DNA from: Linanthus parryae
Lineage: Eukaryota; Streptophyta; Magnoliopsida; Ericales; Polemoniaceae
Reading direction: 5' to 3'
Length of the DNA: 64,000 nucleotides
NCBI GenBank assembly: GCA_023055425.1
Contig: JALGPY010000001.1
Span: 30,493,001 to 30,557,000 of the forward strand
A model generated the notes under the pieces. The model made no database searches and had not been told where the DNA came from. It was given only the letters and a program-made list of their open reading frames with translations. This document shows positions 1 to 64,000 of this stretch, one piece after another (position 1 is the first letter of the stretch; each line of letters begins with the position of its first letter). The position numbers were made by a program, and so were the translations under genes.

Positions 1-1590
1 ACACTTAGCACTAATCAAATTGGGAGACTAAATCGAGGTCAAATATGGGATTTTGGTAATTGAAACACTCATAAGATATTAAAAATATACAATGATATTT
101 AACAAGGCCCACCCGAAAAACTCAAAATTCGACCTAACAGCTTATGGAGGCCGAAATTCTTAAATAAAAAGATAAAAATCATTTTTAATGAGAAAAAAAT
201 TAGAAAATTGTGGAGCAAGACTAATTTTGACAATCTTCTACATAAAATCACTCCCCTAGCTAAAATAAATGTATACCGCAAGCTAGAGAGCAAAAATAAA
301 TTAATTCTTAGATCTTCTCAAAATATGTCGTCGATTTTTTTTAATGTCATCCATCAAAAATACAAAATATTCATTGAAAAGAAATTTATTTTTTATGAAA
401 AGACATGGATGACCAAAAGAAAACTCAATTATGTTCAATTTTCACAAATAAAAAAGTAAAGACTATTGAGAAAAATCCTTTTGACCAAAAGAACGTGCAT
501 GCCCAGAATACAAACAAACATGTAATTGTGTTTGGTAGAATTTGACCATATGCAAAGAAAAACTAAGGTTCTCATACTAAAGGCGAATTTACCTTTAAAA
601 GAAAGAGAAAATAAAGATTTTCATATTGAGGCTCCTTAGGGCACGTTCTCCACTCCAGAGTGTCTAACTGGTAGCTAGGACACACTTGAATCAAGTTTCA
701 TGTTCAATTTCCTTTCTTGATGGACATTTGATACTCCATCTGCAGAGAATCTGAGACTCTGCTAAACATAGGGCATTTAAGACCATATATATATTAGAAC
801 GTTTGAGATTTTAATTTCAATTCTCTCAGTCTTAATTGCATGGCAATGCATATTATCCTCGTGAAAGGAGACATGACTTCATGTAGTAATATTTAGAGTG
901 TGTGTTGTTTACGATTTTCTCTTATGACCATCGTAACAGATAGTGAGACACAACCCATGACTTCACTTAGGTCACATCAATTGTGACGCCTTAAAGCAAT
1001 CTCAACATGAAAGCTTACCCGAGATCATTAAGTGTCCACAAATTTTCACAATGATATAACAAATATTTAACACTGAGGAACCCTTTCATGTACACAATAG
1101 AGGAAGTGTAGATAAAACCTTATGATGCACTTAAGGTCATAAAAAGGAATTTCAAAAATTTTAGGGCATTACTCCATCCTTAGCATAACTCTACATAGGA
1201 TGCGGCAGAATTAATTGTTGGTAAAAAGGCATATTCTAACCATGGAAATTCCTGGTCAAAGAAATAAAAGAAGAAAAATAATAATTCGTTGTGAAAATGA
1301 TGAGTTTTAAGTTATCTTTCAATGTTTTCATTCTTATTCAATTGTAAAATGTACTAGCAGACATATGTCTAAATGTGCACCGTCAAGGATTATGGAAGAA
1401 GTCATTGACAGTCACAATATTCGGTCATTCATCAAGCGGTATTATTTTTCATTTTAAATTCCCAATTCTCTTTCAAAAAGTGCTTCTTTTCCCATCCCAT
1501 GCACATGCATAAAAAACTCGTTTTGAAATAAATACCACATAAAACAAAATGAGAAAGGTTTATAAAGGGAAAAGTAAACAGAGACACAAG
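1..1590. other. AT-rich spacer, no gene recognised
   Basis: No open reading frame here looks like a conserved protein, and no terminal repeats or RNA gene could be seen. It lies just downstream (in minus-strand sense) of the copia RNase H fragment that follows, so part of it may be that element's decayed 3' region or LTR, but no second LTR copy is visible to prove this. Confidence 0.4.
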
Positions 1591-1599
1591 ATCAGGTGA

Positions 1600-2052
1600 T
1601 ACATACCACACCTACAGACTTCCTAGGAAAGATAAATCGTTGGGAGTCTAAGGGCGCGGTTAATATATTTGTATTTTGATCCTCGGTAGATACATATTCT
1701 AAGGTGATGACTATGTCCTCAACAATTTCCCTAATAAAATGACACATAATGCCAATATGCTTAGTTTCAGAATGTTGAACGTGGATTTTTGATATACTAA
1801 CAGCTTGGATTTCTCACGGAGCACAATCAGAGTATCTTGAGGAAACCCATAATCTTGAAGCATCTGGCGCATCCAGAGGAGTGGGCCACAACAAATTTCT
1901 GCAACCATATATTCAGCTTCAGCTGCGGACTGGGCTATGCCATTTTGCTTTATACTTTTCCAAGAAACAAGACAACTCCATATATAAAAGCAGACACCTG
2001 AAGTTCTTTTTTATCATCTACATTCCCTGTCCAATCAGCATCAGAGGTAGAA
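1600..2052 (-). pseudogene. Ty1/copia RNase H fragment
   Basis: Minus-strand translation gives the order SDADWTGN (near 2050), then AEAEYMVAEICC and LLWMRQMLQDYG, then a weak match to the HSETKHI segment. This is the usual order of the copia RNase H domain (SDADW, AEAEY, LLW, HIDIRHHF). The frame changes and stops several times and no reverse transcriptase is found upstream, so it is a decayed remnant. RNase H normally degrades the RNA strand of the RNA/DNA hybrid in reverse transcription. Confidence 0.75.
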
Positions 2053-2074
2053 AAAATGGTCATGGATGAATCAA

Positions 2075-3670
2075 AAGTATAAAAAACCCATAATATAAAG
2101 CACCTTCTATATATCAAATGATACACTTAAAATCTTTCTTATGTGATTATTTAGGCATTGTCGTGGTCGTGGTCCTCTTATGGTGGTGTCATCATGCTTC
2201 TCTCCCCAAACATATGTTGCTCTTTAGCATATCAATTTCGGGAATCTGTAGTTTTCTCTTATTGTGGCTGCAGCCGTAGTCCTGCCACTTCCACCGCCAC
2301 CGCCATTTACGTTATATAAAGGTGGTTCAGAAGATGGCATGTGAGCTGCTCTTGATGCTTCTAGGAGTTTGGACCATCGTTCGTCATTGGGCTTTCTTGG
2401 CTCACTCTTATCTTATATGGTGGCCCGTTTAATTTTTATCATTTGTTGCTATGTAGTTATTATTTAATTTATTCATGTGTAGTTTTATCTCCTCGCTAAC
2501 TAGCACCAATATTGCTGCTGCAGGTTCCATGTGTTCTTGTAGGTTTGCTGTACTTCGTATATTGCACTACTATTACTTATTAATGAAATTCTACACGTTT
2601 ATCTAAAACAGATTTGAAAAGTGTCGTCCTTTTAACATGGGTTATTCTAATTTTATTTGTATCGTTCTTTTTTTTTTCTTTGCAATTTGGCAGTAGACTA
2701 CACATGTATTTACATGTATTATCATTATATTTTTCTGCCCAATTATCCGCTATGTTTGCATTTTTAGATTACTTTGACTAGGTTAACTAAGTAAATAATG
2801 ATACACGTGTAGGCACACAAAGATTTGGTCACTCAAACAGCGCCATATGTTCTCAATTACTTGGCAAATCGGTGGATCAAAGAGCACCTATCGACAAACT
2901 ATTGTCATTAAACAACAACTTAGCATGGAGTGCATGAAAAATAAGTCATATTCTTACTTATAACATGGACCTGTCATGAAGCAACACATTGTTAAATGAT
3001 GAACAAGTAGCAAAAACCTGAAAAGTTCATACATTCATCCTCAAGATAATCGGAAAGTTCTTTAAAATATTTAAAATCTTCAAGCAAGTTCTTCACGTTC
3101 TTCAAGACCTTCAACGCATTCTTCATTGAAATCAAAAAACGCAGACGTTTGGTTTGAGCTCAAAGTGCGAATCCGTCGTTAAACTTCAAGGAGAAGTACC
3201 AAAAGATTTAAATTTATGTTTAGAATTTCACTTTTCAAATATTATAATTCGTTTCATATGTTACATCAACCAGTATTTCTTACCTCTAGTTAATCTCTTT
3301 TGTTTTCTATGTCATGAAATTTATTTGGACCACATGGACTCGTTAATATTTTCTTAATTTTGTAGACTCATCTGAAGTATGCAATATTATTATAATTTGA
3401 CAATCTTTTGTATACTGAGTTATACCCCGTGACCGATGCTTCTAAAGAAAAATTAACTAAATTTCTGATGCACAACTTAATTTCTAACACATAACATAAT
3501 CCAAGAAGATGAAGATGTAATTTACTTTACTGCCTACTCATTGTGAAGTGAGAGGGAAGGGACCACAATTTTCAAAAAAAAAAAGTGAAAAGCATATAAG
3601 CTGGCATGAATAATTCTCAGCCATTTGATCATCTTCAAATCTAACATCTTTGAGTGATAGTCCCTTCTCC
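2075..3670. other. AT-rich spacer, no gene recognised
   Basis: No conserved protein, RNA gene or clear transposon terminus could be seen. Short frames occur but none matches a family I know. Confidence 0.4.
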
Positions 3671-3673
3671 TTT

Positions 3674-3800
3674 AGGGTTTGAGTTTAGTTATATAGTTCT
3701 GGGTCCTTTAGGGCTGGAAAAATGGATATTGACACGATAACCCGACACGAACACGACATGAAGTTATAGGGTTTGAGTTTAGTTATATAGGTCTGGGTCA
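3674..3800 (+). repeat. 32-bp direct repeat, 95 bp apart
   Basis: A segment starting AGGGTTTGAGTTTAGTTATA occurs at 3674-3705 and again at 3769-3800, with one mismatch in 32 bp. The second copy lies inside the left end of the hAT-like element, so this is a local duplication that occurred with or after its insertion. Confidence 0.7.
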
Positions 3801-4285
3801 TACACGGGTCAACATGATTCGACCTGACGCTTAATAGATCGGGTGTGGGTTGACTCACAAAACCCATTTACGACCCGCGTAACCCGCACTTCTTAAACAA
3901 GTCACCCATTTAACATTTAAACACAACGCGGCACGTTTAAACCCGTATTTAAAATCCAATATTTTTTGTTATATATAACTAATATACTAGATATTATGAT
4001 GATCAAGAATCATAGTTGTTTTTGAGAACTAGAATCATAGTTGTTGCCAACACAACTTATTTGGATTGATTATTTGTGTAATTTCTTTTATTACGTAATA
4101 ATTTTTTGTGACTTTAAAATAAACAGGTTACACGTTGGATAACCCGTTTATTATTTAGTTCAGGTAAGGGTCCGTAGTACCGGACACGTTTAATATATGG
4201 GTCCGGTTCGATTTTGCCCTATATGGGTCTCGACACGAATATGACCTGATACGAACACGACCCGTGACACGAATTGCCGCCCCTA
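3709..4285. mobile_element. hAT-like non-autonomous element
   Basis: The left end reads TAGGGCTGG and the right end, reverse-complemented, reads TAGGGGCGG, followed on both sides by GACACGAACACGACC-type sequence in opposite orientation. These fit hAT-type terminal inverted repeats. No transposase is present. I could not find an 8-bp target duplication, so the exact ends are uncertain. The left arm contains the local duplication described separately. Confidence 0.5.
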
Positions 4286-4329
4286 AGTAGATAGATTCTT
4301 ATAGTAACATCGGCTAGGCAAAGTTGCCT

Positions 4330-4370
4330 TATGAGTCAAATATGACGAATTATTTGGGACGGAGAGAGCA
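4330..4370. repeat. Possible Stowaway-type MITE end
   Basis: GGGACGGAGAGAG near 4354-4366 resembles the right terminal repeat of Stowaway MITEs. No partner end was found nearby. Confidence 0.25.
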
Positions 4371-4718
4371 TATAGTATGAAATGTCTTTTGTTGATGACG
4401 TGGGAACTTTCTGACATAGGTATAGACTACATCATCCACTCTATTTTTATATTTTATTATTTTACCTTCTTTTAGTAGATTTTGATTTCACACCCACAAA
4501 TATATTTCTATATTGGGTAAAAGATATTTTGCACCCTCTAACTATGGACAAAATACATATTGCCCCCTGATTTATGGATAAATACATTTTACACCCCTGT
4601 CAGTAGATGAAGGGTGGACAAATACCACCCTTTGTTACAATCAGTTAGTGGAGGGGTGTAAACTGACTTTTTGTGACCATTTTACCCTTATTGATTGTGG
4701 ACAAATACCACCCTTTGA

Positions 4719-4945
4719 TTGTTTATTATAATCTTCATCATGTTCTTGATGTTCTTGGTATTGTCGAGCACCACCTCCACTACCGCCAAATCTCCACCAC
4801 CAACACCACCCCCGCCACCACCACCTAAACCGCCACCGCCAGCGCCACCGCCAACACCAACCCCAACAACATCAACAATAGTAACAACAACACCATCATC
4901 ATCATCAATCAACATCATCATCATCAGGAACATCAATAACAAGAA
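4719..4945. repeat. Low-complexity CCACCx / ATC-rich tract
   Basis: The plus strand is rich in CCACCACC- and ATCATC-type repeats and would encode a run of prolines, then threonines, serines and isoleucines. This is simple-sequence DNA inside the Pack-MULE, and a proline-rich reading frame across it (4719-5102) is probably not a real gene. Confidence 0.6.
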
Positions 4946-4984
4946 GAGGTGGAGGGAGGAGACATCAGGATTTCATAAAAAAAA

Positions 4985-5146
4985 AAACTTCAAAATATTT
5001 GGGGAAGAAGACCACTCCAGCACACCCCAATTGGAGTACCAATTTGTAAGCACTTGTCGATCGAGCAATCTCGAACTCCGATATGAAATCGGTGTCGATT
5101 AAAACCCTCTCGCCGTCAATAATCACATCCATGTACTCGTAATCGC
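4985..5146 (-). pseudogene. Captured exon of a DUF506 (PDDEXK-like) gene
   Basis: On the minus strand an AG splice acceptor (complement of 5147-5150, preceded by a T-rich tract) is followed directly by DYEYMDVIIDGERVLID and then SEFEIARSTSAYK. This block is characteristic of the plant DUF506 family, whose function is not well defined. Similarity fades after residue 40 or so and the rest of the gene is absent. Keeping an intron boundary shows the fragment came from genomic DNA and not from a cDNA. It lies inside the Pack-MULE, antisense to the other captured fragment. Confidence 0.8.
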
Positions 5147-5250
5147 CTGCAAAAATTAAACCCAGAAAAAAAATTCAGTCCAAGATCGGAAACAAATCCG
5201 ACTAAATCTTCTAGGAGGCAAATCAGGGAAATGGGATTTACCGGCAGGAT

Positions 5251-5720
5251 ATTTTGAAATCAAAATCCAGAGCATTAAAGATCTACAGCAATTTGAAGAA
5301 AGTGAAACAGGCGATTTCTCCCGGCAGGAAGCTCCCCAGCTTCATCAATTCGATCTTCAAAGCCAAGAACTCCAACACTTCGTCATCAATCGAAGACGCA
5401 TACACAGAGATGAAAACGAAATCAGCTTAAACGTTGACATGTTCATCGGCTTCCTCTTCTTACAGATCTTGCTTAACGGCCTAAACCTCCATTCTTCCAA
5501 AGGGATTACTCAACAATGGAGAGAATTGAACGTCAGATTATACCAGGTGAACGTGGTCGTGGATGAAGATAGTCGTCTCTGTGGACAGAAAATCATTTAC
5601 GGAGACGTACCGACAAGAACACAAACGACGGCTATGGATATACCAAAACAAAGTATGATTGAAGACGAAGAAGAAGACGATGAAGCTATGAGTGACGTGA
5701 GTTCAGATTTATTCGATTAG
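5251..5720 (+). pseudogene. Captured BIG GRAIN 1-like gene fragment
   Basis: Three segments match the BIG GRAIN 1 (BG1) family in order. The first, from 5251, reads KSRALKIYSNLKKVKQ then AISPGRKLPSFINSIF. The second, after an in-frame stop near 5430, reads TCSSASSSYRSCLT. The third, after a frame change, reads NVVVDEDSRLCGQK and ends with an acidic tail, EDDEAMSDVSSDLFD, at 5720. BG1 proteins are known as plasma-membrane-associated regulators of auxin response and transport. The stop and the frameshift make this copy a pseudogene, and the N terminus and the segment before the acidic tail are missing. It sits wholly inside the Pack-MULE. Confidence 0.8.
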
Positions 5721-6132
5721 AACACCTACCCGAATTTAGAGGAGAGAGGAAAGGGGGGGGAGAGATAAGGTTAGGGTTTGGAAATGAGGAGGAGAACGAA
5801 GGAAATGACATATATAGTGGGATAATTTGTAAACATTTCAGGGGTATTTTTGTCTTTTCACCTGTCTGTTAGTTCACCGTCAGTTTTTAACTCTGACAAA
5901 GGTGTCAAATGTACTTTTCCATAAATCAGGGGGCAAAATGTCTTTAGTCCATAGTCGGAGGGTGGAAATGTCTTTTACCCTTCTATATTTATAGTTTAAG
6001 CCCGTGAGCTCATCTATTTTGGTTTAGATTTAGTTGTTAGCCACCACTCTAGCATATTCTTAATTAAATCTTTCGTTCATGCATCATTTAGTCTTTGGGT
6101 GCACACCGATGAACACTTTATCTAGTGGACCA

Positions 6133-7564
6133 TGTTGGAATAGATGCCCTAGAGGCAATCTAGTTTAGTATGAATTTATGTGTGGCTAGAAAAATTCATT
6201 TATTATTTATTGGATATTTAATATAATGAAGTCCTTTGATTTACAATTGTGTTGTGTATCGTAAATATCCCTAGTCCAGTATAATGATTAATGAGACAAT
6301 CATCTATAGACTAGTATTGGGTTGGATTGATATGGAGATATCATGATCCAACACATAGGTGTGCATTAAGGGTAATGACGCGCTGGATTGACCCATCTCC
6401 GAGAAGGCTACATATAAGTTATGTTAAGTCACAAGCGCTTCTCGCGGTGAAATGGTATTGTCATCCTTAGACTTGAAGTCGCTAGATATTCTAGTTGTGG
6501 ATTATTGTGATTTTGGTAACGTTAAACGCTACACCGTAACTGGGTAGTTATAAAGGCGTGTACCAGATACAATAAGAAGCAAGCTTAGAGATCGTAGTGG
6601 ACGTAGATAGAATTTGTCCCTCCCACATAACGGGAGCAAATATCCTAGGCCACTCGAGGGAAAGTGCTTATAGAATGTCTGGCCAGACTCAAATAAATCA
6701 ATATGGGATATCGATGTTATTTGCACGAATAAGGCTATTCCCATGGATCGAGAAACTGTGGATTGGATATACGAGTGTGACTTGTATGTCTCCTGTCCAA
6801 TCCGGGTATAGAGACAAAGAGATGAGACAATTACTTGTACAAGGTTTGTCAAGATGACTATTCTATTAGTTGGCTAGAATGGATGTTTTGCAAGAAACCC
6901 CTCCATATTAGCAAATTGTTGCTACCAACTAGATAGAACCTATGGGGTCACACGCTATATAGAGTTGAACTAGATTTTGGAATTAATTAATTGGATTAAT
7001 TAATTAGCAGGATCACTTTGCAATACCGTGCAAACTTAGTAGGGACTAATTTGTAAGGAAGGGACTAAATTGAATTCTAGTAGGACTAGAATAGGTCCTT
7101 TAGGTAGTTGGCAAGAATTTGTTGGACTATATAAAGGACACTCCTTCCTTCCTTCCCACACTTATGACCTTATTGATCATAACTTGAGTGGGAGAGAACA
7201 AAAAAGAGAGAGCAAGCAAGCAAGAGAGGAGCCGCCGCCCCTCCCTCGCCGCCGCCCCTCCCTGTCGGCCACAAGGAGGCCGAACACCTCCTTGTTCGTC
7301 TCGTTTTGCGTGATTCTTCTTCCTCTTCCTCTTTCCGGGCTAGCACCAAGGATTGGAATATCTAGTATTCAACTCTAGGCGTGGATCAACTATAGAGAAC
7401 GTGACACAATTCGCGTTTGAAGTCATCAAAGGAGAACCCTAAGGTGTGTTATCGATTTCTTCCTTTACCATCGTTATGTCTCTTGACTTGTGATCCTTGG
7501 AGGGTTTTGCATGGGTTATGATTGTTTGTGTTTCCATTGCGCATCCATGAATCCAAACCCTACA
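6133..7564 (+). mobile_element. Copia solo LTR (same family as the LTR at 61561)
   Basis: The 1432-bp segment begins TGTTGGAAT and ends AACCCTACA, and it aligns in inverse orientation with the LTR at 61561-63107. The flanks are GACCA (6128-6132) and TACCA (7565-7569), a 5-bp duplication with one mismatch. No PBS or polypurine tract with coding sequence lies next to it, so it is a solo LTR, the usual product of recombination between the two LTRs of a retrotransposon. It differs from the other copy by many substitutions and indels and lacks that copy's iterated palindrome. Confidence 0.88.
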
Positions 7565-8456
7565 TACCACACTAGGGAATTAACTAGAAAACTCGAGCTG
7601 ACAAGCTCGAAACTGAAAATACTGATAGACACTCATTAAATACCTTCAAAGTTTTCCTCAAAAAAAATACCTTCAAAGTTGGAACTCAAAACAAGCACCA
7701 AAAATTTTAGGGTAAATTTCACTTACACCCCCTCAGTTTAGGAAGATCTTCACTTATACTCCTTCTTGTTTGGAAATCTTCACATACACCCCTTCTTAAA
7801 CCCAAACTTAATTTCACTTACACCCCTTATGTGCAATACCGTCAGTTAGTGTATGGGGAGTAGGTGAGGTGCACTTTTCTGGAACAATTTTGCCCTCACA
7901 TGGTGTAATGTCCGTTGACACCACCTCACCATGACTACCACCAACCACCCCACAATCACCACCAAAAACTCGTCCTCCTGTTCATCTTCCTCATCTGCTT
8001 CTTCTTCTTCTTCTTCTTCAATCAACCCAAACGTCATTACCAAGATCGAATATAATCATCAAAAAGTTCCCAATTAAAATGCAGAAATCATATAACAAAA
8101 AGCCCAAAAGACAAGAAATACAAAAGTTATATAGGAAACAAAATCAAAATTTCAAATAGCCAAACCCAAGGAAGCACTGGAGGAAGCCAAGGGTACTAAA
8201 ATATTACCCCCACTTCTTTGCATTTGGACGCAACATTAGAAGATGTTTGAGACATTAATCTCATCACAAAATTTTGTAAAATTCAGTTTTCTTTTGAATA
8301 CTCTTGTCTCTTGTTCGTGGTATGTTTGTCAGCACCTAGAGGAATCCAAAATGCCCCTGACAAGACTCAGTCATTCTTTAATCCACATGTTTCAAGTATC
8401 AATTCCCAAATTCGCAGTTTCAGCCGAAATTTGATCTTACCAACGATGAAAGTGCA

Positions 8457-8843
8457 TTAGTTCATACTCAAATTTGAAGACCAAATCGAATCAATTGAAG
8501 CTATTATTCCACCTTTTGTGCCTGAGATTTTACTCGTCGGAATATTATTTGACTTCCATCCAGGAAAAGAGGAAAATTTCTCAACATTGGGAATCTGTTT
8601 CTGGAACTGGGGTTCGAAATTGCTGGGTTTGGTGGATAGCGATGAATCCTGGGTGGATAGCGGTAGAATTGCAATACTGGCCGACGACCGGAGATGCGGT
8701 TCTACTTCTTCAAGCCGGAAACGTGGTTGGTTGGTGTCCCCTGAATTCCTCTCAACACCTTCTGCTTCGTTGGTCGCCCTCGACGCTGCTAAACCAAACC
8801 TTAGAACCCTAGATCTTGGACACAGTAACGGTGCCGTCAGCAA
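8457..8843 (-). other. ORF of unknown origin inside a MULE
   Basis: A 128-codon frame runs on the minus strand and an overlapping 113-codon frame on the plus strand (8518-8856). Neither matches a family I recognise. The minus-strand frame is richer in serine, proline and charged residues, as in plant organelle-targeted or disordered N termini. It may be part of a captured host gene, as in the element at 4515, but I cannot name it. No splice sites or domain could be assigned. Confidence 0.3.
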
Positions 8844-8937
8844 TCTAGAGAGATAGAGAGCCGGTGTTGTGGCGATTTGGTGATGGTGGTTGGCGGTGGC
8901 GGCAGAGGAGGAGAAGCGAAAGAGAGAGAGAAAGGAG

Positions 8938-9125
8938 CAGGGGCGGAGGCAGGAATATCGAAGTAGTGCGGCACAATCATACTTTGTAAATAAAGGTGGG
9001 GCATTTTCCTAATTTTACCTAGGGCACCATTGAAAATTTATGATATAAATAGGGGTATTTGTGTTATTTTTTGGAACTAGGGTGCGGCACGTGCCCCACC
9101 GTGCCGCACTCTAGCTCCGCCCCTG
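8938..9125. mobile_element. Small hAT element nested in the MULE
   Basis: The 188-bp element has terminal inverted repeats CAGGGGCGGAG at the left and CTCCGCCCCTG at the right. It is flanked by a perfect 8-bp direct repeat, GAAAGGAG, at 8930-8937 and 9126-9133. The 8-bp duplication and CAGGGGCGG ends identify the hAT superfamily. It has no coding capacity. It lies inside the MULE at 7710-9361 and so is younger than it. Confidence 0.92.
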
Positions 9126-9399
9126 GAAAGGAGATGAACATGGGTGGCCGATGAGCATCGAAAGAGCAAGAGAGGACGATAGGGTTAGAGAAAGATGAGT
9201 TTCTGTTATGTCAATTTGTCTCTTGTCTGAAGGCATAATGGTCTCTTCAGATAGACTGTTAGTCTCAGTTAGTAAGAAGGGGTGTATGTGAAGATTTCCC
9301 AACAAGAAGGGGTGTAAGTGAAGATCTCCCTAAACTGAAGGGGTGTAAGTGAAATTTACCCAAAATTTTAACATGTACTATCTCAGTTAATAATTTTTT

Positions 9400-9560
9400 C
9401 ATGGTATTTTAGAATAAACTTTCCTCTATAACACCATGCAAATATTACCAAATTCTTGTATCGTTTAGCTAATCAAATCACCGGATGAAAGTAACCCAGT
9501 GAATAGTGACAAAAAGTGAAGTAGGCTGAAACAGGCGAAACAGAGGTAGTAAGACCGACC
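9400..9560. repeat. Fragment of a recurrent MITE
   Basis: Sequence around ACCAAATTCTTGTATCGTTT then GCTAATCAAATCACCGG resembles the middle of the Stowaway-like MITE at 10503-10729, which has ACAAAATTCTTACATGG then GCTAATCAAATCGTTAG. It ends near AAACAGAGGTAGTA. The left end is not recognisable. Confidence 0.5.
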
Positions 9561-9569
9561 GGCTGAACT

Positions 9570-10500
9570 ACACCACAAAAGGACATAGTATTCTCCCTAT
9601 GTATTGAAACAACCATTATATGTGCTAGGTGAAAACAACCTAACCCGCCGTTATGTATAAATGGTTTCACGACCATCTATACACACATGAAACTCCACGG
9701 GAATACTGCAAAATTGTTAGTTAATAGTGTACATTATTAATATTTCTTTATAAAGGCTCAACTACATACACACCTCTATTATTTAGTAGTAGAGAAAGAC
9801 ATTTCGTGAAGTTTCTAAAATTGTCAGGGAGATATAGAGAATGCTGCTTTAAGGTGGGGAGGAGTTATGTCTGGGTATAAAAATGAAAAATCTGTTAGCA
9901 GCATCATCCTTTTTCACCCTTTGCATTCAATTCTTAGATTTCCGAAAGAGAAAGCCTTGTATAATACCACTAGCACCACCCACATCTTTTCTTTTATCCT
10001 ATCATTCACATGCATGGAACATCTCTGCAGTTATGTACTAGTGATAACTAGTTTGGTATATTATGATTACACAATAATTTGATGCCAAAATAACTTTCTA
10101 GAAAGTATCGTGAATTATGAATGTTGTATTGTCTGAGATCACGTAGGGATTTCTCCCAACATCCTCCTAACCATATGGAGGCAGAATGCAATTTCTCAAC
10201 CGCATGAGTTATTTTCACGAATTTTATCATGTTGACCATCAATGATCCCAACAATTATCGCACATCAAAACTTGACTCACATCTAAAATGTACTTTCAAC
10301 AATATCTAAAACTACTACGATGGTTAAAATGTCTATATACCTATATATAGGAGGTTTAAATGTCTTTCACCTTTTGTGACGTGTGAATCCGACTCTGATC
10401 AATAGACTCGTAGCTAAGAAAGTCGATAAACAACACTTTAAATCTTTAATCATCTCAAAATTTCGAAATTTAGACTCCTGTTGACTAACACACAAGGATG
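9570..10500. other. AT-rich spacer, no gene recognised
   Basis: No conserved reading frame, RNA gene or transposon end could be supported here. Confidence 0.4.
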
Positions 10501-10502
10501 TA

Positions 10503-10729
10503 CTCCCTTTGTTTCACCAGGGTCTTCAAAAACTTATTCGGGTATTATTTGGGTTTAGCGATTTCGGTAGCAAAACAAAACAAGAATTTGATAATTTTTT
10601 GGGATATCGTTGAGTAAATGTTACTCTACTATACTATGAAAAGATTACAAAATTCTTACATGGTTTTGCTAATCAAATCGTTAGGTCCAAGTAATACCCA
10701 ATTTTGAAGAATCTGGCAAAACAGAGGAG
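10503..10729. mobile_element. Stowaway-like MITE
   Basis: The left end is CTCCCTTTGTTT, and the right end, reverse-complemented, is CTCCTCTGTTTT. Both are flanked by TA (10501-10502 and 10730-10731), the target duplication of Tc1/mariner-type Stowaway MITEs. It is 227 bp with no coding capacity, and lies about 500 bp upstream of the host gene's start codon. Confidence 0.8.
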
Positions 10730-11132
10730 TATGCCCTTAGTCTTGAACCGTGAGTCATGACTCATGACACATTAGGGGTTAAAGTGCCATGATAGTAGTC
10801 TTAATTCAGCTGCAAGAGCCAGTCGGATTAAGAATGTAAAGATACCGTAGTTTGGGCTAAAGTTAGTTCAAGAACTCCATCCACTAGAGACACCATACTG
10901 ATCACCACCGTCACCGTTTACTGAATGAAAACTTCAAACCGGTCCCCACCAAGAAGAAGGAAAGAGACAAAACCAAGTCATTCCCATAACACTCTTCACT
11001 CCCCAGTCCACACCTCCAAAACCTTCAACTTGTCTTTTCCCATACCGTACAAACGGAACGGTGGCAAAGTCGTTATTTCTTATCCCCTCATGGGCTGTCT
11101 TTTACCCGAAATCGTCTCCGATCACTCTCTCC

Positions 11133-11140
11133 TATAAATA
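11133..11140 (+). promoter_or_regulatory. TATA box of the host gene
   Basis: TATAAATA lies 93 bp before the ATG at 11226, with pyrimidine-rich DNA on both sides. Transcription would be expected to start about 25-35 bp downstream, near 11165, giving a 5' leader of roughly 60 bp. This is why the upstream in-frame ATG at 11061, which precedes the TATA box, is not accepted as the start. Confidence 0.75.
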
Positions 11141-11225
11141 TTCCTCTCTTTCTTACACTAAAAAGAAAGTAAACCCTCTTCCCCGTGAAAATCGGAGGGT
11201 CCTTTTTTGTGTACAAACGGTCGAA

Positions 11226-12449
11226 ATGGTAGACGTTGATCGGAGAATGACGGGACTAAACCCGGCTCATGTCGCCGGTCTCCGTCGCCTCTCCGCCAGA
11301 GCCGCGGCTGCTCCGGCCCAAATCCCGGCCAGAAATGGGCTCTTGTCGTTCTACACCCTCTCCGTGAAGTTCATCGCCTACTTGAAAAACGCCGGAATCC
11401 GAGTCGACCCGGGTTTGTCAGACGCCGAGTTCGCATTAGCTGAGGCCGAGTTCGGCTTTTTGTTCCCACCGGATCTCCGAGCCGTACTCGCGGCCGGATT
11501 GCCGGTCGGACCGGGTTTCCCTGACTGGCGCTCAACCGGGAGTTCCCGACTCCAGCTTCGTTCCTCCATCGATTTACCCGTCGCCGCCGTGTCCTTCCAC
11601 ATTGCCCGAAACGCTTTGTGGTCCAAATCGTGGGGTCCGAGACCTTCCGACCCGGAAAAAGCGATCAAAATCGGTAGAAATTCGATTAAACGGGTCCCAG
11701 CTTTGATACCCATCTTCAACCATTGCTACATTCCTTGTAAACCCTCTTTAGCCGGAAACCCGGTCTTCTTCGTCGACGAGAATCAGATTTTCTGTTGTGG
11801 GTTTGATTTATCCGACTTCTTCGACCGCGAATCGGCACTCTCCCATGGGTCCGACCTTCGAATTCTCGAAAAACAGAGATCGGTGAGTGAGAGATCGACG
11901 GGATCGTCGTCGTCGGCGAATTTCTCCCGGAGAAGCCTCGACGCGTTGAGCGGCGGAAAGAAGAACCCGAGATGGGTCGAGTTCTGGAGTGACGCGGCGG
12001 TGGATAGGCGGAGGAGAAACTCCAATTCGTCGTCGTCGTCGTCGGAGATCTGTTCATCGGCGTCGTCGCCGGAACGGTACATTGAAATGACTATATCGGA
12101 AAAGCCGAGATGGGTCGATGATTTTGTAAATCGGGTCGGGTCGGTTTTGAGAGAAGGCGGGTGGGACGAATCGGATGTGACCGAGATTGTTCAGGTTTCG
12201 GCGTCCGGGTTCTTTGAAGAAAACGAAATGGTTCTGTTCGATAATCAAGCTGTTCTTGATGCTTTGCTTGTGAAAACGGATCGGTTCTCGGATTCGCTCC
12301 GGAAAGCGGGTTGGAGCTCCGAGGAGGTTTCGGATGCTCTCGGATTCGATTTCAGACCGGAGAAGGAGAAGAAACCGGCGAAGAAGCTGCCGCCGGAGCT
12401 CGTGGAGCGGTTCGGGAAACTGGCTGAATCGGTGAAACTGTCATTATGA
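11226..12449 (+). CDS. SUKH/SMI1-KNR4-like plant protein of unknown function
   Basis: A single uninterrupted exon of 407 codons. The start at 11226 (MVDVDRRM) is chosen because the longer frame from 11061 begins upstream of the TATA box. Residues 8-28 are a basic, alanine-rich segment ([10 protein letters not shown]). Residues 40-101 (helical stretch, then [14 protein letters not shown] at 75-88 and a GFPDW turn) resemble the SUKH (SMI1/KNR4) fold. The middle is serine-rich and probably disordered. Two short motifs, PRWVEFW and PRWVDDF, flank the second serine run, and the C terminus is helical and charged. I believe it belongs to a conserved family of uncharacterised plant proteins that includes Arabidopsis At3g50340 and At5g67020, from memory and not checked. 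No signal peptide or membrane segment is evident, so it is probably cytosolic or nuclear. It is the only intact gene here and is more GC-rich than its surroundings. Confidence 0.88.
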
Positions 12450-13190
12450 GTTTCTTTTTACCATTTTTATTTACAAGTTCAATTTTCTGTTTCTTTCTAA
12501 ATTATGGGTTTTGGGGCCATATTTGCCATTGTAGAAAGGTGAAGGAAATAGGCAGATGCTTTTTATTAACAGTTTAATACTACACGTAGTAAATGTCAAG
12601 TAAAAAAAATGTAAAAAAATGTACGCATAACATTTCCATTAATAGCAAATCGGCGCTAATTACCATTCCGTTTCTTCTTTTTCTTTATAAGTTAATTTTC
12701 TATGTATATGGCATTGCTCAAGAAAAAATTATAATGTTCTAGGTATATAGCAAATTAAAAAGAAGCATTGTGCTTGTAATTGATATTATCAGTATTCTTA
12801 TATGTATCTCTGTTCATACAATTTCAGGCTAAGTTGCATAAGGACAACCCCGGTTGCTTCACAACCAGCTTGGGGGTGGGGGATTTGGTATCAGATTTTT
12901 TTTTGCGTATGTCAATCTAAAACCAACTATTTTGTTTTTTGAACTTGAAGCAAATGTTTGTATCAACTTTTTTAAGGATATTTTTGAATTTTAACTTTTT
13001 TACTTCTAGTATAAAATAAGGGGAATGAATAAGTGGGTTTGAATAGTTTTATGCTTCTTTCCACAAATCATGTAAATTACAATAATGTCCTCACCAACAA
13101 ATTCTAATATCATTTCATTTTTTTACTGCACTAAACAACAAAATTGTTACAACACAGATTTTTTTTACCGCACTCACTTGTTTCACCAAA
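12450..13190. other. 3' flank of the host gene
   Basis: AT-rich sequence that should contain the 3' UTR and poly(A) site, but no single signal stands out. No other gene is visible. Confidence 0.45.
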
Positions 13191-13194
13191 CACC

Positions 13195-13410
13195 TACCCC
13201 CTCCGTCCAAGCAGGTTCTTCAAAAAATACTATTCACCGATCACTTTGATTTAATGATTTATTTAGTAAAACGATGTAAGAATTTTATAATTTTTTTATG
13301 TGTCGTAGAGTAAACTTTACCGTGAAAAAATTATCAAATTCTAACATCGTGATGGTGACAAAATTACCGGGTCAAAATGACATAGAAATATCAGAGGAAA
13401 TGTGTGGGAC
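13195..13410. mobile_element. Recurrent Stowaway-like MITE, decayed
   Basis: It begins CCCCCTCCGTCCAAGCAGG, a Stowaway-type end, and contains the family core GTCGTAGAGTAAACTTTACC and ATTACCGGGTCAAAATGAC. The right end is degraded. The core recurs at about 10600, 41900, 48960 and 49950. Confidence 0.55.
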
Positions 13411-13411
13411 A

Positions 13412-13908
13412 GGCGTCCAGATATTTTCAGCCTTTGCAAGGGTCTTTGTACGTTCTCCTTCTTATAGACTCCCCTTGGCAAAAATCATTACCATGGTGAT
13501 TGGCTTCTGTAGGTAGTGTGTTGAAATGGCTATTGCATTCATTGACTTATAAATCCATGTCTCCTTTGATTTCAAAACGATGGTGACTTTCGACCAGCTA
13601 CTGTCTATGTATAGTTGTGATTTTCACGGTGTTCTCTTTTTCTAAAACAGCAAAAATTATTAGTGCTTACTTGCAAGCCTCACACGAGATTTTGCATAGT
13701 CGGCAAAGCTAATTTGGCTTATTGCTAACAATAACACAGTATCATATAGGATTAAACCCACGGTAACCGCGCATGTTTTGGTACCGGTTTAAAAATCAGA
13801 AAAGAAACAATACAACTCAAAATGAAACACCACAATCATGTTTCGAAATTATACTCCGATTCTCTCATTGAGATTTAGCATGTGTACCAGCGTCTGAAAT
13901 ATTTTTGT
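13412..13908. other. Spacer, no gene recognised
   Basis: No conserved protein or element ends could be supported between the MITE and the next MULE. Confidence 0.4.
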
Positions 13909-14683
13909 GGGTAAAAGACAAAAACCACCCCTCGAGTATGGGTTATATAGAAAAACATCCCTCGTGTTCGGGGATATACGAAATCCACCCATGTCAGAGT
14001 TAGCATGTAACGGCGCACTAACGGAGATATAGAAAGACAAAAATACCCTTCGGACAAAAGCAAATTACACAATATAAATAGCCATTATTCTGCATCTCTT
14101 CTCATTCCTAACCCTAAATGTCTCTCTCTCTTCCCCACTTCTCCTTCTCCTCCTCTCAGCAGCCTTCCTCTCCTTTACCACCACTCCCATTTCCACCACT
14201 CCATCTGAGCATCACCGCCATCTCCCATCTGAGCAACATCGCCGACGCCTAAACCAGCGTCGCCGCCTAAACCAGTGCCGCCTTCCCAAGGCGAAACCAG
14301 CTATCTCCTTCTTCTCTCGCCTGAACCCAGGTACCTCAATTCGAGCAAGATCGTGCCTTGCCCTTGTGACTCAGAACCGACTCAGATTAACGCATGAATG
14401 GTCGGAAAATTCGGCCACGGTCCAGGTCAGATTGAAGGATTCTTCTGGTTCGGTGGTCTAAACTAGAAGTCCTCGAACCCAGGTAGGCCGTCCCCTTCTT
14501 CCTTCAACTCAGAATCGTTGTTCCCTCTCTCTCCTTCACCAACGACTCTCCTTCACCTGTCCTCAGATCTGTTTCTGAATCAACACCAGTTCCTTGATTT
14601 GAGTTTTGGTTTTTTATTGCACGGCGATTTGCGATGGAGGAGCTCATCCGGTTATGAGATTGGAACTCCAATCGGCCTAATCG

Positions 14684-14800
14684 AGCTATTTTGAAGCCAA
14701 CACAGAGAGGCAACTTCAGGCAGCTGAAGATGGATTGGGTATATCATCCCCTGATGAGTTGGATAGAATTTTGAGAGAGGAACAGAATGTTAGATGTTGA
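14684..14800 (+). pseudogene. Possible captured exon, unidentified
   Basis: An open stretch inside the MULE encodes SYFEANTERQLQAAEDGLG followed by ISSPDELDRILREEQNVR, then a stop. The amphipathic, charged composition looks like real protein-coding sequence and not chance DNA. It has no start codon and is followed by T-rich, intron-like sequence. I do not recognise the family. Confidence 0.35.
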
Positions 14801-15164
14801 TTTCTTTCTGTCTTATGGTTTGTTTTTGTTGCTGTATAAGCCTTTGTGCTTTTTCTAATGCTATGGTACTCAATTTTGATAAACAAAAAAAAAATGCAGA
14901 CCCTAATTGGTTGTGATGGGTTCTGGATTTGGGTCTATTCTGAGGTATGGTTTCGATTTTTGGAGGGTTCTTGATCTGGGTTTCTGGATGATTGTGACTT
15001 GTGATGGTGGTTTGCCTTGGTTGATTTGTTGTATCAGTGGCGTGGGAATCTTGTTGTTTGTTTTTGACCCTTCATTCTATCTCACAAATTGAGAGATTAG
15101 ATGTTGTGGATTTGTGTGTGTTGTCCCACGATTGACTTGGCCTGGGTTTTTTGTGGTGGTGGTG

Positions 15165-15240
15165 GAGCGGTGGTGTGTTGGTGTTGTTGGTGTTGGTGGT
15201 GGTGGTGGTGGTGGTGATGTGTTGGTGATGGTGGTGGTGA
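15165..15240. repeat. GGT/GTT microsatellite
   Basis: Imperfect repeats of GGT, GTT and GAT occur near the right end of the MULE. The histidine- and threonine-rich minus-strand frame across it is a product of the repeat. Confidence 0.7.
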
Positions 15241-15489
15241 AGAACACAAGAACATAACCACAATAAACACAAAAATATAAGTAGGGGCAAAATGGTCATA
15301 AAAAAGTCAAATTGCACCCTCATACTGACTGATTGTAACAGAAGGGTGGTATTCGTCCAACGTCCATTCACTGACAGGGGTGGTTTTTGTCTCGACAAGG
15401 GTGGATTTTGTATATCTCCGAACACGAGGGATGTTTTTGTATATAACCCATACTCGAGGGGTGGTTTTTGTCTTTTACCCTATTTTTGT

Positions 15490-16090
15490 AGAGAGGGTCC
15501 AATCCAATACAGGTGAACCACAGAACTTGGTGGGATCAAAGTTTGAAGACACCATCGCTTTTGGTGCATGAGAGAAACAATTGTACTACTCTTCTTTTGT
15601 TTCTGGTGAAAGAAATAAAAACAAATCACTCCCAAATGCTTTCCTCTCCACATCGCTTACAGAAAGAAAGAAAGAAAGCAAGCAAGCAATGGCGTTTCGT
15701 ACTACTGATTGATTGGTTGATGGAGAGAGAGAGAACAATTGGTTCGCATCTTTCTTTCTTTTCCTGTAAAAAACATCCTCACGGTTCTTGAGAATACAAC
15801 TCACCAGGATTGGCATTTCTATCAGTGGAAACTGTCAGCCAAGTCCTCTTCTTTTCATGTAAGTACACGGTACTGTACTTGATAGAGAGAAGTGAAAGAG
15901 AGAACGTACTGTTGTGGCCTGTGGGAGTGAGTTTTTGTTCTTTGAAATTAGTGGAGGTACCAGTACTCTGTTTTGGGGAAACATTTCAACAAAGGATGCT
16001 CTGTTTGTGGGCATCCAGGGGCGGATTTCGAATCTCGTGGAAAATTAGGACACCTTGAACTTCAGGAGCCTGTTTGATTGAATACCAGTT
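15490..16090. other. Spacer, no gene recognised
   Basis: Contains short AAAG/CAAG repeats near 15661-15690 and a few short frames without homology that I can see. Confidence 0.4.
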
Positions 16091-16096
16091 TAAAAG

Positions 16097-16455
16097 GGGT
16101 TAAAGACACTTTCACCTTAGCTACAAAAAAACACTTTCACCCCCCTCAAATTTGGTGCAAATACACTCTCACCCCTTCCAGTTTGGAGAATGACACATTC
16201 GGTCCTTCAGTGTGCCAAATTTCAGGACACATACATTCCCTAAAACGTTGTTAGTCTGGAGGAGGAGGAGGTCCATCAGTTAAAATATTTTTCTGGACAA
16301 TTTTGCCCTCTTAGAATACGGAAAGATACTATATGGGGTTTAAGTGTCCTAAAGTTTGGCACACAAATGATGTATATGTCTTTTTTCCAAACAGAAGGGG
16401 TAAAAGTGTCTTGTGCCAAATTTGAGGGGGTGAAAGTGTTTGTTATCCGGTTATA
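16097..16455. mobile_element. Short MULE-like element with long inverted repeats
   Basis: The left arm reads ACACTTTCACCCCC, CTCAAATTTGGTGCAA, then GTGCCAAATTTCAGGACAC. The right arm carries the same blocks in inverse order and orientation (GTGTCCTAAAGTTTGGCACA, then TTGTGCCAAATTTGAGG, GGGTGAAAGTGTTT). The arms of about 115 bp enclose only about 130 bp. The style matches the MULEs nearby, but no 9-bp target duplication was found, and the left end is uncertain because an ACACTTTCAC block is repeated there. Confidence 0.55.
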
Positions 16456-16509
16456 ATAGAAAACAGTATCAAACTATCATAAAACACGTTATCATAAAAA
16501 ATTGTAAGA

Positions 16510-17300
16510 AGTTAATTTTTTCGGTCCGAGTTTTTTGGGGGCGACCCAAACCCTGGCTCTCGAATATCGAACGATGATGGAGGAAGGACGATACGATTGC
16601 CGGTCACGACCAAAGACAATCAAGCTGCAGTATCCAAGGACGACTATTGTGCGAAGGCAAAAGCGGAGTTCACTGTTTGATCAGATCTTTCATAGAGGAG
16701 GAACCAATCAATGCGAAGGCGACGAAAAGAACGTTCTGAAGAATCTTGAATCAAGGACATCTTATTGATATTCTGGAGGTTGAGTTCAACACCTTTGTCG
16801 TTACATTTCCCGATGAGGGTTGTCTGAAACGGGTTGCATTTGGGGAACCTTGGGTTTTTGGAGGATCGATTATGTTGCTTAAACCTTGGTATCTCGAGGA
16901 CTTTATCAAAGATATTAGTTTTGATTCTTTTGAAGCATAAATTCAGGTGTTTAATCTTCCAATCCATCTGCTAAAATCTGATTCGGGACCAGTATCAGTT
17001 GAAGAAGTTGCTGAAGTGGTGGATACTGATAAAAGAATTGAAAGTGACGAGGGCCAGAACTACGTACGAGTAAGGGCTAAATTGACGATGTCGGAACCTC
17101 ATCCGAGAGAAGTGCACATTCAAGCCAAGGGAAAGAAGATATGTTTAGCACATTCAAGCCAAGGGAAAGAAGATATGGTTAGACTTTCGCCATGAAAGGA
17201 TTACAAGTGTATGCTCTTGGTGTTGATGTATTACTCATGATAGTCAGACTTGCGATAGTGTCCCTGATAACCCCGTAATCGGTGAGATATTTTATATTGA
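16510..17300 (+). pseudogene. LINE ORF1 fragment (DUF4283 and zinc-knuckle region)
   Basis: Plus-strand translation shows FPDEGCLKRVAFGEPWVFGG and LLKPWYLEDF, the typical DUF4283 nucleic-acid-binding region of plant LINE ORF1 proteins. This is followed by DFRHERI and a degraded CCHC knuckle (CSWC then THDSQTCDS). A stop at 16938 and frame changes interrupt it. A short segment (CACATTCAAGCCAAGGGAAA) is tandemly duplicated at about 17120-17175. No ORF2 follows, so it is a separate fragment from the LINE on the other strand. Confidence 0.7.
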
Positions 17301-17680
17301 GTATGTATCATTTGTCATTATTTTCTAGACGTTTGTATAATTACATTGCCATTATACTGACTTGTGAAGGAGATTGGTGTGCTTTATTGCTAGTCTGGGC
17401 GTTTCTATGCGTTTTATATCTTATTTGTCAAACTTAAACACTTGGTATGAATGTTCATGTTGTCTTGATAGGAACGAATGTTAAACGGTTGCTAGGACGC
17501 ATCAAACGAGTTCGGAAACAAAACAAGCTCAGGATGAAGCAAGAGAGGCAGAGTCGGAGGAGCAAAAGTGTCAAGCATTCACTATTTTGATGATATCGTG
17601 AGTTCTAAAACAAATTTTGGAATGATATTGATGGAAAATGAAAGTAGTCTAAGAGAGATTTTCATATGAAGGTCACATAG
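17300..17680. other. Spacer between LINE fragments
   Basis: No gene or clear element boundary seen. Confidence 0.35.
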
Positions 17681-17740
17681 CTAAAACGGAGGTCGAGTGT
17701 CTTTTTGCCAAAATATAGGGATGCAGAGTGTCTTTTACCC
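17680..17740. repeat. Orphan MULE-like terminal repeat
   Basis: GAGTGTCTTTTACCC at 17726-17740 is the reverse complement of a GGGTAAAAGACA-type MULE end. No matching left end or 9-bp duplication could be paired with confidence. Confidence 0.4.
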
Positions 17741-17778
17741 AATAAGATAATATATTTTTTAGATGGAAAAAATAAATC

Positions 17779-20700
17779 TTATAACGGGGAAGTCACTCCC
17801 AAGAGATCAAAGTTATACACTTGATGCGCCCAAACTGGTGTTTGAGTAAAGTAACTAATATTGTCCTCATCTATAACTTTAGACGCAACTAAATTAGCAA
17901 AACAATTTCCTTCCCTTATCACATGTAAAAATTCCACTGATTGGAATTTGCATGCCACTAGTCTGCATCTAGACATGATCTCCTAGAAGTCTGAAATAGC
18001 TCCCTTCTCTTTCAAAGGACCAGAAGCGTCGTCCCTAAGTGGGGTGATTGATGAAAAATTATCTGACTCCAACTGCACCATCGAGTAGCCCAGTTCTGAT
18101 GCGAAATTAAGACCCTCCAATAGCGCCTCCATCAGCGCCAGTAGTACTTACCTTGAGCGCGGTATACGTCGATGTCTTACTGCCAAAAACCTCCCAGTGG
18201 CCTCTCGGATCATCACCCCTACTCCAGTTGTCGGGATATATTCCCGCCAAGAAGCATCACCGTTGATTTTGACCTTGCCCGAGGGAGGGGGAAGCCATTT
18301 ACCGCTGCTACTGCTTATTGTCGTACGCGTAAGCTCGTTGAGAAGACCAGAGGTTTTTATCTCTTCACACCAAGAAAAATATTCACGACAGTGAGTGGCC
18401 CCTTCCTCCGGAGAAGAACTTTTGGAGTTGAAAACCCACTCATTACGATTTCTCCATATGGCCCAAGTGGTTGCTGCAAAGAGCTCGCAATTCTTCTTAT
18501 CTTCTTTTGAAAAAAAAACCCACCTTCCAGCCCCTAAAAAATGTGTTCGTGTCCCTCATAAGATCTTCCCCCAAAGAGTTTCGCCAAACGTGTTTAGAGT
18601 GGATACAGTTAGCAAACAAGTGATCATTTGTTCCCACCTCCTGATTGCAAAGTCCGCAAAGAAGAGGGACTTGTACTCCCTTGTCAACATATTAGTTTCC
18701 ACCGGAAGCGAAGAGTGCCAATAGGAGGATGTAAACGTACCCGAGGAGGATAGGAACCAGGTTAGATAGCTTTCTTTGAGCCTTGTAGCCAGACTTCACT
18801 GAGTAATGATCATCTTCGGAATGAACCCAATAGGAAACGTCCATTGGTTGCTGTGATTCGATTGGCACTGGGAGCAGATCCTCCACATCAATTGGCCATC
18901 AACTTCCTTAACTTTATTAACATTCCATGTCTTCGTTCCCTCATCAATTAGGTCACTAACGGTCATATCTTTAGCTCCTTCCGAGAAAGGAGTAATTAAT
19001 CTGAAAGTGTTTGGCCTCTTTAACCAATTGTCTCAAAATACATTCACCCTCCGTCCATCACCGATATTCCAAACCAGCCCACTGTTAATAAGATCACGAC
19101 CCGCTAAAATGCTTCTAAACGCATAAGAGACTTGGGAAGACGCTTTCAACTTATAATCAAGAATAGAGAAATCTCAATAATTCTTTGCTTTGAACACCCT
19201 ACTCACCAATGATTCCGGCTGCCTAAGAAACCTCCATGTGTGCTTTGCAAGCATTGCCTCATTGAAGTCTTGGAAGTCACAAAATCCAAGGCCTCCGTTT
19301 TCTTTGTACTCCTTCAGTTTTTTCCATGCAATCCAATGTATCTTGTGTTTTTTCTTATCTCCCCCCCAACCAAAATCGACGAATAATTCTCTCAACATCC
19401 TGACAAGTTCTTTTCGGTAAGAAGAAACAACTCATGTTGTAGTTGGGGACAGCCTGCACAACAACTTTCATTAAAATTTCCTCGCCAATATAAGATAGAT
19501 ATTTTCCACCCCTTCATTTATGATAGACCTTCTCGACGAGCGGACTAAAAGTAGCAGTTCTACTTATGTCGATCTGAGTTGGGAGACCGAGATAACTGTC
19601 GTGTTGGACTTCAAGCTGAACTCCACATAAAGCACTGAGAGAAGCTCTCTCCTCCACTACCACGTTTTCAGAAAAAAGACTGAGGACTTCCGAAGATTAA
19701 GGACCTGCCCTGAAGCTGTCTCATAGTTCTGCAAAATTCCCCGCAATACTGAGATTTCCTCTTATGTGGCCTTTGTGGAAAGAAGAGTATCATTTGCAAA
19801 GAAAAGGTGGGATACAACTTGACCTGCTTGAGAGACCCTAATCCCCGAAAGACTTTATTCCTGCACTGCAACTGTTAGAGATCTAGAAAGATTTTCACTA
19901 ACAAGGAGGAAAAGATAAGGATATAGAGGACTCCCCTGGCGAAGACCTCTTTCTGGCTTAATCTGTCCCTGTACCTCGCCATTTACCATAAGACTGTAAG
20001 TAAATGTCGAAACACAGTTCATAACTAGTTCGATCGAGCGGAAGCCAAACCCCATCCTTTCCATGACAGCACGCAAAAAATCCCACTCTACCATGTCGTA
20101 TGCTTTGCTCATATCAGCTTTGGGCGCCAAAAAACCGGTCTTCCCCTTCTTGCGATTTTTCATCGTATGTAGCAACTCAATATCAATTAAGATATTATCA
20201 GAAATCAGACGACCTGGCACAAAAGCTGACTCATTTTCCGAGATAATTGAGTCAAGAACGAGTTTCTAACGATTTGCCATAGCCTTGGTACAAATTGTAT
20301 AAACTCTGGAGCAAAGACTAATAGGACGAAAATCAAATGATTTATGTACCTGTTAGACCTTGGGAATCAGGGCTATCAAAGTATGATTGAACTTTGAGAC
20401 ATCACTGTTGCTATTGAGAAATTTCAAACATAACTCTTAAACTTCTCCACCGACCAAGGTCCAAAAATGCTGAAAGAAAGCTGCCTGGAAACCGTCAGGA
20501 CCCGGAGCTTTGGAGGGAGAGAGCTATTGAAGATCTGACCGCACGTCCTCAACTGTAAACGCCTTATCCAACGTTTCCCGCTGCTCAAGAGAGATCAGTT
20601 CCTCTACCCCTGTCAATACTGGTTCCATCTGAACACTCTGGGGGTCTGAGGAATGAAAAATGTCCTTGAAATAGTTCTCCAAAATAGTGATGAAATGCTG

Positions 20701-21855
20701 CTTGTCCGTAGTCCAAGTGCAATGATTGTCTTCAAGTCCTCCAATAAAATTCCTTTTCCACCAGCTCGAAGCTTTACGATGAAAAAAGTTTATGTTTTGG
20801 TCTCCTTTTCGCATCCACGTCTCCCTAGATTGCTGACGCCACATCTCCTCTTCTTTTAACAGAAGTTGTAACATAGAGTAACGTCTAGTATTCGATTCAT
20901 CTATAGCTACCGCCGTCTGAATACCCTCTGTAAGTTGTAACAATCTAGCTCGAATTTTCATCATCTGGGTCTTGACGCATCGAAAAACTTCCCTGTTCCA
21001 GTGAGTCAAGGCCGACGCATGGCCTTTAAGTGTGTCGTGCACTGGTCTATTACTCCGAGTCCATTTTTCATCAAAAAAGGAAGAAATTCGTTGGTCTTGC
21101 AACCACATAGTTTTCAGACTGGAAACATCTATTAACTCGTATATTTCTTAAAATACCTGAGTGCCAAGAAATTTGGAGCGGAACATGATCAAAAACCTCT
21201 GCAAACAGATGCTCCACCTTCTCCCAGTCGGAAGTATCATTCCACGTATCGGTTACAAGACATCTATCAATTCTTTCTCTGGTTGTCATGTCATCCCCCT
21301 AATTGTTTGTACATGTGAAGCAAACTCCTGAAAAACCCAAGTCACACAGTTGTAGACAATGAATAACACCATTAAAACTCTCTATCTCGCTGAAAGAGAC
21401 TGATCTTCCTCCTTTTTTATCCAAGAGAGACGAGAACGCATTAAAATTGCCAACCACACACCAAGACTGCCCAACCGGACATAAACGTTTCAACAAGGTC
21501 CAGGAGTTGTGCTGCTGACTCCTATCTGGATACCCATAAAAACCTGTTAAGTAACCATGCTTTGATTCAGAAGGAATAGGAAACAAGCATGATTAAAGTG
21601 CTTTGACATCTTAGCAAGAGAAAAGCTGACATCATCGTCCCACATCAGCGCGAGACTACCTCTACGATCTTAGCAGTCATGGAAAATCCCATTAATAAAA
21701 CCCAACCTATCTCTAATTCGAAACATCTCCGTTGCATACTGTTTTGTTTCCATCAAGAAGACTATATGGGGCTTCTGTCTCCTTACGAGATTACAAAGAG
21801 AAGTAACGCTACGCGGGTTCCCAAGCCCCCGTACTTTACATCTTAGTAGACTCAT
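17779..21855 (-). pseudogene. LINE ORF2: endonuclease, reverse transcriptase, RNase H, broken
   Basis: Starts 50 bp after ORF1 with MSLLRCKVRGLGNPRSV and IVFLMETK, the start of an APE-type endonuclease. A further endonuclease piece lies at 21299-21586 (YGYPDRSQ, WCVVGNFNA). The linker and fingers lie at 20524-21108, and the reverse transcriptase core at 19855-20220 has DMSKAYDMVEWDFL and GLRQGSPLYPYLFLL. The following FADD-type active-site segment is out of frame (SLQMILFF near 19790). Then come [20 protein letters not shown] (19174-19398), a zf-RVT-like piece, and an RNase H end (EFLHVIREGNCFANLVAS, near 17900). At least six frame changes and stops disable it. Confidence 0.82.
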
Positions 21856-21904
21856 TGCGACTTGCTGGGCTGTATCATAGCCTCAGCCAAAGAGAGTGTT
21901 GGGT

Positions 21905-23322
21905 TCATTAAGGCTCCCCCTCCTGTGTCGGAATCCGCGCTGCAGAAACCTGGTTTGGTGACATAGAAAATGTACCTTCCTCTTCCTTCTGACGAGAAAC
22001 GGGATTTTTATGCGCATTGTATGTTGCCTGAACATTTGCACGACTGCCTTGGGCATCCCCACGTCCAGTCCCTTCATTTGTGCTGGTTCTTCCACCCCTT
22101 GCGCCTCCTCTTCCTCGACCACTGCCCCTCTGACTTGCTGTTGAATTAGCTCTACCACTGTTTGTATTACCTGATCCTCTACCTTGACCCGATGGTCTGT
22201 TCTTAACCTTCTCATCCGAATTAATTAACCTCACTGACCTTTATCTTTGAACCATTCGCAGTTTGGTTTAAATCAATGGTGATTCCTTTTCCCTTTTCCT
22301 CTGCCGAGAAGCGTGATGACTTTTCTTGGTTCGCCAAGGGTTTGTCGAAGAGATGCGTGGAACTGTCATTCCAAGAAACATTCACCCCCTTTGATTCAAC
22401 TGAGTTGGCAGACTCAATTGTTATTTCACAGGAGCGATTATCTGACCCACAATTAGACATCATATCTGCGTCGTTAGCATCGTCAACTGGGAAGTCGTCG
22501 TTATCGTTGTCAGGGAGGTTCAGATTTTCCTTGCCATCCTCTTTATCCACCTCGCCTTCCTCAAAAGCATCAACAAGACGTTGTCTAGGAGCAGGACGGA
22601 AAAGAAGCCAATCACTGAATCCAAATTGTTTCTGAGTTTTCTCAACATCCGTCGTCATCATACATTCATCTTCATTATGCGTTATTCTACCATACCAAGA
22701 ACAAAAACAAGGAATTTGTTCAAACTTATAATCCAACCAAATCTTCTTACCGAGAGCCTATATGAATCTTCCTCGACGGATTGGTTTAACGATGATAACA
22801 CGAACTCTTGCACGCATGTAGTCACCTCCCAGTCCTGAAGAAATCTTTGGATCCGTTTTGCAGCACAGTGCCCATAGTCCTCAGAATTGTGCGAAGATTA
22901 ACATCTGTTTGCAAATACACATAGATATTTCGAACCTGGACCCAAACGTAGAAGAACTCAAACAGTATTGTTTCAGTATCCATCGTTAAATCCCAAGGCT
23001 GGAGTATCAACATGCTCTCGTCGAAGATCCATGGACCTCCGTTTTGAACCGTCTCCATCGATTCATTAGAAGGAAACTGGAAGATTAATTTGTTCTAACC
23101 AACCTCATGAATGCTAACTTCGTCTCCGTCCGGCCAGAATTTCTTAAACAGTAATTTCATCGCCCACTAGTTGAATCTGATCGGTAGAAGAAACTTCCCA
23201 GCCAAGCACGACCCTCTACCTCTGATTGCCACCATGCAGTACGCTGAATCGAATAATTCCACCTCTTCTTCTTCGATGGATAGCATTCCGAATTCCAGCG
23301 AAGAGCCAGTTCCCATCACCAT
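21905..23322 (-). pseudogene. LINE ORF1 protein (RNA-binding), broken
   Basis: Read on the minus strand from a likely start at 23322. An acidic N terminus with IEEEEVELFD precedes the DUF4283 domain (KFWPDGDEVSIHEVG, then VQNGGPWIFDESMLILQPWD). Further on is a degraded zinc knuckle (CFCSWYGRITHNEDEC, where the pattern would be CX2CX4HX4C), then an acidic low-complexity region. After a frame change near 22225 there is an RG-rich tail (GRGRGGARGGR) ending at 21908. ORF1 proteins bind the element RNA. In-frame stops at about 23167 and 23098 show it is inactive. Confidence 0.78.
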
Positions 23323-23470
23323 TACTACTACGAGCCTCACAGTGTGTCGTCGGAAAAGAAATTGCTGAGAAATTGCTAACCCTAGTTTTCCGTCCAGTCG
23401 CCCCCATCGCCTCCTTTTCTCTCCGAAAACACGGAGCAGATTACCCAACGAAAGACTTATAAGATAATAT

Positions 23471-24470
23471 TGGAGAGAGAGGGAGAGACATTCATACGAT
23501 ATAAAATATCCAAATATTATGGGGTGCTCTACATCACTCACGTTTTGACATCTATAAAAATGAGGTGAGTGGAAAAGAGAAAATATTCAAGTAAGATTCT
23601 AATTTTTTTAATTCAAAAATAGAACTTTGATTTTGTACTATAACCTATATGGATAACTGTAAACCCTAGTGGACATGATTGTCAGTTACTGAATCGTGTA
23701 GAACACCACGTGCCATGCTGACGTGGTGCTTATAGAGCAACTAAAACTTTCTCTGTCCGATGGTGTGTTGGTTGCTAAAAACAAGTTCGTTCGCGTACAT
23801 CCATCTCAAAAACAACAAAAAATTCTACTCTAATTTATTGTTTTGCGCTACAATGGTTCCTCGTATTCTTATCAGGAATAATCCCCATAAACAACACTCG
23901 AACGTTGACGAAGAACGAGTCAGCAGATGCAGGAAGGAACAGTGACTTAGGATCCTCAAATTACAAGCAAAGACAGTGAAACCTGTGCTTGTGTGAATGT
24001 CCCATTGTCTTGGACACATCAAATGTCTGTTTGAGGGATAAGTTCAATAACTAAGAGCCTTACTATAATGGCTTCATTCTCTGAACTCAAATAACATGAC
24101 TCGTTGGGGCTTGTTTTCTTTGCCCCAAAATCTTTTGCTTTCACTCATGGTACATTTTGGTTATTCAGGTCTCAGGATTCATAGTATTAGTAGGGGTTGT
24201 ACTAAATATTATCTAAGTATTAGTTAATACTGTATTTTGTTTTTTTAAACTAATTTTTATATCAGTACTAAATAGTAAGACAATGATTAATACCCCTCTT
24301 ACATGAGGGGATTAACTGGATTGAACTACTTATCTTAATACAAATTAATGTTGCACGAAATCAAACACTATATTAAATATAGCTCTTAAATAAATCATAT
24401 CTGGCTAATCTAATCTAGTCATGTCAAATCTGCCTAATCTAAAAAACGAAATGTGTCATTAAGGTCACGT
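23471..24470. other. Spacer, no gene recognised
   Basis: Holds a few short frames and AT-rich stretches. A segment at about 24190-24310 repeats TAGTATTAG-like words related to the following MITE, which suggests an older copy of it. Confidence 0.4.
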
Positions 24471-24472
24471 TT

Positions 24473-24828
24473 GGTTTTTCGGATTAACCGGACTGGACTG
24501 GACTGGACTGGACTAGGTCGGATAGGATTGGACTGGATTAGCTGTATTATATTTAATACTGTGTTTAGTTATGTACCGTACAAACTATTATGAATAGTTG
24601 TTGGTGTAATTAATGTTCAATTTCAACTATACTGAATAGTCCAATACTGTTAATACTCTCCTGGGGGAGGGTATTAAAATAGAGTATTAAACCCATGTTT
24701 TTCACTATTTAGTACCGGTATTAAATTTAATCTAGAACAAACCAAACACGGTATTAATAATCACAGTACTATAATTAGTCCAATACTAATTAATACCACT
24801 AATACTAGAAAACTAAACATGCCATGAG
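24473..24828. mobile_element. MITE with GTCACGTTTGGTTT-like ends
   Basis: The left end reads GTCACGTTTGGTTTTTCGG and the right end, reverse-complemented, reads GGCATGTTTAGTTTTCTAG. The interior is AT-rich and repeats TTAATAC/GTATTAA words. The target duplication is not clear, so the superfamily (PIF/Harbinger or hAT) is open. Confidence 0.45.
24489..24516. repeat. Short tandem repeat of GGACT
   Basis: Five consecutive copies of a 5-bp unit (GGACT) lie inside the left arm of the MITE. Confidence 0.85.
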
Positions 24829-24829
24829 A

Positions 24830-25363
24830 TTAACTTTTCACTATAATCATGGTAGAACAAACTTTTCACCTATTTGAGATTTGTCGCAACATCTCTGCAA
24901 GACTGCAAGTCTCAAACTTATCGTGTATGTGAGCGAGATGATATATGAAACTGACATACAACCCGTAACTGAAGACAATAAATTCGTTTAACAAAATCTA
25001 TAATTTTCCAACTACAGCTTAGATTGCTGTAATGTAACATGAGAGAATGCCAATACAAGCAGTGGGAAATTGAAACAAGTTATCTGCATTCTGTGTTATG
25101 ATGTGGCAAAATACCTCCGGGTGGTATCAAAAGAAATTTTCCATCCGTTTCACTTAAAGTGATTTCTTTTTCATTAAATGATTTTTTTAATAAGCTAATT
25201 GCCTAATTTTTACATTATTTCGCATTTATACATTTTCCTATTTCCATTTTTTTCAGATCATATTTCTATTTTTTTATTTTGAAGAAAAAATAAAATAGAA
25301 AATAAAATACAATTTAGCAAAATCTATCTAGTTAAAAATAGAATATTAATATTCGTGAAAAGT
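24830..25363. other. AT-rich spacer, no gene recognised
   Basis: No conserved protein or clear transposon ends seen. Confidence 0.4.
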
Positions 25364-25689
25364 CACCCTCCGGGTTATATCAAGGACTATGTTCGGAACT
25401 AGTTTTTAATTAGTCTTTAATTCGCCGAGTTATTTTTATATTGTTATATAGTTTCATTCATCTTAGGGAGAGGGTAGCGTATTAAGTTTGTCTTAGGGGG
25501 ATGGTAGTGTCTTTTACTCTTTTATAATCACTACAAAAACACTGCCCTACCGTATTTTAGAGCTATCGAAAAAAAATCCATGTGTTGGGTAAAATAACCC
25601 TAGTGTTCGTGCGTGTTTGTGTGCCCAATCGATAGCAATTTGCTATCAATTGGTGCTTTCATTGAATCTCACCAATCAACGGGTGATTT

Positions 25690-26905
25690 CATGGCAAAAA
25701 TATTGACAATTGATGACTTGGGCGACAATATCACGAGATTGGTGGAACAATTCCAGAACCCGGACAAAAGATTGACAGTGGGAACGGCGGCTTTGGAAAC
25801 TTCCATGGGCCAACGCCTCTCGCGTCTGGAAGAGAAACTCAACCAACTACCACCACCATTGGAGGATCAGCACCGAACAACTCTCTTGCCGCCACACTCA
25901 GCGTCGGAGCAAACAGGAACTCCCAATCCACCACGATTGGCGGTGCTCCAAGACCCAGGCGTAGTCGACTAGAATGGCGATCACGGTAGCTGACGAACCT
26001 AATCAGATTGAGACTCTCGTCGGCAGCCACGGTGTGCGTCGTTTCCCATTACCGACGGCTAATCCACCTGCAGTGCCTCCCTCGCAGCTAACACCCATCA
26101 CGACGACGCTCCAAGCCTACTCCTCTGCTCTCCTGTCCCTACACATGAACGAGCAGGCTGCTCTAATTGGCGGCGACACCAATATCCCTTCCGACGACTT
26201 TGGTTCTTCCGGCTTCCAAGGTAGCCACTTCCATGCGCATCGATTTGAGCATCACCTGGGAGGATCGGGTGTGAACAATTTTGGGTCTACGGCCTCCTAC
26301 CCGTATGCATCCCGCTCCAACCTAGCTTCTCACCTTCCCCCGCCCAGTTATGCCAATACTACGGGAGGTACGGGTCACATCGGATCTTGGGTTCTGACGG
26401 GCGCAACAACAAACTCCTGGTTGACGCTCTCAAATTTTTGAGTACAGATCCCCATTCATGGGTTTTTAAAGTATAGCATTATTTATTTTTTTCAAACTCT
26501 GTATGAAGAATGGGGCTGTTACTCGACGGGGAAGCAGCAGATTGGTTCCGTTATCATCAAAATAATTATTGATTTTCCAGCTGGATGAAGTTTTTGGAAG
26601 AGATAACGGTTCGCTTTTATCACAATTACTTTCACGATTATTCTGGTCAGTTAACTAAATTGCGACAGGAGACTACTGTTATGACATATCAAGCCGAATT
26701 TGAGAAGTTGCTGAATCTTACTGGCCCCACACCTGATACGCGATTGATCTTCATGTTGGCGTCCGGGCTCAAACAACCGCTGGGACGCGAGTTAGGGTTT
26801 CGTAACTCGCATTCACGGGAAGACACTTACTCCTTGGCACGGGAGTTAGAGGCATCCAACGCCGAGACGATGTCTGTTTTGGATAGATATCGGAAACCGG
26901 GGTAG
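25690..26905 (+). pseudogene. Ty3 gag remnant
   Basis: Fragments in changing frames: an N-terminal coiled-coil stretch (MGQRLSRLEEKLNQL, about 25800-25850), a glycine/serine-rich middle, then the capsid-like gag domain at 26585-26905 (MKFLEEITVRFYHNYF, YSGQLTKLRQETTVMTYQAE, FMLASGLKQPL). Gag would form the particle that packages the element RNA. It is interrupted by stops at about 25970, 26440 and 26570. Confidence 0.65.
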
Positions 26906-27199
26906 CCTCAGGACAAATCTTCGTCGGCCACGCCTACCACTGTCTCCGCATTTCAGTTGAAAAGTGCGCTGGCCACTTCCACACCACCAATTAAGAGGCT
27001 CACGTATGTCGAGCAATAGGAGCGACAAAATTTGGGATTATGTTTCAATCGCGATCAGAAGTATTTCCGTGGCAACAAGTGCTAGGGAAAATTTCTGCTA
27101 TTAGGGTGCGACGACGGTGATTCAGACGATATACTCGCGATAGCCAATGCATTGATCCTTTTCACCATGGTCACTAGTAATAGCTGGGCACCTTATGCC

Positions 27200-27545
27200 T
27201 CCTGGGCCACATCGCTGGTCGCGAGGTGTCGTTACTTATCGACGGTGGTTCCACTCACAAATTCATTCACCCCGAGTTGGCGGAACGAATACAGGTATCG
27301 ATCTGAGCTATACATCCGTTCAAAGTCTTCGTGGGTAATGGAGAGTATCTTCATTGTGACTCTATGTTTGGACCAGTCGATGTTCTCATGCAGGGACATA
27401 CATTTTCGGTTGACTTGTTTCTTTTGGAGCTCCACATACCATAGGTTGTTTTGGGAATCCAGTGGCTATAGCAGTTCGGCACACAGTGACAGACTATTCC
27501 AAGATGGCAATGGCATTCGAGCATGAGCACTCTCATGTGGTCTTG
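27200..27545 (+). pseudogene. Ty3 protease remnant
   Basis: Frame containing LIDGGSTHNFIHPELAERI (the catalytic Asp followed by Gly and Ser, as in retroviral-type aspartic proteases), then FKVFVGNGEYL. Stops follow within about 30 codons, and again near IQWL. Confidence 0.65.
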
Positions 27546-27832
27546 CGGGGGTTGACGAAAAGCAGCATTGGGTTGTCATCGATCTTATTACCGCTTTGAG
27601 GACAAGGCGCTTGTTAACCGGGGGGATTCGATACGGATGTGCATCCGCTATGCGACACAGTACGAGACGAGGAGTACGAGCTTGACACCCTCTGGGTTAT
27701 TTCAAGGACTATGTTCTGAACTAGTATTTATTTAGTCTTTAATTTGTTGGATTACTTTCGTGTGTGTTTGTGTGCCCAATCGATAACAACTTGCTATCAA
27801 TCGGTGCTTTCATCAAAATTTGTCAATTATGA

Positions 27833-28088
27833 TATGACTTATAAGCTGCTTATAAGTCAGTTCTGGATTATAAGTTGAAGACAACTTATAAAATGTGTTT
27901 GGCGTGTGATTTATAAGCTGAACTTTTGAATTTAGATTTATAATTTCATAGTGTAAAAATTAACTTAAGAAAAGGTATAGTTTCCAAAAGCTTTTTTAGA
28001 ACTTTAGGACTCAAACAACTTTTATACCAAACACATATTTTTTCATCTTGTTGTCGCAGAACTTCTTGATATAAACTTATAAATCAGC
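27833..28088. mobile_element. MITE, left part, split by the Athila element
   Basis: It begins TATGACTTATAAGCTGCTTA. The matching inverted end lies beyond the Athila insertion at 41262-41276, where TTAAGATAAATCATA, together with the TCAGC target site, gives the complementary end. The element was about 270 bp before the insertion. Confidence 0.55.
28084..28088 (+). repeat. Target duplication of the Athila element (left)
   Basis: TCAGC directly precedes the 5' LTR and is repeated at 41257-41261 directly after the 3' LTR. Confidence 0.95.
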
Positions 28089-29851
28089 TGACAGCTTGAA
28101 AATGGATTAGTCTGGGACATCTTTTTACCATTGGTTTTAACCCTGTGAGAGTTGAGTTTGGCCATTTTCAGCTTATTTTCCACCTGATACGAGGCAGAGA
28201 TTTATAGAACATGACTGCAAAATTTGAGTAATTTTATGCATACTTTTGTTTGTTGGATATGATCGCGGGTACGTGTTATGATGTGCAGGTAACAGGTGCC
28301 GAGAAATGCATGAGATTAACTTGGATGGGAGGCAGCGTGTCAGGAAAGCTGAGCAGAAAAAAGAGAAAAAAGGCTAAGTTGTGCGTTCAAACGCAGGTTA
28401 CCTGCGTTCAGACGCACAAGATGGGAGCAGCAGGAAAATGGCGGAAAGTAGGCTAAGTCATGCGTTCAGACGCAGGCGAGCTGCGTTCAAACGCAGGGTT
28501 CAAATTCAGAAGTGCAGAAAAGCTAAGGAGTGCGTTCAAACGCACAACCTGCGTTCAAACCCAGGACTCGACACTCAGAAGAAGAAAAGACCAAGGTGTG
28601 CGTTCAGACGCAGGCGAGCTGCGTTCAAACGCACGTGTCCAGAAGTCAGAACCCAGAGGAAGGAAAAATGGTTAAGGCCTGCGTTCAAAAGCAGGATGAG
28701 TGCGTTCAGACGCACTGCGTTTGAACGCAGGTGGGTTGCGTTCGAACGCACGGAAGGTTTCCAGAAGCTTCCAGGACGGGTCTTTTTGAGGGTAAAACAG
28801 GAATTTCGTGCATCAATTTTGGAGACTGTGGCAGTACAAAAGGAGGTGTCCCAGCACTGAATTAGGGTTACGCATGCACACTCATACATCTATCATCATC
28901 ATCACAGCAGCCAGTTTCAGAGCCGCCAGGGTTGGAGCAGAGCAGGATTGGAGCAGTTTTTCAGTATTCTGCAAATAACTAGTTTGATCTTTTCTCTCTT
29001 TTATGAAACGTTGTTTTTCAATAATGCAAGCTAGCTAGACCTTTTGCCTAGGTTCTCGGTGAACCTAGGGTTTATGAATTCAGCAGACTTGGTTGTTTGA
29101 TTTTCAGATGCATGGCTAGCTAAGTCTTAATACAGGATGGATTGTTTATTATTCTGTCTTTGATTTTATTTACATACATGAATTGCTTGATCACCCAGGA
29201 GTGTTATAGACAGGATCTGGTGCACGAGAGTGACCAGTGAGAGTTAGGAAGAAAAGACAGGATTTAGTACTCTGCCTTGATGGACCGAGAGGTGAAAAGA
29301 ATCAGGGGACTAGCCCAGAAGCATTAGACCAACTGCTAGACGTTTAGGGGGAGACCGAGAGGAGAACCTGTAACCCTAGCAGACTTAGAACAAACCTGCA
29401 GATTTAGGTGGACCGAGAGGACCCGAAAATCTGCAGGAGAGTGATAGGTGCATGAGACCGAGAGGAGATTGTACTATTGGTATGCTGGCATAAACAAAAT
29501 CACCGTGTGTTTCTGAAATCGAATATACCATGAAAGCTGGAGAGTAACCCTAGGGGATCCTGGAACCTAGATTCTTAGAATTACTGATTTTTACAGCTAC
29601 CGCGATTTCTGCAAAATATTTAAAAAGAAAAATAAAATAAGCTTTTCTAAAATATTGTTTTATTTACCGCAATTTAGTGAGTAGAATTAAACCCCAAACC
29701 TTCCTCCTTTTTACAAACTTTGTGTCTAATTCTAATTCTAATTAGTAACAACTTAAACTGTTCTCGAGGGTTCGACAACCAGAGTAACAATTACATACTC
29801 TATATTACTTGATCGTACACTTGCGAAAAAGCAGATAGGTTTACGCTGTCA
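28089..29851 (+). repeat. 5' LTR of the Athila element
   Basis: 1763 bp, TGACAGC to GCTGTCA. It should hold the promoter and the poly(A) signals. Two iterated signals lie inside: twelve 14-bp near-palindromes at 28382-28750, and four copies of GACCGAGAGG at 29283, 29353, 29411 and 29456. Confidence 0.95.
28382..28750 (+). repeat. Array of 12 paired 14-bp palindromes (5' LTR)
   Basis: Starts at 28382, 28403, 28461, 28482, 28531, 28550, 28599, 28620, 28680, 28701, 28716 and 28737. The consensus is TGCGTTCARACGCA. The eleventh copy is inverted (TGCGTTTGAACGCA) and the twelfth is a perfect palindrome (TGCGTTCGAACGCA). They form six pairs whose members are separated by 7 bp (five pairs) or 5 bp (one pair). 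Copies six and nine each have one substitution, while the matching copies in the 3' LTR are intact. Confidence 0.95.
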
Positions 29852-29857
29852 AGTTTT

Positions 29858-29875
29858 TGGCGCCGTTGCCGGGGA
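29858..29875 (+). promoter_or_regulatory. Primer-binding site (tRNA-Asp type)
   Basis: TGGCGCCGTTGCCGGGGA lies six bases after the 5' LTR. It is complementary to the 3' end of plant tRNA-Asp, the primer commonly used by Athila elements, and would prime minus-strand DNA synthesis. Confidence 0.9.
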
Positions 29876-29994
29876 ACGGTTACAGTTTTTGTTAAAAAGA
29901 CATTAGAATAAGTCTCAGAATTTTTCTTTTCTTTTACGTTTATTTCCTTTTGACTCATTGCTCTTGAATTCTGATTTTCAGGCTATTCTAGTTT

Positions 29995-31875
29995 ATGTCC
30001 AGATTGCCTAGCAAACTGGTATCACCACTTGAAGATCCCGAAAAACTTTTCAGAGAGCAAAGTCGCAGACACCGAGCCACGATGTCTGAGCACGGAGAAG
30101 ACACCACAACCGAAACAGGAACACCCACAGGACATTAGCAACGTACTCCAGCACAGATGGCTCTTTACATTGAAGAGCTGATAGCAGCAGGTTTTGCTGC
30201 CAGGAACAATCAGAGAACTTATAACAGGTCTGGAAGGGCGTTAGTCGAAAACTTTGAAGTCCCAACCGGAGGGCATCAACCAGCTATCGTAGTGCCACCC
30301 ATTACAGCAGAGCACTTCGATCTGAAATCATCCACCATTCAGACCGCCCAGACTCATTGTCCTTTTAATGGGAAGGCAGATGAAGATCCAAACGACTTCC
30401 TTGGAAAATTTGAAGATTACTGCAACAAGATTAAGTATAGAGGAGTCGAAGCGGACACGCTAAAGCTGATTTTATTCCCATACTGCTTGTTCGGAACAGC
30501 AAAAGATTGGCTGGAGGCAAGACCACCGAGGTCTATCACTACCTGGGAGGGGTGTGTTGCTGATTTTTTGGCAAAATTCTACCCCGCATCCCGCGTTTTC
30601 AAGCTGCAGAGTGAGATTTTATCTTTCAAACAGCAGATGGGGGAGACAGTGGTAGACGCATGGGACAGGTTGATGAGACTCGTTAAAAAATGCCCCAATC
30701 ATGGCTTCGGGGACGCGAAAATTCTGCAGGTATTCTACCATGCTCTTGACAGGGAGAATGCTGACAGGATTGATAGGGAAGCTGGGGGTAAATTTTTATA
30801 CCATGTGGATAAGGATGGAGCATACGAACTGATGAAACAATTAGCCAAACAGGATACTCGCCTGTTTGATGACCGCAGGCTCACAGCAGTAGCAGAACCA
30901 GTGGTTGATGACAGGATTGACAATCTCACGAAAGTGGTACAGGACTTAGTCAAAAAGGTGTATACAGAGAAGAAGCCTGTGGCATAAGTAGATGAACCTG
31001 ACTTTGACGCAGCAATTCTGGAGCTTCAGACCGAAGATGCCAACTATGTTCAGCAGCAGTGGGATCCTAGTCGCTACAGACCAGGCACACGTGATCATCC
31101 AGGGTTTCGCTACGGAAATCCCAATGCAGCAGTATATGCACCAGGATTCCAGCACAGGCCACAGGCACAACAGACAGCTCCAGCTCAGCCTGCACAAGCA
31201 GCACCACAGCTAAATTTGTCACAACAACATTTTGAGTCCTATATGGAGAAATTCAATAAGCAGTGGGAAACTAGATTCGCGCAAATGGAGTCATTAACTG
31301 CCGATGTAAGCCAGATGAAGATTGCTATCCGCAACTTGGAGGTACAGAATGGTCAGCTTGCACAGAACCAGGCATAACGAGCCCCAGGGAATTTACCATC
31401 AAACACAGTGAACAATCCACGCGCTCAAATCAATGCTATCACAACTCGGAGTGGAATTGCACTGCAGGATCCACCGTATCCCAGTCATGCACGCGCAGAA
31501 AAGTCAAAAATTATTGAACAGGAAGTGATTGACCGGGAAGACAGTTCAACCGCTAACCCTCAGAAAAGGGGTTCGGTCGAGCAGGAAGCAGCGCAGACTA
31601 ATGAGGGTAATCCAGAAACAGTGCCAATTTCTAAGGAGGTTCCTTACCCTCTGAAGACACGCAAGAGAGATGACAACAAAGACTACGCCAGATTTCTGGA
31701 GGTGTTCAAGCAATTACAGATAAACATACCTTTTGCCGAAGCACTTGCCAAAATGCCTACTTATGCGAAATTTCTTAAAGACATATTGTACGGGAGAAGG
31801 CGAATGAGTGACTTCGAAACAGTGAATCTGACGGCAGAAGCGAGCAGTTGTGTAAAAATGGCCTACCACTGAAAA
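29995..31875 (+). pseudogene. Athila gag, with stops
   Basis: The frame from ATG at 29995 (MSRLPSKLVSPLEDPEKLF) is cut by TAG at 30136 (codon 48), TAA at 30985 and TAA at 31375. It leaves the pol frame near 31850. The best-kept part (30157-30987) contains the retrotransposon gag domain: CPFNGKADEDPNDFLGKFED, AKDWLEARPPRSITTWE, FLAKFYPASRVFKLQSEI. No CCHC zinc knuckle is seen, which is usual for Athila. Downstream is a glutamine-rich coiled-coil stretch, then NAITTRSG and EVPYPLKTRKRDDNKDYARF, which normally precede the protease. At least two of the stops are consistent with C-to-T changes. Confidence 0.85.
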
Positions 31876-34800
31876 AGAAAGACCCTGGCTGCTTTGTTAT
31901 TCCAGTAACCCTGGGCAGTGCATACACAGGAAAAGCCCTATGCGACTTGGGCGCCAGCATCAACCTAATGCCACTGACCATCTTCAAAAGTCTGGGAGTC
32001 GGAGAACCACGTCCAACAAGAATTATGCTTCAAATGGCTGACAGATCTGTGAAACCTGCCTATGGAGTAATTGAAGATATCCTGGTGAAAGTGGGAGAGC
32101 TTATTTTTCCAGCAGATTTTGTGATACTGGATATGGAGGCCGGAGAGGTCCCGCTAATCCTGGGCAGACCTTTCCTGGCGACTGGTGAAGCCATTATTAA
32201 CTGCAAAAGTGGAGAGCTGTCCATGCAAATCAATGAAGAAAAAGTGAAATTCAATGTTTTCAAATCTCTCCAGCTTCCTGACCATTATGGGCATGAAAAC
32301 TGTTTTGCAGTAGAGGTAATTGACGATCTGGAAAGTAATGAGATAGAAGATTTATGGGAGGAATTTGAGGACATGTATCCAGAGGAAACAGAGGAGCAAC
32401 AGGATGAGCAGATCATGGGAACAGAAAGCTGGGTCACGCTATACAGGGATGAAGGAGGCGAGCAGAAAATGACACTCGTCCCGTCACTCCAGGAACCACC
32501 AGTCCTGGAATTAAAACAGTTGCCAGACCACCTCAGGTACGCTTTTATTGGTGAAAATAATACTCTGCCGGTAATTGTTTCTTCTCTTTTATCTCAGGAA
32601 CAGGAACAAAAGCTGCTGGAGGTACTCCGAGAGCATAAAGAAGCCATCGGATGGACAATTGCAGACCTAAAGGGAATCAGTCCTGATTACTGCATGCACA
32701 AAATAAGAATCGAAGACGGAAAGAAGCCAGTTATCCAGCCTCAACGGAGGCTAAACCCAATCATGAAAGATGTGGTACGTAAGGAGGTCATGAAGTGGCT
32801 AGAAGCAGGAATTATATACCCCATATCAGATAGCACCTGGGTCAGTCCTGTCCAGTGTGTACCAAAGAAAGGGGGAATTACAGTAGTACAGAATGTTGAT
32901 CAGGAGCAGATCGCCCAGCGCACTGTCACTGGCTGGCGAATCTGTATGGACTATCGGAAGCTGAACGATGCCACACTAAAAGACCATTTTTCGCTGCCAT
33001 TCATGGACCAGATGTTGGACAGACTAGCGCACCATGCTTATTACTGCTTTCTTGACGGGTACTCTGGCTACAACCAGATCTATATAAATCCAGAAGACCA
33101 AGAAAAGACGACGTTCACTTGCCCATACGGAACGTTCGCCTTTAGACGAATGCCATTTGGATTGTGCAATGCTCCAGCAACATTCCAAAGATGTATGATG
33201 GCTATTTTCTCTGATATGATAGAGAAAAATTTGGAAGTTTTCATGGACGATTTTTCGTTATTCGGAGACAGCTTTGAAGATTGCTTATACCATCTGGCCA
33301 GAGTGCTGATTCGCTGCAGAAAAACAAACCTGGTACTCAACTGGGAAAAATGCCACTTCGTGGTTACTGAAGGAATAGTGCAGGGACACAGGATTTCCAG
33401 CAAAGGACTGGAAGTAGACAGGGCAAAAATAGAGGTGATCAAGCAGCTGCCGTATCCAACCACAGTGAGGGCAATTAAGAGTTTTTTGGGCCACACAGGT
33501 TTTTACAGAAGGTTTATTAAAGATTTCTCAAAAATTACAAAGCCACTATGTAATTTGTTGGGAAAAGATGTGCCCTTCGTATTTGATGAAGCCTGCAAAG
33601 AAGCATTTGACGTGCTTAAAGAGAGGCTGACAACTGCACCCATTATCACAACGCCAGACTGGACCCTCCTGTTCGAGCTGATGTGCGACGCCAGTGATTA
33701 CGCAGTGGGCGCGGTATTGGGACAGCGGAAGGACAAGGTGTGCTGTGTCATCTACTATGCCAGCAGGGTCCTGAATGAGGCACATATTAATTATGGGACT
33801 ACAGAGAAGGAGCTGCTGGCTGTCGTTTTTGCCCTGGATAAATTCAGATCGTACCTGGTAGGCTCTAAAGTCATCATATTCACAGATCACAGTGCGCTGA
33901 AATACTTACTGGAGAAGAAGGACGCAAAGCCACGGCTGCTGCGTTGGATTCTGCTGATGCAGGAATTTGATGTCGAAATCAGGGATAAAAAGGGAGTTGA
34001 AAATGTGGTAGCTGATCATCTATCTCGTCTGGAAAACCCTACAGAAGAATTGGTGCCCATTCTAGAAAATTTTCCGGATGAACATATTATGAAGATCAAG
34101 ACCAATAGACGGCCCTGGTACTATGCCATAGCCAATTATTTGGTCAATGGAGCACTTCCTGAAGACATCACCCCTTGGCAGAAAAAGAAGTTTATTTCAG
34201 ACTGCAGGCAATATTTCTGGGACGATCCCTATCTGTTCAAGCAAGGGGCAGACAATATTCTCCGTCGATGCATTCCATGCCACGAGATTCTGGAGGTAAT
34301 TCAGCACTGCCACTCAGCACAATGTGGGGGACACTTCAGCGGACCGAGAACAGCTCACAAGGTGCTGCAGTCAGGATTTTTCTGGCCAACAGTCTTCAAG
34401 GATTGCCATGATTATGCGCAGAGTTGCGATCGCTGCCAACGGACAGGAAATATTTCCCAGCGGAATGAAATGCCCATGACACTTTGGCAAGAAGTCGAGC
34501 CTTTTGATGTATGGGGTATCGATTTTATGGGTCCATTCCCTTCGTCTCTGGGAAATCTCTACATCTTACTGGCAGTGGATTACGTGTCAAAATGGGTTGA
34601 AGCAATAGCCTGTCAGAAGAACGATGCGGCAGTCGTGGAAAGATTCCTCAAACGTAACATCTTTACCAGATTCGGAACACCGAGGGCCATGGTCAGTGAT
34701 GAAGGTTCTCATTTTATCAATAAGTTCTTTGCCAAAGTTTTAAAGCAATACGGGGTGTCTATCCATAAGGTATCACTGCCTTATCACCCTCAGGCAAACG

Positions 34801-35402
34801 GGCAAGCATAGGTGTCCAACAGAGAGATAAAGAGCATACTGGAAAAAACTGTGAATCCTGGACGCAAGGACTGGTCGTTAAAGCTGGATGATGCGCTCTG
34901 GGCATACAGAACTGCTTATAAAACCCCACTGGGAATGTCCCCATACCAGCTGGTGTTTGGTAAAGCATGTCACTTACCAGTAGAATTGGAGCACAAAGCA
35001 TACTGGGCAATCAAGCAGCTGAATATGGATCACAGTTTATCGGGAAGCAAACGGAAGATGGCACTCCTTGAACTGGAGGAATTCCGTAAAACTGCATATG
35101 AGAGTGCCAAAATTTATAAAGAAAAAACAAAGAAGTGGCATGACAACCGCAATCTACCAAAGAAGATAGAAATCGGGCAGAAGGTTCTCCTCTACAACTC
35201 AAGGATGAAATTCTATCCAGGGAAGCTGCTCTCAAGATGGTCTGGACCATTTATTGTGAAGGACATTACATCATGGGGAGTGGTGGAGCTGGAGAACCCG
35301 AGGGATAATACAGTTTTCAAGGTGAATGGGAACAGAGTCAAGCCATACAGAGAATCTCAGGAAATCATGGAGGTAGAGGCAATCTACCTCGACCTTCCGT
35401 GA
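31850..35402 (+). pseudogene. Athila pol: protease, RT, RNase H, integrase, broken
   Basis: The frame opens at 31848 after a frame change from gag and runs to TGA at 35402 with one TAG at 34809. Domains in order are: aspartic protease ([13 protein letters not shown], about residue 30; LGRPFL), reverse transcriptase ([21 protein letters not shown], and the active site FMDDFSLFG near 33244), RNase H ([43 protein letters not shown]), and integrase (HHCC zinc region [11 protein letters not shown] to CDRCQRTG, then WGIDFMGPF and MVSDEGSHF). The TAG falls where the catalytic glutamate of the integrase DDE triad is expected. The remaining 196 codons hold the integrase C-terminal part. Confidence 0.93.
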
Positions 35403-35570
35403 TAAAAACAGAGGTAACAAAGTCGGGCTGTCGACTGTAAATCACAAGCGCTGGTTGGGAGGCAACCCAACATAGATTAGTTGTTTTTATACAATTTTTA
35501 CAATGTTCATAATTTGAGAGAAAAGTGAGAAAGAGGGATTTAATGTTGAACTCACTGTTTCAGGAATCAG
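35403..35570. other. Pol-to-array spacer in the Athila element
   Basis: Short noncoding stretch after the pol stop. It includes GGTTGGGAGGCAACCCAACA (35453-35472), an inverted repeat that could fold as a hairpin in the element RNA. Confidence 0.5.
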
Positions 35571-35575
35571 AGGCG

Positions 35576-36147
35576 TGCGTTCAAACGCAGGAGACATGCG
35601 TTCAAACGCACGAGTGCGTTCAAACGCAGACACCCTGCGTTCAAAGGCAGACCCACCAACCGACAGAAGAAACACTGGAAACGGCTAACACTTATGTGTT
35701 CAAACGCAGAGGAGCTGCGTTCAAACGCAGATCACGCAGTGAAAATTTCCAGCCACCAAGTGGTGTGTTTAAACGCAACTCATGTGCGTTCAAACGCAAG
35801 AAGACAGAGATGAGGTGGAAAAATCTAAGGACGTGCGTTTAGACGCAGACCCTGCGTTCAAACGCAAGACCCAATCAGCAGAGAATTTCTAGAGACAAGG
35901 CGTGCGTTTAAACGCAGAGTATGTGCGTTCAAACGCAGCTCATCAGAGACATTGCAGAGGACAAGCATTGCGTTCAAACGCAACTCATGTGCGTTCAAAC
36001 GCAACTCAACAAACCCAGAAATTTCATGGACCTTCAAGCATTGCGTTCAAACGCACACCGTGCGTTCAAATGCAGATCATGAGAAATTCAAAATTTCCAG
36101 AAAAATATAAGCTGTGCGTTCAAACGCACAAGCTGCGTTCAAACGCA
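35576..36147 (+). repeat. Internal array of 18 paired 14-bp palindromes
   Basis: Copies start at 35576, 35597, 35615, 35636, 35695, 35716, 35764, 35785, 35834, 35853, 35903, 35924, 35969, 35990, 36042, 36061, 36115 and 36134. They form nine pairs with inner spacers of 7 bp (six pairs) or 5 bp (three pairs). From 35695 on, the pairs recur every 66-73 bp. The sequence between pairs shares only loose words such as AATTTCCAG. The copy at 35903 is a perfect palindrome (TGCGTTTAAACGCA). It lies in noncoding DNA between pol and the downstream ORF. Confidence 0.95.
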
Positions 36148-36543
36148 CATTTGAGCGGGATCAAAAATTTCGGAAAAATTTGAAAAAATTTGAAATTTAG
36201 GGGCCATTCTGCAATTTCTGAAAATTTGCCTATATATACTGTACGGATGACAGTGACTCATTTTCACCCAAGTCATCCAGTTTTCAACTCTCTCTCTAGA
36301 AATTCTCTCTGCCCTAGCAGCCGCCAGAAGCAGTCTGCCGCCAGCAATCTCCGACGACCACCGCAGGACCACCAGAAGGTCAGGAACAGTGTGGGGGTGG
36401 TCAAACTCATCCGATCCAAACACCGACAGATCCACTTCAGAGAGAAATTTCCAGATCTGTACCCGTAAGATTCACTCCGGGTAGCCAGGTTCTATCTTTT
36501 CCTTCTCTTTGAGCATTTTCATTTTTTCTGTTTAAATCTTGAA

Positions 36544-38198
36544 ATGGATGAGGATAGTCCTTACATGAGGCCTGATAGGGCGATTTCACCATTGAACATC
36601 ATAGACTGCAGATTGCTTAGGGTTGACCATTTCTGCGACCATAGGTTTGTTAACATGGAGGCTCACCGTTTCTATCTGCAAGACAAAAAGATTCGGTATG
36701 ACATACCTGCTGAGAGGACCTTTCCCCGTGATAGAGTAGCAATGGGGGATGAACTGTTCAACTATACTGGGCAGGATCATTTTGGGGATTTGTTTACTGG
36801 TTTTACCAATCTGCAAGTCAGTTCTGTGCTGGCTAAGGAGATTTACAGCAATCTCCAGCAGTGCATGAACAGTGAAGCCCAGTCAATTGAATGGATTTAC
36901 TGCAGAAAGAGATGGATTCGAATCACCCCAAATAGCATCCGAGAGAGTCTGGGTCTGGAATTAGTGTTGGATGATTGTCAGTTTCAGGAACTGAGGCGTC
37001 ATCCATCTGAGCAGCTTAGTGAGCAGATCTTGACCACCCTGTGTGCTGGTGTACCAGGCGCTGCTTGGTACTATCCTGAACGGAGTCCTTCCTACCAGAA
37101 ACTCCCTGCGACCTACCTGATTCGAGAGGCGAGATGGTGGACCGAGTGGGTGAACAACAGAGTTGTGGGTATTAAACACTTTAGCCGCATTGATTATAAT
37201 ATTGCCCTGTTGGTGTACTGTCTGATGGCCCGAGAGCCTGTGAGTTTTTCCGGGAACGAAGAGAGACTCACAGCAAGAAGGGTTTGGGTCTCCTGGGGAT
37301 GTTAACAAAAATGGCGCAGGATTATCTGGTAGTTATCCCTGGCGAGCTGAGAGATATTCGACCAGTGCAGGTACGCAAGTACCGAAACATGAGATGTGCG
37401 TTGCATGAGGCCGTGCACGGGCCTCCAGAATTTGTCCAAGTGGACGATGATGATGATGATACTCCACCTCAGGGTGGGGGTGTTGGCATGCCACCACCAC
37501 CTCCTCCCGGTGATGGGGGTTTTCCAGCCTTACCAGGTCCCTTCCGACTGCCACGATCTGCCAGTTCCAGTGAACACAGGCAGGCCGACCCTGACTTAGG
37601 GCAGTCCAGCAGAGGGGCCAGGCGCAGTTCTTTTGGGCGCCTGGAGAGGACTGAGCATGAGGAATGGGTCAGAAAGAAAATTAAGGCCCAAGAAAAAGTA
37701 CAGAACTACTTGGTAAGGACGGTCAAGAAAATGGCCAGGGGTCTTGGAAAGTTGTTCAAGACCCAGAAGCATATTTACCATGCTAACACAGCCGCATTGA
37801 GAGCTCATGAGGCGGCACTCGCTGAAATTCAGAGCAACATGCGTGGTAAGAGATTTAACTTTCCGGACCGCTATTCGAGTGATAATTGTCCCAGCTGGAC
37901 AATGGAGGATAGCCGGCCATATGATAGCTTCTCTGGCCATGACCCCACACCGAGCCCTGAACATGCAGACAGTGTAGGTGACCCCGGCAGACCCGGTACC
38001 CAGTACCCACCTAGGAGAGAGCATGCAGACCCAGGGGCCAGCAGTGCCCATCCCGGTGCCAGCCACGCTGGTACCGCTGCCGCAGCACGCCATGCTGCGA
38101 GGAAACGCGCCAGGGGGCGAACCCCTTCACCATCTCCAGAGCCGACTGACCAGTCTACTCCGGAGAACACAGATTCTAGTTACAGGCCAGATCAGTAG
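36544..38198 (+). pseudogene. Athila downstream ORF (env position), frameshifted
   Basis: A frame from ATG 36544 (MDEDSPYMRPDRAISPLNII) runs to 37303, and the same protein continues in another frame from about 37284 to TAG at 38196. The first part (RWWTEWVNNRVVGIKHFSRI, DYNIALLVYCLMA) resembles the domain known from databases as a putative plant transposon protein. The second part has an aspartate run, a proline-rich stretch, a helical segment (IKAQEKVQNYLVRTVKKMAR) and a low-complexity C terminus. No signal peptide, transmembrane helix or fusion peptide is evident, so calling it an envelope is not justified. The role is unknown. Its position after pol is typical of Athila elements. Confidence 0.8.
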
Positions 38199-39480
38199 AG
38201 TCGCGAGGACGCGCCACCTCTAGTGTGGGGGTGGGGAATCGTGTCCTCCTGCATAGCCGTGTCAGCATATTTTTGTCCATTTTATTTTTAATTTTATTTT
38301 CATTCTTGAGTCAGCACGTTTTTTTATGTTGAGTCTACCCACCAACCTTTCTGACCTTGCATGAAGAAAAAAAAAATAATGATAATTTTTTTAAAAATTT
38401 TTTTTTTGAGAAAGGGTAACTTAGGACCTAGAAACTGAAGAGAATCCAATGAAAGAGCTCATGAGAGTAGGAAGCACTGTAGTAGGGATACTTAAAATTT
38501 TAGTATATTGTGCGCAATTCTCACGACAGGATATCCCGGGTATTCAGGAACGTGGAAAGTAGATAACAGGCATACTTTTGACTTCTCTAGTGTGCTAGGC
38601 GGATTTGGTCTTTAGATAATTGAATATTTTGTTTCCCGTGGAAACTGGTGGACTCTTGGAATCTGGGGTGGACCTTCGTGTAGAGTCGGTTTTATGCGGT
38701 ACAAGTCTTTGGCCTAAGCGAAGTTGGAGAATGTACACCACCATCCCTTAAGGTGGTTCCAAGAGAAAATCCTAAAAAGCCCGCACTCTTAAAGCTCTAA
38801 TGCACAGTTGTAAAAAAACAGAGGAGATTTATTAAAAAAAAAAAAAAAAAGAGAAAAACAAAATAATCTGAAAAAAAAAAATATAATTATTTGTGCTTAA
38901 AGGAGAAACAACATAATGTGCTTCCATTCACATGGAAAATTTGGATTCAATCCAATTTAGAGCTTAAGAGGGAAATTAAAGTCAAGCCGTATTACACAGG
39001 AGTTGTGTGTCCCAGCAATGGGACAATTTGCAAATCAAACGCAATAACGGCTAAGAGGGTCTGAAAACCTCAAATGACTTGGCGAAGAAAAATTATCTGT
39101 TGACTTAAGATGCCTGAACCCTCTAAGTCAAAAGACGTGCTTTATCTTGGTTGGTTTGGTGGATGTTTGGGGATACCTTAGTGAGTTTGTGCACAGGATC
39201 AGTTTATATCATTTCTTGCTGCGTGTTGTGGAATTTCAAAATGAGCTTGTGAGGATTTGATGATTTCAGTTTATGATAGAGAGGTTGCCCAATTTCAGAA
39301 AAAAAAATTTGCTGTGTCTTGAGTCAGTTTGTGTATATTCTGTACCTGAGTCAGTCATCTATTGAGTCTTTTGGTCTGTGTCATGAATCTGTGGAAAAGG
39401 GGAAGTATGCAATTAAAGTATGCAAAAGATGGGTCTGCAAGGCAGTATGCAAGGGTCTGCTCGGGACGAGCAGAGTTTAA
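38199..39480. other. Noncoding 3' region of the Athila element
   Basis: No coding sequence is seen. It starts with a second polypurine-like tract (GTGTGGGGGTGGGGAA, 38223-38238) and holds poly(A) runs at 38366-38374 and 38834-38851. The long noncoding segment before the 3' LTR is typical of large Athila elements. Confidence 0.7.
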
Positions 39481-39493
39481 TGTGGGGGTATTT
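39481..39493 (+). promoter_or_regulatory. Polypurine tract of the Athila element
   Basis: TGTGGGGGTATTT directly precedes the 3' LTR and would prime plus-strand DNA synthesis. Confidence 0.75.
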
Positions 39494-41256
39494 TGACAGC
39501 TTGAAAATGGATTAGTCTGGGACATCTTTTTACCATTGCTTTTAACCCTGTGAGAGTTGAGTTTGGCCATTTTCAGCTTATTTTCCACCTGATACGAGGC
39601 AGAGATTTATAGAACATGACTGCAAAATTTGAGTAGTTTTATGCATACTTTTGTTTGTTGGATATGATCGCGGGTACGTGTTATGATGTGCAGGTAACAG
39701 GTGCCGACAAATGCATGAGATTAACTTGGATGGGAGGCAGCGTGTCAGGAAAGCTGAGCAGAAAAAAGAGAAAAAAGGCTAAGTTGTGCGTTCAAACGCA
39801 GGGTACCTGCGTTCAGACGCACAAGATGGGAGCAGCAGGAAAATGGCGGAAAGTAGGCTAAGTCATGCGTTCAGACGCAGGCGAGCTGCTTTCAAACGCA
39901 GGGTTCAAAGTCAGAAGTGCAGAAAAGCTAAGGAGTGCGTTCAAACGCACAACCTGCGTTCAAACGCAGGACTCGACACTCAGAAGAAGAAAAGACCAAG
40001 GCGTGCGTTCAGACGCAGGCGAGCTGCGTTCAAACGCACGTGTCCAGAAGTCAGAAGCCAGAGGAAGGAAAAATGGTTAAGGCCTGCGTTCAAACGCAGG
40101 ATGAGTGCGTTCAGACGCACTGCGTTTGAACGCAGGTGGGTTGCGTTCGAACGCACGGAAGGTTTCCAGAAGATTCCAGGACGGGTCTTTTTGAGGGTAA
40201 AACAGGAATTTCGTGCATCAGTTTTGGAGACTGTGGCAGTACAAAAGGAGGTGTCCCAGCACTGAATTAGGGTTAGGCATACACACTCATACATCTATCA
40301 TCATCATCACAGCAGCCAGTTTCAGTGCCGCCAGGGTTGGAGCAGAGCAGGATTGGAGCAGTTTTTCAGTATTCAGCAAATAACTAGTTTGATCTTTTCT
40401 CTCTTTTATGAAACGTTGTTTTTCAATAATGCAAGCTAGCTAGACCTTTTGCCTAGGTTCTCGGTGAACCTAGGGTTTATGAATTCAGCTGACTTGGTTG
40501 TTTGATTTTCAGATGCATGGCTAGCTAAGTCTTAATACAGGATGGATTGTTTATTATTATGTCTTTGATTTTATTTACATACATGAATGGCTTGATCACC
40601 CAGGAGTGTTATAGACAGGATCTGGTGCACGAGAGTGACCAGTGAGAGTTAGGAAGAAAAGACAGGATTTAGTACTCTGCCTTGATGGACCGAGAGGTGA
40701 AAAGAATCAGGGGACTAGCCCAGAAGCATTAGACCAACTGCTAGACGTTTAGGGGGAGACCGAGAGGAGAACCTGTAACCCTAGCAGACTTAGAACAAAC
40801 CTGCAGATTTAGGTGGACCGAGAGGACCCGAAAATCTGCAGGAGAGTGATAGGTGCATGAGACCGAGAGGAGATTGTACTATTGGTATGCTGGCATAAAC
40901 AAAACCACCGTGTGTTTCTGAAATCGAATATACCATGAAAGCTGGAGAGTAACCCTAGGGGATCCTGGAACCTAGATTCTTAGAATTACTGATTTTTACA
41001 ACTACCGCGATTTCTGCAAAATATTTAAAAAGAAAAATAAAATAAGCTTTTCTAAAATATTGTTTTATTTACCGCAATTTAGTGAGTAGAATTAAACCCC
41101 AAACCTTCCTCCTTTTTACAAACTTTGTGTCTAATTCTAATTCTAATTAGCAACAACTTAAACTGTTCTTGAGGGTTCGACAACCAGAGTAACAATTACA
41201 TACTCTATATTACTTGATCGTACACTTGCGAAAAAGCAGATAGGTTTATGCTGTCA
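39494..41256 (+). repeat. 3' LTR of the Athila element
   Basis: 1763 bp, same length as the 5' LTR with about 24 substitutions. The four GACCGAGAGG copies are at 40688, 40758, 40816 and 40861. Confidence 0.95.
39787..40155 (+). repeat. Array of 12 paired 14-bp palindromes (3' LTR)
   Basis: Same positions and spacings as in the 5' LTR (offset 11405). Here the fourth copy carries one substitution (TGCTTTCAAACGCA), while copies six and nine are intact. Comparing both LTRs, all 12 copies fit the consensus in the inserted ancestor. Confidence 0.95.
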
Positions 41257-41276
41257 TCAGCTTAAGATAAATCATA
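41257..41276. repeat. Right target duplication and right end of the split MITE
   Basis: TCAGC (41257-41261) is the second target-site copy. The following 15 bp are the inverted end of the MITE whose left part is at 27833. Confidence 0.8.
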
Positions 41277-41850
41277 CCAGACTCACCCTACAACAGATGC
41301 ACAATTTTAGACCTCAAAAGAGTCAAAAGTTTGGAGGGGTCACGGCGTCCACTAGCCCACCATGTGTCAATGACAGGTCACATAAGATACTGAGCAACAA
41401 ATGAGCGCTAGTTCAAGTGATAAAATAGCAATGAAAACATTTTTTTATAGAAAAAAGAGCAATGAAAACTTGATTTACCGGATTTTTAGATTCTAGCAAG
41501 ATCTAATACAAGTTCTCTGGTTGAAGACATTTTACACTCAACACTGATCATGACCGTTAACGTTCACGTGCTATATCGTCCGGCCATTAACTAACCTTCA
41601 CGTTCCACCAACACTGCCATCTTCAACGTGAAAAGGGGAGGGCAAAACCGTCAGTCATGTGCCTATGAGTCTGGACACCTTCACTTCAAAAGGCACAACC
41701 ATTTTTTACCGAAGCAAGTCAAACTCATAACCATCGGATATGAATATAAAATCGTTCATGTGGCCCGTAGATAGTGCCTGACTGACCCATCATGAATCTT
41801 GACACCATTTACCTTTGTTTTTTATCTTTCAGCTTACTTCACTTTTTGAC
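41277..41850. other. Spacer, no gene recognised
   Basis: No conserved protein or element ends seen. Confidence 0.4.
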
Positions 41851-41950
41851 ACTATTCACTGGGTCACTCTTACCCGTTGATTTGATTATCAAAATGATGC
41901 ACGAATTTTGTAATGTTTGCATGATCTTGTAGAGTAAACTTTGATAAGAA
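41850..41950. repeat. Fragment of the recurrent MITE
   Basis: Contains TTGATTTGATTATCAAAATG and TTGTAGAGTAAACTTTGATA, matching the core of the MITE at 13195 and 10503. It abuts the copia LTR remnant. Confidence 0.5.
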
Positions 41951-42258
41951 ACCCAGAAATAGGGTTGCTGAAGAAGATGAATCTAACGTATGAAGAAAAC
42001 GAAGACGATGCACAATGAATCGAAATCTGATTCCATTCAATTGATAAGGACGATTAGGGTTTAGAGCCCTATTAATACAATAAACGGCACAAATTGTGAC
42101 CGTTGGATGAGTATCTGAAAGATATCTTTGGAGATGCCACAATAGTTTCTAAGGCTTTACAAAATGATCCAAGATAATTACTGAATGACCCCATCACTTT
42201 TGTCTTCTACTTTATTCCACTCTTCTTCTTGTTATTTGCAGGGAGACCCCTTCACTTT
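41951..42258 (-). repeat. Probable 3' LTR remnant of the minus-strand copia element
   Basis: It lies directly after the RNase H end and a purine-rich stretch (complement of 42276-42290, GAAGGAGGGAAATAA), where a 3' LTR is expected. The sequence looks like an LTR R/U5 region (ATTAATAGGGCTCTAAACCC on the minus strand). No second copy exists in the window, so the call is inferred from position. Confidence 0.45.
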
Positions 42259-42271
42259 GACCTTGATTCTA

Positions 42272-43702
42272 TTATTTCCCTCCTTCAAACTCATGGTAGT
42301 CTTGGAACCATGAGTCTGTCTTTGTGGGAGTGAAATTTGTAGTTGAGCCCACCTTTGGTAACAGTGTCAGCAATTTGATGTTTACCTGAAATAAAAGACA
42401 CATGTATAAGTTTTGTAATAACTTTTTCCCTAATGAAATGATAATTAAGATCGATATGTTTGTTTTAGAATGCTGAACTGGGTTAGCAGACATAGCAATA
42501 GCTGACATGCTGTCACACCAAATTGTAGGAGCATGAGGAAATCTCAAATCAATTTCTTTGAACATTATTTGAATCCAACTAATTTCTGCTGCAGTTTTGG
42601 CTAAGGCCCTATACTCAGCTTCAGCTGGGGACCTAGCAACTGTGGATTGCTTCTTGGAAGCCCAGTGTACTGGATTTTGGCCCAGAAAGGTAACTAATCC
42701 AGAAGTACTCCTTCTATCAGTGAGGTTTCCTCCCCAGTCTGCATCACTGTAAGCATGGATGGGGAGATGTTCTTTTAATTTGCAAACCCAGAAATATTTG
42801 AGACTGCCAAGATTTTTGATGTCAAACTCATGATTCAAAGTTTGAACTAAATGTTTAATGTAAATAGAGGCACTACCTGTAACAATGATATCATCCACAT
42901 AAAGTAAGAGAAGAGTAAGTTTTTTATCTGATGTCTTAGAAACATAGAAGAGTCAGCATCTGAAGCTTGAAAACCAAGAGATTTAATGTAATGAGTGAAT
43001 CTCCCAAACCAGGCACGAGGGGCCTATTTTAAACTATAGATAGAATTCTGTAATCTACATACATATAAACGGTTTCTCTTAGATGACCATGAAGAAATGC
43101 ATTTTTGACATCTAACTGAATGAGAGGACAATTAAAAGTAGAAGCAAGGCTCAGTATAATTCTTACAGTAGTATGTTTAAGGACTGGACTAAAGGTTTCA
43201 TCAATGTCCACTCCTGGAGTTTGGTGGAAACCTTTAGCAACAAGTCTTGCTTTAAACCTAGCAACAGACCCATCTGGGTTGTATTTAGTCTTGTACACCC
43301 GTTTATTACCAACAATGTTAGAATTGGGAGGTGGTTGAACAAGAACCCAGGTGTTTTGTTTCAAAAGACTGTCAAATTCATCTTGATAGCAGATATCCAT
43401 TTAGGATCTTTCTTTGCTTCAGTGAAAGTAGAAGGATCTTTAGAAGAAGTAATAACATTAAAACCTAATTTTCTGTTAGAAATACCAGATTTGCCCCTTG
43501 TTTGCATGTGATGACCCCCTCCAGCTGTGGGAGCTTGATTGGTTGTAGTAGAATAAGGAACCTCAGAGTTTTGGTTATCAGAAATAGATACCATCACTGG
43601 ACTGGTTTGTGCTCCAGGTCTGTGTTGCATTTCTACCCTCACAGGGCGGGAGTTTCTGCCAGCAGTGTGCATGTCTTCTGTTCTGGGACTTTGTCTCATC
43701 AT
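42272..43702 (-). pseudogene. Copia reverse transcriptase and RNase H with internal deletion
   Basis: The linker (GGGHHMQTRGKSGI) leads to [43 protein letters not shown]. After a disrupted stretch comes MDDIIVTGS (active site, 42898). LGSLKYF is followed almost at once by IHAYSDADWGG, so about 120 or more residues of the RT thumb/connection are missing. RNase H follows with STVARSPAEAEYRALA, PTIWCDSMSA and a degraded HIDI segment. Translation ends near 42272. Confidence 0.82.
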
Positions 43703-43894
43703 AGGTGGTGTAGTATCTGTAATCAGAGGCTCCTCAAGAACAGGGACAGGAGGGAGTATGGTGAAATGACCAACACTAGCACCTGTAAAATCAGAGAAAA
43801 CAGTAGCATTAGTGGTGGAATTGGAATTTGTATTTCAGTTGTTAGTAACTGAATAAGGGAACACTGTTTCATCAAATTTAACATCTCTGCTAAT

Positions 43895-44724
43895 TTAAGT
43901 TCTTTGCGAAATCCTATCATGACACAGATAGCCTTTGTGATTAGCAGCATAGCCGAAGAACACACATTGAGTAGTTCTGGCATCAAGTTTTGAAGCATTA
44001 TAAGGTCTTAAATATGGATAGCAGGCACAACCAAAAATTTTGAGATGATCATAATCAGGTTTTTGTTTGAATAAAATCTCAAAGGGTGATTTATTGTGAG
44101 TGACTTTGCAAGGCATTCTGTTGATGAGATAAGCTGCAGTACTAACAGCATGAAACCACAGAAATTTAGGCATAGAAGCCTGTTGCAGAATGGTGATTGG
44201 AGTCTCAACAATGTGTATGTGTTTTCTTTCTGCAATCCCATTCTGTTGAGGTGTGTGAGGACATGACATTTGATGTATAATACCACTGTTGGATAAAACA
44301 TTTTGAAACAAATAAGAGACATACCACCTCCATCAGATCTAATTACCCTTATTTTGTGACCAAGAGTGTTCTCAATTTGAAGATTAAATTTTGGAAATAA
44401 GACACCAACATCAGATTTGTTACTTATGCCAAACAACCATGTAAATCTGGAGAAGTCATCAATATATATAACATAAAACTTATAGCCATTCAAATATTTG
44501 CAAGAAGCAGGACCCCAAACATCAGCGTGCAGCATTTGTAATGGTTTGATAGTCTTAGTTGCAGATAAATTATAAGGTAATCTAGACATTTTGCCTTCAA
44601 GGTAGAACTTGCATAAACTTTCAGAACATGAAGATGAAATAGAAGGAAATATAAGATGTAAAACAACATCGCTGGGATGGCCTAGTCTAGAATACCAAAG
44701 AGGTGAAGAGATTTTATGTCCCAT
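43895..44724 (-). pseudogene. Copia integrase
   Basis: It starts with SSPLWYSRLGHPSD, the GAG-pre-integrase HX3H region. Then come MLHADVWGPA and YFVIYIDDFSRFTWLF-like segments (actual YVIYIDDFSRFTWLF) with the first catalytic Asp, RVIRSDGG with the second, and CPHTPQQNGIAERKH with the catalytic Glu, the last in another frame (43895-44311). The frame change is near 44300. Confidence 0.82.
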
Positions 44725-44838
44725 ATGTGCATAAATTTGATTCTTCTTAGAGAAACACCCTAGATGTATAGGATATAAACCATTGCTACTCTGACACTTG
44801 TAAAGAGTTTGAAACGTATCCTTGTCATGAATTAAAAA

Positions 44839-45108
44839 TTAATTTGCATCAAAAGTAAATTGACAACTATGTTTAACATATAATTTATGCACATACAGTA
44901 GATTGGTTGCTAAGGAAGGAACAAGTAAGGTATTTGAAAGATGAAAATCATGAGAGGGAGTAGATAGTAAAGCATTACCAAAATGTGTAATAGGGAGAAT
45001 GTTTCCATTACCAATTGCAACTTGATCAGACCCATTATATGACTCAACAGAAGACAAGTTATAGAGATCAGTGATCATGTGATTTGTGGCTCCAGTGTCA
45101 GAGAGCCA
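44839..45108 (-). pseudogene. Copia protease
   Basis: The first codons read WLSDTGATNHMITDLYNL, the copia aspartic protease motif (DTGAT, then H and M), followed by IGNGNILPI and LVPSLATNLLYVHKL. An in-frame stop separates it from gag and another from the integrase region. Confidence 0.8.
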
Positions 45109-46245
45109 TCAAGTAGAGGGATTATTTGGAGATGAACCCCCATTAGTAGCAGTATAAGCAGTCAGGTGATTAGAGGGAAGTTTTCCCTGATAAGAGTAGT
45201 CCATCCTATACCAGCAATAAACAGCTGAGTGGTAGTCATGACCACAAACTTGACCATTAATTAGAGTCCCATTAGGGTGAAAAGAACCAGCATGTCTAGA
45301 TTGGGGGCCATTACCAGATCTGCCCCTTGGACAGTCATGTCTACCACCACCATGACCAAAAAGAAGACCTACCAGTACGAGGGTTTGAGTCAAATCGACC
45401 TCCAGGTGGTCTGTACCCTCCTCTAGAGGAGCCACCCCAAGCCCCTCGTTGAGAATTGGCGTTCGACCACCCCTTCCTCTTCCTCGAGAACCAGTGTAGG
45501 AGGAGAAAGAAGAAGAACCAGTATTCAAAGAGGCAAAAGCCACATTCATATCAGTAGTGTTTGAACTATTATCATACATTTTTACTTCGACTTTAAGTAA
45601 AACATGGAGTTCCTCAAATGATAAAGGGGTAGCACGAATAATAAGGGATGATTTGAAAGGATTGTACTCTACAGGAAGACCACAAAGAGTAAACAACAAC
45701 ATATCTTCATCATCAATAGTAACAGAGGCATCAAGAAGTTTATCACGAATTGTTTTAAGCTTTTGCATATAGAGATCTATAGAGTCAGACCTTTTCTTGA
45801 TTGTTTGGAGATCACTTCGCAGTTGTAGGATGTTAGCGCGAGTCAAAGATGCATACCTGCGATCCAAAGCAGACCAAGAAGCGAAGGCAGTTGGCTGACC
45901 TATGACATGGATTAAAGCGTCTTGGGAGAGAGTGGCATTGATCAGAGCTTGGATGGCCTGATCTTGAACCACACAGGCTGCATGCGCCGGATTGGGAGAA
46001 GATGAACCATCGGCGGTAGGGAGGAGCGACAACGGTTCTGGAATCGTCCCGTCAACATAACCAAAGACAGAATGAGTGCGTAACACAGCGGGGATCTGAT
46101 GTTTCCAGATAACGTAGTTGTTGTTATCTAGCTTGCAGGGGACAAGGTTGTTAATATTTTGAAGGAGACAGTGAACTCCGTAGTCCTTTAACTTGCATGA
46201 GAGCTGTGGGCTCATTGTTTGGGCCCATGTATGTTTATCAACCAA
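45109..46245 (-). pseudogene. Copia gag
   Basis: A 378-codon frame. Residues about 30-60 (NLVPCKLDNNNYVIWKHQI) start the copia gag domain, followed by FASWSALDRRYASLTRANIL and SIDLYMQKLKTIRDKL. A glycine/arginine stretch (SRGRGRGGR) follows, and a degraded zinc knuckle (GHDYHSAVYCWYR) lies near the end. The long open frame shows moderate age. It ends at TGA/TAG-type stop just before the protease. Confidence 0.82.
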
Positions 46246-46257
46246 TGTTTAATACTT

Positions 46258-46343
46258 TTTTGAAAAATTGTTTTTGTCGTCAATCGAATTTGAATTTGGA
46301 ACTTCATACGGGGACTCTGTCACTTGAGCTACCACCCTAGCTG
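46258..46343 (-). mobile_element. tRNA-derived SINE copy
   Basis: Minus strand starts CAGCTAGGGTGGTAGCTCAA, with a box-A-like GGTGGTAGCTCAAGTGACAG, then a box-B-like AAATTCAAATTCGAT, then TTGACGACAAAAACAATTT. The same layout occurs at 47429-47522. These are internal RNA polymerase III promoter elements of tRNA origin. The ends were not confirmed by a target duplication. Confidence 0.65.
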
Positions 46344-47428
46344 TTTTAATACTATAATTTTGGAACCAACATGTGTATCTTATTTCTATTTTATTTATTT
46401 TGACCCAATTTCATCTTTCTATTAAGTTATCAGGAACATCTACTCTAGTGAAAATAATAATGCTGATTGGTAGATCTACCGATCCCGCGCAGTTGAGATA
46501 GATATGTGAATAGAGGAGGTGAATTCCGTTAACTTGATTAAATACTTCACTACACCGTTGTAATTAGCTGAGATTATGGAATGATTCACAAGAGTTATGC
46601 TTAGATTCTATTATACTACAGAGTTGGGCAAAATCCTAGATCCCATGACGTATCGACTTATGCATGCTGGATGTGGTGGTGATGGTACAGTTGCTCCAAC
46701 CGGGATTGTCTACTTGTCTTTGTCTCTAACCACCTACGTGACATGTTTCATTGAAGAAGAGTTTACGTCATTTGGATTATAGCGACGTGTAATACAATTG
46801 CATAAACATTTATAAATTACGTCTCGTGACTGGATCAATCACGACCATCTGATATTTGAATTTTCTCCATCTGAGTGTTTGATATTCTCGTGTCAAGGAG
46901 ACAGTCCCCATTTGGGGATGTAAATGTCTATGTCTGGTGGGGATGTGATTGTGTCCATAGTACAGTACAAGGAGGCAAGACAGGATTCAACATTTAGATC
47001 GCGACCATACTTTGCAAGCTTGGACCGTTCGTTCTATACAGAGACATGAATGATGGAAACTTAATTTCGCCAACATATTAAGATGGGGTTTCCAACATAT
47101 ATGAGAGCAAGAGAGTTCGAACTGAATCTGGCTTGTGATCGAGACAAAACTATCAGTTGGCGTCATTGATGGTGACCGACCGTGAAAATGTATTATCACA
47201 AATCCAAAATATTCAATGGAGTCAGAATTAGCCTAAACGGGAGTGGAAAACCATGTTTGCAGAGAACTAGGATGGTTTATACTTCAACACGGAGTACTCG
47301 AGCATTTCCGAGACTTATGCGTTGACACAATTACGAAACAATAGTCAGGTCAATCAGGGTTGTCTTTATTATTATGTCAATTAATGACTTGCCTAGGTTC
47401 TAACATCAAAAGGATCCAAAACAAATTT
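46344..47428. other. Spacer, no gene recognised
   Basis: A 61-codon plus-strand frame at 46597-46782 has no similarity I know. No other element ends seen. Confidence 0.4.
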
Positions 47429-47522
47429 GAGAAATTGTTTTTATGTCGTCAACCAGATTTGAATCCAGGATCTCATGTAGAGATTTCTAACGCTCTATCA
47501 ATTGAGTTACCACCCTAGCTGT
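47429..47522 (-). mobile_element. tRNA-derived SINE copy
   Basis: Minus strand starts CAGCTAGGGTGGTAACTCAA, continues with TTGATAGAGCG (box A) and TGGATTCAAATCTGG (box B), and ends TTGACGACATAAAAACAATT. It is about 1.1 kb from the other copy and in the same orientation. Confidence 0.68.
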
Positions 47523-48252
47523 GAAATGCCCAATTTTTTTAGAAAATGATGATTCTATTAAGTAATTTCAAATCCAATTATGTTTTCCGGTGACATGTTT
47601 TGCAATGTTACGATTATGATGGTGTTTGTCCCCAAAACCTTTTGAGCTATAAATAATAGTTAACAAAATCAAGCTCTTCTAGTAATTTATCAAAATAATG
47701 TGTAACTATGTCCTATATATTTTCTTTTTATAAAGAGGTCCCGGATGTTCATTGAAAAAAAAAATCCTACTATACGATTTTAAATCGGGAAAGATTAATT
47801 TGATGATGCCATGTTAATCGCTAGAAAAATGTGAAGTGCATGGCTTGCCCAATATTAAAAGTTTCGTAAGGAAATTGTAGCAGGCTACCATGGGAGAATC
47901 TATTGAGTTCTTTTGGAATTGTTTGATAGTTATTTAATCACCGTGTATTGAGAATTGACATGTCTAAGTGTAGATACATCCCATGATTTCATGTCCTATT
48001 TAACAATGAACAAACTCGGGAGAATTATTTTGGAACCATTATTTTCTTGAAATGGAAAATTAAATGAACTTTTTTTAGCTCCAACAAAGAGAACTTCAAT
48101 TGATCAGGAGAAAAGTACAAGTAGAGGAGTAGAGAAAATAGAAGTCAACCCAAACAACAAGCCGAGCACAATCCTACTGTGCTCCTACTTCAACAAGCTT
48201 ACACCACCACCAAACCAAATGAAGAGAAAATAAAACAAAAGACAAGACATGA
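47523..48252. other. Spacer, no gene recognised
   Basis: AT-rich. No conserved protein or element ends seen. Confidence 0.4.
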
Positions 48253-48261
48253 ATGTTCAAA

Positions 48262-49400
48262 GGGTAAATTACAGATAGGTGACCTGTGGTTTGGGCTCGA
48301 TTCTAATAGGTGACCCGTGGTTTGAAAAGTTTCACTTAGCTAACCTGTGCTTTGTTCCGTGTTTCACATAAGTTTTTCGTCCAAAATTCCGTTAATTAAT
48401 TAAAGATTTATTACACTTTACCCCAGTAAATAGGGCTGCATTGCAAAATGAGAAATTCGATCAACCCCAGTGAAAATAAAAAGAAAGTAAAGGAAAGGAA
48501 AAATAAATGAAAGCATGAAGAACGGACCAAATGAAACATGTTCCAGATCTGGAACATTCAAGAGAAGAAGAGGAGGAAGGACGAAGATGGATAGAGAAGG
48601 AAGGAGGAAGACGGCAACGTGATTGCTGCGCCGCCGGAGGAATACAATGTGATTGCGCCGCTGCTGCATCTTCCAGAGGTCGGAAGGAGTACTTGAAGAT
48701 CAGGACAACTTTTTCACAGTTTCTCTCCTTGTATATATACTTTCTCCCGATGTCAGACTCAATCCAGGTTGTTATTGATATTGGTGTTTTAGTGGAGCTT
48801 TTGTTTTGGTTTGTCTGGGTTTGGGTTAGGTCAATTTTTGCCTATTATTTGGGTTAAATTCAGTTCAGGAATACACATAAATTTATTAATTCTTTAATTT
48901 GATTCGCGGTCGATTTGTTTTCTTGAAGGACTGTAAGAATTTTTTTTTTATAATTTTTTAATTGTGTTGTAGAGTAAAGTTGCGCTATCAAACAATGAAA
49001 AAATTATTTAAAAAAATTGCATTGTTTTACGATAACGATCGCCCGGTCAAAGTGAAAGAAGAGAAGAAACAGAGTGATACTCAGTTTGGTTACACCACTC
49101 AATTTATAAGTTGAGAAGAATCAAGTCAGTGTGTGTTGATTAACAAAGGGGAAAAAAATTATGTTGAATTATGTGTATACTGACAATCATCATCTTCATA
49201 TTTATTTATATCCTTTTGCAACATAACCCGATTTACAGGGGGTAAGTGTAATTACTCTTTAATTAATTAACAGAATTTTGGATGGAAAACTTATGTGAAA
49301 CACGGAACAAAGCACGGGTTAGTTAAGTGAAACTTTTCAAACCACGGGTCACCTAACAGAATCGCGGCCAAATCACAGGTCACCTATCCGTAATTTACCC
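48262..49400. mobile_element. Non-autonomous Mutator-like element
   Basis: The element is 1139 bp with TIRs of over 130 bp beginning GGGTAAATTAC, flanked by a perfect 9-bp direct repeat, ATGTTCAAA, at 48253-48261 and 49401-49409. No transposase is present. The interior holds purine-rich, exon-like sequence (48530-48860) with a 108-codon frame of unknown identity, and a copy of the recurrent MITE at about 48895-49075. Confidence 0.92.
48895..49075. repeat. Recurrent MITE inside the MULE
   Basis: Contains GTTGTAGAGTAAAGTTGCGC and a CCCGGTCAAAGTGAAAGAAG end, matching the family core seen at 13195. It lies inside the MULE, so it was either present in the captured DNA or inserted later. Confidence 0.55.
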
Positions 49401-49409
49401 ATGTTCAAA

Positions 49410-49855
49410 AGACATAGAAGGACATCGAATTGCAGACAATAATACAAAGTAGGACAATGGATTTCATACTGATTTTCCCTTTTTAACCTGATTTTTCCTT
49501 GAGAAAGTTGATCAAAGACTCTGCATTTGAATCCACTATTTTTCCATCTACCAAGATGAAACTTTGTGACTTTGCCTTGTACATTGCTGTCAGCTCCTCC
49601 ATCCTCCTCATTTCCTCCTCAACTTTGAATGAACTTCTGAAACTGAGCTTAATAGGAACTCATTATCACTCATCAAAGAGAAGAATCTGGGAGGATCTTG
49701 AAGATGAGAATTTGATAACTTGGAACCAAAACTTCCGGCTCCTAAACAAAACAAACTTTCATTTTTACCTCTTCAACCAACTTGTCTACGGTATACTTTA
49801 ATTTGGAGCCCTACCCACCCATTGAAGTGATATCTACTATCACAATTTCTCAGGA
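49410..49855. other. Spacer with a 100-codon frame
   Basis: A plus-strand frame (49499-49801) encodes a serine/leucine-rich stretch (YIAVSSSILLISSSTLNELL) that might be a membrane segment, but there are no homologues I recognise and I do not support it as a gene. Confidence 0.3.
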
Positions 49856-50025
49856 TTTTTTTAGTTGACTTTTTTTATCCGTACTCATGTCATTTTGACC
49901 GAATAATTTGCATAGTAAAATGGTTTAAATTTTTGATAATTTTTATATGTTATTGTAGCATAAAATTTACTCTACAAAATTATCAAAATATTACCTAAAA
50001 ATTACGTCGTTTGGTAGGAGCGGAT
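49855..50025. repeat. Recurrent MITE copy
   Basis: Contains ATGTCATTTTGACCGAATAA and ATTGTAGCATAAAATTTACT, the decayed MITE core. Confidence 0.45.
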
Positions 50026-50034
50026 ATGTTAGGG

Positions 50035-50428
50035 CACAGGGGTCAGCTCCCCACCCCACTCCCCCTTTCCATTTACTACATATATCCGCCTATAAGTGTA
50101 AGTATAATTCAATTGTGCCCCTCTTACTTGTCAATGTGCCCCCTATAATAAAAATGTTGCCCAATATCTTAAGCGCTTTTGTTCTAAAATGCCCTTCACA
50201 CTTTTCATTTTAACCCCCAAAACATAATGGTTTATAAGGAAGCGCTTGTATTTATAGGATGATGTACTAGAATTCTCATATGATATTAAAGTACGTACAC
50301 AAATAATATACATGTGGTACCCATTAATTTTGTAGATGAGTCTAATAACTCATATATATATAATTATTTTGTTATCGTATTTGTTTACTAAAATTGTGCC
50401 CCAGTAAAATTCTGACTCTACCACTGAT
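50035..50428. mobile_element. hAT-like remnant
   Basis: The right end, reverse-complemented, reads CAGTGGTAGAGTCAGAATTT then TACTGGGGCACAA, the end of a common plant hAT family. The left end carries GGGTCAGCTCCCCACCCCAC. The left terminal repeat is not intact and no 8-bp duplication was found. Confidence 0.45.
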
Positions 50429-50760
50429 CAATTGCTATGACCTTTTACATTTCTTTTGAGTTCTAGAGCTTCAATTAAAATCTTGTTATCACCTTTATAT
50501 TTATGCAGGAAATATGTCTCTCTTGCACTCACAGGCTTTAGATATCTTAAATCTGAGATTTATTTCCACTTATCTTCTATGTTGAGCTCAGATAGACATG
50601 ACTTCTAGGTTTTCCGCCTATAAATTACATATAATAAATATTACAAGTAGGCATTCTCACGGCACTCCAAAATTCAGTCCTTTTAATTTTGCCGCTCGTT
50701 TCAGATGACATAGCATTGAAAGTCCCTGCATGAAGTTTCGGGTTGAAGCTCGGTTAACGA

Positions 50761-50805
50761 TTTATTTTATTTATTATTTATTTATTTATTTATTTATTTA
50801 TTAAA
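50761..50805. repeat. TTTA microsatellite
   Basis: About ten near-perfect TTTA units. Confidence 0.9.
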
Positions 50806-50809
50806 GAAT

Positions 50810-51530
50810 GGAATGCAAAAAGCATTTTAAAAATGTAATTTATCTGCTAAGCCGTATTATTTTGTTGTTTCATGAATTTCGCAGTTTCAGAATCTGAAAG
50901 CCGAAGCCCATCGGTGTTAGAGAAGGTCGGTGTTGGAGAAAGAGCACCACAAAAAAAGGCCTGTTAGCATATGCAGTAAAGTCGGGCCTTTTTTATCCTT
51001 TTAGCTAGCCCCAAGCCGAAGCCCCACAAATATTTTCAATAAGTAAGCTTTCAGAGTCTCCTTACAATTCGGGAGCAGGGTGGATTAAGGAAATTACTGT
51101 AGTGGGGGCAAAATTTAGCAAGTTGGAGTGCAAATTTTTGGTTTATCGATGCTCTCCAATAGTGCGTTTGATGACCTAAAACTGTAAGGTGGAGACTGCA
51201 ATGTATTTTTGTGGAAATTACATTGAACAGACTCAAAAAGTTATGGGATAAATATGAAATTCTATAAGTTGAATGGGTTATAGTTTGAACATCTCCAATA
51301 GGTTATGCAAATTATTTTTTAGGTCAATTACTTATTAGCTACCTATGGTATAGGATAATGATCCATGTCACACCTCCAGTTTGATAATACTCTAATTACC
51401 ACCTACACTTGCTAGTTGCAAACAATCAACAATTGGGGTTAAATTCTGTTAACTTTTCAAACACTGTCAGTGGCAACATTGTTAATTAAAAAAGTGATAT
51501 GCAAAAGAAAAAATAAATCGCAGCGACCAT
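50810..51530. other. Spacer with transposon scraps
   Basis: AGTGGGGGCAAAATTT at 51091 resembles the hAT family above. GGTCAATTACTTATTAGCTAC at 51333 resembles a MULE-type terminal repeat. Neither can be closed into an element. Confidence 0.35.
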
Positions 51531-51559
51531 TTGCACATTCTATCTCGTTCTTTGCTGGC

Positions 51560-52085
51560 CTCGGAAGTTAAGACGGCAATTTTTCAGACGGGCCCGTATA
51601 AAGCCCCTGGGTCTGATGGGTTTCCTCATGTCTTCTTCCAAAAGGCCTGACATCTTGTAGGCCCTGCAATCACCACGGCCGTCCTGTCTTTTTTTTTTTT
51701 TTTTTTAATTCGGTTTATCTTCTCAAACATATTAGCCACACCTCTATAACTCTAATTCCAAAAACGGTTGTGCCAATCACAACGACTGATATCCGGCCAA
51801 CTAGCTTATGCACCACCATTTATAAAATCATAGCTAAGGTGCTTGCTAATAGGTTATGTCTATTCCTTCCCGACGTAATCTCTCCTAGTCAATCTGCCTT
51901 TTTTTTGGAGGCGATCGGCGGATAACACGCTTTTAGCAAATAAGTTGTTCTGTAAAATCAAGAACCAACAGGCTGGGAGTCATATGGCCGCGTCGAAGTT
52001 GGATATAAGGCTTTTGACAGAGTAAATTGGGATTTTCTGGAACATACCCTTCGCCTTACGGGATTCCATGATAATGGGTTGCGCC
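51560..52085 (+). pseudogene. LINE reverse-transcriptase fragment
   Basis: In plus-strand frames it shows AVFQTGPYKAPGSDGFP, then TSLCTTIYKIIAKVLANRL and SPSQSAFF, then KAFDRVNWDFLEHTLR. These are consecutive segments of the plant L1-type reverse transcriptase (fingers to palm), interrupted by a T tract at 51690-51707 and frame changes. It is a second, unrelated scrap, not part of the LINE at 17754. Confidence 0.7.
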
Positions 52086-52089
52086 TACT

Positions 52090-52411
52090 GTGTACGGGAG
52101 AATCCTTTGAGGAAGATTCAAACGTACACCAAGGACAGAGAATGAGAAACACAAGAGGTATAGGGTAGTGAGTAGGGAGAGAGTAAGACGATAGCGACTG
52201 TATGAGAGAGAGACATAGTTTTGGCAGAGCTTCCGCGTAGTACAGGAGATTCGTCCTACGTAAGGAAGGGTTAACAATCCTATATATAGTGGAGAATATG
52301 ACCGTTGTAGTGGGTTAATGCGCCCATTAATGACGGCTTAATTACCTTAACCACAACGGCACGTTCGTCCGCATATATAGGGACCGTTACGCACTTCCTC
52401 CGCGTATACCG
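52090..52411. other. Spacer, possibly an LTR or leader remnant
   Basis: Contains TATATATAG boxes near 52281 and 52374 and GC-rich blocks, which look like promoter DNA. No partner copy is visible. Confidence 0.3.
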
Positions 52412-53918
52412 TGTTGAGTCAAAGACCCTTGAATGTGTTTTGGTTGATAATTGTTTTGAGTGATGAAAGACAAAGACTAAGACATAAGCAGCAAAGCATC
52501 TCAGTTATCCCAAGGCCTTGAGATATTGACTGAACTTCAAAGCTTTGAGAGTTATGTTATTCTGCTACATGTTCTAACAGTTCTGTGTTGCAGATTGGAT
52601 ATCTGATTATACAGATCAGTGGTTTACTGCATATACTTGTAGATTACACTATTTATATGTCTAAAACAATTGCAGATGATCATAATAGGAAGAATCAAAG
52701 TTATCTGGGTTTAACTTTGAAATTCTGTGAAGCAGGTTCAGAGCTCCAAGGCCTTGAGATGTGCCTTGAGCTGCTGATAGTTTTTACAGAACTTAGTTGA
52801 TTCTTTCTTGCAAGATTGTGATTCTTAGTATTGTGATTATTTACTCACTTCTAAGTGTCTTAAACTTGTTTTTTCATGATTCATAAGTTTAGAAGATATA
52901 CAGGTTATTGTTCTAGTCTGTTAAACAGTTTTATCAGAAACTGGATAACCAAACAGTCATAGCACTGTTATCTTTCTGGATTTTGTTGTTGCTGTGTTTC
53001 AATGCTGTTGCAGGGTTGTTAAACGTGCAGGAGCAATCTCAACAAACTCCAACGGATATCCACTTGAAGCTGTTTGAATTTCAGTTGAAAACAGAAAAAG
53101 GATTTGTGGAACTGAGATCCTAAAATCTCTCAATCAGTTGCAACTGTGGATAAAAGAGACTGGTTTGAATTTTGAAGGATAATTGAGGCTTGCAGAATAC
53201 TCAGAGAGGTGTGAAAAAATCGTGGGAGATCATTCATTCAAACACACAATCATTCAAGCTTCATTCAAGCTTCCAGAAGATCAAATCAATCCAGTTTTCC
53301 AGAAGAACACATCCAGGCTTCAACAACTTATCTTCATACTGTGTTCTTCACTTGTACTTCTAACTGTGTATCTTTATATTATCTTAAACCTCACTTAACC
53401 TAGTGGTTGGTTGTTCAAGTGAACAACAAGAGGTTCTTGTTAGCTCAACAGTTAGTAGCTGGAACTAGATAGGTTTGGAACCTCAAGCTGTACAGGTGTA
53501 AGGGAAGTCACTTAGACTTGAAGATCTAGGGCTGTTTTTGTGTGATAATAATAAGCGTTTGCCCAATCCTGGTGGGATTAGATCCCTCAGGCAGAGATTA
53601 GGTCTATTGGGACCGAAATCTGTAAATTGCTTTGTGTTCTTTACTTTACAGTTTGATTATTATCTACTGCACACAACTCAAATCAAACTAGGGTTCAAAA
53701 GCTGTTTAGAATTGTTCACAGCTCAAGGCCTTGTAGCTTACTATTTTGCCTTTGTAAATTTCAGACAGTTTACTAAAATCTCAAGGCCTTGAGATTTGAG
53801 TTTCACACAAAGTCTTTCTGTTAAACTTTGAGTTTTGCAAAAAGTTTCCATACTCTATTCAACCCCCCCCCCTCTAGAGTATTTAGGTCCTGTATTTAGT
53901 CTACATTACACACTTTCA
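52412..53918 (+). repeat. 5' LTR of the SIRE-like element
   Basis: Begins TGTTGAGTCAAAG and ends CACACTTTCA, directly before the primer-binding site. The start is inferred from the TG and from position. It holds palindrome copies at 52509, 52536, 52745, 53722 and 53780. Confidence 0.7.
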
Positions 53919-53920
53919 AT

Positions 53921-53934
53921 TGGTATCAGAGCTT
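53921..53934 (+). promoter_or_regulatory. Primer-binding site (initiator tRNA-Met type)
   Basis: TGGTATCAGAGCTT, two bases after the LTR, is the usual copia primer site complementary to initiator tRNA-Met. Confidence 0.88.
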
Positions 53935-53959
53935 GTGTCACTGTTTTAGATCTTACAAT

Positions 53960-55843
53960 ATGGTGACTATGAGTAATGTAGGAGATGGTGGATTTTCACA
54001 AGGAAGGGCAGCCAACAGACCTCCATTGTTCTGTGGTGATAACTTCATGCACTGGAAGGCATTGATGAAGATGTTCATCATAGATCAAGATATGGAACTA
54101 TAGTCAATAGTTAAAAATGGTCCTAATGAGTACTATACTACAATTGATGGAGTCAGATGTATCAAGTCTGAGGAAAATCTTTCAGTCACTGAACTGGAAA
54201 ATGTATCAAAAAATTACAAGGCTAAGAATCTGTTATATTGTGCTCTAAATGCAGATGAGTTCAACAAAGTGTCAAACTGCAAGAGTGCCAAAGAAGTATG
54301 GGATAAACTGGTGGTGACATATGAAGGAACCAGCCAGGTTAAGCAGACAAAAATCAACATACTTCTGAGGCAATATGAGTTGTTCAAGATGAATTCATAT
54401 GAGACCATCAAGGAGGTGTTCAAAAGATTCACTGATGTAGTGAACAACCTGGAGTCATTGGAAAAGAAGTTCTCAAATGAAGAGAAGGTCAGAAAGATTC
54501 TGAGAAGCTTTCCAAAAGCCAAGTGGGAGCCAAAGACAACATCCATTGAGGAAGCTCAGGACTTGAGTCTTCTTCAGCTAGATGATCTACAAGGAAAGCT
54601 GCTCACTCATGAAATGTCTATGAAGGATGTGGAAGGTGATCTGAGTGAAAACATCAGGAATCTAGCACTTAAGGAAATAGACAGTGAAAAGTCTCAAAGC
54701 CTTGAGACTGAGGATGAGCCTGATGATGAAGAGGCTTTAGCATTGATCTCCAAGGCCTTGGCCAGGATTCTCAAAAAGAAAAGAAACTCTGGTAACAGGG
54801 ATTACAACAGAGAGAGATCATGACCCTCAGGCAGCAAGGATTACAAAGGTAAATCTTCATCACAGTCACATAAAACTAAAGTAATTAATTGTTTTGAGTG
54901 TGGTGATGCAGATCATTTAGTAAGGGACTGTCCACAAAAGAAAAAGAACATGAACTTTCAGAAGAAAGATAGTGACAACAGAAGGAAGAAAGCCATGATG
55001 GCTTCTTTGAGTGATTCTGATTCATCAAGTGACTCAGACACAGAAGAAGAGCAAGCAAACCTATTCTTCATGGCAAAGCATGATGAGGAAAATTCATCAG
55101 ACAGACATATTGAAGACATGGTAAAAAATTTACTTGCTAGTCCTTCTGATGTACTTCCAGAAATTCTCAAAAGTATGTTTTTAAATGATGAAAGTTATAG
55201 AAAAGAGATTTTTGCTTTAAAGATTAAGATTCATGAGCAGGTAAAAGAAAACCTGGACCTAGTTTTTTCAAACAAAACTGTTGAAGTTTCTAAGACAAAG
55301 CTGGAAAAAGACTTCAAGGCCTTGGACAGCAGGTTCAAAGTCTTGAAGGCACAGATAAAAGAGGTTGTTGATCGAAACACTCTTTTAACTGAAAGATATG
55401 CTGATCTAAAGACTCATTATGAGAATTTAAAACAACATATCTGCTCTTTGACTGAGAAACTTCAAGAGTCCAAGAAGGTCCTAGCTAGGTTTACAGGTTC
55501 AGAACATAATCTGAATCTCATTCCTGGAGGAAGTCTGAAATCAATGCATAAAAGTGGGATTGGCTATAATCCAAATTTTCCAAAGAAAGGCCAAATTACT
55601 TTTGTCAAATCTGGTAGCAGACATTCTCCAAAATGTCATTACTGTGGAAAAATTGGTCATGTCAGATTAACTTGTCCCTTCAGAAGATCAGAACCTCATA
55701 TTATGAGGAATACTTATCCTTATCAGCTTAAGGGACAGGTTAGGCAGATTTGGGTTCCAAAAGGAATTAGGCCACCAAATATGGGTGATTCTGAGTATGA
55801 CTCAAAGTTCTGCACTTGGTCTAACAGCCTGTTGAGGCAATGA
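53960..55843 (+). pseudogene. SIRE-like gag, broken
   Basis: ATG at 53960 opens MVTMSNVGDGGFSQGRAANR and FCGDNFMHWKALMKMF, the copia gag start. It is cut by TAG at 54101 (codon 48) and TGA at 54821. The gag core is at 54269-54823 (CKSAKEVWDKLVVTYEGTSQ). A first zinc knuckle (CFECGDADHLVRDC, about 54889-54930) follows, then an acidic serine-rich region, a long coiled coil (about 55200-55490) and a second knuckle (CHYCGKIGHVRLTC, about 55633-55674). The frame changes before the protease. Two knuckles and the coiled coil make it longer than most copia gags. Confidence 0.85.
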
Positions 55844-55844
55844 T

Positions 55845-56447
55845 TTGTTATTGCAGGATGTCACCAATGCCTTGAAAGATCAGAAATGGATTTTAGACAG
55901 TGGATGTTCCAGACATATGAGTGGAAAGAAGTCTCTCTTCACTCAACTTACAGAAAAATCTGGAGGAACAATCACACTTGGTGACAAAGCAAAATGCAAT
56001 ATCATTGGTATACGTAGTATTGGTAATGGTTCTACAAATTCTATATCTGATGTTTATCAGGTAGATGGACTTAAGTATAATTTTCTTAGTATCTCTCAGT
56101 TATGTGATAAAGGTTATAAAGCTATATTTGACAAGAAGAAATGTGTGGTGCAAGATGAGAAATCTGGTGATTGCATACTCACTGCTCCTAGATCATATAA
56201 TCTATATGCTATGAATACTAACAATGTTTCAGGTGACAAGCTAAAATGCCTCAAGGCCTTGAAGGAAGATTCAAAGCTTTGGCACAGAAATCTTGGGCAT
56301 ATCAAACTCATCTCAAAAGACTTGGTAAGAGGTTTACCATCACAGAAATTTTCAGATGATGAGGTTTGTAAGGCATGTGTACAAGGTAAACACACCAGAA
56401 GCTCATTCAAGCCAAAGAACTTTGTAAGTACTTCTAGACCCTTATAA
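55845..56447 (+). pseudogene. SIRE-like protease and GAG-pre-integrase
   Basis: WILDSGCSRHMSGKKSLF holds the aspartic protease active site (DSG). KYNFLSISQLCDKGYKAIFD follows. HRNLGHI and CKACVQGKHTRSSF form the HHCC zinc region of the integrase. It ends at an in-frame TAA at 56445. Confidence 0.85.
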
Positions 56448-57110
56448 TTGCTTCATATGGACTTGTGTGGTCCTATGAGAGTTCAGACTCCAAAAGGTAA
56501 GAGGTATATGCTTGTTATAATTGATGATTATTCTAGATTTACTTGGGTGATGTTTATTAGAGACAAAACTGAAGCTTTATCTGAATTTTCTAGACTATGC
56601 AAAGAGCTTCAAACTTTGAAAAATTTACCTGGTGCATCCATTAGAAGCGATCATGGTAGGGAGTTTGATAAACTTGACTTTGATTTGTTTTGTGCAAAGC
56701 ATGGCCTTTCACACAACTTTTCTGCACCTAGAACTCCACAGCAAAATGGAGTAGTTGAAAGGAAAAACATGACACTTGAGGATATGTCCAGAACCATGCT
56801 TCTTGAAATTAATTTGCCAAAGTTTTTATGGGCAGAAGCTGTTAACACTGCCAATTATGTGCTGAATAGATGCTTGATTAGACCTACTTTGAAAAAGACC
56901 CCCTATGAACTGTTTAAAGGTAGAAAGCCTACTGTTTCTTATTTCAAACCCTTTGGTTGTATCTGTTTTGTGCATAATAATGGTAGAGACAATCTTGGTA
57001 AGTTTGATGCTAGAAGTGATGAAGGTGTATTTCTTGGATATTCTCAAACTAGCAAAGCTTATAGAGTTTATAATAGAAAAACAAGATTGTGGAAGACAGC
57101 ATTCATGTAA
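56448..57110 (+). pseudogene. SIRE-like integrase core
   Basis: MLHMDLCGPM carries the first catalytic Asp, ASIRSDHGREF the second, and PQQNGVVERKNMTLEDMSRT the catalytic Glu. YELFKGRKPTVSYFKPFG follows. A frameshift near 57085 breaks the link to the rest of pol. Confidence 0.87.
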
Positions 57111-57162
57111 TTTTTGATGAAAGTACTATGGATTCTCTGAGTGAAAGTTTGCAGATCTATAT

Positions 57163-58587
57163 TTGAACAAGCATGAATCATATGATGATGTTGTGAAAGA
57201 AGACAAAGCCAAAACTAATGTGCAGAATCTATCAGCAGAATCTCAAGGCCTTGAACCTCCTGCTGAACCAAAATCTCAAAGCCTTGAGACAGAAGTTGAA
57301 ACTTTCTATGATGCTCCCTCTACTGTTTCAAGGACTCAAAGCCTTGAAGGAGAATACTCCTGGGTACCGAGAAAGAAGTTTAAGTACCTTGCAGACCATC
57401 CAGCTGATAACATTATATCTGATCCTTCAACTGGAACTCAGACAAGAGGACAGTTAAAGAACTTGTGTGCTTTTAGTGCATTTGTATCTTTGATTGAGCC
57501 TAAGAATACCAAGGAAGCTCTAGAAGATGCAGAATGGATCATTGCAATACAGAGTGAACTAAATGAGTTTGAAAGGAACAAGGTTTGGAATATGGTCCCC
57601 AGACCTAATGAGAAATCAGTTATTGGAACCAGATGGGTATTCAGAAACAAGCTTGATGAGAATGGCAAAGTGGTAAGAAATAAAGCCAGACTGGTAGCTC
57701 AATGATATAATCAGGAAGAAGGTATAGATTATGAGGAGACTTTTGCTCCTGTTGCCAGGTTAGAAGCTATTAGAATACTTCTTGCATTTGCATATCACAA
57801 TCACATAAAGCTTTATCAAATGGATGTTAAATTTGCTTTTCTGAATGGATATTTACAAGAAGATGTTTTTGTAGCACAACCTCCTGGTTTTGAAGATGAA
57901 AATTTTCCTGATCATGTTTATAAACTGGATAAAGCTCTCTATGGTTTAAAACAAGCTCCAAGGGCTTGGTATGACATACTTTCAAAATTTATACTTAAAA
58001 ATAATTTCAAAAGAGGCTTAGTTGACAAAACACTTTTCATTAAACACCATCAAAGTGATCTGTTAGTAGTTCAGATTTATGTAGATGATATATTATTTGG
58101 TGCTACTAATGATGCTCTTTCAAAAGAGTTTTCTAGTCTGATGTGCAGGGAGTTTGAGATGAGCCTAATGGGTGAACTGAATTTCGTTCTTGGACTTCAT
58201 ATATTACAAATGAAGAAAGGAATCTTTGTGCATCAAGGAAAATATACCAAGGACTTATTGAATAAGTACAATATGTCACAGTCCAAGGTGCTTAAGACCC
58301 GTATGAGTTCATCACTCTCTTTAGACAAAGATTCAAATGGTAAGAGTGTGAATCAAAAGGAATTCAGAGGTATGATTGGATCATTTTTGTATTTAACTGC
58401 TAGCAGACCTGATATTATGTTCAGTGTCTGTATGTGTGCTAGATTTCAAGCAGATCCTAAGGAAAGTCATTTAACTGCAGTCAAAAGAATTTTTAGATAT
58501 TTGAATGGAACCAGATACTTAGGGCTTTGGTATCCAAGAAGATCTAATTTTATGTTAAGTGGCTATTCAGATGCAGATTTTGCATGA
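57163..58587 (+). pseudogene. SIRE-like hinge and reverse transcriptase
   Basis: The hinge (57163-57400) contains three palindrome-encoded motifs (SQGLEPP, SQSLETE, TQSLEGE). The RT starts with AEWIIAIQSELNEFERNKVW, has a TGA at 57703, then [33 protein letters not shown], and the active site [12 protein letters not shown] (about 58075). [20 protein letters not shown] leads to RNase H (SGYSDADFA), and TGA at 58585 follows. Confidence 0.87.
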
Positions 58588-59032
58588 TATAAAGTAGACA
58601 TGAAAAGTACTTCTGGATGCTGTCAATTTCTTGGATCTTCATTGATCAGTTGGCATTTCAAAAAGCAAAATTATGTAGCATTATCAACTGCAGAAGCTGA
58701 ATATATTGCAGCTGGTGCTTGCTGTTCACAAGTGTTATGGATTGCTCAGCAACTTAGAGATCTTGGCTATAACTTCAGAAATGTGCCTATTCATTTGTGA
58801 CAACACAAGTGCTATTTCAATCTCTAAGAATCCAGTTCAGCACTCAAGGGCAAAGCACATAGATGTGAGACATCATTTTCTTAGAGATCGTGCAGAACAA
58901 GGTGATGTTGTTTTAAATTTTATCTCTACTTCAATGCAGATTGCTGATATTTTTACTAAACCTTTGCCAGATGATTGGTTTTCATCTCTAAGGCTTGAAT
59001 TTGGGATGCTAAACAAGGATGCATTGGTTTAG
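58588..59032 (+). pseudogene. SIRE-like RNase H
   Basis: KSTSGCCQFLGSSLISW, ALSTAEAEYIAAGACCSQVL, then after a one-base shift near 58795 ICDNTSAISISKNPVQHSRA, HIDVRHHFLRD and ADIFTKPLPDDWF. This is a complete copia RNase H set, ending at 59032. Confidence 0.85.
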
Positions 59033-59040
59033 GGGGAGTA
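59028..59040 (+). promoter_or_regulatory. Purine-rich tract after pol
   Basis: TTTAGGGGGAGTA, a typical copia polypurine tract sequence. In SIRE-like elements such a tract can lie before the downstream ORF as well as before the 3' LTR. Confidence 0.6.
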
Positions 59041-59409
59041 TTAGTGCTTCTATGTGTTTATGTGCTGGAATCTCAAAGCCTTGAGATTATACTTTCTGAA
59101 GCCTTGAAAGTATAACTCAAAGCTTTGAAGTTTCTCAAACTGCAGAAAATCTCAAGGCCTTGAGATTGTTCTCCAGGTCTTGATAATATCTGTATTTTTA
59201 AAAAAAATGGATAATCAAATATTATATATTATCTTTTTAGATAACTGTATAATATTTGAATTACTCAAAGAATTTTCTAAAATATCCCAAAAAGATCCTT
59301 TTTGCATGTTGATATAGAAGAGTCCTTTTATGACTCATCCTTTTCAACCTACTTAAGCTGAAAGTCAGGGCATTTTCTTCTCATTCTCTTTCAATTTTCT
59401 GCAACTCTA

Positions 59410-60044
59410 CTCTCTCTCTCTCTCAATTCCTCTCAATCACATTCTCTTATTAAAACCCTACACCCCAAAATCGAGCGCAAATCAGCCAGAATTCAGCAAC
59501 AGGGAAAGCCCTCTGGCAGATCCAAGAATAGAGCAAATAAGAAGGAGAAGATAGTGATTTCTGATTCAGATTCAGAAAACACTCAAAGTTTGCATGAGGA
59601 TACCCCTCCCGCAAAGAAGTCCAGAACAGAGAAGGGAGATGAAGGCTCAAGTGTTGATCCACAATAAGAGACACAGGGTGGTGATCAACCTAGGTCAGAG
59701 AAGAAGAAAGGCGGAGAAAAGAAAAAGACTGGTGAAGAGGAAATAGGGAAATCAACTCAGGAAAGCCAGAAGAAACCAACTGAAGGAGGACAAGAAAAGA
59801 CCAAACACTCTGAGAAGAAAACTAGGGTTAAGCAAGTTGCTGCTGCAACTAAGAAAGGATATCAAGGTAAGAATGTACTACCTACAAAGTGGTTTGTTAG
59901 TTCTGAGGTTAGAACTGTCTGGATGCAAGGGTATGGTTCATCTAAGGTAGCTTTCTGTAGCATGATTTCTGATGATTTATTGGATAAATTGGACATAGAC
60001 TGCATGAGAAAGTTAAGAGAAACTGTTGTTTGGAAGGTGTTGAA
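59410..60044 (+). pseudogene. SIRE downstream (env-like) ORF, truncated
   Basis: A lysine- and serine-rich frame (SGRSKNRANKKEKIVISDSD, PPAKKSRTEKGDE) has TAA at 59665, then continues KKKGGEKKKTGEEE and VLPTKWFVSSEVRTVWMQGY up to 60044. There the copia element on the minus strand begins. In SIRE elements this position holds the so-called env-like ORF. No signal peptide or membrane segment is visible in the remaining part, so an envelope role is not supported here. Confidence 0.6.
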
Positions 60045-60755
60045 TGTAGGGTTTTGATTCATGGATGCGCAACGGAAACAAAAACAATCATAACCCATGC
60101 AAAACCCTCGAAGGATCACAAGTCAAGAGACATAACGATGGTAAGGGAAGAAATCAATAACACACCTTAGGGTTTCTCCTTTGATGACTTCAAGCATGAA
60201 TTGTGTCACGTCTTTACGATTGATCCACGCCTATAGGTGAGATATAGATCCTCCAAATACTTGTGCTAGCTAGGAAGAATGGAGGAGGAAGAAGGTACCA
60301 AGCAACAATGGAGCACCAAGAGGTGGGGCGGCACCCTTTAGGCCGACGGGTAGGGGGCGGCAATCCCAAGGGGGTTCGGCCCCTTTTGGGACTTTCTCTC
60401 TATCTCCTTTTCTCTCCCACTCACTTATGTTATGAGCATTAGTGTGGGAAGGAAGGAAGGAGCATCATTTATATAGTCCAACAACTCCTTGTTAACTACC
60501 TAAAGGCCTTATTCTAGTCCTACTAGAATTCGAATGAGTCCCCTAGTCCTAATCATGTCCATACATGGATTAGTTCCATTTATCCATTAATCCTAATCAT
60601 GTCTCTACATGAATTAGGCCACCTTGGCAAATCCTAATCATGTCTCTACATGAATTAGGCCAACTTGCATATTAGTCCTACTAAGTTAGCAAGTTGTTGC
60701 GATTTTATCCTTCTAATTAATTAATCATATTAATTAATTATTTCCCATGTCTTCT
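60045..60755 (-). repeat. Partial copia LTR
   Basis: Nearly identical to 61561-62270, starting TGTAGGGTTTTGATTCATGG, then diverging at about 60752. It contains three copies of a palindromic block at 60548, 60592 and 60633. Confidence 0.85.
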
Positions 60756-61544
60756 TTTGGCTTTGGGCTTCTTTTCTTCAATATTGGCTAACAATCTACT
60801 CTATCTAGCACTAGCTAACAACTATACTAAATAAAATAAATCTCACAAGTTGAGAAAAAATGGCTCGCAGGCCATAAAACCCTAATTAATTATTACAATT
60901 AATTGATCAGCTCGCAGGCCGTAAACCAAAACACAAAAATTAAACATCCACATCAAAACACATCATAAGGCCATATCCAATAACCATGCGAATTGCACAT
61001 AAACAGTTAAAATCCAATTTTAACGCGCTTGGTCAATTTTAATTGATTTTAGGATATTCTAGGGTTAAAACGGTCCATGGGGCCCAACAATCCAATTGCC
61101 CGGGCCCAAAAAGGGAACAGCAAAGGCCTAGGGCCGGCCGACCCCTAGCCCACGCGGCTAGGCCGCGGGCTAGGGCTGCACCGGCCCCTAGGCCGAGCCT
61201 TGCTTTGGCGGCAAGCAAGGAGGGACGGTCCCTAGGGGGGGCCGAACATCCTTTGGGAGTTGTTTCCAAAACAACTCCCTTGCTTGGTGCCCAAGTTATG
61301 TTGTTTCCTTGTTTGGAAAGAACTCCTTCTTCTCCAAGGATGCCCAAACCCTAGATCTAAGATCCTAAAATTTTTGAAACTCACTAATTCATGCATCCAA
61401 TACAAAAACTAGATCTTGTTATGATAGACTATTGACAAATTGCATCACATGCTTGATTTGTCTTGTTTTATGCGATAAACAACAATTTTAAGGTGTAAAA
61501 CTATCAAAACGTAACACATAAACCACGTTTATGCTCTACGACCT
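60756..61544 (-). other. Copia leader region
   Basis: Noncoding, with a GC-rich block (61080-61240) holding CCTAGGCCG- and GGCCGGCC-type palindromic words. No gag start is visible. It joins directly to the partial LTR, so gag and pol are deleted. Confidence 0.6.
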
Positions 61545-61560
61545 GTGGCTCTGATAGCAC
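61545..61560 (-). promoter_or_regulatory. Primer-binding site of the third copia element
   Basis: The minus strand reads GTGCTATCAGAGCCAC directly after the LTR end, close to the copia TGGTATCAGAGCC consensus. Confidence 0.75.
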
Positions 61561-63107
61561 TGTAGGGTTTTGATTCATGGATGCGCAACGGAAACACAAA
61601 CAATCATAACCCATGCAAAACCCTCCAAGGATCACAAGTCAAGAGACATAACGATGGTAAGGGAAGGAATCAATAACACGCCTTAGGGTTTCTCCTTTGA
61701 TGACTTCAAACGCGAATTGTGTCACGTCTCTACGGTTGATCCACGCCTAGAGGTGAGATCTAGATCCTCCAAATACTTCTGCTAGCTAGGAAGAATGGAG
61801 GAGGAAGAAGGAACCAAGCAAAAATGGAGCACCAAGAGGTGTGGCGGCACCCTTTAGGCCGACGGGTAGGGGGCGGCAATCCAAAGGGGGTTCGGCCCCT
61901 TTTGGGACTTGCTCTCTCTCTCTCTCTCCTTTTCTCTCCCACTCACTTATGTTATGAGCATCAGTGTGGGAAGGAAGGAAGGAGCATCCTTTATATAGTC
62001 CAACGACTCCTTGTTAACTACCTAAAGGTCTTATTCTAGTCCTACTAGAATTCGAATTAGTCCCCTAGTCCTAATCATGTCCATACATGGATTAGTTCTA
62101 TTTTCCCATTAATCATAATCATGTCTCTACATGAATTAGGCCACCTTGGCAAATCCTAATCATGTCTCTACATGAATTTGGCCAACTTGCATATTAGTCC
62201 TACTAAGTTAGCAAGTTGTTGCGATTTGATCCTTCTAATTAATTAATCAGATTAATTAATTATTTCCCATGTCTAGTTCACATTTGTATGGTGTGTGACC
62301 CCATAGGCTCTATTTAGTTGGTAGTAACTATTTACTAATATGGAGCGGCCTCTAGCAAGACATCCATTCTAGCCAACAAATAGAATAGTCATCATGACAA
62401 ACCTTGTGCAAGTAATTGTCTCATCCCTTTGTCCCAATATCCGGATTGGGCACGAGACATAAAAGTCACACTCGTATATCCAATACATAGTTTCTCGATC
62501 CTGGGAATAGCCTTATTCGTGCAAAGAACATCAATATCCCATATTGATTTATTTGAGTCTGGCCAGACATTTTATAAGCACTATCCCTCGAGTGGCCTAG
62601 AATATTTTCTCCGGTTATGTGGGAGGGACAAATACTATCTACGTCTACTACGATCTCTAAGATTGCTTCTTATTGTATCCAGTACACGCCTTTATAGCTA
62701 CCCAGTTACGGTGTAGCGTTTGATGCTACCAAGATCACAATAATCCACAACTAGACAATCTAGTGACTTCAAGTCTAAGGATGACAATAACATTGCACCG
62801 CGAGAAGCACTTGTGACTTACATAACGTGTATGTAGCCTTATCGGAGATGGGTGAATCCAGTATGCCATTAATCCTAATACATACCCATGTGTTGGATCA
62901 TGATATCTCCATATCAATCCAACCCCATACTAGTCTATAGATGATTTTCCTATTAATCATTATAATTGATTAGGGATATTTAAGAATATAACACTTATAT
63001 TCTAAGGACTTCATTCATGTTATCATATCTCTATATCGATAACATAATGAATTGTAAATCCATAAATGTCACAATTAATTGATTGCCTCTAGGGCATAAT
63101 TCCAACA
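61561..63107 (-). repeat. Copia LTR, complete
   Basis: 1547 bp. On the minus strand it begins TGTTGGAATTATGCCCTAGA and ends AACCCTACA. It is the same family as the solo LTR at 6133-7564. Palindromic blocks lie at 62070, 62114 and 62155. Confidence 0.9.
62429..62716 (+). other. Antisense ORF conserved between LTR copies
   Basis: A 95-codon frame, antisense to the LTR, matches a 107-codon frame in the solo LTR (minus strand 6529-6852). Shared stretches include SISHIDLFESGQTFYKH and LLIVS, and both end YPVTV. It could be chance openness in related DNA. No function is known. Confidence 0.3.
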
Positions 63108-63119
63108 GTCTCCCACTTG

Positions 63120-64000
63120 CACTAGAGTCAATCTCCTGCATCATATGCCTATTGATCTAGCACGGCCTTCTACGCTTCCGCTGCGCAAAGGCGAGACATC
63201 CGCTGGTGCTTTGAAAATATTCACATCTCCTCTATCAACAATTTGATTGAGATTTAATATTCTGAGTTAGTGCATCTCATGTAGTAATTTACTCAGTCCT
63301 CTATGTTAGAATCAGTGACTGAATCTTGCATGGAACCTTTGCAGCTCACAGTCGCTCCCACTAAGGCAGAACATAAAACTCGACTTACAATCTGAAATCT
63401 TCTTTGTCAGATTTGAAGTTCGCATCACTATAACCCCTTACAACATACTCTTCATATCCTCTATTTATCAAAAATTCATCCTTAGTGCTTCTTAAGTACT
63501 AAAGGATAATCTTGATAATTTATCCAGTGACTCTCACCCGGATTTGACTGGTATCTTTGTGTCATACCATATGACACAACTGGCCTACTACATAACATGG
63601 TGTATCTTATGAATCTTATTCATACGGTCTCTTCCCAATCTAATTAGAAAGACAACTAGTCTTCAAAAGACCAATTCCATGTGACATAGGTGGAATCCAT
63701 ATTCTATACATGTTGAACCATTTCAACACCTTTGCCAATTTATGTTATATGATAAAGCCGCACAACCTTGATCTATCTCCATAGATCTTCATAGGTTGCT
63801 TCGCCTAAGTCTATCATTGAAGATTAATTCCCTAGTCAATCTACGTAAGATTGCCAAGTAGGGACGTCATCCCCAATGATTAGTATGTCTCCACATACAA
63901 AGCCAGAAAAATAACTGTGCTCCCACTAACCTTCTTGTAAACACAAGTATCATCTTCAATTTTGATGGAACCAAACTCATTTGATTGCATCATTAATTTG
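63120..64000 (-). pseudogene. Copia reverse transcriptase end and RNase H, decayed
   Basis: Minus-strand fragments: SGSTVIFLALYVE near 63930 (RT active-site region, with the usual YVDD altered), then EYVVRGYSDANFKSDKEDF near 63400-63450 (RNase H start), then IVDRGDVNIFKA near 63230. Many stops and indels separate them. The polypurine tract AAGTGGGAGAC follows at 63110-63120. Confidence 0.65.

Follow-up and report, generated by a model that had tools for sequence, protein, structure and literature searches.

Paired palindrome arrays as likely protein-binding sites ahead of two promoters, one in the LTR and one predicted internally, in an Athila-type retrotransposon

Why would a retrotransposon carry one 14-bp palindrome dozens of times, always in pairs, inside each LTR and again between pol and a downstream gene? 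The question is raised by a complete Athila-type retrotransposon that spans positions 28089-41256 of the window, by which we mean the whole 64-kb stretch of DNA analysed. A dimeric protein likely binds the arrays and would activate two promoters together, that of the LTR and a predicted internal one of the downstream gene, ORF3. One upstream control array would have been duplicated ahead of two promoters, with each near-palindrome taking one dimer and each pair taking two adjacent dimers, 5 or 7 bp apart, so that a dimeric protein acting in trans on the arrays could switch on both promoters together.

The element and its palindromes

The element is flanked by a target-site duplication, TCAGC (28084-28088 and 41257-41261), and the features that follow are all on the + strand. 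The 5' LTR (28089..29851) is 1763 bp long and matches the 3' LTR (39494..41256) at 1739/1763 positions in a gap-free alignment. The primer binding site TGGCGCCGTTGCCGGGGA (29858..29875) is one that we take to be of Athila/Tat type, and a polypurine tract region, GTGGGGGTATTT (39482..39493), adjoins the 3' LTR. The gag gene (PF03732; 30139..30987) is broken downstream by stops and a frame change ahead of pol, while protease, RT, RNase H and integrase are found in Ty3/gypsy order at 31812..35402 with a single stop at 34809-34811. The Pfam domain order (RVT_1, RT_RNaseH, Integrase_H2C2, rve) fits the Athila lineage of Ty3/gypsy elements, and none of the 120 integrase matches listed, of 7960, names a lineage. 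ORF3 consists of an N part (36544..37305) with the Transposase_32 domain (PF20167) and a C part (37200..38198) with a basic stretch, ARKRARGR, that looks by eye like a nuclear signal, and with no hydrophobic 19-mer exceeding 1.23; in the window copy the frame is broken before the C part. PF20167, the domain of the Athila-type 3' extra ORF, was found in the window and in three further copies (L036, L037 and L040).

The palindromes share the core GCGTT-AACGC and form three arrays, with 12 copies (6 pairs) in the 5' LTR at 28382..28750, beginning 293 bp into the LTR, 18 copies (9 pairs) in the pol-ORF3 interval at 35576..36147, and 12 copies in the 3' LTR at 39787..40155. Each of the 42 differs from TGCGTTCAAACGCA, read on either strand, at no more than two positions, and so does one further site in the 64 kb (position 8219); 100 dinucleotide-preserving shuffles averaged 0.23 such sites and never exceeded 2, against 43 observed. 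Pair members, which mostly share orientation, start 21 bp apart in 16 pairs (gap of 7 bp) and 19 bp apart in 5 pairs (gap of 5 bp), and no copy is unpaired. Our recount in the window thus reproduces both the number and the pairing reported in an earlier sequence-only reading of this DNA, but that reading ran the feature from 28382 to 36147, which takes in the first two arrays and omits the third, though its title counted it. CpG observed/expected is 1.06-1.20 in the arrays and 0.62 in the whole element. None of 984 candidates was related at E 10 to the translated LTR array, and a coding origin of the array was rejected on that result. The proposal that a conserved, presumably dimer-type site is iterated in non-coding Athila DNA is supported.

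Further copies, motif conservation and the two TATA boxes

A count over the host genome gave 7,152 exact pairs with gaps of 3-9 bp (3526 + 3626), against 0 for a reversed-pattern control. Nine further internal arrays and 18 further LTR arrays, the latter from 11 insertions, were read. The concern that the arrays might be an accident of one copy was not borne out, since the motif was present in every region of the initial set, 7 from LTRs and 9 internal; these regions, like all copies, were located through the motif, so that the sample covers motif-bearing elements. ORF3 matches were found downstream of all 9 further internal arrays.

The motif has been kept while the spacers around it decay. 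Mean pairwise divergence in the internal arrays (n=10) is 0.024 for the motif, 0.135 for the inter-pair spacer and 0.206 for the inner gap, and the corresponding values in the LTR arrays (n=19) are 0.038, 0.210 and 0.285, so that the motif is about 5 to 9 times less diverged than the DNA separating its copies. Motif divergence is below spacer divergence in 45/45 internal and 165/171 LTR comparisons, which are not independent, given the kinship of the copies and the fact that 7 elements contribute both their LTRs (14 of the 18 further LTR arrays). Divergence is also low in the flanks (0.027-0.034 internal, 0.073-0.077 LTR), and the motif falls below them in only 33/45 internal comparisons but in 158/171 LTR comparisons. 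Judged by an ORF3 dS of 0.16-0.20, the internal spacers diverge at a near-neutral level and the internal motif at about one seventh of it. All motif positions except 7 and 9 are near-invariant across copies (minority at most 0.027). Position 9 is variable in the LTR (0.20) and its mirror position 6 is not; therefore, the two halves are unequally constrained, which is unexpected for a plain symmetric dimer.

The distance from the arrays to the TATA boxes is nearly constant. In the window, the LTR TATA position, TACAAAAG (28835..28842), lies 84 bp past the 5' LTR array, with its equivalent TACAAAAG in the 3' LTR at 40240..40247, and an internal TATATATA (36231..36238) lies 83 bp past the internal array. 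The LTR position was first guessed from TACAAAAG, and TATAAAAG was then seen in its place in 17 of the 18 non-window LTR arrays; the last palindrome ends 84 bp ahead of TATAAAAG in 17/18 (11 insertions). TATATATA is present in all 10 aligned internal arrays, window included, and the distance to it is 83 bp in 7 of the 9 further ones and 82 and 73 bp in the remaining two. The stretches downstream of the LTR and internal arrays reached a best blastn E of only 0.94 against each other: the two promoters have the array in common but not the core. Transcription may start at both TATA boxes.

Three copies with LTRs related to that of the window (L032, L035 and L054) were excluded from the divergence alignment. 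In these, the array ends 85 bp before TATATAAA and the final motif is single, unpaired and carries 1-2 mismatches. L032 is a gag-only relative that keeps the LTR arrays, while pol, ORF3 and the internal array all went undetected in it; L056 and L057, read as a check on whether L035 and L054 are part of gag-only elements, gave no gag, pol or ORF3 match, which leaves these two LTRs unassigned. Since L032 keeps its LTR arrays in this state, the factor that recognises them need not be encoded in cis. If this relative relies on the same factor, it would show non-autonomous elements tapping a control circuit.

The candidate binder and competing explanations

ORF3 dN/dS is 0.14 and 0.11 for the two parts (L038 is absent from both sets and L044 from the C-part set), which indicates purifying selection, and a promoter for ORF3 makes sense for this reason. 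ORF3 could alternatively be expressed from a spliced LTR transcript, as the accessible part of PMC7264820 reports for some plant env-like genes. It is possible, if tentative, that the binder of the arrays is the ORF3 protein, at the internal promoter first and at the LTR next, with either an activating role like that of foamy virus Tas or a clearance of silencing like that of VANC. The array precedes ORF3 and recurs in the LTR, and ORF3 is conserved and carries both PF20167 and the basic stretch; in the portions of the cited papers available to us, the domain recurs in a sunflower Athila ORF for which a nuclear signal is predicted (PMC11728184), Tas has high affinity for its internal promoter and most likely binds the LTR later (PMC3798896), and the short VANC motifs share one orientation and were spread by tandem repeats (PMC5735166). 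However, PF20167 was the sole Pfam match of note and no known DNA-binding domain was found; no relative of ORF3 appeared at E 1e-3 among 186 candidates, nor among solved structures (best E 0.61). A single-sequence AlphaFold model was uninformative (pLDDT 33). The gag-only relative, with LTR arrays and no ORF3 match, would need help in trans, and the LTR palindromes kept by env-less Sireviruses favour a host factor in that group, as far as the available text of PMC2829016 goes.

The binder is somewhat more likely to be a host transcription factor than the ORF3 protein. We know of no plant factor with exactly this palindromic site. A full circuit, in which the ORF3 protein would bind the palindromes of the internal promoter, feed back on its own expression, then turn on the LTR and clear silencing, with gag-only relatives exploiting the signal, is doubtful; if true, it would give plants a foamy-virus-like transactivator that shares the Sirevirus layout but evolved independently of it. 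In the reading that we prefer, that of a dimeric protein bound to the arrays, the protein would probably activate the promoters rather than shield them from silencing.

That selection acts on helical phasing along one face of the DNA, as the sequence-only reading had suggested from dyad centres 21 or 19 bp apart, is improbable and was not upheld. A distance of 21 bp is two turns, and after scaling for length the inner gaps are less variable than the spacers between pairs (fraction 0.0006 of simulations, with pairs assumed independent), but 19 bp is not two turns and is common, and gaps of 6, 8 or 9 bp occur in 21 of 191 pairs across copies, those of 8 and 9 bp in LTRs (the count covers 191 of 204 possible pairs, the 13 with alignment gaps inside the motif being excluded). 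No 10.5-bp phase was detected by the Rayleigh test in the LTR (R 0.14, p ~0.80) or internal (R 0.26, p ~0.31) array. The best-fit period lies near 9.9 bp in both (R 0.75 LTR, 0.63 internal), but with a free period such a peak arises in 1132 and 1146 of 5000 jittered arrays (23%); with the period fixed at 9.9 bp, a value chosen afterwards, 69 and 53 of 5000 reach it. The peak is a weak hint and does not amount to a B-DNA phase.

Hairpins in RNA or as cruciforms, with the members of a pair as a 14-nt stem around a 5-7-nt loop serving as a source of dsRNA or siRNA or as a packaging signal, are very unlikely. The arrays fold as RNA far better than shuffles (z -7.8 and -8.5), as is expected of any palindrome array, and palindrome-rich LTR regions of maize Copia Sireviruses are small-RNA hotspots in the part of PMC5311732 available. 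At the 84 deviating stem positions in the 191 pairs, 38 still form G-U pairs, but a change on both sides was seen at 0/84, and the central two bases of the stem are usually mismatched because most pairs have both members pointing the same way. Selection for a hairpin was rejected, given strong folding with no compensatory change. Tandem duplication probably built the arrays, because the inter-pair spacers are weakly similar (a score matched by 0/100 shuffles in each of three comparisons) and array blocks align at ~70% by blastn, but that a pair-bearing unit of ~70 bp was passively duplicated with a functionless motif is hardly credible, as spacers and inner gaps have drifted with the motif unchanged and gene conversion confined to 14-bp tracts, which is implausible, would be needed.

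Precedents among other mobile elements

The closest precedent is the palindromic repeats of Sireviruses and not the VANDAL elements proposed at first, and it is a much closer anatomical match. In the accessible part of PMC2829016, repeated palindromic motifs of these Ty1/copia elements lie in the LTR upstream of the TATA box, with an extra cluster ahead of the envelope-like gene in the nine elements that have one, and form CpG islands in most elements. The Athila palindromes are likewise clustered in the LTR upstream of TATA, with the extra cluster at 35576-36147 preceding ORF3, and their arrays are CpG-rich. The two differ in that pol here has the Ty3/gypsy and not the Ty1/copia order, in the core (CGG..CCG there, GCGTT..AACGC here), in the strict pairing of the window copies and in the near-equal distance from array to TATA at both Athila sites, which the available text of PMC2829016 does not report. 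The layout of an array before the LTR promoter and another before the extra gene was thus already described, in text that, as far as available, does not name a binder. Here the same layout is seen in an Athila family of Ty3/gypsy elements, together with a selection signal that was measured and a near-constant distance to unlike TATA boxes, and the comparison suggests that two superfamilies may have arrived at the same control design. No description of such arrays in Athila elements appeared among the open-access papers listed by our literature searches.

The paired motif at gaps of 5-7 bp was not found in the viral_contigs or genome_contigs collections. The former gave four primer-site matches, none with an element protein, and no pol relative. 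In the latter, a distant Athila-like pol (57-58% identity) occurs on three contaminant contigs, which show no repeated palindrome in the 1.7-3.7 kb that follow pol, so the array is not universal in Athila-like elements.

The comparison with VANDAL elements, as far as the cited excerpts go, is fair as a statement of how the arrays may work, since in VANC-VANDAL of Arabidopsis a short motif is also dense, in one orientation and in non-coding tandem repeats (PMC5735166, PMC10398659). However, VANDAL elements are DNA transposons (PMC11728184) whose binder, VANC, was demonstrated, whereas here we deal with a retrotransposon and a candidate binder only, and the VANC21 site YAGTATTAY is non-palindromic. 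Foamy virus Tas acts through response elements that lie both in the LTR and within an internal promoter before an extra gene (available part of PMC3798896); the anatomy of the Athila element fits that of this animal retrovirus, with no sequence kinship claimed, and ORF3 would be the candidate activator. The purpose of plant retrotransposon extra genes and LTR palindromes becomes directly testable here by binding and reporter assays. Among gypsy elements, Grande also has a gene between pol and the 3' LTR with its own promoter and a nuclear product (according to a title cited in PMC11963269), but this accessory gene is antisense (PMC7264820, in its accessible part), whereas ORF3 is sense.

Palindrome arrays in the element and its family

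The complete LTR retrotransposon at 28089-41256, an Athila-type Ty3/gypsy element, is delimited by a 5-bp target duplication and by two LTRs of 1763 bp that match each other at 1739 of 1763 positions. It has a primer site at 29858, gag and a pol in gypsy order, with reading interrupted by stops and one frame change, and a downstream ORF (ORF3) that carries PF20167. The 24 differences between the LTRs (28089-29851 vs 39494-41256) are 9 transitions and 15 transversions, a low transition share for a methylated plant element. No second copy of the element was found in the window, where the sole blastn match outside it is weak (158 bp, 892-1049).

The sequence-only reading had reported 42 copies of a 14-bp near-palindrome (core GCGTT-AACGC), all of them paired, and our results confirmed both points: 12 lie in the 5' LTR (28382-28750), 18 in an internal array between pol and ORF3 (35576-36147) and 12 in the 3' LTR (39787-40155), with an inner gap of 7 bp in 16 pairs and 5 bp in 5 pairs. 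The window holds 43 motif-like sites, against at most 2 in every one of 100 window shuffles. In the host assembly (1.51 Gb, 121 contigs), a search for exact pairs at inner gaps of 3-9 bp gave 3526 on one strand and 3626 on the other, and none for a reversed control pattern. The regions first read from the listed places were 7 with LTR arrays, 9 with internal arrays and the LTRs L033 and L034 (12 and 10 motif copies); later reads covered 9 further LTR regions, ORF3 parts and other stretches. A one-copy accident, in which related copies would lack the motif, does not agree with these reads, as all 7 LTR and 9 internal regions, chosen by motif, carry arrays (12-14 and 16-18 copies, respectively) with a gap order largely alike within each set. 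The arrays are thus a trait of a large conserved family, the share of Athila elements with arrays not being given by a motif-picked sample.

Spacing, folding and constraint

The proposal that the pairs face one side of the DNA helix was not supported, since neither the LTR nor the internal array shows a 10.5-bp phase. The best positional period, found post hoc, is ~9.9 bp in both arrays (28382-28750, 35576-36147); with the period left free, a similar peak appears in 1132/5000 and 1146/5000 jittered arrays, and with it fixed at 9.9 bp, picked afterwards, 69/5000 and 53/5000 reach it. This period is weakly supported, and its occurrence in both arrays is only a hint because they have a common origin. 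The proposed 5- or 7-bp gap stood for 170 of 191 pairs across copies, but 21 have gaps of 6, 8 or 9 bp. Inner-gap length is likely preferred, and gaps in the window vary less than spacers predict (simulated fraction 0.0006, pairs taken as independent). RNA folding of the arrays is strong (z -7.8 and -8.5), and none of the 84 deviating stem positions in the 191 pairs is compensated, with 38 remaining G-U.

For divergence, the array segments of 19 LTR and 10 internal copies were aligned, counting those of the window; seven elements contribute both of their LTRs and so account for 14 of the LTR arrays. Mean pairwise divergence of motif, inter-pair spacer and inner gap was 0.024, 0.135 and 0.206 in internal arrays and 0.038, 0.210 and 0.285 in LTR arrays, with flanks at 0.027-0.034 and 0.073-0.077, respectively. 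The motif diverged less than the spacer in 45/45 internal and 165/171 LTR comparisons and less than the flank in 33/45 and 158/171, the copies being related and the trials not independent. Two separate ORF3 pieces gave dN/dS of 0.14 (dS 0.20, 9 sequences) and 0.11 (dS 0.16, 8 sequences); set against this dS, internal spacers drift at about the synonymous rate and the internal motif ~7x slower. Constraint on the flanks as well is what a promoter region would show. Notable variation within the motif is confined to positions 7 and 9 (remaining positions <=0.027), and the motif halves are not treated alike, since LTR copies differ at position 9 but not at its mirror, position 6. In each window LTR (28382-28750, 39787-40155), the TTCAGA variant at position 9 is present in exactly one member of 4/6 pairs.

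Array-to-TATA distance and the candidate binder

The sequence TATATATA lies at 36231, 83 bp past the internal array, and was found in 10/10 aligned internal copies, at 83 bp in 7/9, 82 bp in one and 73 bp in one. The window LTR has TACAAAAG, initially rated a weak TATA candidate, 84 bp past its array, and 17/18 other LTR arrays have TATAAAAG at the matching place, 84 bp away in those 17. The stretches downstream of the LTR and internal arrays show no homology by blastn (best E 0.94), so their near-equal distance is unlikely to come from common descent of the core promoter. Judging from sequence, transcription may begin at these two putative TATA sites. The favoured reading is that tandem duplication produced an array which serves as an upstream control region for both putative promoters, LTR and internal, and that a predicted dimeric protein would bind it and activate both.

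The host region L032 (C1:12003000-12012900) is a gag-only LTR element: its gag is 50% identical over 220 aa, it has a 627-aa ORF, and the 9.9 kb read yielded neither a pol nor an ORF3 match at E 1e-3. Its long LTRs (99.3% identical across 2176 aligned bases) share a ~540-bp segment of 86% identity with the Athila LTR and hold 16 and 15 motif copies, part of them unpaired, the final copy lying 85 bp ahead of TATATAAA; there are none between the LTRs. L032 is likely a non-autonomous partner of the Athila element, and its retention of LTR arrays suggests that the factor acts in trans. It also agrees with the rule given for Sireviruses in PMC2829016, that an internal palindrome cluster accompanies an extra gene, having neither. 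Three distant Athila-like contaminant contigs (pol identity 57-58%) have no repeated palindrome after pol, and two of them are 99.6% identical to each other. A plant Athila-like contig, 99.6% identical between the two, is present in the bacterial assemblies L006 and L007, which belong to different genera; it is apparently a shared contamination.

A host factor is somewhat the likelier binder. That the ORF3 protein itself binds the arrays is the most interesting of the readings and a little less probable: its C part in the window holds a basic nuclear-signal-like stretch, and PMC11728184 describes a predicted nuclear signal in a sunflower Athila ORF with the PF20167 domain, but no DNA-binding domain was demonstrable in ORF3 by Pfam or solved-structure search. 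ORF3 reads as a single 558-aa protein with PF20167 in the host regions L036, L037 and L040.

Sirevirus layout and other palindromes in the window

The arrays have the same layout as the repeated motifs of Sireviruses, but differ in superfamily, in core and in the pairing of copies. The window also includes a Ty1/copia element at 52509-59184 (gag 54104, integrase 56448, RT 57706) with 15 near-copies (<=3 mismatches) of the palindrome CTCAAGGCCTTGAG, against 0.3 expected, in both coding and non-coding parts. An inverted repeat of 190 bp with 88% identity occupies 48262-48451 and 49211-49400. A short LTR element, with LTRs at 60045-60752 and 61561-62274 (95% identity, ~0.8 kb between), carries the palindrome CATGTNNNNACATG three times per LTR, 41-44 bp apart.
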